Positions 1-44,037 of a stretch of 44,037 nt of DNA are shown one piece after another. The stretch covers positions 1 to 44,037 of the forward strand of contig JAIUOT010000044.1 of the NCBI GenBank assembly GCA_020161015.1. Reading direction: 5' to 3'. Both the position numbers and the translations under genes were made by a program. The notes under the pieces are model-generated. The model worked only from the letters and a program-made list of their open reading frames with translations. It did not search any database and was not told the DNA's origin. Source of the stretch: Actinomycetota bacterium (GTDB taxonomy: Bacteria; Actinomycetota; Actinomycetes; Propionibacteriales; Propionibacteriaceae). Position 1 is the stretch's first letter, and each line of letters begins with the position of its first letter.

Positions 1-458
1 CGGCCAGGCGGCTCTCGACATCGCGCGAGGTCAGCGAGTTAAGGCGGTGCTCGGTGTCGGAGAGCCGCGCACTCACCCGCGACAGCAGCTGCAAGCCGAT
101 CTCGGGGTGCCTCCTGATCAACCCCTCAAGATCATCATGGCGGAACACGCAAAGCTGGGACTCCCCCAGCGCGGTGGCGTAATCATCGGGCCGCTGGCCC
201 GTGAACACCGACGTCTCCCCGGTGAAGTCGCCCGGACCCAACACCCGGATCAACTGCTCCGACCCGTCGGCTGAGAGCCGAAAGATCTTGAGTCGACCCG
301 AATGCACCACCACGAGCTGCGACAGATCCTCGTCGGCACGGGTATGCCGCCTCACCCGCCTTCAGACGGGTCGGACGCGCCAACTCCTCGACCCGCTGCT
401 GATCCTGCACCGACAGGCTGGCAAGGACCGGGACACGCGAGACGCAACTGTCGGCCAT
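1..458 (-). pseudogene. Crp/Fnr family regulator, frameshifted, runs off the window edge
   Basis: Reading leftward from an ATG at 458, the first 39 residues look like the start of a Crp/Fnr cyclic-nucleotide-binding regulator. At about 341 one extra base in a G run (C run on the coding strand) throws the frame. In the next frame the protein resumes as a textbook cNMP-binding beta-roll: LVVVHSG, then GPGDFTGE, then a dimerisation helix (RRHPEIGLQLLSRVSARL). The helix-turn-helix lies beyond the window edge. Both halves match the family, so the break is a 1-base insertion, either a real pseudogene or a sequencing error. In the second case the gene would be an intact transcription factor. The ligand and targets cannot be told from what is visible. 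Confidence 0.8.
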
Positions 459-829
459 GACCCAACCCTAAGAACATGCCGGCAATGGTGAGCCTGACGC
501 GCCGCGTTCAGCACCCGGTTGGTGTGCGACGCCCAGTCGTTCGTCGCTCCCAAGGTTGCCGGTGACAACGACAAAGTGAACACCATGACCCGATCGCGGG
601 GGATCCTCACTGAGGGACTTCCCATGGATTCCCGGTGGGAAGAAGCCGTTCTATCTGTCGGCGACGGCATGGTGCACCCGACCTGTCGGGGTGTCTCGTT
701 GGGATCTGGAGCCTACGGAGCAGGTGTGCCAGAAGTCGAGAGGCGGACCCCAACGAGACGCTTCTGCGGCCAGCGCGGCGTGTCGCGTTGAGGTGTACCT
801 CGCAGTGACGAGTGACTGGGTTGCGGCTG
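459..829. other. Gene-free stretch between the Crp pseudogene and cobA
   Basis: I see no convincing coding frame on either strand. It should contain the promoter of the regulator and the 3' end of the cobA transcript. The only structure is an exact 11-base inverted repeat (693-703 and 749-759) with a 45-base spacer. Confidence 0.5.
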
Positions 830-1585
830 CTAGCCGACCGGTGCGAGGCCAAGGGCGACGACGGCTCCGATCACGGTGAGCGCGGGGGGTTGGATGTCGG
901 CGGCGTCGGCGAGGGCGGGCAGCGTGGCCACGGTGCCGCGCACCACCTGTTGGTCGGGTAACGCGGCCTTGGCGACGATGGCGGCGGGGGTGTCGCCGTC
1001 GAGCCCGCGGCTGGTCAGGCCGGTGCAGATCTCGGGGAGGTGGGCGACGCCCATGAGGATCACGATGGTGCCGGTGCTTTGCGCGAGCGCGTCCCAGTTC
1101 ACGGTCGAGGCGGGGTGGTCGGGTCCGACGTGTCCGGAGACGACGGAGAAGTTCTGGGTGATGCCGCGGTGGGTGAGGGGGATGCCGGCGAGTTCTGGTC
1201 CGGCGATCGCGGAGGACACTCCGGGGATGACGCGGATGGGGATGCCGGCCTCGGCGCAGGCGAGCCATTCCTCGCTACCGCGTCCGAGGACGAACGGGTC
1301 GCCGCCCTTGAAGCGGACGACGGTCCTCCCTCTGCGCGCGTGGTCGATCAGGAGGGCGTTGATGTCGGTCTGGGCGGTCTGGCAGCCGCGGGGGATCTTG
1401 CCGACGTCGATGAGGGTGACGCCGGGGCGGGTCTGGTCGAGGCAGGCGAGCGGTGCGAGGTGGTCGTAGAGCACGACGTCGGCTTCGCGGAGTGCGCGGA
1501 GGCCGCCGATGGTGAGCAGGTCGGGGTCGCCGGGTCCGCCGCCGACGAGGATGACCTGGCCCGTGGTGGGGGTGTCGGTGTCCAT
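830..1585 (-). CDS. cobA: Uroporphyrinogen-III C-methyltransferase (SUMT)
   Basis: This 251-residue protein methylates uroporphyrinogen III at C-2 and C-7 with S-adenosylmethionine to give precorrin-2, the branch point to cobalamin and siroheme. The N-terminal glycine loop VGGGPGDPDLLT and the RFKGGDPFVLGRG and VIPGVSS motifs are those of the tetrapyrrole methylase fold at normal length. The frame is open further upstream, but the ATG at 1585 has an AGGAC ribosome site just before it and leaves out a low-complexity extension. It is the last gene of operon A, 29 bases after cobH. Confidence 0.93.
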   Translation of the reverse strand: MDTDTPTTGQVILVGGGPGDPDLLTIGGLRALREADVVLYDHLAPLACLDQTRPGVTLIDVGKIPRGCQTAQTDINALLIDHARRGRTVVRFKGGDPFVLGRGSEEWLACAEAGIPIRVIPGVSSAIAGPELAGIPLTHRGITQNFSVVSGHVGPDHPASTVNWDALAQSTGTIVILMGVAHLPEICTGLTSRGLDGDTPAAIVAKAALPDQQVVRGTVATLPALADAADIQPPALTVIGAVVALGLAPVG

Positions 1586-1614
1586 GCGGGTCCTTTCGTG
1601 GTGCGTGGTCGGAG

Positions 1615-2256
1615 TCAGCCGGTTCGTCCGTCGGTACCGCACAGGGCGTTGACGGCGGCGACGGTGACGGCGCTGCCACCCCGGCGTCCGTGCACGACGA
1701 GGTAGTCCAGGCCGAGGGTGTTGTCGGCGAGGGCCCGTTTGGACTCCGCCGCCCCGATGAAGCCGACCGGGATGCCGAGGACGGCGGCCGGCGCGAGCTC
1801 CGGGTCTTCCTCGACGATCTCGAGCAGGTGGAACAGGGCGGTGGGCGCGTTGCCGATCGCGACCACGGCGCCGGCGAGGTGGGGGCGCCACAGCTCGACG
1901 GCCGCGGCGGTCTTGGTGGTGCCCAGTCGGGCGGCCAGGTCGTAGAGTCGCGGGTCGCCGAGCAGGCAGAGGATATGGTTGTCACGGGGAAGGCGGGAGC
2001 GGATGATGCCACTGGCGACCATCCGGGAGTCGCACAGGATCGGGGCGCCCTGCTGCAGTGCGGTGGTGGCGGCGGGGGCGAGCCCTTCGGACCAGGCGAG
2101 GTCGTCGAGGAGGTCGACCTGGCCGCTGGCGTGGATCATCCGGACCGCGACCGCCCGGAGGCCTTCGGGCACCTTGTCGAGGTCGGCTTCGGCTGCGATG
2201 GTGGCGAAGGACTGCCGGTAGATCTCGGCGCCGTCCTTGATGTAGTCGTAGCTCAC
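1615..2256 (-). CDS. cobH: Precorrin-8X methylmutase (CobH/CbiC)
   Basis: The 213-residue protein moves the C-11 methyl group to C-12 to form (cobalt-)hydrogenobyrinate. The motif RMIHASG, with the catalytic histidine at about residue 42, and the DSRMVASGI segment identify the CobH/CbiC family, and the length is normal. The start is a GTG at 2256 that overlaps the stop of the cbiX fusion gene by 4 bases (GTGA), indicating translational coupling. Its place inside a run of corrin-ring genes agrees with the assignment. Confidence 0.94.
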   Translation of the reverse strand: MSYDYIKDGAEIYRQSFATIAAEADLDKVPEGLRAVAVRMIHASGQVDLLDDLAWSEGLAPAATTALQQGAPILCDSRMVASGIIRSRLPRDNHILCLLGDPRLYDLAARLGTTKTAAAVELWRPHLAGAVVAIGNAPTALFHLLEIVEEDPELAPAAVLGIPVGFIGAAESKRALADNTLGLDYLVVHGRRGGSAVTVAAVNALCGTDGRTG

Positions 2257-3512
2257 AGCGATTCCTGGTTGACGACCTCGAGGAACCGGTCCCGCACCCG
2301 GCGGGCGCGTAGCGGGTCGTGGCTGGTGATGGCGGCGACGGTGACGCCGGCGGTGTCTCCGGTGGCCGGGGTCCAGGCCGAACCGTCGTCGGCCCGGTCG
2401 GCGCGGACGCAGTAGGTGTGGCGCGTCTCGGCCTCGGCGACGATGGCGGCATTGGCGGCCGGGGAGTCGGTGAGGGCGAGCACGTACCAGGCGCCGTCGA
2501 GGTCGGCGGGCTCGAAGCTGCGCGCGTGCCAGGTGATCGCGCCGGCTTTGGCCAGGCCGGCGAGGCGGCTGTGCACCTCGGGGGAGATGACCTCGACCCG
2601 GGCGCCGGCGTCCAGCAGTTTCGGGACGCGGCGGCGCGCGACACACCCTCCGCCGACGACGACGACCTTCCGGTCGCGCAGCAGCAGGCCGGTGAGGTAG
2701 GCGGGGGAGCCGGTGGTGGTGCGGGCCCGGAGCGCGCCTTCCTTGTATCGCTGGGCGACGACCTGGGCGAGTTCGTCGCAGGGCCCGATCACGTCGGCGA
2801 TCCGGATGAAGGTGTCGGGGTGGGCGGCGCGGAACTCCTCGACCTGTTGGTGGACCCACTGGTCGAGCCGTCCGGTGAACAGGAAGTGGGGCATGACCAC
2901 GATGCGGCGGCTGCCGGAGGCGTGGTACTGGCGCAGGATTTCGGTCAGCGAGGGCCGGGCGACCTGGATGAAGGCAGACAGCACCTGGTGGTAGCCGCCG
3001 GTCTCGAACACGATCCTGGACAGCCGGACGTGGTCGGCGTTGGCGTCGGTGTGGCTGCAGCCGCGTCCGACCATCACCACGTCGGTGTCCTCGGCGGACC
3101 AGTCGGCGCGGGCGGCGGCGATCCGGGCGTGGACGGCGTTGACGAGTGCCTTGGGGGAGCCGAGGTGCCGGGTGTAGACGACGGTCGCCGCGAGGTGGCG
3201 GGCCCTGGAGGCGTCGATGGCTTCGGGGATGTCGTCGCGGACGTGGCCGCCGGTGCCGATCATCAGCGGCACGACGACGGCGGAGGTGGCGTCGGCGAGC
3301 ACGGTGTCGAGGGCGGCGTCGATGGTGGGTGGGGTGAGTTCGACGAACCCGGCCTCGACGCGGACGCCGGGCAGCAGCCCGCGGACCTTCTCGACCAGTG
3401 TGGTGGCGGCGTCGGCGCCGGCGTTGACCCGGGTGCCGTGGCCGGCGATGACCAACGGTGGCGGGGTGGCGGGTACCGCGGGAGGGGCCGGGGTCGGGGT
3501 GTCGTGGCTCAT
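2253..3512 (-). CDS. Sirohydrochlorin cobaltochelatase CbiX fused to precorrin-2 dehydrogenase
   Basis: A two-domain protein of 419 residues. Residues about 18-285 are a CbiX-type cobaltochelatase: the GHGTR motif (His25), GTGGHVRDDIP, and a second half with GRGCSH and VMPHFLFTGRL. Residues about 290-419 are an NAD-dependent precorrin-2 dehydrogenase of the SirC/CysG-N type, with the Rossmann loop VVVGGGCVARRR. The fusion joins two successive steps, oxidation of precorrin-2 to sirohydrochlorin and cobalt insertion, so the intermediate could be passed within one protein. The dehydrogenase seems to lack the helical tail of full CysG. The ATG at 3512 overlaps the upstream stop by 4 bases. Early cobalt insertion points to the anaerobic route. 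Confidence 0.9.
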   Translation of the reverse strand: MSHDTPTPAPPAVPATPPPLVIAGHGTRVNAGADAATTLVEKVRGLLPGVRVEAGFVELTPPTIDAALDTVLADATSAVVVPLMIGTGGHVRDDIPEAIDASRARHLAATVVYTRHLGSPKALVNAVHARIAAARADWSAEDTDVVMVGRGCSHTDANADHVRLSRIVFETGGYHQVLSAFIQVARPSLTEILRQYHASGSRRIVVMPHFLFTGRLDQWVHQQVEEFRAAHPDTFIRIADVIGPCDELAQVVAQRYKEGALRARTTTGSPAYLTGLLLRDRKVVVVGGGCVARRRVPKLLDAGARVEVISPEVHSRLAGLAKAGAITWHARSFEPADLDGAWYVLALTDSPAANAAIVAEAETRHTYCVRADRADDGSAWTPATGDTAGVTVAAITSHDPLRARRVRDRFLEVVNQESL

Positions 3513-5224
3513 CGTTCCATCCAGTGGTAGTCGCGGGGAGTGACCATGGCCGTGCGCCCGGTGCCGGCGGGCAGGTAGCGGGTGGTGGAGGAGCCGACCA
3601 CGACCAGGGAGTTCATGTTGACCACGTCGGGGTCGAAGTCGGCCAGGGTGGCGAGGGTGACTCGCTGGTCGGGCCGGTCGGCCTCCTCGACGACCGCGAC
3701 CGGGGTGCTGGGCGGGCGGTGGGCGGCGAAGATGGCCAGCGCATCGGGCAGGTGGTGCAGCCGTGTGCGGCTGCGCGGGTTGTACAGCACGGTGACCAGG
3801 TCGGCCTGTGCGGCGGCGCGGACGCGGGTGAGGATGGTGTCCCAGTCGGTGTGCAGGTCGGATAGCGAGATGGTGGCGTGGTCGTGCCCCAGGGGTGCGC
3901 CGAGGATGGCGGAGGCGGCGAGGCTGGCGGTGACGCCGGGCACGATCTCGATGTCGATGCCTTCGGTGCCCTGTTCGAGGGTGGGGGAGGCCATCGCGTA
4001 GATCGCCGGGTCGCCGGAGCAGACGAGGGCGACGTTGTTGCCTTCGCGCGCGAACTGGATGGCGGTGGCGGTGCGTTCCTCCTCCTTGCCCATCGGGGTG
4101 CTGGCGATCCGGACCCCGGGCCGAAGCAGGTCCTTGACCTGTGCGACGTAGGGCCGGTAGCCGACCACGACGGAGGCCTGCCGGATGGCCTGCTGGGCGC
4201 GGGGGGTGGTGAGGTCGCGCGAGCCCGGGCCGAGGCCGATCACGGTGAGCTTGCCGCGGGCGGGGATGCGCCCGATCGCACAGGTGGCCTCGGCCGTCCT
4301 CTGCTTCTCGACCAGCAGGGTGGCGCCGTGGGCGAGGACGGAGGCCTCGGCGACGCTGGGGGTGCCGACGGCGACGCGGGGTGCGTCGCTGGGGTTGGGC
4401 ACCTCCAGGGTGGCGAGCTGATCGGCAGGGTAGGTGACCAGCGGCACGCCGAGGTCGGCGGCGAGCTGGACGAGTCCGGCTTCGTCGGCCTTGGCGTCGA
4501 CGGTGGTGATCGCGGCGAGCGACCCCAGGGCGAGGCCTGCCTGTTCGAGGGTCTGTTCGAGCAGGCGGCGCAGACCGGTGGTGCTGGTGCCGCGGTTGCA
4601 GCCCAGGCCTGCGACCAGGCTGGGCGGGTTGAGTACCACGCTGGGCAGGCTGCCGGGGTCGGTGAGCTGGTCGGTGACCAGGACCCGAGCGATGAGGCCG
4701 GTGGGCTCGGGGTCGTCTGGTCCCACCACGCTCACGGTCGCAGGCAGCGGCGGCAGCGGCCACGGCTGGCTGCGGCGCACCGCGACCGGTTCTCCGTCGA
4801 GGATGGCCCGGGTCACAGCGGCGACATCCCCCGTCCAGCGCCAGCCGAGGGTGTCCAGACCGGGCACGCCGGCGACGTCGGTGGCGGTGGTAAGGACGGC
4901 GGTGGCGCCGAGCCCTGCGGCGATCCGGCTGGCGAGGTCGTTGGCCCCGCCGCCGTGGCCGCCCACCAGCGGGATGACGAACCTCCCGGCGTCATCGATG
5001 ACGACGACGCCAGGGTCTGTCTTCTTCGATGCCAGCAGGGGGGCGAGGATGCGAGTGGTGGCGCCGAGGGCCAGGTGGCTGACGATCAGGTCGCACTCGG
5101 CCCACGCCTGCGGGAGGCCGGCGACGGCACCGTCGGTGTAGCGGCGGCTTTCCTGGCCGAGGATGGCGTCGATCTGGTCGGCACGGGCGCGGCTGCCCGG
5201 GCCGCTGGTGACCTGTCCGATCAT
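3509..5224 (-). CDS. CbiG-CobJ/CbiH fusion: cobalt-precorrin-5A hydrolase and precorrin-3B C17-methyltransferase
   Basis: A 571-residue fusion. The N-terminal part (about 1-310) is CbiG: HLALGATTRILAPLL, PLVGGHGGGANDLA and the C-terminal GLGCNRGTS motif. The C-terminal part (about 325-571) is a C17-methyltransferase, starting with the SAM loop VIGLGPGSRDLT and containing CSGDPAIYAMA and VPGVTAS. CbiH/CobJ makes the ring contraction and CbiG opens the lactone formed by it and releases the two-carbon fragment, so consecutive steps are fused. CbiE-CbiG-CbiH fusions are known, as I recall, from propionibacteria; here CbiE remains separate. The ATG at 5224 overlaps the cbiE stop by 4 bases. Confidence 0.92.
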   Translation of the reverse strand: MIGQVTSGPGSRARADQIDAILGQESRRYTDGAVAGLPQAWAECDLIVSHLALGATTRILAPLLASKKTDPGVVVIDDAGRFVIPLVGGHGGGANDLASRIAAGLGATAVLTTATDVAGVPGLDTLGWRWTGDVAAVTRAILDGEPVAVRRSQPWPLPPLPATVSVVGPDDPEPTGLIARVLVTDQLTDPGSLPSVVLNPPSLVAGLGCNRGTSTTGLRRLLEQTLEQAGLALGSLAAITTVDAKADEAGLVQLAADLGVPLVTYPADQLATLEVPNPSDAPRVAVGTPSVAEASVLAHGATLLVEKQRTAEATCAIGRIPARGKLTVIGLGPGSRDLTTPRAQQAIRQASVVVGYRPYVAQVKDLLRPGVRIASTPMGKEEERTATAIQFAREGNNVALVCSGDPAIYAMASPTLEQGTEGIDIEIVPGVTASLAASAILGAPLGHDHATISLSDLHTDWDTILTRVRAAAQADLVTVLYNPRSRTRLHHLPDALAIFAAHRPPSTPVAVVEEADRPDQRVTLATLADFDPDVVNMNSLVVVGSSTTRYLPAGTGRTAMVTPRDYHWMER

Positions 5225-5895
5225 GGCTGTTCTCCGATGACGAGGGGTGATGGGTGGCGGGTGGGGCCGGCGACGCCTCCCGGCCACGGCGCGTCGTCGT
5301 CGGCGGGGTGCCGGTCGAGGACGAGGACGACGTTGGGTTCGCGCGGGACGGTGGTGCGCGCAGCGGCGGTGGTGAGGACACGGACGCGTTCGTCGGGTTC
5401 GCCGAGCCGCTCGGCCAGGACGAACCACCGGCCCAGGCCGTCCAGGGCGGTGGCCAGCTCCCTGATGCCGTGCTCCGCCGAGGTGAACACCGCGACCTTT
5501 CCGGCGGTGTGCACCAGGTCGAGGGCCGGTTCGAGTGGACGACCGTGGACGCTGACGACGGCGGCGTCGTCCCAGGGGAGGCCGACGGCGGCGAATGCGG
5601 CCGCGATCGAGGACACGGCCGGCACCACGCGGGGACGAAGACCCGCAGCCCGCAACGTCCTGACGACGCCGAAGTACAACGGGTCGCCGCTCGCGATCAC
5701 GACGACCACCTGGTCCTCGGGCAGAGTGGCCAGCTGTTCGACGGCCGGTCGTAGCGCTCCGAGGGTGATGCGTCGGGAGTCGTCGACCTCGAGGGCGTCG
5801 AGGTGGCGTTGGCCGCCCACCACCCAGTCGGCGGTGGCGGCGGCCACCCGCAACTCGAGGGTGGGAGTGCCGAGCAGGCCGTGGACGGTGATCAC
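5221..5895 (-). CDS. cbiE: Precorrin-6Y C5,15-methyltransferase subunit CbiE
   Basis: A protein of 224 residues carrying only the CbiE half of the CobL enzyme, which methylates the corrin ring at C-5. It starts VITVHGLLG and has the SAM-pocket segment VIASGDPLYFG and the VPAVSSIAAA turn. The other half, CbiT, is a separate gene at 13236-13823. The start chosen is a GTG at 5895 overlapping the cobM stop (GTGA); the longer open frame upstream is arginine- and proline-rich shadow sequence. Confidence 0.9.
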   Translation of the reverse strand: MITVHGLLGTPTLELRVAAATADWVVGGQRHLDALEVDDSRRITLGALRPAVEQLATLPEDQVVVVIASGDPLYFGVVRTLRAAGLRPRVVPAVSSIAAAFAAVGLPWDDAAVVSVHGRPLEPALDLVHTAGKVAVFTSAEHGIRELATALDGLGRWFVLAERLGEPDERVRVLTTAAARTTVPREPNVVLVLDRHPADDDAPWPGGVAGPTRHPSPLVIGEQP

Positions 5896-6689
5896 GTGTC
5901 GGTCCTGGTCACCAGTGGGGTGCCGTCGGCGGCGCGGTACTCGTGGCGGAAACCGGGGTGGTAGAGGTGGCTGCGGGTGTCGTGCTGCTCGGCCAGGGCT
6001 GGTCCGACGAGCACGACGGTGTGCTTCCACAACTTGTGGGCCTTCATCGTGGCCGACAGTTCGGCCAGGGGGCAGCGCAGCATCAACTCGTCGGGCCAGC
6101 TGACCCGGTAGCCGACGATGCAGGGCGTGTCGGCCGGGTAGCCGCCGGCGAGCAGCTCGTCCTGGAGCACCTTGTTGCGGGCCGCGGACAGGTACAGCGC
6201 CATGGTGACGCCGTGAGCGGCGAAACCGCGGACCGTCTCCCGGTCGGGCATCGGGGTGCGGCCGCCTTCGAGGCGGGTGAGGATGAGGGTCTGGGAAACC
6301 TCGGGGATGGTGATCTCGGCGTCCATGCGGGCAGCGGCGGCGGAGAAGGCCGAGACGCCGGGGATGGTGCGGTGCGGGATGCCGATCCGCTCACAGATGC
6401 GGCGCTGCTCGGCGGTGGCCCCGTAGATCGACGGGTCGCCGGTATGGACGCGGGCGACCAGCAGGTCCTCGTCGTGGGCGCGCTGATACAGCGGGGTGAT
6501 GTCCTCCAGCGACTCGGTCGCGGAGTCGACCACGAGCGCGCCGGGCTTGGTGTTCGCAACGATGGCGGCATCGACCAGGCTGGAGGCCCAGATCACGATG
6601 TCGGCCTGCTCGATCACCCGGGCGCCACGCACAGTGATCAGGTCCGCTGCGCCCGGGCCGGCGCCGACGAAGACGACCTGGCCGCTCAC
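5892..6689 (-). CDS. cobM: Precorrin-4 C11-methyltransferase (CobM/CbiF)
   Basis: A 265-residue SAM-dependent methylase acting at C-11. Diagnostic features are VGAGPGAADLITVRGA at the N-terminus, HTGDPSIYGA, IPGVSAFSAA and the LILTRLEGG segment. It begins with GTG at 6689, overlapping the cobI stop by 4 bases, and ends in a 4-base overlap with cbiE. Confidence 0.94.
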   Translation of the reverse strand: MSGQVVFVGAGPGAADLITVRGARVIEQADIVIWASSLVDAAIVANTKPGALVVDSATESLEDITPLYQRAHDEDLLVARVHTGDPSIYGATAEQRRICERIGIPHRTIPGVSAFSAAAARMDAEITIPEVSQTLILTRLEGGRTPMPDRETVRGFAAHGVTMALYLSAARNKVLQDELLAGGYPADTPCIVGYRVSWPDELMLRCPLAELSATMKAHKLWKHTVVLVGPALAEQHDTRSHLYHPGFRHEYRAADGTPLVTRTDT

Positions 6690-7441
6690 AGTGCGCCGCC
6701 GGTGGTGTTGCGCCGCGGTGCGACGAGGACGGTGCTGAAGTAGGGCGCGCTGGCGGCCTCCACCTCGCTGAGCGGGGTGATGGTTTGGCCGGGCAGGCCC
6801 ACGTTCACCCCAAGCACGCCATCCAGGCCGCGGTCGTGGACGAGTGCGAGCAGGTCGGCCAGCTGGCGTCCGCCCTTGTAGGCGACGACGGTGTCGGCAT
6901 GCTCGAGGGCGGCGCCGACCGCGGCCAGCCCGGCCGTCACTGGTACGAGGGTGAGGCTTTCGCGTCCCTCGACGAGCGGGGTCAGGCTGGCCGCGGCCAG
7001 CGCCTGCATGGCAGTGATGCCCGGCACGACCGACACGTCAACGTCGGGCACCACTGCCTGTACCTGGGCGGCGAGGTACGAGAACGTCGAGTAGACGCTC
7101 GGGTCGCCGACGGTGGCGAAGGCGACCGTGGCCGCCCCCGCCTGGAACGCGTCGACGGCGGCCTGCGCAGACGCCTCCCACGACTGGCGCCGCTTGGCGC
7201 CGACACCAGTGCGTTGCGCCATGCTGAACGGCACCCGACGCAGCTTGCCCGCGGCCTCAGGGCAGGCGGCGAGCACGACCTGCTCGGCCCGGCCGGCGTC
7301 GTCGCCGCTGGCCTCTGTGCTCGGCACCAGGATCACGTCAGCCCGATCGAAGGCCGCCACCGCTTTTCGGGTGACGAGTTCGGGGTCGCCGGGGCCGACG
7401 CCCACCCCAACCAGGGCAGGAATGCGTGCAGCAGTGTCCAA
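6686..7441 (-). CDS. cobI: Precorrin-2 C20-methyltransferase (CobI/CbiL)
   Basis: First gene of operon A; methylates C-20 of precorrin-2 or its cobalt form. The protein shows VGVGVGPGDPELVT and FATVGDPSVYST. The frame stays open to an ATG at 7513, but that codon lies inside the cobalamin riboswitch. I therefore choose the TTG at 7441, which has a strong GAGGAGG ribosome site 5 bases upstream and gives 251 residues beginning LDTAARIPALVG. The riboswitch ends about 40 bases before this site, a distance suited to control of translation initiation. Confidence 0.9.
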   Translation of the reverse strand: MDTAARIPALVGVGVGPGDPELVTRKAVAAFDRADVILVPSTEASGDDAGRAEQVVLAACPEAAGKLRRVPFSMAQRTGVGAKRRQSWEASAQAAVDAFQAGAATVAFATVGDPSVYSTFSYLAAQVQAVVPDVDVSVVPGITAMQALAAASLTPLVEGRESLTLVPVTAGLAAVGAALEHADTVVAYKGGRQLADLLALVHDRGLDGVLGVNVGLPGQTITPLSEVEAASAPYFSTVLVAPRRNTTGGAL

Positions 7442-7479
7442 GGGAGCCTCCTCAGGTGTCCTCGCCCGATCTCGTTGCT

Positions 7480-7612
7480 CGGCAGTGAGGCGAGTTCCTG
7501 GCTCCCGGTCCACGCGTGGTGCGTGGACCGGTCACAGTGGCGGGACCGCCTCGGACTTGCCCTTTCGGGCTCACCGGAGTTCCTCGGCACATCTCTGCGG
7601 CGCCCAGTCTGG
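7480..7612 (-). promoter_or_regulatory. Cobalamin riboswitch upstream of cobI
   Basis: Read on the minus strand, the segment holds the conserved cobalamin-aptamer order: a GGCGCC-type 5' element, GGAACTCCGGTGAG, a core GGTCCCGCCACTGTGA, a GC-rich hairpin, and a B12 box with GCCAGGAACTCGCCT before CACTGCC. It should sense adenosylcobalamin or a related form and shut off operon A by sequestering the ribosome site at about 7447-7453. The same DNA lies in the divergent leader of cbiB. Confidence 0.93.
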
Positions 7613-7654
7613 CACACTCGATGGCGAACAATTGCCACCGGCGAAAGGTTGGTC

Positions 7655-8596
7655 ATGGAAGCACCGGGGACGGCGACAGCTGTCGGCCTCGCCCTGGGCT
7701 GGGCGGCCGACCAGCTGCTCGGTGACCCGCTTCGCTGGCACCCGGTGGCCGGCTTCGGCCGCGTCGCCACTGCGGTGGAGTATCGAACCTACGCCGACGA
7801 CCGGCTGCACGGAGCCGTCCATGTCGCCGTGCTGGTCGGGGGTGCGGCCGCTGTCGGGAGCCTGGTTGCCCGCAGCGCCAGACACCCGGTGCTGGCGACC
7901 CTGGCGACCGCAGCAGCCACCTGGACGGTGCTGGGTGGGAGGTCGCTGGCCCGTGAGTCCGAGGCGGTCGCGGCCCACCTGGACGCCGGCGACCTGTCCG
8001 CGGCACGACTCCAGGTCAGCCACCTGGTCAGCCGGGACCCGCAGACCCTCGATGCCGACGGCGTGGCCCGCGCTTCCCTGGAGTCGGTGGCGGAGAACAC
8101 CTCCGACGCGGTGGTCGCCCCACTGTTGTGGGGTGCGGTCGCCGGCGTTCCCGGGCTGTTGGCCTACAGGGCGATCAACACCCTCGACGCGATGGTCGGC
8201 TACCGCAACGACCGCTACGGCAACTTCGGCTGGGCCGCGGCGAAGCTCGACGACCTGGCCAATCTCCTGCCGGCACGGGTCAGCGGCGGGCTCGCCGTCC
8301 TGGCCGCCCCACTGGTGGGCGGACGGCCCGCGGACGCCCTGCGCGCCGTGCGTCACCAGTCAGGGCGGCACCCCAGCCCCAACGGCGGTGTGGTCGAGGC
8401 CGCCTTCGCCGGTGCCCTGGGAGTCACCCTGGGTGGCCGCAACACCTACGGCGGCGTCGAGGAGGACCGCGGCGAACTTGGCCACGGCCCCGCACCTTCG
8501 GCTGCCGACCTCGCCCGCGCGAACCGTCTGGCACTGGCGGTCTCGGCCGGGGCTGCCGGCCTGAGCGTCCTGGTCGCGCTCGCGAGGCGGCGATGA
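7655..8596 (+). CDS. cobD: Adenosylcobinamide-phosphate synthase (CbiB/CobD)
   Basis: A 313-residue membrane protein that attaches aminopropanol or its phosphate to adenosylcobyric acid. It has a hydrophobic N-terminus with WAADQLLGDPLRWHPV, and the family signatures ENTSDAVVAPLLW and NTLDAMVGYRNDRYGNFG. The length is normal for the family. The ATG at 7655 is preceded by a purine-rich stretch (GCGAAAGG). It overlaps cobK by 4 bases. It is transcribed away from cobI out of the gap that holds the minus-strand riboswitch; I found no riboswitch in its own sense. Confidence 0.92.
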   Translation: MEAPGTATAVGLALGWAADQLLGDPLRWHPVAGFGRVATAVEYRTYADDRLHGAVHVAVLVGGAAAVGSLVARSARHPVLATLATAAATWTVLGGRSLARESEAVAAHLDAGDLSAARLQVSHLVSRDPQTLDADGVARASLESVAENTSDAVVAPLLWGAVAGVPGLLAYRAINTLDAMVGYRNDRYGNFGWAAAKLDDLANLLPARVSGGLAVLAAPLVGGRPADALRAVRHQSGRHPSPNGGVVEAAFAGALGVTLGGRNTYGGVEEDRGELGHGPAPSAADLARANRLALAVSAGAAGLSVLVALARRR

Positions 8597-9360
8597 ACGT
8601 CCTGCTGCTGGGCGGCACCGCCGAGGCGCGCGAGCTCGCCCGCCTGCTCCACGCCGAGGGCATCTCGGCCGTCACGTCGCTGGCCGGAGCCGTGGCCGAC
8701 CTGCACCCGCCGCAGGGCACGACCAGGGTCGGCGGCTTCGGCGGCGCGGACGGACTCGCCGGCTACCTGCGCGGCCAGCACGTCGACGCGGTGATCGACG
8801 CGACCCACCCGTTCGCCGAACGGATGAGCGCGAACGCGGCTGACGCCTGTGCCCGGACCGGGGTGCCGTTGCTGCGACTGTCACGGCCCAGCTGGGCCGT
8901 CCATCCGGACGCCGCGTCCTGGCACTGGGCCGACTCGATCGACCAGGCACGGGAGGTCGCGGGCGGGCTGGGCGAACGGGTCTTCCTGACGATCGGGCGG
9001 CAGTCGCTGGCCGAGTTCGCTTACTGGGGCGACCGCTTCGTCCTCACCCGCGTGATCGACCCACCCGACATTGCGAGCCCGGCCTCCTGGACGGTGCTGC
9101 GCGCACGCGGCCCGTTCCGGATCGATGACGAACTCGACCTGCTGCGCAGGTACGAGATCGATGTGCTGGTCACCAAGGACTCCGGCGGCCCGACCGACGC
9201 CAAGCTCGCCGCGGCGTCCGAACTGGAGGTGCCGGTCGTCATGCTTCGCCGGCCCGCGCCGCCCGACAGGGTGCGGTTGGTGACGTACGTGGCCGATGTG
9301 ATGGTGTGGGTGAAAGGGCTTCGCGTGGGCGTGGCCGGTCAGCGTCGTCGCAGCAGGTAG
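8593..9360 (+). CDS. cobK: Precorrin-6A reductase (CobK/CbiJ)
   Basis: A 255-residue NAD(P)H-dependent reductase of the corrin ring macrocycle. It begins MNVLLLGGTAEARELARLL, the nucleotide-binding loop, and contains VIDATHPFAERMS and the late VTKDSGG segment typical of CobK/CbiJ. The ATG overlaps the cbiB stop by 4 bases. The last 22 bases (9339-9360) are antisense to the end of cobF, which converges on it. Confidence 0.93.
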   Translation: MNVLLLGGTAEARELARLLHAEGISAVTSLAGAVADLHPPQGTTRVGGFGGADGLAGYLRGQHVDAVIDATHPFAERMSANAADACARTGVPLLRLSRPSWAVHPDAASWHWADSIDQAREVAGGLGERVFLTIGRQSLAEFAYWGDRFVLTRVIDPPDIASPASWTVLRARGPFRIDDELDLLRRYEIDVLVTKDSGGPTDAKLAAASELEVPVVMLRRPAPPDRVRLVTYVADVMVWVKGLRVGVAGQRRRSR

Positions 9361-10103
9361 GTGTCGAACATCCAGCCCTTGCGGGCTGCGGCCTCGGCGC
9401 GGACCCGCACGATCTCTTCCCGAACGTCCTGCAGGGGACCGGACACGAGAATCTCGTCGGGGGTGCCGAGGTAGGCGCCCCAGTAGATGTCCAGGCCTTC
9501 GGGTTCGATGGTTGCGAATGTCTGGGCACCGTCCAGCATCACCACCACGTCGTCGACGTCGGTCGACATTCCGCCGCGCAGTAGCCGTGCAGGGCTGATC
9601 TGGAGCGCGCGGCCCTGCCGGTTGAGCGGGATCTGGTGCCGGGCGGCGAGGGCCAGCACGCTGCTGATTCCCGGCAGCACGCGCAAGGTGATCGGCGCGC
9701 TGTCGGCCGCCGCCGCCACCAGTTGGTCGGCGATCGCCAGGGTGCTCTCGTACAGGCTCGGGTCACCCCAGACGAGGAAGCCACCCACCTGCCCTGGGCC
9801 GAGCGATCGACCTACGGCAAGGCTCCACTGCTCGAGTCGTTGGGTGCGCCAGCCGGCCACGGCCTGGTCGTAGTCGGGGGCGGTCCGCCAGGGCCGTGGC
9901 GGGTCGCTGAGTTCCACGATCTGCACGGGAGTGGTGCGATGCCGCTCGACCACGACTCTCCGCGCCTCGACGAGGTCGTCCAGGTCACCCTCCTTCACCA
10001 CCACGAAGAGGACGTCGAGTTGCTGGATGGCACGGGATGCTTCGATCGTGACCCAGTCGGGATCTCCGGCGCCGATGCCGATCAGGAACAGTTCACGGCT
10101 CAC
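9339..10103 (-). CDS. cobF: Precorrin-6A synthase-like C1-methyltransferase (CobF)
   Basis: A 254-residue tetrapyrrole methylase. It begins with ELFLIGIGAGDPDWVT and has VWGDPSLYEST and VLPGISSVLALAA, and the IYWGAYLGTPDE tail matches CobF. In the aerobic pathway CobF methylates C-1 with loss of the acetyl group. The rest of this cluster looks anaerobic (CbiX, CbiG), where CbiD normally methylates C-1, and no cbiD is visible. The start is a GTG at 10103, overlapping the cobB-cobC stop by 4 bases. Confidence 0.88.
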   Translation of the reverse strand: MSRELFLIGIGAGDPDWVTIEASRAIQQLDVLFVVVKEGDLDDLVEARRVVVERHRTTPVQIVELSDPPRPWRTAPDYDQAVAGWRTQRLEQWSLAVGRSLGPGQVGGFLVWGDPSLYESTLAIADQLVAAAADSAPITLRVLPGISSVLALAARHQIPLNRQGRALQISPARLLRGGMSTDVDDVVVMLDGAQTFATIEPEGLDIYWGAYLGTPDEILVSGPLQDVREEIVRVRAEAAARKGWMFDTYLLRRR

Positions 10104-12565
10104 CGTCTGCCTCCTGTTTGTGGCGAGCCCGAGTTGAGCCCGGCGAGGGTTGCGGTCAGGGCGTCGGCAACCTCGGGCGCCGGCACCTTGATACGGATCC
10201 AGGTGGGCCCGAGGCCTGGGAACGACTCGCCTCGCCGGACGGCGAAGCCGGCCACGGCGAGGGCGGGCCGGACCGAGTCGGGGCCGCAGGAGGAGGTGTC
10301 GACCAGCACGAACGGCGCTGCGGACGGCACGCTGGGGAACCCGGCGTACGACAGTGCCGCGACCAGGTGGCCACGGTCGGCGTTCAGGGTGAGGTACCGG
10401 CTCGCAGCTTCGGTCCGTGCGGCCGCGGTGCTGGTGGCGATCATCGCCGCGATGGCGGGCGCTGAGACCGGCCAGGAGGGTTGGGCCTGCGCCAGGCGCG
10501 CGATCAGGCGGGGGTCGCCAATGACGTAGCCGACCCGCAACCCCGCCAGGCCCCACGTCTTCGACAGGGACCGGAGCACGAGCCGGTTCGGCATGTCCGG
10601 TTCGATCAACGACTCGCGCTCGTCGGTGGCGTCCATGAACGCTTCGTCGACCACCAGCAGCCGACCGTGGCCGGCTTCGAGCAGGGCCTCCCGACGATGG
10701 AGCCAGCCAGTGGGGTTGGTGGGGTTGCCCACGAACAGGGCGTCGGCCCACGCGGGCAGCCCGGTGAGGGCGGGGACGCCGTGGTCGGTGCGGACGGGCA
10801 GAAGCCACCGCTGGACGGCGTGCCCGGCGGCCCGCAGGGCCGATTCGGGTTCGGTGAACTGAGGGTGCACCACCAGTGGGTGGGTCGCGGTGAGGACCCG
10901 GGCGATCAGCGCGAACGCTTCGGCGCCGCCGGCGGTGGGGAGCACCATCTCAGGCCGAACTCCGTGGGCTGCCGCGATCGCGGTCCGCGCCAGCTCGACT
11001 TCGGGATAGCGGCCCAGCGTGGTGGTGGCGGCGGCGATCTGGCCAGCCAGCCAGCGCGGAGGGCCGGGCAGCATGACGTTGACGGCCAGGTCGACCAGGT
11101 CGGGAGCCGTGTCGTGGTCGCCGTGGTGGTGGAGGTCGATCCCGTCGACGCGGCCGGTGTGCCCTGGGGCCGGCTCGATGCCGCCGGTTCGGGCGGTGAA
11201 GGCGGCAGCGGCGCGGGCGAAGCGCTGGGCACAGTCGGGCTGCCCGGCCCAGTGCAGGTGCAGGTACGAGGCGTGCAGGGTCGGGGTCCCGGTCCGGGCG
11301 GGGTCGAGGGAGAAGCCCTCACTGGTGTCCGACCAGGCCCAGGCCGGGCTGGGACCGGCCGGCGGGGTGGTCTGGGTGCGGTGGAACTCGTGGCCAGCGA
11401 CCTGGGTCCCGGCCGGGCAGAGCAGGGTGTCGGTGTGGGTGGTGGCGGTCCGGTAGCCGAGGGTGAGCCGGGGAGTCATCCGGCTGGTGGCGAGCAGCGC
11501 CCCGACCATCGGGTGGCCGTCGAGGTGTTCGGTGAGATACAGCTGGCCGGCGCATTCTGCGACGGTGGGGAGCCCGGCGGCGATCGCGTCGCCGACCGCG
11601 GCTCGCAGCTCGGCGTTGGCGCTGAGCTCGACGGCGTGGACCTCGGGGAAGCCGCCGCCGATGTACAGCCCGGCCAACCCCCGGGGGAGGCAGGTGTCGG
11701 TCAGCGGGTCGATCTCGACGACTCGGCAGCCGGCCGCGGTGAGCAGTTCGGCGGTCTCGGCGTACCGGAAGGTGAACGCGCGGCCGGCGAACATCCCGAC
11801 GAGCGGCCGCCCGGCCACCTGGTTCACGACCGTGGCCGGGTCCCACGGTGTGGCGTCGAGGGCTGTGGCGCTGCCGGCCAGGTCCAGGACGGCCGCCAGG
11901 TCGACGTGCTCGGCGATGTGCGCGGCGAGGGTGGTGATGGTCGCGGCGGATTCCGCGCGTTCGGCGGCGGGCACGAGACCCAGATGGCGGGACGGGGCGG
12001 CGATCCCGGCGCTGCGAGGTACCAGGCCGAGCACCGGAACGCCGGCACCGGCGAATACGGCTGCGAGTTCGGCGCCGTGGCGCGGACTGGCCACCCGGTT
12101 CACGACCACGCCACCGATGCGGATGCGCTCGTCGAAGCCGCGCAAGCCCAGCGCTGCGGCCGCGGCGGTCCGGGACGACCCGGCCGCATCAACCACCAGC
12201 AGCACCGGCGCATCGATGAGCCGTGCGACGTGGGCGGTGGAGCCGAACCCGTCGCGTCCCAGCTGGCCGTCGAAGAGCCCCATCACGCCTTCCACGATGG
12301 CCACTTCTGCCGGGGCGGGGGAGAGTGCGCCGTGCAGGAACAGCCGGGGCACGATCTCCTCACCGGTAAGGACGGCGTCAAGGTTGCGTCCGTCCCTGCC
12401 GGTCGCGAGCGCGTGATAGCCGGGGTCGATGAAGTCTGGGCCGACCTTGAAGCCGGCCACCTGTCGTCCGGAATCGGCCAGCGCAGCCATGATTCCGGTG
12501 GCGATGGTGGTCTTTCCCGCCGAGGATGCGGCGGCGGCGACGACGAGCCGGGGGATGTTCACCAT
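10100..12565 (-). CDS. Cobyrinate a,c-diamide synthase fused to CobC-type aminotransferase
   Basis: An 821-residue fusion. Residues 1 to about 455 are CobB/CbiA, which amidates the a and c side chains with glutamine and ATP: P-loop-like AAAASSAGKTTIA, and the glutaminase domain GGGFPEVH with AECAGQ (nucleophile Cys338). Residues about 470-815 are a fold-type I PLP enzyme of the CobC/CobD family (threonine-phosphate decarboxylase type): VGNPTNPTG, VVDEAFMD and SLSKTWGLAGLRVGY with the PLP lysine at about 669. The second domain should supply the aminopropanol phosphate used by CbiB. An alternative is a histidinol-phosphate-like aminotransferase, but context favours CobC. It overlaps cobO by 7 bases. 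Confidence 0.92.
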   Translation of the reverse strand: MVNIPRLVVAAAASSAGKTTIATGIMAALADSGRQVAGFKVGPDFIDPGYHALATGRDGRNLDAVLTGEEIVPRLFLHGALSPAPAEVAIVEGVMGLFDGQLGRDGFGSTAHVARLIDAPVLLVVDAAGSSRTAAAAALGLRGFDERIRIGGVVVNRVASPRHGAELAAVFAGAGVPVLGLVPRSAGIAAPSRHLGLVPAAERAESAATITTLAAHIAEHVDLAAVLDLAGSATALDATPWDPATVVNQVAGRPLVGMFAGRAFTFRYAETAELLTAAGCRVVEIDPLTDTCLPRGLAGLYIGGGFPEVHAVELSANAELRAAVGDAIAAGLPTVAECAGQLYLTEHLDGHPMVGALLATSRMTPRLTLGYRTATTHTDTLLCPAGTQVAGHEFHRTQTTPPAGPSPAWAWSDTSEGFSLDPARTGTPTLHASYLHLHWAGQPDCAQRFARAAAAFTARTGGIEPAPGHTGRVDGIDLHHHGDHDTAPDLVDLAVNVMLPGPPRWLAGQIAAATTTLGRYPEVELARTAIAAAHGVRPEMVLPTAGGAEAFALIARVLTATHPLVVHPQFTEPESALRAAGHAVQRWLLPVRTDHGVPALTGLPAWADALFVGNPTNPTGWLHRREALLEAGHGRLLVVDEAFMDATDERESLIEPDMPNRLVLRSLSKTWGLAGLRVGYVIGDPRLIARLAQAQPSWPVSAPAIAAMIATSTAAARTEAASRYLTLNADRGHLVAALSYAGFPSVPSAAPFVLVDTSSCGPDSVRPALAVAGFAVRRGESFPGLGPTWIRIKVPAPEVADALTATLAGLNSGSPQTGGRR

Positions 12566-13173
12566 TCGACGCCCGCCTGGCCCTTCTGGCCGGTGTCGAA
12601 GGGGTGCTTGCGCTTGGTCATCTCGGTGACGGTGGTGGCGATCTCGACCAGTTCGGCCGGGGCTGCCCGTCCGGTGACCACGACGTGCTGCACCCCGGGC
12701 CGGTCACGCAGCGTCGCCACCACCTCGCCGACGTCGAGCCAGCCCCAGATCAGCGGGTAGGTGAGTTCGTCCAGCACGTACAGCTGGTGTCGCTGCACCG
12801 CGAGGCGGGACGCCACTTCGGCCCACGCCTCCCGGGCCGCGTGGGCGTGCCCGGGCTCGGCCCCGGGCTTGCGGACCCAGCGGCGTCCGGCGCCGGTGGC
12901 GTACCACTCGACCTCCCCGCCGGTCCCGCTGCGTTCGTGCTCGGCCCCCAGCGCCTCGAGCGCGGCGCGTTCGCCGGTGACCCACTTCCCGGACTTGATG
13001 AACTGGAACACCCCGATCGACCAGCCCTGGTGCCACGCCCGCAGCGCGAGGCCCATCGCCGCGGTGGTCTTGCCCTTGCCCTCGCCGGTGTTCACGATCA
13101 GCGCGGGCAGGAGCCGCCGCTCCTTCGTGGTCAGCCCGTCCCCGGCGATGTCGACGGGTTCGCCCTCAGGCAT
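12559..13173 (-). CDS. cobO: Corrinoid adenosyltransferase (CobO/BtuR)
   Basis: A 204-residue ATP:corrinoid adenosyltransferase that adds the upper 5'-deoxyadenosyl ligand. The N-terminal P-loop NTGEGKGKTTAA, FQFIKSGKW and the VLDELTYPL segment are diagnostic, and the length is standard. It is the first gene of operon B (cobO, cobB-cobC, cobF), starting at an ATG at 13173 with a short divergent gap to cbiT that must hold both promoters. Confidence 0.94.
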   Translation of the reverse strand: MPEGEPVDIAGDGLTTKERRLLPALIVNTGEGKGKTTAAMGLALRAWHQGWSIGVFQFIKSGKWVTGERAALEALGAEHERSGTGGEVEWYATGAGRRWVRKPGAEPGHAHAAREAWAEVASRLAVQRHQLYVLDELTYPLIWGWLDVGEVVATLRDRPGVQHVVVTGRAAPAELVEIATTVTEMTKRKHPFDTGQKGQAGVEW

Positions 13174-13235
13174 GTCGGGGTCCGGTTCTCCTGCTCACGG
13201 CCCAGATTGTGCCGCATCCGGTTAGGGTGCTCGCC

Positions 13236-13823
13236 ATGAACGACCACACCGGGAGTCCGGGCCAGCTCAGCGCCGGGTTGCCCGATGATGCGTTCGTCAC
13301 CGACGGACTGCTGACCAAGCGGGTGCTGCGCGCTTACGCCCTGGCCGTGCTCGCCCCACGACCGGGGGAGCGGTTGTGGGACCTGGGTGCCGGCACCGGC
13401 TCGATCGCCATCGAGTGGTGCCGGTTGCATCCGGGCAACACGGCGATCGCGGTCGAACGGGACCCCGAGCGGGCCACGCGCATCGCCACCAACGCCACGA
13501 ACCTGCAGGTTGCCGGCCAGCTCGCTGTGCGGGTCGGCGACGTGGCGTCGCTGCCCGCCGAGCTCCCCGCGCCCGACGCGGTCTTCGTCGGCGGCGGCGT
13601 GGAGGACCAGGTGCTGCAGGACTGCTGGGCAGCGCTCAGGCGCAACGGACGACTCGTCGCCCACAGCGTCACCGCCGACTCCGACGCCGTGCTATTGGAG
13701 GCCTACCGGCGCTGGGGCGGCGAACTGAGCCGGATCGGGGTCGAGGTCGCCGAACCGATCGGACGTTTCACCGGCCTGCGGCCGCTGCGCAGCGTCACGA
13801 GCTGGGCCGCCACCAAGCGCTGA
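13236..13823 (+). CDS. cbiT: Precorrin-8-type decarboxylating C15-methyltransferase CbiT
   Basis: A 195-residue class I SAM methyltransferase, the partner of CbiE that methylates C-15 and decarboxylates the C-12 acetate. Motif I is DLGAGTGSIAIEW; it begins LPDDAFVTDGLLTKR, the usual CbiT opening. A GTG at 13209 is also in frame, but the ATG at 13236 has an AGGG element 8 bases ahead and gives the usual N-terminus. It lies alone between operon B and the second riboswitch. Confidence 0.9.
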   Translation: MNDHTGSPGQLSAGLPDDAFVTDGLLTKRVLRAYALAVLAPRPGERLWDLGAGTGSIAIEWCRLHPGNTAIAVERDPERATRIATNATNLQVAGQLAVRVGDVASLPAELPAPDAVFVGGGVEDQVLQDCWAALRRNGRLVAHSVTADSDAVLLEAYRRWGGELSRIGVEVAEPIGRFTGLRPLRSVTSWAATKR

Positions 13824-13889
13824 CCCCGGACCGGTCCAGGCGGGCGCTGAGACGGGCGTCCCAGAATTACGCAATCTTGCTCATCGGGG

Positions 13890-14010
13890 CGTTTCGGGGT
13901 GCAAGGATCAAGTGCTGTCCACGACACGGAACCCGGTGAGAATCCGGGACGGTCGGGCCACTGTGACCTCAGCGATGGGGAAGTCAGATACGTGCGTGGG
14001 CGACGGTTCC
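13890..14010 (+). promoter_or_regulatory. Cobalamin riboswitch upstream of cbiM
   Basis: The plus strand carries GGGGTGCAAGG, GGAACCCGGTGAGAATCCGG, CGGGCCACTGTGA and a closing GGGAAGTCAGATAC box in the order of a cobalamin aptamer. It lies about 35 bases before the cbiM start, whose ribosome site is AGAAAGGGAA at 14027-14036. It should repress cobalt uptake when cobalamin is plentiful. I see no good poly-T terminator, which suggests control of translation. Confidence 0.92.
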
Positions 14011-14043
14011 TTAGGCCACGTCACCTAGAAAGGGAACTCACTG

Positions 14044-14727
14044 ATGCATATCGCTGAGGGATTCCTACCTGTCGTTCACTGCGTCGCTTGGTACGCAGTC
14101 TCAACCCCGTTCGTGATCCGCGGAGCTCGCAAGGTCATCCAGGAAGCGAAGGAGCATCCGGAGTCCCGGCTGCTGCTCGCCGCCGCCGGCGCCTTCACCT
14201 TCGTCCTGTCCTCGATCAAGCTGCCCTCGGTCACCGGCAGCTCCTCCCACCCCACCGGCACCGGCTTGGGGGCCGTGCTGTTCAGGCCACCCGTCATGGC
14301 GTTCCTGTCCACGATCGTGCTGATCTTCCAGGCCTTGCTGCTGGCCCACGGCGGCATCACAACCCTGGGCGCGAACGTGTTCAGCATGGGCATCGCCGGG
14401 CCCTGGGTGGGTTACTGGTTCTGGAAGCTGTCCAGCCGTCTCGGCTGGCACCGCAATGTCGGCGTCTTTCTCGCCCTCGCCTTCGCTGACCTATCCACGT
14501 ACCTGGTGACCAGTGTCCAGCTGGGTCTAGCCTTCCCCGACCCCGTCTCCGGCCTGGCCGGCTCGGTGGCCAAGTTCATGGGCGTGTTCGTCATCTCCCA
14601 GATCCCGCTGGCAATCGCCGAGGGCATCCTGGGGGTGCTGGTGTTCCGGCTGCTCACCGATGTCGCCAAGCCCGAGCTGGAACGCCTCGGCATCTTGCGC
14701 CCGGTCGTGAAGGAAGCGGTGGCCTGA
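14044..14727 (+). CDS. cbiM: Cobalt ECF transporter substrate-specific subunit CbiM
   Basis: A 227-residue membrane protein. The extreme N-terminus MHIAEGFLP carries the metal-binding histidine at position 2, and the [21 protein letters not shown] loop region is the CbiM hallmark. About six hydrophobic segments follow. It binds Co2+ and works with CbiN, CbiQ and CbiO, whose genes follow directly. Confidence 0.95.
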
Positions 14728-14728
14728 G

Positions 14729-15079
14729 ATGAGCAGGAAGACCTGGACCACCATCGCCCTCATTGCCGCGCTTGTCCTGATCTTCGGGATCAGCTTCGTT
14801 GTCGGTGGGCTTCACACCGACCCCTACGAACGCTTCGCCGGCACCGACTCGGTTGCCACCAGCACCATCCAGGAGTCCAACCCGGACTACCAGCCGTGGT
14901 TCGAGCCCTTCTTCCAGCCGGAATCCGGAGAAGTCGAGTCCGGACTGTTCGCACTGCAGGCGGCTCTCGGCGGCACCGTCCTCGGATTCGCCATCGGCGG
15001 ACTGTGGGGGCGTCGTCGCAGTGAACGGTCGCCCGCGACCGCTGAACCCAACGGGCCCGCTCCCGAGCCCGCGACCTGA
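14729..15079 (+). CDS. cbiN: Cobalt transport protein CbiN
   Basis: A 116-residue protein with a membrane segment at about residues 8-27, an extracytoplasmic stretch rich in acidic and aromatic residues (FAGTDS, YQPWFEPFF, PESGEVESGLFALQAALGG) and a second membrane segment at about 75-95. This is the standard CbiN plan; CbiN opens CbiM for cobalt loading. The start is 1 base after the cbiM stop and the stop overlaps cbiQ (TGATG). Confidence 0.93.
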   Translation: MSRKTWTTIALIAALVLIFGISFVVGGLHTDPYERFAGTDSVATSTIQESNPDYQPWFEPFFQPESGEVESGLFALQAALGGTVLGFAIGGLWGRRRSERSPATAEPNGPAPEPAT

Positions 15080-15837
15080 TGGCGCACGGCCTGGCGCTGG
15101 ACCACGCAGCGTGGTCCAGCCCCTGGCGGTCGCGTTCGGTCAGGGACAAGGGCACCTTGTCGCTGGGCCTGCTCCTGGCCGCCATCTCGCTACCGCCATT
15201 CCCCGGTGGCGCCGCGGTTGCTGTGCTTAGCCTGGTGCTGCTGCTGGGCCCGATCCGCGTCGGCTGGACCCGGCTGGGCCGCATCGTGTGGCTGCCGCTG
15301 GTCTCCATCCTGATCGGCGTGGCGACGGTCGCGGTAAGCGTCAGCTGGGGCGCCAGCCTGCGCGTGCAGGTCACCCCTGCCGGTCTGGATCAAGCCGCGC
15401 AACTTGCCGTCCGTGCGGTCGCGGCCACCCTGGCGATGTTCACCCTCGCCTGCTCGACCCCGATGATCGACCTGCTGTCCAGCCTGCGGCATGCCCGCAT
15501 CCCGGACCCGCTCATCGAGATCGCGGCACTTATCTATCGGTTCAGCTTCGGCCTACTGGAGAGCGCTGGAGCGATCCACCAGGCGCAGGAGGCACGGCTG
15601 GGCTATTCCACCCGATCCGCAGCGATGCGCTCGGCGTCCATGGGGGTGGCGGTGCTGTTGCTCCGCTCCTGGGACCGGGCCCGTCGCCTGGAAGCGGGGC
15701 TTGCTGCACGGGGCTACGAAGACACGCTACGGACCCTGGAACCGGCACGGACCAGGTCCACCGGCTTCCTGGTCACCAGCGTCGCGACACTCGCAATGCT
15801 GGTTGCCGGCTCGGTGGGCTGGATGGTGTTGCGATGA
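15079..15837 (+). CDS. cbiQ: Cobalt ECF transporter transmembrane subunit CbiQ
   Basis: A 252-residue membrane subunit that couples the ATPase to CbiM. It has four to five hydrophobic segments and the coupling-helix region with EARLGY and RSWDRARRLEAGLAARGY, the Ala-Arg-Gly motif that contacts the ATPase. Start and stop both overlap the neighbouring genes (TGATG and ATGA). Confidence 0.93.
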   Translation: MAHGLALDHAAWSSPWRSRSVRDKGTLSLGLLLAAISLPPFPGGAAVAVLSLVLLLGPIRVGWTRLGRIVWLPLVSILIGVATVAVSVSWGASLRVQVTPAGLDQAAQLAVRAVAATLAMFTLACSTPMIDLLSSLRHARIPDPLIEIAALIYRFSFGLLESAGAIHQAQEARLGYSTRSAAMRSASMGVAVLLLRSWDRARRLEAGLAARGYEDTLRTLEPARTRSTGFLVTSVATLAMLVAGSVGWMVLR

Positions 15838-16670
15838 GCCACCGCCAACTCTCCGCCGAAGGTCTTGAGGTTGCCTTCGGGCACCGGCAAGTGCTCCGCG
15901 GCGCAGACCTCGAGATCCCGCGCGGACGGCGCCTCGCCCTGCTCGGCGCCAACGGCTCGGGCAAGACCACGCTGCTACGAACGCTGGCCGGGTCGGTCAA
16001 GCCGGGCCACGGCAACGTCCTGGTCGACGGCGCTGCCGTGGCGTTCGACCGGTCCGGCCTTCGGACGCACCGGCAGATCGTCCAGCTGGTCGCACAGAAC
16101 CCCGACGACCAGTTGTTCGCCGCCGATGTGTACCGCGACGTCTCCTTCGGTCCACTGAACCTCGGATTGAGCGAAGCCGAGGTACGACAGCGAGTGGCGC
16201 AGGCGCTGGCCGTTCTGTCCATCGAGGACCTCGCGGAGCGGCCGATCCACGAATTGTCCTACGGGCAGCGAAAGCGGGTCGCGATCGCCGGGGCATTGGC
16301 AATGCAGCCGTGCGTCATGCTGCTCGACGAGCCCACCGCCGGGCTCGACCCGCAAGGGGTGGACGAGATGGTCGCCGCCCTGCAGAGGCTGCTTGAAGCT
16401 CACACCACGGTGGTGATCTCCACCCACGAGGTCGACTTCGCCCTGTGGTGGGCCGACTCGGTCGCCGTGCTGGTGGACGGTCAGGTCCGCCACGGGTTAC
16501 CCGCTGATCTGCTGTCCGACGAGTCCCTCGTGGCGGCGGCCCGGCTCCGGCGACCGCTGGTGCTGCAGGCCGCCGCCGCGCTCGGTCTTCCCTCGGGATC
16601 AGTCACCGACGTGCCCGGACTCGTCGCCGCAGTGCGGGCGGCCGGGGACCTCGGCGAGGGCGCAGCCTGA
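15834..16670 (+). CDS. cbiO: Cobalt ECF transporter ATPase CbiO
   Basis: A 278-residue ABC ATPase: Walker A GANGSGKTT, Q-loop VAQNPDDQLF (the DDQLF variant is typical of ECF ATPases), signature LSYGQRKRVAIAGAL, Walker B MLLDEPTAGLD and switch STHEVD. It ends the cbiMNQO operon and converges with cobQ, leaving 35 bases without a clear terminator hairpin. Confidence 0.95.
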   Translation: MSHRQLSAEGLEVAFGHRQVLRGADLEIPRGRRLALLGANGSGKTTLLRTLAGSVKPGHGNVLVDGAAVAFDRSGLRTHRQIVQLVAQNPDDQLFAADVYRDVSFGPLNLGLSEAEVRQRVAQALAVLSIEDLAERPIHELSYGQRKRVAIAGALAMQPCVMLLDEPTAGLDPQGVDEMVAALQRLLEAHTTVVISTHEVDFALWWADSVAVLVDGQVRHGLPADLLSDESLVAAARLRRPLVLQAAAALGLPSGSVTDVPGLVAAVRAAGDLGEGAA

Positions 16671-16705
16671 CGACGATGATGGCGAGGTCCGGGATGCGTT
16701 GCAGC

Positions 16706-18145
16706 TCAGCTGCGAGCCAGTCGCAGCAGCGCATCCACATCGGCGTGCTGCTCCAGGGCGTCGGCCAGTTCGTCGAGCATCTGGGTGCGACGCTCGACGA
16801 AACCTGGGGCGTCCGGGACGGGCTGCCAGGCCGAGCCGACCGTGCCGGCCAGTTCGGTGAGCCAGGCGCGGCGGAAGCCGTCATTCTCGAACGCGCCGTG
16901 CCAGATCGTGCCCCAGGTGTTGCCGTCCCGCACCCCGTCGAGGAACGGCTCCCCTCCGGACGGCTCGACCACCCCGTGGTGGATCTCGTAGCCGGTCACC
17001 GTGTGCCCGCGCCAACTGCCGGACGGCTTTCCGAGGACCTTCTCGGCGTTGAACCGGACCGTCGCCGGCAGCAGGCCAAGCCCCGGCTCGGTGCCCAGGG
17101 CGGTTTCGATCGGGTCGTCGATCACCTCGGTCAGCATCTGGTACCCGCCGCAGATACCGAGGATCGGTCCACCGGTCGCAGCGCGGGCCGCCAGAGCCTC
17201 AGCGAGGCCGAGGCGGCGCATCCAGTCCAGGTCGGCCACGGTGCTGCGGCTCCCCGGCAGCACCACCAGGTCAGCGCTCGCGATGTCGGACGGGCTGGCA
17301 GTGGCGAACACGTCCAGGCCGGGCTCGGCGGCCAGGGCGTCCAGATCGGTGGCGTTCGAAATGCGCGGAAACCGGACCGCGGCGACCCGCAGCGTCCCGG
17401 CACGGCCGGGCAGGCGCGGCCACTTGGCGAAGGCCAGCGCGTCCTCGCTGTCCAGCCACACCTGGTCCAACCAGGGCACCACGCCCAGGCAGGGCAGGCC
17501 CGTGCGGGCGGTGAGCTCGACCAGCCCCGGGTCGAGGACCGACTGGTCGCCGCGGAACTTGTTGATCAGGTAGCCGGCCAGGGTGGCCCGGTCGTCGTCG
17601 TCGCCGATCGCCCAGTGACCGTAGATGGAGGCCAGCACCCCGCCTCTGTCGATGTCCCCGACCAGCACCACCGGCAGCCCGAACTCCCTGGCCAGACCGA
17701 AGTTCACGTAGTCACCGGTCCGCAGGTTGATCTCGGCCGGCGAGCCTGCGCCCTCCGCCACCACCAGGTCGTAGCTGGCCTCCAGCTGCCGGTAGGCGTC
17801 GAAGGCCGCCGCCGCGAGCCGGGCACGACCGTTGGTGTACTCGCCGGCCTCCAGGGTTCCCCCAGGCTGGCCGCCGAGCACGATGAATGCCCGGCGGTCC
17901 GTGGCGGGCTTGAGCAATACGGGGTTCAACAGTGCGGACGGCTCTACCCCGGCCGCCAGGGCCTGCAGGTACTGGGCGCGTCCGATCTCGGAACCGTCCG
18001 GGCAGACCATCGAGTTGTTGCTCATGTTCTGCGCCTTGAACGGCGCCACCCGCACGCCGCGCCGGGCGAACGCACGGCACAGCCCGGCGACGATCAGCGA
18101 CTTGCCGGCGTCCGACGAAGTGCCCGCCACCAGGATTCCTGCCAC
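16706..18145 (-). CDS. cobQ: Cobyric acid synthase CobQ/CbiP
   Basis: A 479-residue glutamine-dependent amidase that adds amides b, d, e and g to adenosylcobyrinic acid a,c-diamide. The N-terminal synthetase domain has AGTSSDAGKSLIVAGLC and FKAQNMSNNS; the glutaminase domain has LPGSRSTVADL and GICGGYQML with the nucleophile at Cys332 and GYEIHHG. The GTG at 18145 is chosen because GGGAGG lies 8 bases upstream and the family begins with this hydrophobic strand. It is divergent from the EamA remnant. Confidence 0.94.
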   Translation of the reverse strand: MAGILVAGTSSDAGKSLIVAGLCRAFARRGVRVAPFKAQNMSNNSMVCPDGSEIGRAQYLQALAAGVEPSALLNPVLLKPATDRRAFIVLGGQPGGTLEAGEYTNGRARLAAAAFDAYRQLEASYDLVVAEGAGSPAEINLRTGDYVNFGLAREFGLPVVLVGDIDRGGVLASIYGHWAIGDDDDRATLAGYLINKFRGDQSVLDPGLVELTARTGLPCLGVVPWLDQVWLDSEDALAFAKWPRLPGRAGTLRVAAVRFPRISNATDLDALAAEPGLDVFATASPSDIASADLVVLPGSRSTVADLDWMRRLGLAEALAARAATGGPILGICGGYQMLTEVIDDPIETALGTEPGLGLLPATVRFNAEKVLGKPSGSWRGHTVTGYEIHHGVVEPSGGEPFLDGVRDGNTWGTIWHGAFENDGFRRAWLTELAGTVGSAWQPVPDAPGFVERRTQMLDELADALEQHADVDALLRLARS

Positions 18146-18183
18146 CCGCGCATCCTCCCATGCCCGCCCGGCGGGGTGCGGCG

Positions 18184-18805
18184 ATGACCGGCGGCACTCG
18201 ATCCCGGAGCGGGGCTGCCGCCGGGCTTGCCGCCTCAGCGCTGTTCGGCGCCGGCACCCAGATCGCGAAAACTGCTGCTCGGCCACACCACCCCCTGGCT
18301 CCTCGCCGGCCTGCTCTACACCGCCTCCGGCCTGACGCTGTCGCTGTGGCGAATCGCGCGACGCTCCCCCAGAGTGCTGATTCCGCCCGCGGAGGTGGCG
18401 CCCCTGGCCGGCGCCGTGCTGTTCGGAGGTGTCCTCGCCCCGGTGTTGCTCATGCTGGGGCTGGTTGCGATGCCGGGCAGCGGCGCATCGCTGCTGCTCA
18501 ACGCCGAAGCGCTGTTCACCGCTCTAGTCGCCTGGCTGGTGTTCAGGGAGGCCACGAGTCGCAGGATCGTCATCGGTTTCGCGTTGATCGCCGCCGGCGC
18601 GGCGGTGCTCGGCTGGCCCGGGCAACCACAGTTCGCCGGCACCGGCCCCACCCTTGCCGTGCTTGGCGCCTGCCTGTGCTGGGGCATCGACAACAACCTC
18701 ACCCGCGCTGTGGCCCGCAACGACCCCGTCTGGCTGGCCGCGGTGAAGGGCGCCGTCGCCGGGCCGGTCAACCTCGCTCTCGCCTTCTTGCTGGCACCCC
18801 CGTCC
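18184..18805 (+). pseudogene. EamA/DMT-family transporter, frameshifted and truncated
   Basis: The segment starts at ATG 18184 as GLAASALFGAGTQIAK. One extra A in the run 18268-18271 breaks the frame; with three As it would continue KLLLGHTTPWLLAGL. In the shifted frame it then reads as five or six EamA membrane helices, including LLLNAEALFTALVAWLVFREAT and GACLCWGIDNNLTR. The protein stops being recognisable at about 18800, inside the sixth hydrophobic segment, where cobT sequence begins. It is a drug/metabolite-type permease remnant with both a small indel and a large 3' deletion. Confidence 0.82.
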
Positions 18806-19257
18806 TGGCCCCGAGCAACGCCGCATACGCCGCGGCCCGCACCCTCAGTGACGGGCAGGCCAACCCGCTCGGCGCCCTGGGCGAGCTGGATACGTTGGCG
18901 GCCTGGGTGGCGTCCTGCCAGGGCACCTGCCCGCCCCGCCAGCTTGACGACGTCCGGGTCGTGGTGTTCGCCGGGGACCACGGGGTGTCTGCGGACGGGG
19001 TGTCGGCGTACCCGGCGGCGATCACGCCGGCGATGGTGTACGGGATCGCCGGCGGTCACGCCGGGGTGTCGGCTCTCGCGGCTGCCAACGACGTGACCGT
19101 GCGCATCTACGACCTGGGGGTGGCGGTCGACTTCCCTGACCTGCCCGCGGAGATCAGCCGGTTCAAGGTCCGGCAGTCCTCCGGCGCGATCCACCTCACC
19201 GACGCGCTCAGCCGCGCCGAGGTGGAGCAGGCGTTGGCGGCCGGCGACAGGTGGTGA
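18798..19257 (+). pseudogene. cobT: cobT remnant (dimethylbenzimidazole phosphoribosyltransferase, N-terminal part only)
   Basis: From about 18800 the frame reads like the first 150 residues of CobT: ARTLSDGQANPLGALGELDTLAAWVA, then VVVFAGDHGVSADGVSAYPAAITPAM and VRIYDLGVA. A full CobT has about 350 residues. This one ends at TGA 19255-19257 just after ALSRAEVEQALAAGD, so the C-terminal part with the catalytic glutamate is missing, as are the true start codon and first residues. Unless another copy exists, the cell cannot activate the lower ligand through this gene. The flanking cobS and cobU genes expected next to cobQ are absent. Confidence 0.85.
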
Positions 19258-19409
19258 TGATCCGAACCATCCACGACGTCACAGTGTCTCCGCTGCGCAG
19301 CTCCGCTTGACCTTGCTGCGGCCGATGGCACCGGGGCTGCTCCTCGGGTCATGGAGCCGCCGTCGGGGTCGAGCTCGGAGGAAACGAACCACCCGATGAG
19401 CCGAGCTGA

Positions 19410-20444
19410 TCACCGCACCGGCGGCGGAGCGGTGGTGCTTCGGACGATCAGCTCGGTAGGCACGAGCAGGCGGACCTGGGGCGGGACGCCCGCGGACCGG
19501 ATCTGTTCGATCACGAGCCGGACGAGTTCGCGGCCGACGGTGCCGAAGTCCTGCCGCACCGTGGTCAGCGCCGGTGCGGAGAACTCGCTCAGCGCGATCC
19601 CGTCGAAGCCCACCACAGAGACGTCCTCGGGTACCCGCCGTCCGGCCTCGTACAGTGCTCGCATCAGGCCGAACGCCATCTCGTCGTTGGCGCAGAAGAC
19701 CGCGGTGATCGACGGGTCCGCGGCAATCTGGAGACCCGCACGGTAGCCCGAGCCACCCGTCCAGTCTCCTCGCCAGAGGTCCGGCGGGCGGACGCCTGCC
19801 TCCTCGAGGCGACGTCGCCAGGTCCCGGTGCGCACCTGGGACGCCATTGCGTCCGCCGGCCCGGCGATGTGATGGATCGTCCGATGGCCCAGCTCCAGCA
19901 GGTGACTGACGGCATCCTGGGTGCCCTGGGTCTGATCGGCCGCAACGGTCGGGTAGTAGCCCACGAAACGGGAGTCGGAAGCAACCACCGGCAGGCCGGC
20001 CGGAAGGGCAAGGCTTTCAGGGGCCGTCTGCTCGGCGCGAATGATGATCAGTCCGTCCACGCCCTGATGGGTCAACCGCTGCGCCGAGTGCTCCCAGTCG
20101 GTGGCTTCGGGGCCGCGGACGCCCAGCAGGGTGATCGCGTAGCCAGCGGCCTGAGCCGCCTCCGCGACGGCGGCGGTGATCAGCGCCTCGCCGGTGCGCT
20201 CGAAGCGGTGGGCAACCAGCCCGATCGTGCCGAATGTGCCGTTCCGCAGCGCCCGCGCTGCCCGGTTGGGCGAATAGCCGAGTTGATCCATCGCCGCCAG
20301 AACTCGCGCTCTGGTCGACTCGCGGACGGGGTTCGCGCCGGTCGACACCCGCGACACCGTCTGGGCGGAGACCCCAGCCAGGCGGGCGACGTCCTCGATC
20401 GAGGGGCCGGTCTTCTTGCGGCCACGACGAGCAGCAGTGGGCAT
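19410..20444 (-). CDS. LacI-family transcriptional repressor
   Basis: A 344-residue regulator. The N-terminal helix-turn-helix is IEDVARLAGVSAQTVSRV followed by the hinge helix region SPNRAARALRNG; the rest is a periplasmic-binding-like sensor domain (GTIGLVAHRF, GVDGLIIIRAE, AVFCANDEMAFGLMRAL, VSVVGFDG). It is divergent from the ABC importer and beta-galactosidase genes and very likely represses them until a galactoside-type inducer binds. The ATG at 20444 gives the normal N-terminus. Confidence 0.92.
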   Translation of the reverse strand: MPTAARRGRKKTGPSIEDVARLAGVSAQTVSRVSTGANPVRESTRARVLAAMDQLGYSPNRAARALRNGTFGTIGLVAHRFERTGEALITAAVAEAAQAAGYAITLLGVRGPEATDWEHSAQRLTHQGVDGLIIIRAEQTAPESLALPAGLPVVASDSRFVGYYPTVAADQTQGTQDAVSHLLELGHRTIHHIAGPADAMASQVRTGTWRRRLEEAGVRPPDLWRGDWTGGSGYRAGLQIAADPSITAVFCANDEMAFGLMRALYEAGRRVPEDVSVVGFDGIALSEFSAPALTTVRQDFGTVGRELVRLVIEQIRSAGVPPQVRLLVPTELIVRSTTAPPPVR

Positions 20445-20565
20445 GAGCCGATCGTATCGCCCTGTGCCTAACCTCTGGGGACGTCACCATCGGCTCGCCA
20501 CAGAAGGGCACCGTTATCAGATTGTGACCGTTCAGAGTGGTGACAGCTCCTCTTCGAGGATGTTA

Positions 20566-20579
20566 TGTTTACGTTGCCA
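20566..20579 (+). promoter_or_regulatory. Candidate LacI-type operator overlapping the importer promoter
   Basis: The 14-base element TGTTTACGTTGCCA has the central CG and the outer TG/CA of LacI-family sites, though the halves are imperfect. It overlaps a possible -10 (TATGTT, 20564-20569) placed 18 bases after GTGACA (20540-20545). It sits between the divergent lacI and binding-protein genes. The assignment rests on position and weak symmetry. Confidence 0.35.
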
Positions 20580-20675
20580 TCGTGGCTAGCTGCCCCGATG
20601 TCGGCGAGGGTAAGGATGCCCTCCGGGACGGCACTGGCCCGCGCCTCGGTGCGATCAACACGAGAGAGTCACTCG

Positions 20676-21992
20676 ATGAACAAGCTAAGGAAGTTCGCCT
20701 CGCTGACGCTGGTTGCGCCGCTGGCCTTCGCCCTGGCCGCCTGTGGCGGTGGGCCTACGACCCCGAGCGCGACCGGCGCCCCCGCGTCCGGCGGGGGCAA
20801 GTCCGGCACGCTGACGGTGTGGTGCTGGGACCCGGCCTTCAACATCTACGCGATGAACGAGGCCGCGAAGATCTACGCCAAGGACAACCCGGACGTGAAG
20901 GTCAACGTCGTCGAGACGCCGTGGGACGACGTGCAGACCAAGCTGACCACGCTGGCCCAGTCCAAGGCCACTGACCAGCTCCCCGACATCTTCCTGATGC
21001 AGAACAACGCCTTCCAGAAGAACGTGATCAACTACCCCGAGCTGTTCAGTGACTTCTCGAAGTCCGCAGTCGACTTCAACCAGTTCCCCGCCGGCGTCAC
21101 CGCCTACTCCACTGTCGACGGCACCCACTTCGGGCTGCCGTTCGACAACGGCACCGCCATCACCGCTCTGCGCACCGACGTGCTGAAGGAAGCGGGCATG
21201 ACGATCGACGACTTCACCGACATCACCTGGAGCGACTTCATCGCCAAGGGCAAGCAGGTACTGGCCAAGACCAAGAAGCCGCTGTTGTCGGGCACCGCGG
21301 GTTCCGGCGACATGATCATGATGATGCTGCAGAGCGCCGGGGCGAGCCTGTTCGACGAGGCGGGCAACCCGACCATCAGCGGCAACCAGGCCTTGCTGAA
21401 GGCGATCGACGTCTACAACGAGATGGTGAAGTCCGGCATTCTCGTCGAGGTGAACTCCTGGGACGAGTACGTGGGTTCGTTCGTGAACTCGAACGTGGCC
21501 GGCACGATCAACGGCGTGTGGATCATGGGCTCGCTGCAGAAGGCCACCGACCAGTCCGGCAAGTGGGCGATCACCAACCTGCCCAAGCTGAACGGCGTGC
21601 CGGGCGCGACCAACTACTCCGCCAACGGCGGCTCGTCCTGGGCGATCAGCCCGAACGCCAACCAGGAACTGGCCGCCGACTTCCTGAGCAAGACCTTCGC
21701 CGGCTCCAAGGAACTGTACGAGACGATCCTGCCGTCCTCGGGCGCGGTCGCGAACTGGCTGCCGATGGCCGAGAGCAGCGTGTACGCCGAGCCGCAGGAG
21801 TTCTTCGGCGGGCAACCGGTGTTCCAGAAGGTGATCGAGTTCTCCAAGCAGGTGCCCAAGAACAACACCGGCGTCTACTACTACGAGGGTCGGGACGCGA
21901 TGAGCGCCGCGGTCACCAAGATCCTGAACGGCACCGATCCGAACACCGCACTCGACGAGGCCCAGAAGACCGTCGAGTTCGCCATGAAGTGA
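20676..21992 (+). CDS. ABC sugar importer, solute-binding lipoprotein
   Basis: A 438-residue extracellular binding protein of the carbohydrate (CUT1) class. It has a lipoprotein signal peptide with lipobox LAAC near residue 20, a low-complexity linker, and then the family fold (LTVWCWDPAFN, LPDIFLMQN, GTAGSGDMIMMML, LPSSGAVANWLP). The ATG at 20676 follows a GAGAGAG ribosome site; the open frame further upstream lacks a signal peptide. The substrate is inferred only from the adjacent glycosidases to be a galactose- or amino-sugar-containing oligosaccharide. Confidence 0.9.
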   Translation: MNKLRKFASLTLVAPLAFALAACGGGPTTPSATGAPASGGGKSGTLTVWCWDPAFNIYAMNEAAKIYAKDNPDVKVNVVETPWDDVQTKLTTLAQSKATDQLPDIFLMQNNAFQKNVINYPELFSDFSKSAVDFNQFPAGVTAYSTVDGTHFGLPFDNGTAITALRTDVLKEAGMTIDDFTDITWSDFIAKGKQVLAKTKKPLLSGTAGSGDMIMMMLQSAGASLFDEAGNPTISGNQALLKAIDVYNEMVKSGILVEVNSWDEYVGSFVNSNVAGTINGVWIMGSLQKATDQSGKWAITNLPKLNGVPGATNYSANGGSSWAISPNANQELAADFLSKTFAGSKELYETILPSSGAVANWLPMAESSVYAEPQEFFGGQPVFQKVIEFSKQVPKNNTGVYYYEGRDAMSAAVTKILNGTDPNTALDEAQKTVEFAMK

Positions 21993-22010
21993 TTGTCCGA
22001 TCCTGACCAC

Positions 22011-22041
22011 GGGTGGGGGCCGCAGTGAGCGGCCCCCACCC
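22011..22041 (+). terminator. Strong intercistronic hairpin after the binding-protein gene
   Basis: Perfect 13-base arms (22011-22023 and 22029-22041) enclose a 5-base loop AGTGA, with no T tract. It lies between the binding protein and the first permease. The likely role is to stabilise the upstream transcript or to reduce read-through, so that the binding protein is made in excess. Confidence 0.8.
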
Positions 22042-22060
22042 GGCCGAGAGGTGGAAAACC

Positions 22061-23026
22061 GTGTCTGCAAGTACCCCGACGTCGCGGTATGCCGAAACCC
22101 GGCCACCGGACGCGACTCCTGCCCGCTCTCCCCACAATCGCGGCCGACTCGGTATCGAGAGTCGGCGCAGCCTCACTGGCTGGGTGTTCCTGCTGCCCGC
22201 CGCCCTGCTGATCCTGGTGATGAACTTCTGGCCGATGATCCAGGCGTTCCTGCTGTCCCTGCAGACCGGCCGTGGCACCAGGATGAACTGGGCCGACCCG
22301 CTCTGGTCCAACTACCAGCGCCTGTTCTCCGACGAGATCTTCGGACTGACCGTCCAGAACACGTTCATCTACCTGATCATCCAGGTGCCGATCATGCTGG
22401 TGGTCGCGATGGTCCTGGCCAACCTGCTCAACGACCCGAACCTGCGGTTCAAGGGCCTGTGGCGCACCGCCATCTTCCTGCCCTGCGCGGTCGGCCTGGT
22501 GTCGTACTCGCTGGTGTTTCGTACCATGTTCGCCAACGACGGCATCGTCAACGACGCGTTGATGGGTATGCACTTCATCGACTCGCCGATCAACTGGCTC
22601 GGCCAGACCGGCACCGCCCGCTTCGTGATCATCCTCGGCCTGCTATGGCGCTGGACCGGCTACAACATGGTGTTCTATCTGGCAGCGCTGCAGAACCTCG
22701 ACCGCTCCACCTTCGAGGCGGCGAAGATCGACGGCGCAGGTGCCTTCCAGACCTTCTGGTACGTGACCGTCCCGCAGTTGCGGCCGATGATCCTGCTGAC
22801 CGCGATCATGTCCACCAACGGCACCATCCAGCTGTTCGACGAGTCCTGGAACCTCACCCAGGGCGGACCGTCGTACACGACGATGTCGATGTCGCACTAC
22901 CTGTTCGAGCTGTCCTTCCAGAAGAACCCCAACTTCGGGTACGGGGCGGCGCTGTCCTACGCGATCCTGATCATGGTCGCCGTGCTGGCATGGATCCAGA
23001 TGAAGGTTGGTGACAAGCGTGACTAA
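22061..23026 (+). CDS. ABC sugar importer permease 1 (MalF-type)
   Basis: A 321-residue membrane protein with six hydrophobic segments and the CUT1 EAA-loop sequence FEAAKIDGAGAFQTFWYVTVPQL that docks the ATPase. A hydrophilic N-terminal tail precedes the first membrane helix (WVFLLPAALLILVM). I choose the GTG at 22061, which has GAGAGG 9 bases upstream; an in-frame ORF start at 22013 lies inside the hairpin. It overlaps the start of the second permease. Confidence 0.9.
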   Translation: MSASTPTSRYAETRPPDATPARSPHNRGRLGIESRRSLTGWVFLLPAALLILVMNFWPMIQAFLLSLQTGRGTRMNWADPLWSNYQRLFSDEIFGLTVQNTFIYLIIQVPIMLVVAMVLANLLNDPNLRFKGLWRTAIFLPCAVGLVSYSLVFRTMFANDGIVNDALMGMHFIDSPINWLGQTGTARFVIILGLLWRWTGYNMVFYLAALQNLDRSTFEAAKIDGAGAFQTFWYVTVPQLRPMILLTAIMSTNGTIQLFDESWNLTQGGPSYTTMSMSHYLFELSFQKNPNFGYGAALSYAILIMVAVLAWIQMKVGDKRD

Positions 23027-23831
23027 TCGCAAGCTCCGCCGGGTTCCCGGCTACGTATTCCTCTCCTTGGCCGCGGTGGCCTCGGTGTTCCCGTTGTACT
23101 TCATGCTGGTGTCGGCGACGAACACCAGCCAGGACGTGCTGGGATCCCGGCTCTTGCCCGGAGGGAACCTGATCGCCAACTTCACCAATCTGGTCGCCTC
23201 CCAGAACCTGGGCTCGGCATTGTGGTACTCCACGCTCTATGCGGTGGCGACCACGGTGTTGGCGCTGCTGGTGTGCTCGATCGCGGGCTACGGGTTCGAG
23301 GTCTACCACTCCCGGGGCAAGGACCGGCTGATGGCCGTCCTGCTGCTGGCGATGATGATCCCGTTCGCGGCGACGATGATCCCGCTGTTCCAGATGTTCG
23401 CGACCTTCAAGATGGTGAACTCGACCTTCGCGGTGATCCTGCCGGCGATCGCCACGCCGTTCCTGGTGCTGATGTTCCGGCAGGCGTCCCGGTCGTTCCC
23501 CCACGAGATCATCGAGGCGGCCCGGATCGACGGGCTGAGCGAGTTGAGCATCTTCGGGCGGATCTACCTGCCCACGATGCGCTCGACGCTGGCTGCCGCG
23601 GCCGTGATCACGTTCATGGCCGCCTGGAACAACTTCCTTTGGCCGAAGGTGATCCTGGTCAACAACGCCTACCAGACCATGCCCATGCTGATCTCGAACC
23701 TGCGGGCGGGCTACGTGACCGACTACGGCGTGCTGATGCTGGCGGTGCTGATCGCCTCGCTGCCGGCGATGGTGGTCTTCCTGGTCCTGCAGCGCAGCTT
23801 CGCCGAAGGAATCACAGGAGCCATCAAGTGA
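23019..23831 (+). CDS. ABC sugar importer permease 2 (MalG-type)
   Basis: A 270-residue permease with six membrane segments and the EAA loop EIIEAARIDGLSELSIFGRIYLP. The GTG at 23019 overlaps the end of permease 1 (GTGACTAA); a GTG at 23010 is also possible and would add three residues. The stop overlaps the beta-galactosidase start by 4 bases. No ATPase gene is found in this operon, so a shared MsiK/MsmX-like ATPase encoded elsewhere must power it. Confidence 0.9.
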   Translation: MTNRKLRRVPGYVFLSLAAVASVFPLYFMLVSATNTSQDVLGSRLLPGGNLIANFTNLVASQNLGSALWYSTLYAVATTVLALLVCSIAGYGFEVYHSRGKDRLMAVLLLAMMIPFAATMIPLFQMFATFKMVNSTFAVILPAIATPFLVLMFRQASRSFPHEIIEAARIDGLSELSIFGRIYLPTMRSTLAAAAVITFMAAWNNFLWPKVILVNNAYQTMPMLISNLRAGYVTDYGVLMLAVLIASLPAMVVFLVLQRSFAEGITGAIK

Positions 23832-26800
23832 CGTTCGACATCGCCAGGATCGCCGATCCCACCTACGTGTCGGAGAACCGGCTGCCCGCCCATTCCGACC
23901 ACCGCTGGTTCGCGGACGCCGCTGAGGCGGCGTCCGGGACGAGCAGCTTCGAGCAAGGCCTCAACGGGGTCTGGAAGTTCCACTACGCCATGAACCCGGC
24001 CGAGGCGGTCGCCGGGTTCGAGGCGGCCGGGTTCGACTGTTCGGGCTGGGACGACATCGAGGTTCCCGGGCACATCCAGTTGCAGGGCTACGGGCGTCCG
24101 CAGTACACCAACGTGCAGTACCCGTGGGACGGTCTGGAGACGCTCGAGCCCCCTGGGGTGCCGCAGCGCTTCAACCCGGTGGCGAGCTACTTGCGGACGT
24201 TCACGCTCGACCGGTCGCTGGCCGGAGGCGAGCGACTCAGCGTGTCCTTCCTCGGGGCCGAGAGCGCAGTCGCTGTCTGGCTGAACGGCATCTGGATCGG
24301 CTACGGCACCGACACGTTCACCCCTTCGGAGTTCGACCTCACGGAGGCTCTCGTCGACGGCGAGAACACCCTGGCCGTCCAGGTGTTCCGGTTCAGCGCC
24401 GGCTCCTGGATCGAAGACCAGGACTTCTACCGGTTCTCCGGCCTGTTCCGTGACGTCGTGCTGTACCGGCGGCCTGCGGTCCACGCCGAGGACATCCAGG
24501 TGATGACCGAGGTGGCCGACGACCTCGCCGAGGCGGTGGTGTCCGTACGGGTCACGCTCGCCGGACGGGGGAGCGTCCGGGCTACGCTCGCCGGGGTGGA
24601 CGGGTTGACCGACGCCGGGGACGGCACGCTCACCGTCCGCGTCCCGGCTCCACGGTTGTGGAGCGCGGAGGATCCGCACCTGTACGACCTGGTGATCGAG
24701 GTGCTGGACGACGCAGGCCAGCTGGTCGAGTACGTGCCGCAGCAGGTCGGCGTCCGCCGGTTCGGCATCGAGGACGGGCTGCTGAAGATCAACGGCCGGC
24801 GGATCGTGTTCAACGGCGTGAACCGGCACGAGTTCGGTCTGCAGGGACGGGTGATGACCCGCGAGCAGACCGAGGCCGACATCCGGCTGATAAAGGCGCA
24901 CAACATCAACGCGGTGCGCACCAGCCACTACCCGAACAACTCGTTCTTCTACGAACTGTGCGACCGCTACGGGCTGTACGTGATCGACGAGATGAACCTG
25001 GAGGGCCACGGCAGCTGGGATAACCACCGGCTGGGCCGGATCCCGATCGAGGACGTGGTGCCCGGCGACCGACCGGAGTGGCGGGACGCGCTGCTGGACC
25101 GCGCGGCCAACATGTACCAGCGGGACAAGAACCACGCCTGCATCGTGATGTGGTCGTGCGGCAACGAGTCCTTCGGCGGCACGAACATCCTCGCCGTCGC
25201 TGACTGGTTCCGCGCCAACGACACCCGCCCGGTGCACTACGAGGGAGTCCACTGGGACCCGCGCTACCCCCAGACCACCGACGTCACCAGCCAGATGTAC
25301 ACCCCCGCCGCCGAGGTTGAGACCTATCTGGCCACGCACCGCGACAAGCCGTTCATCCTGTGCGAGTACGCCCACGCCATGGGCAACTCGTTCGGCGCGG
25401 TCGACGCCTACGTCGACCTGGCCTACCGCGAGCCCCTGTTCCAGGGCGGGTTCATCTGGGACTTCGCCGACCAGGCGATCCGGCTTGTCGACCGGCACGG
25501 ACGCGAATTCTTCGGCTACGGCGGTGACTGCGGCGACCGCCCCGCCGACTTCGAGTTCAGCGCCAACGGGGTCTTCTTCGCCGACCACACCCCCACGCCG
25601 AAGCTGCAGGAGGTGCGTTACCTCTACCAGCCGTTCCGGATCGCGATCTCCCGCGACGGCGTCGAGGTGGAGAACCGGCTGCTGTTCACGTCGTCGGCGG
25701 CGTACGAGTGCGTGGCCACCCTGGCGCGCGAGGGTGAGGTGCTGGCCGAGCAGGTCGTCGAGACCGACGTCGCGCCCGGAGAGACCCGGACGTACCGGCT
25801 ACCGTTGGAGCTGCCCGACCAGGCCGGCGAGTTCACCGTCGAGGTGTCGTTCCGGCTGGGCGCGTCGACGGACTGGGCACCTGCCGACCACCAAGTGGCC
25901 TGGGAGCAGGCGGTGTTCGGCCAACGGTTGGTCGAGCCTGCCGGGAACCGGCCACCAGAACTCATCGAGGGGATCCACAACATCGGCGTCCGGGGGGAGC
26001 ACTTCAGCGCCCTGTTCTCCCGGTTGTACGGCGGACTGGTCTCCTACCGTTACGGCCCGACCCCGGAAGAGGGCAGGGAACTGCTGCGGGGCATCCCGCG
26101 GCCCAACTTCTGGCACGCGCCCACGTCGAACGAACGGGGCTGGGGTGCCCCGTTCGTCGACGGACCCTGGCTCCTTGCCAGCCGCTACGCCACGGCGAGA
26201 CTGGAGGACCCCCGGGTCCGAGTCCATCCGGACGCGGTCGAGGTGCGCTACACCTACGACCTGCCCACGACACCGGCCAGCGAGTGCGAGGTCGCCTACC
26301 GGGTGAGCGGCGACGGCCGGATCGAGGTGACGGTGACGGTGCGTCCAGGTGACGGGCTGCCCGACATGCCGGAGTTCGGCCTGCTGCTCGCCGCGGACGC
26401 GGACCTGCGCCGCCTGCGGTGGTACGGCGAAGGACCCGAGGAGAGCTACGTCGATCGGCGGCGCGGCGCGCGTCTGGGGGTGTACTCGGGCGAGGTGGCC
26501 GCCCAGCTGACCCCGTACGTCCGTCCGCAGGAGGCGGGCAGCCACACGGGCGTCCGCTGGGCCGAGGTGACCGACGACGATGGCGCCGGGCTGCGCTTCG
26601 ACTGTGCGGGCGGCATGGAGTTCTCCGCGCTGCCGTGGACGCCGTTCGAGATCGAGAACGCGCTGCACCCGAACGAGCTGCCGCCGATCCACCGGACGGT
26701 GCTGCGTCCGGCGCTGATGCGGCGGGGCGTCGCGGGCGACGACTCCTGGGGAGCCCGGACCCACCCTGAGTACCGGCTGCCGGTGGGCCAGAATCTGACC

Positions 26801-26842
26801 TTCCGGTTCGGCTTCCAGGGAGTGTCCGTCGACCCGGCGTGA
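23828..26842 (+). CDS. Beta-galactosidase, glycoside hydrolase family 2 (LacZ type)
   Basis: A 1004-residue GH2 enzyme of LacZ size and domain order. There is a jelly-roll N-terminal domain (WKFHYAMNP, VPGHIQLQGYGRPQYTN), an immunoglobulin-like domain, then a TIM barrel with INGRRIVFNGVNRHEF, the acid/base glutamate in MWSCGNES (about residue 447) and the nucleophile in LCEYAHAMGNS (about residue 513). Domain 5 ends with the typical WYGEGPEESYVDRR segment. There is no signal peptide, so it hydrolyses imported galactosides in the cytoplasm. The GTG start is coupled to the permease stop. Confidence 0.94.
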   Translation: MTFDIARIADPTYVSENRLPAHSDHRWFADAAEAASGTSSFEQGLNGVWKFHYAMNPAEAVAGFEAAGFDCSGWDDIEVPGHIQLQGYGRPQYTNVQYPWDGLETLEPPGVPQRFNPVASYLRTFTLDRSLAGGERLSVSFLGAESAVAVWLNGIWIGYGTDTFTPSEFDLTEALVDGENTLAVQVFRFSAGSWIEDQDFYRFSGLFRDVVLYRRPAVHAEDIQVMTEVADDLAEAVVSVRVTLAGRGSVRATLAGVDGLTDAGDGTLTVRVPAPRLWSAEDPHLYDLVIEVLDDAGQLVEYVPQQVGVRRFGIEDGLLKINGRRIVFNGVNRHEFGLQGRVMTREQTEADIRLIKAHNINAVRTSHYPNNSFFYELCDRYGLYVIDEMNLEGHGSWDNHRLGRIPIEDVVPGDRPEWRDALLDRAANMYQRDKNHACIVMWSCGNESFGGTNILAVADWFRANDTRPVHYEGVHWDPRYPQTTDVTSQMYTPAAEVETYLATHRDKPFILCEYAHAMGNSFGAVDAYVDLAYREPLFQGGFIWDFADQAIRLVDRHGREFFGYGGDCGDRPADFEFSANGVFFADHTPTPKLQEVRYLYQPFRIAISRDGVEVENRLLFTSSAAYECVATLAREGEVLAEQVVETDVAPGETRTYRLPLELPDQAGEFTVEVSFRLGASTDWAPADHQVAWEQAVFGQRLVEPAGNRPPELIEGIHNIGVRGEHFSALFSRLYGGLVSYRYGPTPEEGRELLRGIPRPNFWHAPTSNERGWGAPFVDGPWLLASRYATARLEDPRVRVHPDAVEVRYTYDLPTTPASECEVAYRVSGDGRIEVTVTVRPGDGLPDMPEFGLLLAADADLRRLRWYGEGPEESYVDRRRGARLGVYSGEVAAQLTPYVRPQEAGSHTGVRWAEVTDDDGAGLRFDCAGGMEFSALPWTPFEIENALHPNELPPIHRTVLRPALMRRGVAGDDSWGARTHPEYRLPVGQNLTFRFGFQGVSVDPA

Positions 26843-26982
26843 CGCTGGCGGCTGCAGCGCGGTCCACCTGCCCCGGGGTTCGCTGCTGGCGAAGCGGAGG
26901 CGGACCTCCTACGGCATCCGGAGGACGTTCGCCGGTCGCTGGCGGGCGAGGTACTCGGCGAGTGGTCGCCACGGTGCCTGAG

Positions 26983-27441
26983 TGCGGAGGGATCGGTCCG
27001 GGCCCGATCCCGGTGCTCGGCCTGATCAACCTCGTCGCCGTCATGGTGTCGCTGGCCTTCTCCGGTCCGCTGTCGGACCGGATCGGTCGCCGCAAGCCCA
27101 TCGTCATCGCCGCGGCGGTCGTGATGGGCGTCGCGATGATCGTTCCGTTGCTCCTGCCCACGGTGACCGGGATGATCGTGTTCACCGCGATCTGCAGTCT
27201 CGGGTTCGGTGCGTACATGTCCGTCGACGCCGCGTTGATGAGCGAGGTCCTGCCCTCCGAGGGAACGTTCGCGAAGCACCTCGGCGTCCTCAACATCGCC
27301 GCCACCCTCCCTCAGACGATCGGCCCCTTCCTCGGCGGGGCCATCGTGGTCGCGTTCGGCTATTCCGCCCTTTTCCCGGTCGCCGTCCTGCTCGCCGTGG
27401 CGGGCGCAGTCTCCATCGTCCCGATCAAGTCCGTCCGATAG
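26983..27441 (+). pseudogene. MFS transporter remnant (C-terminal third)
   Basis: The reading frame gives the last four or so membrane helices of a major facilitator sugar permease: the cytoplasmic loop signature GPLSDRIGRRKP, then FGAYMSVDAALMSEVLP and TLPQTIGPFLGGAIV. The first two-thirds are missing; the bases 26843-26982 before it do not look like MFS sequence. The fragment ends 11 bases before the hexosaminidase start, so it is a deletion remnant inside an operon. Confidence 0.8.
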
Positions 27442-27452
27442 GAATTGCGAAC

Positions 27453-29090
27453 ATGACTCTTCCGATCGTTCCGGCACCCGCCCACGCCACCGAACTGACT
27501 GACCACGTCGAACTCGGGGGCGACGGCCTGAGTGTTGTCGCCTGTCCCAGGGAGCTCTTCGTCACGGCGCAGCGCTTCGTCGACGATGTGAAACTGGAGA
27601 CCGGGCTCGCGCTGTCCCTCGCGACAGCGGCGCCCGGGGCCCCAGCCATCACGGTTGCCCTGGCCGGGGACGGCCTCGACGCCGTCGCCCCTGCGGGCGG
27701 AGTCCGCGCCGACGGCAAGTCGGGCACGGACGGCGACGAGCGCCACGGCATCAGCATCACCACCGACGGGTTGCGGGTGTGGGGCACCACCGTCGAGGGT
27801 GTCCACCGTGGCCTGACCTCGCTCCGCCAACTCATCGCCGCGGGCGCGCACGACGGTGTCGCGACGCTGCCGACGGCGGAGATCGTCGACGGTCCCCGGT
27901 TCGGCTGGCGCGGACTCTCCCTCGACGTCGTCCGCACCTTCCACGGCCCCGAGACGGTGCGCCGGGTCATCGACATGTGCTCGCTGCACAAGCTCAACGT
28001 GCTGCACCTGCACCTGAGTGACGATCAGGGCTGGCGGATCGAGGTTCCGTCTCGTCCCGAGTTGACCGCGATCGGCGGGGCCGGTGCGATGGGCGATCGT
28101 CGGGGCGGCTTCTACTCGCTGGCCGAGCTGGCCGGGTTGGTCGAGTACGCGGCTGCGCGCTTCGTCACGCTGGTGCCGGAGATCGACATGCCCGGACACA
28201 CCGGGGCCATCTTCCGGGCCTATCCTGAACTCGCGCCGATGGACAGCGCGTTCGGTGAGGTGGCCCCGGGGCTCGCGATCGGGACCCTCGACCCGCAGCG
28301 CGCGGAGACGTGGACCTTCGTCGAAGACGTCTTGGACGCGGTCGTCCCCCAGTTCCCGCAGAGCGCCTACGTCCACGTCGGTGGCGACGAGGCGTTCGGC
28401 ATGGCCGACGAGGCCCACGCGGCGTTCGTCGAGCGGGCCATCGGGCTGGTCCGCGCCCGCGCTCGGCTCGCGGTCGGCTGGCAGGAGGTGGCCCGGGCCG
28501 CTATCGGGCCGGACGACATCGCCCAGTACTGGATCGACTCGCGCGAGCCCGGCGACATGATGGACAACGAGGCCCTCCAGGCCATGATCCCGGCGGAGAT
28601 GCTGCCGCTGATCGCCGAGACGATGGCCAAGGCCGAACACGACCTGCCGCGCGCGCTCGAGGCGGGCGTGAGGCTCCTGATCTCCCCGATCAGCCGCCTG
28701 TACTTCGATCAGCCCCACGCCGAAGCGTCCGCCGACCCCGCCCAGGAGGAGATGCGGGCACGGGTCGGGCTGCCGGTCTACCCGGCGATGTCGCTGCGGC
28801 ACGGGGTGGAGTGGGACCCTGTCGATGACACCCCGGGAGTGGACTCCGACGACCAGATCGCCGGCGTCGAAGCCGCGATCTGGTGCGAGACCATCGCTAA
28901 CCGCGATGAACTCGAGTTCATGCTCCTCCCGCGCCTGGGTGGCGCGGCCGAGAAGGGCTGGGTCCGCCGCGGGGCCACGGACTGGAGCGACTACGCCGGG
29001 CGCCTCGCCGCCCAGGCGGCGCTCTGGGACGCCCGCGGCTGGAACTGGTTCGCTTCGGCTGCCGTCCCTTGGGCGGCGAAGGCGGTCTGA
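27453..29090 (+). CDS. Beta-N-acetylhexosaminidase, glycoside hydrolase family 20
   Basis: A 545-residue GH20 enzyme. Residues 1 to about 135 are the alpha/beta GH20b domain; then GPRFGWRGLSLDVVRTF opens the barrel, HKLNVLHLHLSDDQGWRIE follows, and the catalytic pair is in YVHVGGDEAFG (Asp312, Glu313). It releases terminal GlcNAc or GalNAc, with the substrate acetamido group acting as nucleophile. No signal peptide is seen, so it acts inside the cell on imported oligosaccharides, beside the beta-galactosidase. The ATG at 27453 has AGGA 9 bases upstream. Confidence 0.93.
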   Translation: MTLPIVPAPAHATELTDHVELGGDGLSVVACPRELFVTAQRFVDDVKLETGLALSLATAAPGAPAITVALAGDGLDAVAPAGGVRADGKSGTDGDERHGISITTDGLRVWGTTVEGVHRGLTSLRQLIAAGAHDGVATLPTAEIVDGPRFGWRGLSLDVVRTFHGPETVRRVIDMCSLHKLNVLHLHLSDDQGWRIEVPSRPELTAIGGAGAMGDRRGGFYSLAELAGLVEYAAARFVTLVPEIDMPGHTGAIFRAYPELAPMDSAFGEVAPGLAIGTLDPQRAETWTFVEDVLDAVVPQFPQSAYVHVGGDEAFGMADEAHAAFVERAIGLVRARARLAVGWQEVARAAIGPDDIAQYWIDSREPGDMMDNEALQAMIPAEMLPLIAETMAKAEHDLPRALEAGVRLLISPISRLYFDQPHAEASADPAQEEMRARVGLPVYPAMSLRHGVEWDPVDDTPGVDSDDQIAGVEAAIWCETIANRDELEFMLLPRLGGAAEKGWVRRGATDWSDYAGRLAAQAALWDARGWNWFASAAVPWAAKAV

Positions 29091-29583
29091 CTCGACGCCG
29101 GTGTGCTGTTCCCGGCCCAGACCGCCGAGCTGACCGCGCACCGCGACCGGCTCAACCCCGCCGACACCGCCCCGCCGCAAAGCCAACTGACCCGCCCGGG
29201 CTCCGGAGAGGAGGCTTCGCGGGCGCCCCTGCATGAGGCACCTCTCGGCCCCGACCCGCCACCAACGACGCTGCTCGTGTCGTGCCTGCGCCGGGTCTGG
29301 CGGGTGTGGAGCTCAGTCGGCCTCGAAGCCCCCGCTGAGCAGCGTCAGGGTTGTGATCACGCCGCCGGCGACGGCGCCACGCAGTGCGCGGGGAACGGCG
29401 ATTCCCGCTCTTCCGGCACCCCGCCGGGCAAGGTCCCGGCGACCCCATGTCCGAATAGCGACCGGACCTGGTTCTCCGTGGGCCCGAGCCTGGGTCGCCC
29501 GCAACGCCCGAGCGGAGGGCCGCCCGGACCCGGCCGACGTCCCGGCGGCCCCACCGTCGCCCGAGACTGCCATTCAGGAGGAG
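29091..29583. other. Gene-poor stretch between the hexosaminidase and the IS256 remnant
   Basis: No frame here gives a recognisable protein on either strand. It is very GC-rich, and its 3' part presumably includes the missing left end and N-terminal transposase codons of the IS256-type element. Confidence 0.4.
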
Positions 29584-30700
29584 ATGACCGATCACCTGGG
29601 CTACGGCAAGCACGCTGTGGAGGGCCGTAACGGCGGGAACTCCGGTAACGGGACGCGTGCCAAGACGGTGGTCACCGACAACTGTGGCGAGGTCGAGATC
29701 AGTGTGCCGAGAGATCGCCAGGGCAGCTTCGAAACCCAGCTGGTCGGTAAGCGTCAGCGCCGGCTCTCGGATGTGGACACGTTGGTGATCAGCCTGTTCG
29801 CGAAGGGCCTGACGACCGGGGAGATCAGCGCGCATCCGGCTGAGGTGTCCGGCGCGTCGGTGAGCAAGGACACGATCAGCCGGATCACCGACAAGATCGT
29901 CGAGGAGATGAACACCTGGTGGGCCCGGCCGTTGGAGTCGATCTACGCGGCGATCTTCATCGACGCCATCGTGGTCAAGGTGCGGGACGGGCAGGTCGCC
30001 AACCAGCCGTTCTACGCTGCGCTCGGGGTCGATCTGGACGGTCACAAGGACATTCTCGGAATCTGGCCCGGGCAGGGTGGCGGGGAATCGGCCAAGTACT
30101 GGCTGGCCGTACTCACCGACCAGGAAGAACCGCGGCGTCACCGACGTGTTCTTCCTGGTCTGTGACGGATTGAAGGGGCTGCCCGACAGCGTCACCGCGG
30201 TGTTCCCGCGGACCACGGTTCAGACCTGCATCATCCACCTGATCCGCAACACCTTCCGCTACGCCTCCCGGAAGTACTGGGACCAGATCAGCCACGACCT
30301 GAAGCCGGTGTACACCGCCCCGGCCGGGACGCGGCCGAGCACGAACTGGACGTGTTCCTGGACAAGTGGGGCCGGCCCTACCCGGCGATCGTCGGGCTGT
30401 GGCGTAACGCCTGGGAAGAGTTCACCCCGTTCCTGGCCTATACGCGACGTCGAGATCCGCCGGGTCCTGTGTTCCACCAACGCGATCGAGAGCCTGAACG
30501 CCCGCTACCGGCGCGCGGTCCGGGCCCGGGTCCACTTCCCCAGCGAGCAGGCCGCGATGAAGACCCGGTACCTGGTCACCCGATCACTGGACCCCAAAGG
30601 CACCGGTCAGACACGATGGGCTGTGCGGTGGAAGCCAGCCCTCAACGCCTTCGCCGTCACCTTCGCCGACCGCATGCCCGCGGCCACGAAGAACCGCTAA
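29584..30700 (+). pseudogene. IS256-family transposase, multiply frameshifted
   Basis: The protein is a mutator-type IS256 transposase. Visible are EEMTDHLGYGKHA, RLSDVDTLVISLFAKGLTTGEI, then FIDAIVVKVRDGQ (first catalytic Asp), FFLVCDGLKGLPDSV (second Asp), CIIHLIRNTFRYASRKYW and CSTNAIESLNARYRRA (catalytic Glu). These lie in different frames, with shifts at about 30121-30124, 30323 and 30442, and the first 60 or so residues are missing. The product cannot be active. Confidence 0.9.
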
Positions 30701-30735
30701 AGATGAACGCCACTTACACCTTCATCGGACAGACC
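29584..30735 (+). mobile_element. Decayed IS256-type insertion sequence
   Basis: The element covers the broken transposase and about 35 bases beyond its stop, where TTACACC and CGGACAGACCCC resemble IS256-family right ends. I could not match a left inverted repeat or a target duplication, so the left border is uncertain. Confidence 0.6.
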
Positions 30736-30953
30736 CCGTTTTGGATGCACTCCGAGGTTGCGTGCGACACCCGACGACCAGCGCCTCGTGCTGGTCGAGG
30801 ACCCTAGTTGTCGGCACGCCACGCGGCGCCGGGCGTACTGGGCCTTGGGGACGGGCACGTCGGCGTCGAGGTAGTCGGGTGGCCCCAAGTGTAGAGATGT
30901 GTAGGTGCGTATAGCGGAACACTATACTTAGGTCCAACCTGTTAGGAGATGCC
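30736..30953. other. Intergenic stretch with the promoter of the AAA ATPase gene
   Basis: No gene is recognised. Near its end TATACT (30923-30928) is a good -10 and overlaps an inverted repeat TATAG-N7-CTATA (30910-30926), a likely operator. The minus strand at 30740-30885 reads PDYLDADVPVPKAQYARRRVA for a short distance, perhaps a decayed gene end, but I cannot name it. Confidence 0.45.
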
Positions 30954-32120
30954 GTGGATGCCGTCAGGAATCCCTACGTGCCCGGGGCTGGCCGCAAGCC
31001 GTCAGCGCTCGTTGGACGCGATGCCGAGCTGGCTGCCTGGTCGGTTGCCCTCCAGAGATGCGAGCGGGGGATCACTGACCAGCCGCTGGTCTTGTTCGGT
31101 CTGCGCGGTGTCGGCAAGACGGTGCTGTTGACGCAGTTACGCCACGACGCCCAAGCCCGCAACTGGCTCGTGGTTCAGGTAGAGGCGGGCGCCGGCCGAA
31201 GTCTCCGAGAGCTGCTGGGCGAAGGGCTCTATGAGCCGCTGTCCGACATCGCGAAACCATCCGCTGGCCAGAGGCTACTCAGGGCGCTCCGAACCGCGGT
31301 CTCCTTCAAGGCCTCCTACGATGCCGCAGGCACTTGGACGTTTGGGCTCGATCTGGCCGACGCCTCCGGAGGTGGTGCCGACAGCGGGATCCTTGAGACC
31401 GACCTGAAGCGGATCATCAAGGATGTTGCACTCGCAGCCGGCGAATCCCACGTCGGGCTGGCCGTCCTGATCGATGAGGCTCAGGATCTCTCCAGCGATG
31501 AACTCACCACACTCGCGGTCGTCGCCCAGAGCGCGGCCCAAGACAATTGGCCGGTCCTCTTCGCGATGGCCGGCCTCCCGAGGCTTCCGCAGACGTTGGC
31601 GGAGGCCAAGTCGTACACCGAGCGATTCCAGTTCAGCCACATCGAACGTCTGTCAACCGAGGACGCCAAGGCAGCCATCCTCCGCCCAGCCGATGCGGAG
31701 GGCGTGAGTTGGGCGCCAGATGCACTGGAACTCGTCGTCAACAGCTCTGGCCGGTACCCCTACTTCATCCAGCAGTTTGGTCAAGAGGCCTGGAACGTTG
31801 CGACTGGGTCTCAGATCGAACAGCCCGATGCCCGATTGGGGGTCGCCTTGGGTCAGAACAAGCTCGACTCGGGGTTCTTCCGATCGAGGTGGGACCGGAC
31901 CACGGCGGCAGAGAAGAAGTATCTGCGCGCGATGTGTCCGGAAGGCGACATCGGTGTCGGCTCCGGGGAGGTAGCAAATCGCCTTCGGAAGACGATCAAC
32001 GCCCTTGGCCCTGTCCGAGCCAATCTTATCCACAAGGGTCTCGTGTACGCCCCCGACCACGGGATCATTGCCTTCACCGTTCCCGGCATGACCGAGTTCA
32101 TCGGAAGACAGCCGGAATAG
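30954..32120 (+). CDS. AAA ATPase of the Cdc6/Orc1-like type, function unknown
   Basis: A 388-residue ATP-binding protein. It has RDAELAAW, then Walker A LFGLRGVGKTVLL, Walker B AVLIDEAQDLSSDE and a sensor-like segment FAMAGLPRLPQTL, followed by a helical lid and a C-terminal region that looks like a winged helix (ANLIHKGLVYAPDHGIIAFTVPGM). This layout is common in stand-alone actinobacterial ATPases related to archaeal Cdc6 and to STAND proteins. The GTG at 30954 has AGGAG 5 bases upstream. Lying between an IS remnant and an attachment-like block, with lower GC than its neighbours, it looks like mobile-element cargo. Confidence 0.75.
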   Translation: MDAVRNPYVPGAGRKPSALVGRDAELAAWSVALQRCERGITDQPLVLFGLRGVGKTVLLTQLRHDAQARNWLVVQVEAGAGRSLRELLGEGLYEPLSDIAKPSAGQRLLRALRTAVSFKASYDAAGTWTFGLDLADASGGGADSGILETDLKRIIKDVALAAGESHVGLAVLIDEAQDLSSDELTTLAVVAQSAAQDNWPVLFAMAGLPRLPQTLAEAKSYTERFQFSHIERLSTEDAKAAILRPADAEGVSWAPDALELVVNSSGRYPYFIQQFGQEAWNVATGSQIEQPDARLGVALGQNKLDSGFFRSRWDRTTAAEKKYLRAMCPEGDIGVGSGEVANRLRKTINALGPVRANLIHKGLVYAPDHGIIAFTVPGMTEFIGRQPE

Positions 32121-33103
32121 TCCCAGCACTCGAGAGCCTCTGATGAGCGCTGCGCGAGCTCAGTCTGACGTCGTCGCCGTACCGAACCTCGGAGAATCCT
32201 GCCCCACATCTGCCCCACGAGGCTCGGGTGGCGCCGCAGGAACTGCACATAACGCCTAGTGAGAGGCATATTCGATCGCGTCCCGTGGGAGGTTCAACTC
32301 TTCTCTCGCGCACCGTAAGGTGCTTCTGGCTAGGGCAAACACGAAATCGCGAGTCCTCTCTCGTGACCGTTGTTGACCAGACCCGAATCTCTCTGGCTAG
32401 GGCTTTCGCTCGGCGTGGTGGGGCAGTCTCGGGTCAGGTGAGCCCTCTCGTAGCCACTCCTGCCCCACGGAAATGGTTCGGCAAAACCGCCTTTGACTAG
32501 GTGCGGAAGGTGGTCGGACGTCCCCGGTAAGGGCCGCCCTGCCCCACGGCGAACTGAAGAATGGCACGCCTCCTGGCTGGGGTGGAGCCTGGCAGATCAG
32601 ACCAGTGCTTGTTCGACTTGGTGGGGGCGCGACGAGGGTGATCGTCCGCGGACACATGGTGATCATCCGCACCAAAGAGCCAGAGGAGGCACGCCAAGAG
32701 GACGTCCCATTCCATCCTTCCGCCTTCTCATTGCAGCGGACAACCGCGGACACCACACACCTTCTAGGGGTGATGCCGTCGTTGCTGGATCAGCGTGGAG
32801 GCGCACCGCCTGCGAGAGCGAGCATGAGGCCGAGACTGGCGAGAAGCCCGGTCCGCCACAGCGTGAGCAAGGGCGGTCTCGAAGGCGACCCGGTCGAGGG
32901 GTACTCGAGCATCTTGGTCATGGAGTTGACGACGGTCGGTGTGGTGGTTCGTCTGAGTAGCTCGAAGGCGGCCTCGAACCCGTCGGTTTCCGCGCTGCTG
33001 GTGAGCGCGCCCGGGACGAGTATTCACCCCGGCATCTCTTTTCCACGCCCACTGTCGCCGTGCTAGCTTCAGCGGTGATGCCGGTCCGGTGACAGGGGTG
33101 GGA
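32121..33103. other. Gene-free stretch holding attachment-like block A
   Basis: About 980 bases with no convincing gene. The left part (32200-32550) holds the repeat block described separately. On the minus strand, 32868-33010 reads TDGFEAAFELLRRTTTPTVV and then NSMTKMLEYP, with one frame change a short plausible protein piece that I cannot identify. Short ORFs starting MPL on the minus strand are by-products of the repeats. Confidence 0.5.
32200..32340 (+). repeat. Attachment-site-like block A (homologous to block B)
   Basis: Two TGCCCCAC boxes (32200, 32211) are followed 87 bases after the first by a 27-base core at 32287-32313, then by AGGGCAAAC at 32332. The core reads like the T arm and 3' acceptor strand of a tRNA: T-loop TTCAACT and acceptor CTCGCGC plus A. 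More boxes lie to the right at 32418 (reverse), 32461 and 32540. A small hairpin GCCT-N6-AGGC lies before the core. Compared with block B the core differs by one base in 27. Confidence 0.7.
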
Positions 33104-33832
33104 GTGCACGAGTCGGATGGTCGCCAGTCCGCGACGAAGGGATTGTCCGACCGGTTGCGGCAGTGGATCACGACGGATCTGGCGCCTGGCGCGCAGTTGC
33201 CCTCGGAACCGGAGCTGGCCAGCAGCCACGGAGTGTCCCGGTCCTCGATCAGGGAAGCGCTGAAGGCTCTCGAGCAGGACGGGCTGGTCTACTCGGTGCG
33301 CGGGCGGGGCAGGTTCGTCTCCCCGATGGGCACGGTGAGCGTCGACCGACCGGTCACCCGTTACGAGTCCACGACCGCGATGCTGGAGTCGCTCGGATTC
33401 TCGATCACCACCGCCGTGCTGGATGTGCAAGAGACACAGGCGGACGGGCGTGCCGCCGAGCTGCTCGATCTCGCTCCGGGTGCTCCAGTGATCGCGCTGA
33501 CTCGCTTGCGGGTCTCAGGGGACCGGCCCCTGGTCTTCTCCCAGAACATCGTGCCCCGGATGGCGCTGCCGGGCCCGATCCGTTACCGCGACTGGTCGGC
33601 GTCGCTGACGGCCGCGTTGGAGGCGCACGGCCACCACCTGGCCACTTCTGCGGCGCGCATCACGGCGTCCGCGCTCCCCGTTGACCTCGCCGGGAAGTAC
33701 CACCTGGAAGGTCTCGATCCCTGGCTGTTGATCGAGGAGACCTCCTTCACCCGGGCCGGTGACCGCATGCTCTACTCGCGCGACTACCACCGCGGGGACC
33801 TGATCGGCTTCAACGTTCTGCGGACGAGCTGA
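33104..33832 (+). CDS. GntR-family regulator, HutC/UTRA subfamily
   Basis: A 242-residue regulator with the GntR winged helix (LRQWITTDLAPGAQLPSEPELA, then SRSSIREALKALEQDGLVY and RGRGRFV) and a UTRA sensor domain from about residue 85, including PVIALTRLRVSGDRPL and the final YSRDYHRGDLIGF. UTRA domains bind sugar phosphates, and FrlR of Bacillus belongs to this subfamily. Several in-frame GTG codons exist; the one at 33104 has AGGGG 5 bases upstream. It probably controls the SIS gene just downstream through the inverted repeat at 33900-33920. Confidence 0.9.
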   Translation: MHESDGRQSATKGLSDRLRQWITTDLAPGAQLPSEPELASSHGVSRSSIREALKALEQDGLVYSVRGRGRFVSPMGTVSVDRPVTRYESTTAMLESLGFSITTAVLDVQETQADGRAAELLDLAPGAPVIALTRLRVSGDRPLVFSQNIVPRMALPGPIRYRDWSASLTAALEAHGHHLATSAARITASALPVDLAGKYHLEGLDPWLLIEETSFTRAGDRMLYSRDYHRGDLIGFNVLRTS

Positions 33833-33899
33833 CCTCCGTCCCCTGTCGGTTCCGGAGGGATTTCCGGGGTTTCCGCACGCCCACGCCTGCCCTATGGTA

Positions 33900-33925
33900 G
33901 GACAACACCTAGAGTTGTCCGACAA
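33900..33925 (+). promoter_or_regulatory. Likely operator of the GntR regulator upstream of the first SIS gene
   Basis: GGACAAC (33900-33906) and GTTGTCC (33914-33920) form an exact inverted repeat with a 7-base spacer, and TTGTC-C-GACAA (33915-33925) forms a second symmetry sharing the middle half-site. It lies just after a possible -10 (TATGGT) and 10 bases before the start codon of the SIS gene. Confidence 0.65.
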
Positions 33926-33935
33926 GAGGAGCCAC

Positions 33936-34952
33936 ATGTTCAACATCGACCCCCAGCACCACTTCGACACCCAGCGTCTCGCCGTCGCTCAGTCCGCCGC
34001 GATCCGCCGAACCGCCGCCACCGAGGTCGCCCGAGGACTCGACAACGTCTTCTTCGCCAGTGCGGGCGGGGTCGCGTTGCTCACCTACCCGGCGGCCAGG
34101 CTGCTGCAGCAGCGCTCGTCGCTCCCGGTCTTCATCGAACGCGCGGCAGAACTCGCCGCCACGGAGAACGCGAACCTCGGGCCGCGGTCGCTGGTCGTGC
34201 TCTGCTCGGTCTCGGGCACCACCAAGGAAGCGGTCGCGATGATGAAGGCGGCGCAGGCCAGGGGCGCCCACGTGCTGACCTTCACCGGCACGCCCGAAAC
34301 GCCGCTGGCCACCTTGTCGGACATCAACATTGCCACTCCGGCGGCAGACGACACCTCCAGCGAGACCTACCTGATCCAGACCCTCGTGCTGGCCCTGGCG
34401 CTGATGGAGGCGCGCGGTGAGTTTTCCGGGCTGGACGAGATCCTCACTGATCTGGCGTTGCTGCCGTCGGCGCTGGTTGCGGCGAAGCAGGAGTTCGAGC
34501 CGCGGGCCCAGGAGTTGGCCGCGGCCCTGGTCGGCCGGGACCGCCCGCTGATGTTCACCGGGGCCGGCGGCGCCTGGTACGAGGCCTGGTACTTCGCGAT
34601 GTGCATCCTGGAGGAGATGCAGTGGATCTGGACGCGCCCGATCCATGCCTCGGACTTCTTCCACGGCACCTTCGAGCTCGTGGAGAAGGACGTGGCGGTG
34701 GTGCTGCTCACCGGCGAGGACGCGAGTCGTCCGCTGGCCGAGAGGGTGAAGGCTTTCGTGCCGGGAACCGGCGGCGATCTCTTCGTCATCGATACCGCGG
34801 AGTTTGAGTTGGCCGGAATCGGAGCGACCACCCGCGCCCTGGTCTCGCCGGTCGTCCTGGCGACGGTGCTGGAGCGGCTGAGCGTGCATGTGGAGGCACT
34901 GACCGGGCATCCGCTGACCACCCGCCGGTACTACAAGCGGATGGAGTACTGA
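33936..34952 (+). CDS. SIS-domain sugar isomerase/deglycase, FrlB-like (paralogue 1)
   Basis: A 338-residue protein with two SIS folds, as in fructosamine-6-phosphate deglycases such as FrlB. The first SIS domain has SVSGTTKEAVAMMKAA; the second has FTGAGGAWYEAWYFAM, MQWIWTRPIHASDFFHGTFELVEKD and LLTGEDASRPLAERV, and the chain ends RRYYKRMEY, close to the FrlB ending as I recall it. In FrlB the second-domain motif is SGEFRHGP; here Asp240 replaces the glutamate while His243 is kept. The expected reaction splits a 6-phosphorylated Amadori adduct into glucose 6-phosphate and an amine. The ATG at 33936 has AAGAGGAG upstream. It forms its own transcript behind the GntR-type operator. Confidence 0.82.
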   Translation: MFNIDPQHHFDTQRLAVAQSAAIRRTAATEVARGLDNVFFASAGGVALLTYPAARLLQQRSSLPVFIERAAELAATENANLGPRSLVVLCSVSGTTKEAVAMMKAAQARGAHVLTFTGTPETPLATLSDINIATPAADDTSSETYLIQTLVLALALMEARGEFSGLDEILTDLALLPSALVAAKQEFEPRAQELAAALVGRDRPLMFTGAGGAWYEAWYFAMCILEEMQWIWTRPIHASDFFHGTFELVEKDVAVVLLTGEDASRPLAERVKAFVPGTGGDLFVIDTAEFELAGIGATTRALVSPVVLATVLERLSVHVEALTGHPLTTRRYYKRMEY

Positions 34953-34966
34953 GCGCACTGCCGGGA

Positions 34967-34992
34967 GGCGGGATCGCTGCGGCGATCCCGCC
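34967..34992. terminator. Bidirectional terminator hairpin between convergent genes
   Basis: Perfect 11-base arms (34967-34977 and 34982-34992) with loop TGCG lie in the 43-base gap between the ends of the SIS gene and the convergent lacI gene, placed to stop both transcripts. Confidence 0.75.
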
Positions 34993-34995
34993 GAC

Positions 34996-36066
34996 TCAGC
35001 CCGTCCGGGTGAGATCGCGAATCGAGCCGCGCTCGATCCAGGTGGTGGGGAGGACGTGCGTCTGGCGGGGGGCGTCGGGAGCATGGATGCGGTGCAGCAG
35101 GGCCTGCGCGGCACAGGTGCCGAGGTCGTAGGCGGGCTGGGCGATGACCGACAGCGGCGGGCGCACCACCGTCGTCCACTCGGTGTCGTCGAAGCCGAAG
35201 ATCGACACCTGGTCGGGTACCACCAGGTCGCAGCCGTACACGGCGTCGATGATGCCCAGGGTGAAGCTGTCGTCAAGCCCGAAGACCGCTGTCGGCCGGT
35301 CGGCGCTGTTGAGCATCCCCGCGACGGCCGTCCGTACCTCGGATCGGCCGTGTGCCGGGGGGGTGTAGGCCGACGGCACGGTGAGCCCGGCTTCGGCCAT
35401 CGCGTCCCGGTAGCCCTGGTGCCGCTCGAGCATCGACGAGATGAGGTTGGCGTGCCCGTCATGGCCCCTGGTTCGCTGGAGTGGCGCCGCGATCCGGGTG
35501 TGCCCGATCGCGATGACACGCTTCACGGCCTGGTAGCCGGACTCGTAGTTGTTGACCACAACGACATCGGTGTCGAGACCGGGCACGAACCGGTCGACCT
35601 GGACCAGGGCCTGGCCATGGTCGACCGCGGATGCGAGGTGCTCGCTCGCCTCTTCGCTCGCGGGCGCCACCAGGATGCCGTCCACCCGCTTCTCGGTGAG
35701 CACCTTCAGCCCGTGGATCTCGGAGTCGACGGTCTCGTCGGTGTTGACCAGGACGACGTCGTAGCCCGCACTGCGGGCGCCGTCGGTGAAACCGCGGATC
35801 ACCCGGGCGAAGAAGGGGTTTGAGACGTCGGCGATCAATGCGCCCAGCGTCATGGTCTGTCCGGTCACCATCGAGCGGGCCACGGAGTTCACCGAGTAGC
35901 CAAGCTTCGCCGCTGCCGCCTCCACCCGACGCCGGGCCTCCTCGCTCACCGAGCCGTAGCCGCCGAGGGCGCGTGCCGCGGTGGCTCGAGACACGCCGGC
36001 TTCTCGGGCGACGTCGAAGATCGAGCTTCCCTGGGCGGGGACAGATGCTTGCACGACGGGCAGCAT
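34996..36066 (-). CDS. LacI-family transcriptional regulator
   Basis: A 356-residue LacI-family protein: helix-turn-helix SIFDVAREAGVSRATAARAL with hinge region LGYSVNSVARSMVTG, then a sensor domain with LGALIADVSNPFFARVIRGF, VDGILVAPASEEA and GLDDSFTLGIIDAVYG. The frame is open to 36192, but the ATG at 36066 gives a normal-length N-terminus, and the longer version would cross the operators. It is divergent from the second SIS gene and likely represses that operon through the palindromes at 36143-36182. Confidence 0.91.
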   Translation of the reverse strand: MLPVVQASVPAQGSSIFDVAREAGVSRATAARALGGYGSVSEEARRRVEAAAAKLGYSVNSVARSMVTGQTMTLGALIADVSNPFFARVIRGFTDGARSAGYDVVLVNTDETVDSEIHGLKVLTEKRVDGILVAPASEEASEHLASAVDHGQALVQVDRFVPGLDTDVVVVNNYESGYQAVKRVIAIGHTRIAAPLQRTRGHDGHANLISSMLERHQGYRDAMAEAGLTVPSAYTPPAHGRSEVRTAVAGMLNSADRPTAVFGLDDSFTLGIIDAVYGCDLVVPDQVSIFGFDDTEWTTVVRPPLSVIAQPAYDLGTCAAQALLHRIHAPDAPRQTHVLPTTWIERGSIRDLTRTG

Positions 36067-36142
36067 AACCGAGGATCGTGGGCCCGCGACATCACGTTCT
36101 TGAAACAAATTGGCGAACGGTGTTGACATCTGGCCTGCGCGA

Positions 36143-36182
36143 GTGAGAACGTGCTCAACAGAGGGATTGAGCACGTGCTCAA
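36143..36182 (+). promoter_or_regulatory. Tandem LacI-type operators upstream of the second SIS operon
   Basis: TTGAGCACGTGCTCAA (36167-36182) is a perfect 16-base palindrome with the central CG of LacI sites. A second copy, GTGAGAACGTGCTCAA (36143-36158), matches 14 of 16 bases, 24 bases upstream. The upstream copy falls where the -10 of a promoter with TTGACA at 36123-36128 would lie. The divergent LacI gene is the obvious binding partner. Confidence 0.85.
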
Positions 36183-36305
36183 ATCCGAGCATGAAGCCAG
36201 TAATGCGGCCAGCGTGGGTCGCGATGGGTTGACCGTTGCCTGCCGTACGAAGTTGTGCCCGGGTACCTCTACGTCTGCATGAACAGAAAAGGAGTCACTC
36301 AAGTC

Positions 36306-37307
36306 ATGGCCGTCGAAACGTTGCCGCTGTCGCCGATCGAGGCAGACCTCGAAGCCAATCTCGAGAAGACTGTCGGTTACTACGACAGTGTCCGAGAGTT
36401 TGTGGACGAGTGTGTCCGCAACGGTCTGAAGAACGTCTACCTCGTGGGGGCCGGTGGCTCGCTGATCGCGTCATTCCCCGCCTTCTACCTGTTGCACCGC
36501 ATGGTCGACATCCCGGTGTTCCAGATCCAGAGCGACGAGCTCAACTACGGTCGCCCGCGTCCCCTCGGGCCCGGTTCGCTTGTGATCATCGCCTCCTACA
36601 CCGGCACGACCAAGGAGACGGTGGCCGCCGCCCGGTACGCCAGGGAGGCCGGCGCGACCGTCTTCGCCGCGTGCCGTGCCCACAGCCCGCTCGCCGAAGC
36701 GGCCACCCTTGCCATCGAGGGAGGGTCGGACATTCTGGAGCTGATGGCCGCGTACGCACTGTGCGAGGCGCTCGGTGTCGAGCTCGACTATGCCGCCGTC
36801 CGGGCGGCGTTCGCCGCACTGCCTGCGGCATTCCGGGCTGCGGTGGAAGGCCAGGAGCAGCACGTGCACGACATCGCCGTCGCACTGAAGGACGAGCCGA
36901 TCACCTATGTGCTGGGTTCCGGCCCCTCCCACGGCTGGGCGTACGGGCTGGCGATGTGCTACTTGCAGGAGATGCAGTGGAAGCACGCCGTCTCGTTCAA
37001 CGCCGGCGAGTTCTTCCAGGGAGCCTTCGAGGTGGTCCAGGAAGACACTCCGGTCGTCCTGCTGCTGGGTGAGGACCCCTCGCGTCCGATCGCCGAGCGC
37101 GCGCAGCGCTTCCTCGACACCTACACCAAGCGGGCGCACTACCTGGACGTGCGTGACTTCGACCTGCCCGGCATGACCGCCGAGGGCCGGGCCATCGTCT
37201 CCCCGCTGATCCTGCCCAAGGTGATCGGGCGGCTCGCCAAGCACTACGAGGCGGTGCGCGGGCACAACCTCGACCAGCGGCGCTACATGTTCCGCACGAT
37301 CTACTGA
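36306..37307 (+). CDS. SIS-domain sugar isomerase/deglycase, FrlB-like (paralogue 2)
   Basis: A 333-residue double-SIS protein of the same family as paralogue 1. It has YLVGAGGSLIASFPAFYLL, IIASYTGTTKETVAAARYA, YVLGSGPSHGWAYGLAMCYLQEMQWKH, and SFNAGEFFQGAFEVVQED with Glu235 kept but Gln238 in place of the histidine; the end is HNLDQRRYMFRTIY. Its neighbour is an FrlD-like kinase, so the likely substrate is that kinase's 6-phosphate product. The ATG at 36306 has AAAAGGAG about 11 bases upstream; an in-frame ATG at 36279 lacks a ribosome site. It heads the operon with the kinase and ABC importer. Confidence 0.83.
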   Translation: MAVETLPLSPIEADLEANLEKTVGYYDSVREFVDECVRNGLKNVYLVGAGGSLIASFPAFYLLHRMVDIPVFQIQSDELNYGRPRPLGPGSLVIIASYTGTTKETVAAARYAREAGATVFAACRAHSPLAEAATLAIEGGSDILELMAAYALCEALGVELDYAAVRAAFAALPAAFRAAVEGQEQHVHDIAVALKDEPITYVLGSGPSHGWAYGLAMCYLQEMQWKHAVSFNAGEFFQGAFEVVQEDTPVVLLLGEDPSRPIAERAQRFLDTYTKRAHYLDVRDFDLPGMTAEGRAIVSPLILPKVIGRLAKHYEAVRGHNLDQRRYMFRTIY

Positions 37308-37326
37308 TCGCGCGGAGGCGTCAGTC

Positions 37327-38163
37327 ATGAAGGTCGTAGCCATCGGTGACAATTGTCTCGACTGGTATCTGGATCGACAAATGGTGCATCCCGGCGGGAA
37401 CGCACTGAATGTGGCGGTCTATACTCATCGGCTCGGTGCGGAGTCCAGCTACATTGGGCAATTCGGCACCGACTGGGCAGGGGACGTGATGATCGCTGCC
37501 CTCGAGGCCGAAGGTGTCGATATCAGTCGAATTCGCCGAGCTGTCGGCACCAGCGGATATGCAACGATCGAGACCATTCGAGGCGACCGGGTCTTTCGGG
37601 GGTCCTCGAACGGAGTGGTCGCATTCACGCCGACTCCCGAGGACTACGCCTTCATGGCTGGCGCGGACGTCATACATACCGGCGACTCGTCGTTCCTCGA
37701 CGAACACGTGGCTGAGCTGGCCGCGATCGCACCGGTGAGCTTCGATTTCTCGATCAAGCCGCGCGACTACTGTGAACGGCTCCTGCCCCAGGTCACCTAC
37801 GCCACCTTCTCCCGTCCAGGGCTGTCCCCGGACGAGGTCAACGACCTGATCGGGTGGGCGCGGGACCTGGGCGCGTCCGAGGTCTTCGTGACCCAGGGCG
37901 AGGCCGGCTCCTACTCCTGGGCGGACGGTCGGCTCCACTACGAGCCGGCCTCCGCCGCATCGCAGATCGTCGACACCCTCGGCGCTGGCGACTCCTTCAT
38001 CGCTGGCATGCTCGTTGCGCGCCTCGCCGGCGCGCCCCTTGATGCGGCGGCAGCCCGCGCCAGTGCTCTCGCCGCACAGTCGTGCGGCACCCTGGGCGCC
38101 TTCGGCTACGCCGAACCGGCAGCCCGGATGACCGTGGCCTCCGACCATCGCTTCGCCTCCTAG
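37327..38163 (+). CDS. PfkB-family sugar kinase, fructoselysine 6-kinase (FrlD)-like
   Basis: A 278-residue ribokinase-fold enzyme. It opens VVAIGDNCLDWYLDRQ with GGNALNVAVYTHRLGA, very close to FrlD as I recall it, and ends with the PfkB signature DTLGAGDSFIAGML, where Asp222 is the catalytic base. It should use ATP to phosphorylate a fructosamine-type sugar at C-6 and feed it to the SIS deglycase encoded 19 bases upstream. Another ketose-amine derivative or plain fructose-like sugar is possible; the pairing with a SIS protein makes the Amadori assignment more likely. Confidence 0.8.
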   Translation: MKVVAIGDNCLDWYLDRQMVHPGGNALNVAVYTHRLGAESSYIGQFGTDWAGDVMIAALEAEGVDISRIRRAVGTSGYATIETIRGDRVFRGSSNGVVAFTPTPEDYAFMAGADVIHTGDSSFLDEHVAELAAIAPVSFDFSIKPRDYCERLLPQVTYATFSRPGLSPDEVNDLIGWARDLGASEVFVTQGEAGSYSWADGRLHYEPASAASQIVDTLGAGDSFIAGMLVARLAGAPLDAAAARASALAAQSCGTLGAFGYAEPAARMTVASDHRFAS

Positions 38164-38198
38164 TGGCTCTACCGACAACCGACAGAAAGGAAAGCCAG

Positions 38199-39518
38199 GT
38201 GAAGAACAGATCCATCCTTGGCATCGTCGCCGTGATGGTCTTCGCGCTTGTCAGCGCAGGCTGTAGCGGCCCGACGCAATCCGGAAGTGCTGGTGCGACC
38301 AGCACAGGAGAACTGACGGGCAAGATCTCGTTCCTCGAGAAGTGGCCCGACCCGAAGTACAAGGTCTACTTCGACAAGGTGGTGGCCGACTACGTGGCCG
38401 CGCATCCCGGCGTCGAGATCGACCACCAGGCCGTGGGCGATCAGCCGATCAAGGACCAGCTCCGTGTGCTGACCAGCGCCAACGAGCTCCCCGACATCTA
38501 CTTCGCCTGGCCCGGCGACTTCGCGAACAAGTTCATCCGTGGCGGCTTCGCCGCGGATCTCACCCCGTACCTGGACGGCACTGACTGGGGGAAGAGTTTC
38601 GCCTCCTCCGCGTTGGGCGCCTACCAGTACGAGGGCAAGAACTACGGCATCCCGATCAACCTGAACGGGAAGGTGTTCGCCTACTCGACCGACGCGTTCA
38701 CGAAGGCGGGCGTCAGCGTCCCGACCAGCCTTGCGGAACTGAAGACCAGTTGCGGCGCGCTGTCGAAGGCCGGCTACACCCCGATCGCCTTCGGCAACCA
38801 GTACGGCTGGCCGGCCATCCACTACATCACCCAGTTCAACGCGCAGTTCGTCCCGGCCGATGTGCGGGCGAAGGATTACGCGCCGACGGGCGGCGACTTC
38901 ACCAACGCGGGCTACGAGCAGGCCCTGGCAGCGTTCAAGGACCTGATCGACACCTGTGCCAAGAAGGGGAGCAACGGCATCTCCCACGAGACGGCCCAGG
39001 CTGAACTCACCAACGGCAAGGCTGCCATGCAGTACCTGGAGGTGCTCGAGTTCGTCAACCTCGAGGACAAGAGCACGGTGCCCGCCGACTTCATCGGCAA
39101 GTGGGACCAGTTCGTGATGCCGCCGATCGACGGCGCCGCCGGCAACCAGACGGCGATCACCGGGGCGCCGGACGGCTTCCTGGTCAACGCCCAGTCCGAA
39201 CACCTCGATCTCGCGGTGGACTTCCTGAAGTTCCTCACCAGCAAGGAGAACGCGGCGGAGATGACCAAGGTGATCGGCTGGCCGAGCCCGATCGAGGGCG
39301 CCACCACGGCGGAGAACGCGTCTGCGGCCACGGTCAAGGCTGTCGGCGAGATCCAGCAGGCCAGCGAGCTGGCAATCTGGCTGGACACCATTGCCAGCGC
39401 GGAAGTGGCTCAGGCCTACTTGTCGGGTGTCGAGGGTTTGCTCAACGGTGACGAGACCCCCGCTTCGGTGATGGAGAAGGTTCGGACGGCGGCGGCCAAG
39501 GTCAAGGCTGAATCCTGA
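38199..39518 (+). CDS. ABC importer solute-binding lipoprotein of the second locus
   Basis: A 439-residue CUT1-type extracellular binding protein. The signal peptide ends in the lipobox SAGC, and the mature part contains LEKWPDPKYKVYFDKVVADY, LPDIYFAWPGDFANKF and GNQYGWPAIHYITQFNAQF. The GTG at 38199 has AAAGGAAAG upstream. The operon context makes a fructosamine or glycated compound the likely ligand; the sequence alone shows only a sugar-type fold. Confidence 0.88.
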   Translation: MKNRSILGIVAVMVFALVSAGCSGPTQSGSAGATSTGELTGKISFLEKWPDPKYKVYFDKVVADYVAAHPGVEIDHQAVGDQPIKDQLRVLTSANELPDIYFAWPGDFANKFIRGGFAADLTPYLDGTDWGKSFASSALGAYQYEGKNYGIPINLNGKVFAYSTDAFTKAGVSVPTSLAELKTSCGALSKAGYTPIAFGNQYGWPAIHYITQFNAQFVPADVRAKDYAPTGGDFTNAGYEQALAAFKDLIDTCAKKGSNGISHETAQAELTNGKAAMQYLEVLEFVNLEDKSTVPADFIGKWDQFVMPPIDGAAGNQTAITGAPDGFLVNAQSEHLDLAVDFLKFLTSKENAAEMTKVIGWPSPIEGATTAENASAATVKAVGEIQQASELAIWLDTIASAEVAQAYLSGVEGLLNGDETPASVMEKVRTAAAKVKAES

Positions 39519-39548
39519 CCGTCGATTCTGTACCCGACCCTGAGCGGG

Positions 39549-39578
39549 TCCGGGGACGGGCCGCCACCCGTCCCCGGA
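39549..39578 (+). terminator. Strong intercistronic hairpin after the second binding-protein gene
   Basis: Perfect 12-base arms (39549-39560 and 39567-39578) enclose a 6-base loop CCGCCA, with no T tract. The position, between binding protein and first permease, is the same as in the first importer operon. Confidence 0.8.
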
Positions 39579-39601
39579 CACAGGTCACAAAGAGAGGCGT
39601 G

Positions 39602-40486
39602 ATGAAGAGACAACTGGCGCGGCGGTCCGTCGGGTATCTGTGGATCCTGCCCGCACTCGTGCTGCTGCTCGTGTTCGTCTACTACCCCATCGTCGAGAAC
39701 TTCCGGCTCAGTCTGTACAGCTGGAACGCCTTCCGGCCGGTGCCGAAGTTCGTGGGGCTCAACAACTACCAGCGGGTCTTCGCCGACCCGGTCTTCTGGA
39801 CAGCGATCGTCAACAACGTCTGGTACGCGGTCGTTTCGGTCGCCTTCCAGGTCGGGATCGCCCTTGTCCTCGCGGCGCTGCTGGAGGGAGTGGTGGCGCC
39901 CCGGCTCCGGGGCGTCCTCCGTACGGTGTACTTCATTCCTGCGACGATCTCGATCACGATCGTCGGGCTGCTGTTCCGGATCATCTACCAGCCCGAAGGC
40001 CTCCTCAACGCCTTCCTGGCCCTGTTCGGCGTGGAGTCGACGCGCGCGTGGCTGGGGGAGCAGGAGACCGCCATCGGATCGGTGATCGCGATGAGCCAGT
40101 GGCAGAACCTCGGCTACACGACCATGCTCTTCGTGGTCGCCATCCAGCGCATTCCGAAGGAGTACTACGAAGCGGCCCTCGTCGACGGCGCCGGGGCGGT
40201 ACGCACCTTCTTCTCGGTCACGGTTCCGCTGGTTCGCGAGATGACGACCCTGTTGATGATCGTCACCATCTCGGGTGCCTTCCTGGTCTTCAACGAGATC
40301 ATGGCGACGACGCAGGGCGGACCGAACAACTCCAGCCAGGTCCTCGGCACGTGGCTGTACCAGTCGGCCTTCAAGAACGACGACATGGGCTACGCGACCG
40401 TGATCGCGGTCGTGATCTTCGTCTTCACCTTCACTGCCGCGGTGCTGCAGTTGGCCTACTCACGACTCCGGAGGGTTGAGCAATGA
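39602..40486 (+). CDS. ABC importer permease (MalF-type) of the second locus
   Basis: A 294-residue permease with six membrane helices, starting VGYLWILPALVLLLVFVYYPIVENF, and the EAA loop EYYEAALVDGAGAVRTFFSVTVPL. Both GTG 39599 and ATG 39602 fit the AGAGAGG ribosome site; I prefer ATG. It overlaps the next permease by 4 bases. Confidence 0.91.
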   Translation: MKRQLARRSVGYLWILPALVLLLVFVYYPIVENFRLSLYSWNAFRPVPKFVGLNNYQRVFADPVFWTAIVNNVWYAVVSVAFQVGIALVLAALLEGVVAPRLRGVLRTVYFIPATISITIVGLLFRIIYQPEGLLNAFLALFGVESTRAWLGEQETAIGSVIAMSQWQNLGYTTMLFVVAIQRIPKEYYEAALVDGAGAVRTFFSVTVPLVREMTTLLMIVTISGAFLVFNEIMATTQGGPNNSSQVLGTWLYQSAFKNDDMGYATVIAVVIFVFTFTAAVLQLAYSRLRRVEQ

Positions 40487-41364
40487 GTGTCACGAAGCTG
40501 TCGGTGGACGCAGTGGCGTCCCGGGAGGTGCGCGGGCGGCGGCGGTTCAGGATCACCCCGCTGCGGGTGCTCATCGGCGTCCTGCTCGCCGCCCTGGCCG
40601 TCGTCGTGCTCTATCCGCTGTTGTGGATGGCGATCTCCGGGTTCAAGACGAATGCCGAGCTGTTCGGTGATGCGTGGGGGCTGCCCGCACAGTGGCGGTT
40701 CAGCAACTACATCCAGGCCTGGGACTACGGCGTCGTCCACTACATCTTCAACTCGCTGGTCGTGACCGTTGGTTCGATCGTGCTGGTCACGCTCGTGTCG
40801 AGCTTCGCAGCCTTTGCCCTGGTCCAGGTCCGGATCCCGCTCGGCCAGCCGATCCTGATGCTGATCCTCGGTGGCCTGATGCTCTCGGAGACGGTGGCGC
40901 TCGTGCCGCTGTTCCGGATCATGCGCTCGCTCGACCTGTACAACACCCTGATCGGGATCATCATCCTCTACACCGCCTTCCGCATTCCGTTCACGACGTT
41001 CCTGATCCGGGCCTACATGATCGACCTGCCCACGGAGCTGCGGGACGCGGCGATCGTGGACGGTGCGTCGCTGTGGCAGATGTTCTGGCGGGTCACGTTG
41101 CCGCTGTGCTACCCGATCCTGATTTCCGCTGCGATCCTGCAGGCGCTGTTCTCGTGGAATGAGTTCGTCTTCGCCCTGGTCTTCATCAAGGACGACGCGC
41201 TCAAGACGATGCCGGTCGGCCTGATGGCCCTGCAGTCGAAACTCACCACCAACTGGCCGGTGGTGTTCGCCGGGTTGACCATCTCGGCGATCCCGATGGT
41301 GCTTGCGTTCCTGTTCGGCCAGCGGCACTTCGTCCGAGGGATCACTGAGGGTCTGGGCAAGTAA
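40483..41364 (+). CDS. ABC importer permease (MalG-type) of the second locus
   Basis: A 293-residue permease with the EAA loop ELRDAAIVDGASLWQMFWRVTLPL and the usual C-terminus FGQRHFVRGITEGLGK. The ATG overlaps the preceding stop. No ATPase gene follows, as in the other importer here and, from memory, in the frl operon of Bacillus, where a shared ATPase is used. Confidence 0.91.
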   Translation: MSVTKLSVDAVASREVRGRRRFRITPLRVLIGVLLAALAVVVLYPLLWMAISGFKTNAELFGDAWGLPAQWRFSNYIQAWDYGVVHYIFNSLVVTVGSIVLVTLVSSFAAFALVQVRIPLGQPILMLILGGLMLSETVALVPLFRIMRSLDLYNTLIGIIILYTAFRIPFTTFLIRAYMIDLPTELRDAAIVDGASLWQMFWRVTLPLCYPILISAAILQALFSWNEFVFALVFIKDDALKTMPVGLMALQSKLTTNWPVVFAGLTISAIPMVLAFLFGQRHFVRGITEGLGK

Positions 41365-41429
41365 CCGGGTCGGACCCGCGATGGGTGCCGGCCGTCACAG
41401 CGATCACGTGAAAGTCGAGGCGTGCCGCA

Positions 41430-42713
41430 ATGCGGTGGCTGCGTTCGTTCCTGAACTCGGACGTGCTGGTGGGCGAGCCACGCGACGTCGTCCTGATTGA
41501 GGCGGTGCTCGCCGCGTCCAAGCTCTCGATCCCCTTCCTCACCCTGTATCTGGTCGGAGCACGCGGCTTCGATTACGCCACCGCGGGCCTCTTCGTCGCC
41601 ATCCGGGGCCTGGGCGGTCTGGTCGCAGTGATGCTCGCCGGAGCGATCGCCGACCGCTTCGGCGAGAAGCCGGTCGTCCTGACGCTGCTCGCCGGGGCCG
41701 CCCTGAGCGCGGCGGCGATCCCGCACCTGCAGAGCACGCACGCCCTGTTGGTGGGGTTCTTCCTTCTCGGGGCCTTCGTGAATGCGGTGCAGCCCGCCTT
41801 CTCCTCGCTGGTCGTCCGAACGATCCCGGTGCGCCACTGGACGGAGATCTACGCCGCAGAGTACTGGGCGCTGAACGTCGGGTTCGCGTTCACCGCGCTG
41901 GTCGGCGGTCAGGTGGCGGTGTTCGCATTCGACTGGTTGTTCTATCTCGAAGCGTTGGGAACGTTCCTCGCCCTCGTCCTGGTTGCCCGGATCCTGCCGG
42001 CGACCCGTCCGCAGACCCGGACCCGGTCGCCCAGGCAGCGCGCCAGCCTGCGCGGCCGTGGCCGGCGCGCGCTGGCCACCGTGTCACTGGCGGCCCGGGA
42101 CCGGCTGGCCGTGGTGCTGATCAGTTCCAGCCTGCTGTTCGCGCTGTGCCTTTCCCAGATGACCGGCACCCTGCCGCTGGACATGGAGGCCAGCGGCTAC
42201 AGTCCGGACTTCTACGGCTACGTGATCTTCTGGAACGGCGCCCTCCTCACCATCTTCCAGATCCGGGCCGGACGTGCGATCGCCCGGCGCCGCGCGCTGC
42301 GGATCCTCGCCCGGGCCGCCGCGGTGGCAGGGCTCGGCTACGGTCTGCTGGCCCTGCCGCACCAGCACATCGCGCTGATTCTGGGCTGCCTCACGATCTG
42401 GACGGTCGGCGAGATGATGGACGCGCCGGTCCGCAGCGCCGTGGTGAGCGCGCTCGCGAAGCCCGGCTCCCGGGCACGCTATCTGGGGCTTCTGTCCGCC
42501 GCCCTCACCCTCGGCTACAGCATCGGCCCGTGGCTCGGCGGGTACGTGCTTCAGGTGGCCGGACGCGAGGCCCTGTGGCTGGGCACCGCCGGATGCGCAC
42601 TCCTGTGTGCGCTGATCCGCCGCGTCATCACGGGGCGGGTGGAGGCCCGGATCCTCACCGTCCCGAGCGAGCCGGACCGGCCGGGCTCGGGCCTCCCGTG
42701 CGGGAAGCGGTAG
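41430..42713 (+). CDS. Major facilitator superfamily transporter
   Basis: A 427-residue MFS protein with about 12 hydrophobic segments. Loop motifs are GAIADRFGEKP after the second helix and RAGRAIARRRALR in the second half. It resembles actinobacterial drug-efflux-type MFS proteins rather than sugar porters. It follows the importer by 65 bases on the same strand and may be the last gene of the operon; its role there is unknown. The ATG at 41430 lacks an obvious ribosome site. Confidence 0.8.
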   Translation: MRWLRSFLNSDVLVGEPRDVVLIEAVLAASKLSIPFLTLYLVGARGFDYATAGLFVAIRGLGGLVAVMLAGAIADRFGEKPVVLTLLAGAALSAAAIPHLQSTHALLVGFFLLGAFVNAVQPAFSSLVVRTIPVRHWTEIYAAEYWALNVGFAFTALVGGQVAVFAFDWLFYLEALGTFLALVLVARILPATRPQTRTRSPRQRASLRGRGRRALATVSLAARDRLAVVLISSSLLFALCLSQMTGTLPLDMEASGYSPDFYGYVIFWNGALLTIFQIRAGRAIARRRALRILARAAAVAGLGYGLLALPHQHIALILGCLTIWTVGEMMDAPVRSAVVSALAKPGSRARYLGLLSAALTLGYSIGPWLGGYVLQVAGREALWLGTAGCALLCALIRRVITGRVEARILTVPSEPDRPGSGLPCGKR

Positions 42714-43140
42714 CGCTGCGGAGTCCGTGGCCAGCCGACTGCAGTGTGTCGCCGGTAGTAGCCGTAGAGGGCGGATCCGGCCCGGGAGGCCGGACTCGAC
42801 GTGGGGTTCCGTTCCCCGATGCAGGTCTCGACGTAGCGCGGCTCCGCCGGCCGTTATCACGGACAGCCTTGGGCTGGCACCGAGGGTTTGCTCGCAATCG
42901 GTCATCCTTCCGAGCCTCCGTGTGCCTAGGCTGCGAGTCACGGCAACCAGGCAGATGGTGCTCGCGGCCCCGCGGAGCTTCTGTGCGGGATTGCGCGGGC
43001 GGTGAAGATTGTCGAGAAGGCGGTGAAGAGGTACGGGGCGCCGGTCTATGTGCGCCGGCAGGTCGTCCACAACACCCACGTACATGGAGCGCCTCGCCGC
43101 GCGAGGAGCCATGGTGGTCCAGGAACCCCGGCGCTACGTT
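42714..43140. other. Gene-poor stretch ending in the ispH remnant
   Basis: The first 200 bases show no gene and no clear terminator after the MFS gene. The rest holds the broken ispH start listed separately. Confidence 0.4.
42922..43125 (+). pseudogene. ispH: ispH remnant (HMB-PP reductase N-terminus, frameshifted)
   Basis: Three short frames join into the start of IspH/LytB, the [4Fe-4S] enzyme of the last MEP-pathway step. MVLAAPRSFCAG contains the first cluster cysteine. After a frame change near 42988, ARAVKIVEKAVKRYGAPVYV and RRQVVHNTHV follow. After another near 43083 it reads ERLAARGAMVVQE. The remaining 250 or so residues are absent and the attachment-like block B begins 38 bases later. 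A functional copy is presumably elsewhere, since the pathway is usually essential. Confidence 0.85.
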
Positions 43141-43163
43141 TGCCCGGTGAAGTGGTCGGGGGC

Positions 43164-43309
43164 TGCCCCACATCTGCCCCACGAAGCTCGGAGAGGCGAG
43201 GGAGAACTGTGCATAATGCCTAGCCAAAGGCATGTTCAGTCGCGCTCCCCGGGAGGTTCAACTCCTCTCTCGCGCACTTATTGGTCATGTGCCCCTGACG
43301 AGGGCAAAC
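43164..43309 (+). repeat. Attachment-site-like block B (homologous to block A)
   Basis: Boxes TGCCCCAC at 43164 and 43175, then a 27-base core at 43251-43277 with T-loop TTCAACT and acceptor strand CTCGCGC, then AGGGCAAAC at 43301. Four more boxes follow at 43386, 43397, 43406 and 43417. The distance from first box to core is 87 bases, the same as in block A. A hairpin ATGCCT-N6-AGGCAT lies between box and core and pairs one step further than in block A. Confidence 0.7.
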
Positions 43310-43385
43310 AGCATCTGACAAGCAATTTCACCCCGATTCGGGGTCCGTTCAGACGTACCCACGAGAGCCCATCGGGGGCATTTCC

Positions 43386-43424
43386 TGCCCCACGTCTGCC
43401 CCACGTGCCCCACGTATGCCCCAC
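43386..43424 (+). repeat. Four direct TGCCCCAC boxes, phased 9-11 bases
   Basis: Exact copies start at 43386, 43397, 43406 and 43417. Spacing close to one helical turn suggests protein binding sites on one face of the DNA, such as arm-type sites of a tyrosine integrase. No integrase gene remains in the window. Confidence 0.65.
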
Positions 43425-43659
43425 GGGAATGGCACAGAATGGCATACCCAGAGGGGTATCCGTCGAAGAACCTCTAGCGTCTCCGTGGACCCCCGGGGTA
43501 TGCCCCCGGTCCCGTCCATTCCTGTGCCCAAGGCTTCAGCGGCGTCCTCACCTGAACAACGGTCCGGCGGGTCGCGCGGAAACATCCATCAGATTGTTCG
43601 GCCCTGCTCTGTCCGGAACGAGGCCTCCCGCCGGCTTAAGGAGTCAGGAAGGAGCAGCC

Positions 43660-43716
43660 ATGCCCGCACTGTGGACGACGCTCGAAAACTGGACGGTTCT
43701 GCCGCCTGAAAAGTGA
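43660..43716 (+). CDS. Short ORF probably created by IS21 insertion into a gene start
   Basis: An ATG at 43660 has an excellent AGGAAGGAG ribosome site. It encodes MPALWTTLENWTVLPPEK and stops within the IS21-like end. Probably the 5' end of a gene cut by the insertion; the original gene is not recognisable from the first nine or so residues. Confidence 0.3.
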   Translation: MPALWTTLENWTVLPPEK

Positions 43717-43916
43717 ACGGTTGTGGGCAGTTTAGCCCTGGGAGTCGTTGGTGGTGGTGCGGATGCTGGGGAGGGTGTCGATGCCTCGGTTCCGGAGCCG
43801 GTAGCTGGCTCCTTTGAGGGTGAGGACGTCGGCGTGGTGGACGATGCGGTCGATCATGGCTGCTGCGACGACTTGGTCTCCGAACACTCCGCCCCAGCCG
43901 GAGAACGGCAGGTTGC
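43680..43916 (-). mobile_element. IS21-family element, end fragment with istB 3' part
   Basis: The fragment comprises the istB remnant plus about 50 bases of terminal sequence with short repeats GGACGGTT and GTGAACGGTT, as seen at IS21-type ends. It is cut at about 43917 by an IS3-type element. Confidence 0.65.
43732..43916 (-). pseudogene. istB: istB-type transposition helper ATPase, C-terminal remnant
   Basis: On the minus strand the frame reads SNLPFSGWGGVFGDQVVAAA, then MIDRIVHHADVLTLKGASY and RLRNRGIDTLPS, the C-terminal end of IS21 helper ATPases, ending at the TAA at 43732-43734. Everything N-terminal of SNLPFS has been displaced by the IS3-like element. Confidence 0.85.
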
Positions 43917-44037
43917 TGAACCGCCCCGGCGTGTCCGGAGACTCGAAACCTTGGGAAGGTTGGAGTCATGTCAGGGAACACGTCGAAGAGGTATCCGGCT
44001 GAGCTGAAGGCCAGGGCGGTGCGGATGTATGCCGAGA
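43917..44037 (+). mobile_element. IS3-family insertion sequence, left end
   Basis: From 43917 the sequence TGAACCGCCCCGGCGTGTCC has the look of an IS3-family terminal inverted repeat known from actinobacteria, and it abuts the truncated istB. The transposase start follows at 43968. The element continues past the window. Confidence 0.7.
43968..44037 (+). CDS. IS3-family transposase OrfA, 5' end only
   Basis: An ATG at 43968 begins MSGNTSKRYPAELKARAVRM, the opening of the IS3 OrfA helix-turn-helix. GGTTGGAG lies upstream as ribosome site. Only 23 codons are visible before the window ends. Confidence 0.8.
   Translation, partial: MSGNTSKRYPAELKARAVRMYAE

Follow-up and report, generated by a model that had tools for sequence, protein, structure and literature searches.

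The paired SIS genes in the 44,037-nucleotide stretch of DNA analyzed here (the window) encode two FrlB-like proteins, P1 and P2, of which, by residue mapping, P2 alone is without a catalytic residue: glutamine (Q238) stands at its histidine position. As the best explanation, which we give about an even chance of being right, the genes would belong to a two-deglycase Amadori operon, with P1 a canonical FrlB-type enzyme and P2 a variant that is without the histidine, probably active, and of other substrate range. The features of the locus are collected in Table 1.

Table 1. Features of the P1-P2 locus, in window positions
Feature	Positions	Strand	Basis
GntR/UTRA-family regulator upstream of P1	33089..33832	+	Pfam GntR and UTRA
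Inverted repeat GGACAAC-N7-GTTGTCC before P1, candidate GntR operator (putative)	33900..33920		sequence
P1, FrlB-type SIS enzyme, 338 aa, full Glu227/His243 pair	33936..34952	+	Pfam, structure matches, alignment
P1 catalytic-type Glu227 codon (= FraB E214, GlmS E488)	34614..34616	+	residue mapping
P1 His243 codon CAC (= FraB H230, GlmS H504)	34662..34664	+	residue mapping
LacI-family regulator	34996..36192	-	Pfam LacI and Peripla_BP
Perfect 16-base palindrome TTGAGCACGTGCTCAA before P2, candidate LacI operator (putative)	36167..36182		sequence
P2, FrlB-like SIS enzyme, 333 aa, Glu222 kept, Gln238 for catalytic His	36306..37307	+	Pfam, structure matches, alignment
P2 catalytic-type Glu222 codon	36969..36971	+	residue mapping
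P2 Gln238 codon CAG at His position	37017..37019	+	residue mapping
PfkB kinase, FrlD-like (fructoselysine 6-kinase type)	37327..38163	+	Pfam PfkB; NF007321
Sugar-type ABC solute-binding protein	38199..39518	+	Pfam SBP_bac_1
ABC permease	39599..40486	+	Pfam BPD_transp_1
ABC permease	40483..41364	+	Pfam BPD_transp_1
MFS transporter	41430..42713	+	Pfam MFS_1, synteny

The earlier note on this DNA had read the motifs ASDFFHGT in P1 and AGEFFQGA in P2, and these letters were confirmed in the translated open reading frames, where they are numbered A-S-D240-F-F-H243-G-T and A-G-E235-F-F-Q238-G-A. Its placement of both proteins with the FrlB/FraB-type SIS enzymes also held, as the best six solved-structure matches of each were all such chains (E values: P1, 6e-60 to 4e-28; P2, 7e-44 to 4e-31). 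The two proteins share 38% identity across 323 columns (E 5e-53), and each carries the SxxGxT sugar-phosphate loop of SIS domains (S91, G94 and T96 in P1; S97, G100 and T102 in P2). P2 was translated from the ATG at 36306; an alternative start could be the in-frame GTG at 36255.

The same note had treated the glutamate of the SGEF-type motif as catalytic and had proposed that each paralogue is without one of two catalytic residues. We mapped the residues of P1 and P2 by the numbering of annotated FraB and GlmS. In the annotated fraB record (325 aa), E214 lies in EMQW, whereas the glutamate of SGEF is E227 and the motif histidine is H230; the EMQW glutamate stands 16 residues ahead of that histidine in both references (E214/H230 in FraB, E488/H504 in GlmS). 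Passages of two papers report that FraB E214A is catalytically inactive (PMC12755824, PMC10100877), and a passage of a third names Glu488, His504 and Lys603 in GlmS isomerization (PMC9272926). The catalytic glutamate thus lies elsewhere than had been assumed and is kept in both proteins, as Glu227 of P1 and Glu222 of P2. It was present in 80 of 80 aligned rows, a count biased toward conservation for the 24 loci drawn from a scan of named genomes, because one of the two scan patterns, MCYLQEM, includes this glutamate; neither this pattern nor the other, VFQIQSDE, covers the His/Gln position. FraB His230 is taken here to be catalytic, in line with passages of other papers.

Because the EMQW Glu227 and His243 are both kept, P1 has the full Glu/His pair, and its Asp240 falls at the non-catalytic motif position. 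Aspartate is ordinary there: it was found in 32 of the 80 rows, all 32 with the histidine, and also in genomes that carry a P1-clade protein and in which no Q-type partner was found. The idea of a complementary pair was rejected, since the alignment with FraB and GlmS showed that the wrong glutamate had been chosen and that P1 loses nothing; the part that stood is the missing histidine of P2 (H230 in FraB, H504 in GlmS). A histidine-less P2 that is conserved as a group is a narrower claim than a complementary pair, but a solid one.

Over the 80 rows, the motif-histidine column contained 62 H, 17 Q and one P, the last from a locus (L068) with the site at the last residues of its contig, which was counted in neither state. 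Q occupied all 13 rows of the P2 group, which come from 13 genomes, and all four rows of a second group (L061-L064), on which grounds chance or sequencing error was rejected as the source of the glutamine. Because Q is uniform in the P2 group and all 22 P1-clade rows have H plus Asp(-3), the substitutions in P1 and P2 are group features rather than errors. Decay of P2 was likewise rejected: among the 28 columns conserved to at least 93% in the 62 H rows, window P2 deviates at Q238 alone and keeps 27, and its dN/dS is below that of P1 (between the window, L033 and L046, the values, given without a significance test, were 0.06-0.10 in P2, 0.11-0.15 in P1 and 0.11-0.17 in the kinase). The letters of the SxxGxT loop were identical in 62 of 62 H rows and 17 of 17 Q rows, and the catalytic-type glutamate was present in all 17 of the latter.

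The 80 rows were assembled from 86 by dropping 15 (same-genome duplicates, copies of the window, fragments, a nearly identical row, and two that share 27-30% identity with P2) and adding nine references; outside the set are L104, a third Agrobacterium Ti-plasmid relative, and the later finds L136, L138-L140 and L119, all with histidine. In the quick tree of all 80 rows, the 13 rows of the P2 group had an SH-aLRT of 100, and in a careful tree of a 41-row subset they formed parts of six rows (97/98) and seven rows (83/79), with the joining fork, supported at less than 80, drawn open. Two changes to Q were needed on both trees, and none of the 200 bootstrap trees for the 41 rows recovered one origin; the AU test, however, did not reject the union of all Q rows in one clade (p 0.19 for the 80-row and p 0.23 for the 41-row tree).

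The operon order LacI-P2-(P1)-FrlD-type kinase-ABC was conserved in the 13 P2-group genomes, all of which have an FrlD-type kinase gene no more than 1 kb from P2 or from a P1 directly behind P2. P1 was present in 12 of these 13 genomes, on the same contig in 11, and directly 3' of P2 in four loci (L036, L051, L052 and L072). With the window's own genome excluded, P1 was found in 3 of 3 P2 genomes versus 3 of 143 others in a family sample (Fisher p 4e-5), and in 2 of 2 versus 6 of 391 in a class sample (Fisher p 4e-4); these p values should be taken as approximate and as underestimates, because the sampled genomes are related and the class search scored five candidates per genome. A phylum sample searched with query A2 at E 1e-60 gave three further genomes among 396, own genome aside, and these matches aligned best with P1 and had His at the site. 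In a plasmid collection, 102 records matched the P1-P2 two-gene stretch as DNA, the best-scoring of them, from Embleya, with 63% of the stretch covered.

This company bears on the possibility that P1 and P2 form a heterodimer with one complete site (P2 Glu222 and P1 His243) and one lame site (P1 Glu227 and P2 Gln238), as could arise if the histidine of each active site came from the partner subunit, as it does in GlmS. The co-occurrence of the genes in the two samples, with P1 in nearly every P2-group genome and directly behind P2 in some, fits such a complex and would also fit a dependence of P2 on P1; a passage of PMC9609667 describes FraB and FrlB as acting as homodimers. However, no Q-type protein was found in three family-sample and six class-sample genomes with a P1-clade protein, the inter-subunit histidine is an assumption for P1 and P2, and in the window P1 follows a GntR gene and an inverted repeat of its own, whereas P2 follows LacI. 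We regard the heterodimer as unlikely, if a real possibility.

The GntR/UTRA regulator adjoins P1 in the window, L033 and L046. The repeat before P1 is single in the window, identical in L033 and present only in partial form in L046, and no repeat of its type was found before P1 in L034 or L054. On the side of P2, the true start of the LacI-family gene is probably internal, because its HTH starts at residue 58. The palindrome TTGAGCACGTGCTCAA is also single in the window and identical in L033; its counterpart is TGAGCACGTGCTCA in L046 and TTGAGAACGTTCTCAA-like in L051, L054 and L101, and none of its kind was found in L034 or L052.

The second Q group lies in soc-like Amadori-opine loci. Compared with annotated Agrobacterium F2 genes, here given soc names, all four loci have a solute-binding protein (63-64% identity) and a transporter (69-76%), and three of the four have a fructosyl amino acid oxidase (54-55%); in L061 the contig breaks off immediately ahead of the SIS gene. 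An FrlD-like kinase gene immediately precedes the SIS gene in three of the four. Loci of the soc type serve deoxyfructosyl amino acid catabolism, and the SIS protein need not be the main enzyme there, because the oxidase could carry the flux. A P1 ortholog was not found in three of the four genomes, which led us to reject the idea that all Q-type enzymes strictly depend on P1, and which also counts against the heterodimer.

The same absence speaks against P2 as a non-catalytic or sensory protein that would bind the phosphorylated Amadori compound and modulate P1 or the regulators, as does the glutamate retained in every Q row, a residue for which a pure binder would have no use. The loss of an otherwise invariant catalytic histidine, the low dN/dS without it and the near-constant presence of P1 in P2-group genomes are all consistent with a binding role, and an inactive protein would be just as good a reading of a His-to-Gln change at a catalytic position; even so, we consider this account quite improbable. 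Another, rather unlikely account would divide the two actinobacterial groups that swapped His for Gln: one would function only as a P1:P2 heterodimer that has one mixed site, and the other would work alone, and therefore, if this is true, the histidine would be dispensable for deglycase chemistry on some substrates. Among the options of the earlier note (a heteromer, different adducts, or one protein that is not a deglycase), the evidence leans to different adducts, because second-group Q enzymes occur without P1 and because P1 and P2 adjoin different regulators and different inverted repeats.

Comparison with known systems suggests the substrate class, through the homology of the kinase, of the SIS proteins and, in the second group only, of the soc-like genes. 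The P1 model, built on seven sequences, was closest in the PDB to 2a3n (TM 0.91) and 8glr (TM 0.88), the latter titled FrlB - Deglycase for 6-phosphofructose lysine; both are presumably GfrF, the 6-phosphofructose-lysine deglycase. These Salmonella FrlB/GfrF chains are the nearest solved relatives of P1 (34-35% identity over the whole chain) and share its fold and Glu/His pair, but P1 has Asp at -3, and the window has an ABC importer and a kinase instead of a PTS, and a P2 without His. The P2 model, built on four sequences and poor near the active site (pLDDT below 50 at 205-243), was closest to 3eua, 2a3n, 8glr and FraB, with TM 0.76-0.84 to 3eua/2a3n. Salmonella FraB (PDB 9otj group; 9otu is E214A) shares the two-SIS fold and the EMQW glutamate with the window pair and has a fructoselysine-6-kinase-type gene downstream, as in the window, whereas its identity in fold searches is 21-26% and it has H230 where P2 has Gln. 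The Bacillus subtilis frlBONMD-frlP genes (FrlB, 3eua), in the passages of PMC12632257, include an SIS deglycase, an ABC binding protein with two permeases, a kinase and a nearby repressor gene, as in the window, but only one SIS gene, with His kept, and the ATPase gene frlP; the window differs in its second SIS gene, its LacI regulator and its MFS gene, the last retained at the operon end in L033, L034, L046 and L048. No ATPase was found among the nine window proteins scanned with Pfam, nor the oxidase or amino-acid-type importer by which soc-type loci, with their second-group Q enzymes and Amadori substrates (passages of PMC8262997), differ from the window.

P1 and P2 both have the two-SIS fold of about 320-350 aa with no glutaminase domain, the SxxGxT loop, the catalytic glutamate and a paired FrlD-type kinase, and P1 has the histidine; because Gln238 replaces it in P2, we term P2 FrlB-like rather than a canonical FrlB/FraB member. 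Against the NCBIfam FrlB equivalog NF008481, P1 and P2 scored 78.5 and 93.6 bits, far under the cut-off of 430 (E. coli FrlB, 812; FraB, 107), and the kinase scored 179 bits against NF007321 (E 1e-52), under the cut-off of 247.

Passages on Salmonella gfrABCDEF describe two SIS deglycases per locus, as in the window, for fructoselysine-6-P and glucoselysine-6-P (PMC12675984; for the pairing, also PMC12735817). Transport there is by a mannose-family PTS, whereas the window has ABC importer and kinase genes, so that the Gfr combination of two SIS deglycases with such a PTS is absent from the window. By this precedent, P2 might not be an Amadori deglycase but act on another intermediate, such as a glucoselysine-type 2-amino-aldose phosphate or an oxidized sugar phosphate, as a phosphosugar isomerase or lyase in a gfrE/gfrF-like operon of two chemistries. 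The nearest structures, Salmonella FrlB for P1 and B. subtilis FrlB for P2, agree with such a division. However, none of the operon genes is known to us as a marker of such a substrate, and we judge this reading very doubtful.

Under the preferred two-deglycase reading, an Amadori compound (a 1-amino-1-deoxy-fructose adduct of an amino acid) would be imported by the ABC importer and phosphorylated at C6 by the FrlD-like kinase, and the two SIS enzymes would cleave the phosphate to a hexose phosphate and an amino acid. P1 would act as the canonical deglycase through Glu227 and His243. P2, with its fold, phosphate loop and Glu222 retained, is most likely active and would have been selected for different or overlapping adducts; the proton step of the histidine might be carried out by water or by the amine or carboxylate of the substrate, or might not be needed.

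As nutrients, Amadori compounds occur in food, in soil and in plant tissue, and FraB has drawn study as a drug target. The glutamate of the SGEFxHG motif should be read with caution, because it is another glutamate that has proved essential in FraB. A natural, conserved group that is without the histidine at the FraB H230 position and keeps the other near-invariant residues would offer a direct test of the role of that residue, and the P2 group lets one ask whether Amadori cleavage may proceed without it.

The earlier note had read the two FrlB-like SIS paralogues of the window, P1 and P2, as each lacking one catalytic residue. The motifs that it reported are exact (ASD240FFH243GT in P1 and AGE235FFQ238GA in P2). 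However, alignment with FraB and GlmS places the catalytic glutamate at the Glu of EMQW (FraB E214) instead of the Glu of SGEFRHGP, as had been proposed. The annotated fraB product of a Salmonella plasmid (325 aa) carries E214 within EMQW, E227 within SGEF, and H230; we take H230 to act together with E214. In this alignment, these columns are occupied by E488, E501 and H504 in E. coli GlmS (numbered without Met), by E227, D240 and H243 in P1, and by E222, E235 and Q238 in P2. Thus, P1 has both residues and in P2 the histidine alone is missing, so that the claim of a missing residue was borne out for P2 but not for P1. Excerpts of published studies state that FraB E214A is catalytically inactive (PMC12755824, PMC10100877), that the isomerisation residues of GlmS are Glu488, His504 and Lys603 (PMC9272926), and that FraB and FrlB, which are both homodimers, have a conserved general acid and base in common (PMC9609667). 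The term H230 was absent from both FraB papers among the matches listed from the open-licence literature.

P1 and P2 are encoded by separate genes, and the proteins are 38% identical in pairwise alignment. A search of their own genome with the FrlB model at E 1e-10 matched only these two, and the single further hit of a search with P2 was weak (33 bits) and lay in a 644-aa frame that we take to be GlmS. The PfkB kinase of the window scored highest as fructoselysine 6-kinase (179 bits, under the cut-off of 247). The P1 structural model (7 sequences, pLDDT 84) best matched 2a3n and 8glr (FrlB - Deglycase for 6-phosphofructose lysine), and the P2 model (4 sequences, pLDDT 72, below 50 at 205-243) best matched 3eua (B. 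subtilis FrlB), followed by 2a3n, 8glr and FraB.

SIS genes of the window and neighbouring features
Feature	Position	Strand	Basis
AAA_16 ATPase gene, between transposase and left repeat	30954-32120		
GntR/UTRA regulator	33089-33832		family search
P1, intact SIS-domain protein, 338 aa	33936-34952	+	family search
LacI regulator, between P1 and P2 genes	34996-36192	opposite to SIS genes	family search
P2, intact SIS-domain protein, 333 aa	36306 (ATG) to 37307	+	family search
Sugar-type ABC binding protein, two permeases, MFS transporter (further neighbours of P1/P2)			family search

Two candidate operators, the inverted repeat GGACAAC-N7-GTTGTCC before P1 and the palindrome TTGAGCACGTGCTCAA before P2, each occur once in the window and are identical in L033, a locus of a relative (L and G handles denote loci and genomes of relatives). 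Variants of the palindrome precede P2 in L046, L051, L054 and L101, and no palindrome of this type was seen in L034 or L052. The LacI frame has 57 residues before the HTH, and its true start probably lies downstream, in which case the palindrome at 36167 would fall in the intergenic region.

The operon and its regulators are flanked by direct repeats (32199-32313 and 43163-43277; 115 bases at 82% identity, spacing 10964), and an own-genome search with the repeat (E 0.001) found only these two long copies and, elsewhere, a match of 26 bases. From 30 kb on, five of seven 2-kb windows have a G+C of 0.64-0.65, versus 0.71-0.73 in eight of ten in the first 20 kb; it is also low at 20-24 kb. Given the repeats and the G+C shift, the block between the repeats may have arrived as a unit. 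A Mutator-family (IS256-like) transposase at 29233-30700, read in two overlapping frames (29233-30165 and 30077-30700), is probably frameshifted. From its reading frames, 651-18286 is presumably a cluster for cobalamin biosynthesis and cobalt/nickel transport.

In an alignment of 80 rows (86 relatives found, 15 dropped, 9 references added), the E214 column held Glu in all 80, and the H230 column was split between His (62 rows), Gln (17) and Pro (one row, which stops at a contig end). Three residues before H230, 48 rows have Glu and 32 have Asp. Every Asp row (22/22 of the P1 clade and 10 others) keeps His, and Asp240 of P1 is therefore an ordinary clade state. The Gln rows fell into two sets. 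One, the P2 group, comprises 13 rows from 13 genomes and has an SH-aLRT of 100 in the quick tree of 80 rows and <80 in the careful tree of 41 rows; the other, L061-L064, consists of four Micrococcales rows and has 100 in both. Two changes were needed on the trees; a single origin was not rejected by the AU test (p 0.19 and 0.23). At the 28 columns at least 93% conserved in His rows, P2 deviates only at Q238 and P1 nowhere. P2 is a maintained protein; among the window, L033 and L046, its dN/dS was 0.06-0.10, compared with 0.11-0.15 in P1 and 0.11-0.17 in the kinase, and in pairs with L034, where dS is larger, 0.23-0.29 for P2 and 0.28-0.35 for P1.

A gene order of divergent LacI, P2, [P1], kinase, ABC binding protein and a pair of permeases is also seen in a Propionicimonas assembly, Micropruina, Pedococcus, Ornithinimicrobium, Planosporangium and an Embleya megaplasmid. 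Among the 13 genomes of the P2 group, P1 was found in 12, sharing a contig with P2 in 11; the genome of L049 (a 2.2 Mb assembly, completeness not stated) yielded none. P1 lies directly 3' of P2 in L036, L051, L052 and L072, upstream with a GntR gene in the window, L033 and L046, and at a distance of 2-3 kb in L101, L054 and the L071 genome and of about 9 kb in L034; the L048 genome carries it on a different contig. With the own genome left out of the family sample, P1 occurred in 3/3 genomes with P2 versus 3/143 without (Fisher p 4e-5, rough because the genomes are related), and in the class sample in 2/2 versus 6/391 (p 4e-4, rough because of relatedness and five candidates scored per genome). 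No P1 ortholog was found in the five searched genomes with His-keeping P2 relatives (L055, L058, L059, L067, L069); a P1-clade gene does accompany a His-type relative in L056 and G200.

Several relatives showed further arrangements. In L033, a locus of the close relative G142, the stretch 2763-6349 precedes the two-SIS operon and holds a third SIS gene of FrlB-like type that keeps His, next to ABC genes resembling (34% and 53%) those of Agrobacterium F2 for deoxyfructosyl amino acid transport. Two Chloroflexi loci (L059 4888-7014, L069 4911-7047) carry a distant SIS gene (27-30% to P2, His kept) directly 5' of a P2-like SIS gene with His, with kinase and ABC genes after. In the P2-group locus L048, the kinase match (3545-4368) consists of two abutting pieces, which may reflect a genuine frameshift or one introduced by assembly.

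Loci with two SIS deglycases are already known from Salmonella gfrE/gfrF, according to excerpts of PMC12675984 and PMC12735817; that locus resembles the window in having two SIS genes but uses a PTS, whereas the window operon has ABC importer genes and a kinase gene. In PMC12675984, text and a figure legend conflict on how the two substrates are assigned to GfrE and GfrF, and PMC12735817 assigns the fructoselysine phosphate to GfrF in Enterococcus faecium. Neither a His-to-Gln deglycase group nor a P1/P2-type operon was described in titles or abstract openings among the matches listed from the open-licence literature, which mostly excludes subscription papers; this does not show absence from the literature.

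The second Gln group, from Cryobacterium, Pseudarthrobacter, a Microbacteriaceae bacterium and Planctomonas, retains 26 of the 27 remaining near-invariant positions; by our reading of the counts, the exception is Tyr at P2 position 320, the four Tyr rows being L061-L064. All four loci have transport genes 63-76% identical to F2 genes annotated for deoxyfructosyl amino acid transport, and three of the four have oxidase genes 54-55% identical to an F2 gene annotated as fructosyl amino acid oxidase. In L062, L063 and L064, an FrlD-like kinase gene immediately precedes the SIS gene; the L063 kinase, the only one scored, gave 156 bits with NF007321. Soc genes for Amadori opines are reported in Micrococcaceae and Microbacteriaceae in an excerpt of PMC8262997. 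The His-type relatives L057 and L067 also lie in loci with F2-like genes. A P1 ortholog was not found in three of the four genomes; G540, the fourth, carries a P1-like fragment of 180 residues as well as a His-type relative that is more distant.

In GlmS, the His of one active site is contributed by the partner chain. If this also held here, a P1:P2 dimer would bring Glu222 of P2 and His243 of P1 together at one site. Since Gln-type and His-type enzymes occupy a similar place beside a kinase, our results speak against a strict dependence of Gln-type enzymes on P1 and favour an active Gln-type enzyme. Judging by homology, the adduct would be imported, phosphorylated at C6 and cleaved by P1 through its Glu/His pair. 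P2 would most likely use Glu222 as base, with no acid at 238, and act on another or an overlapping adduct.
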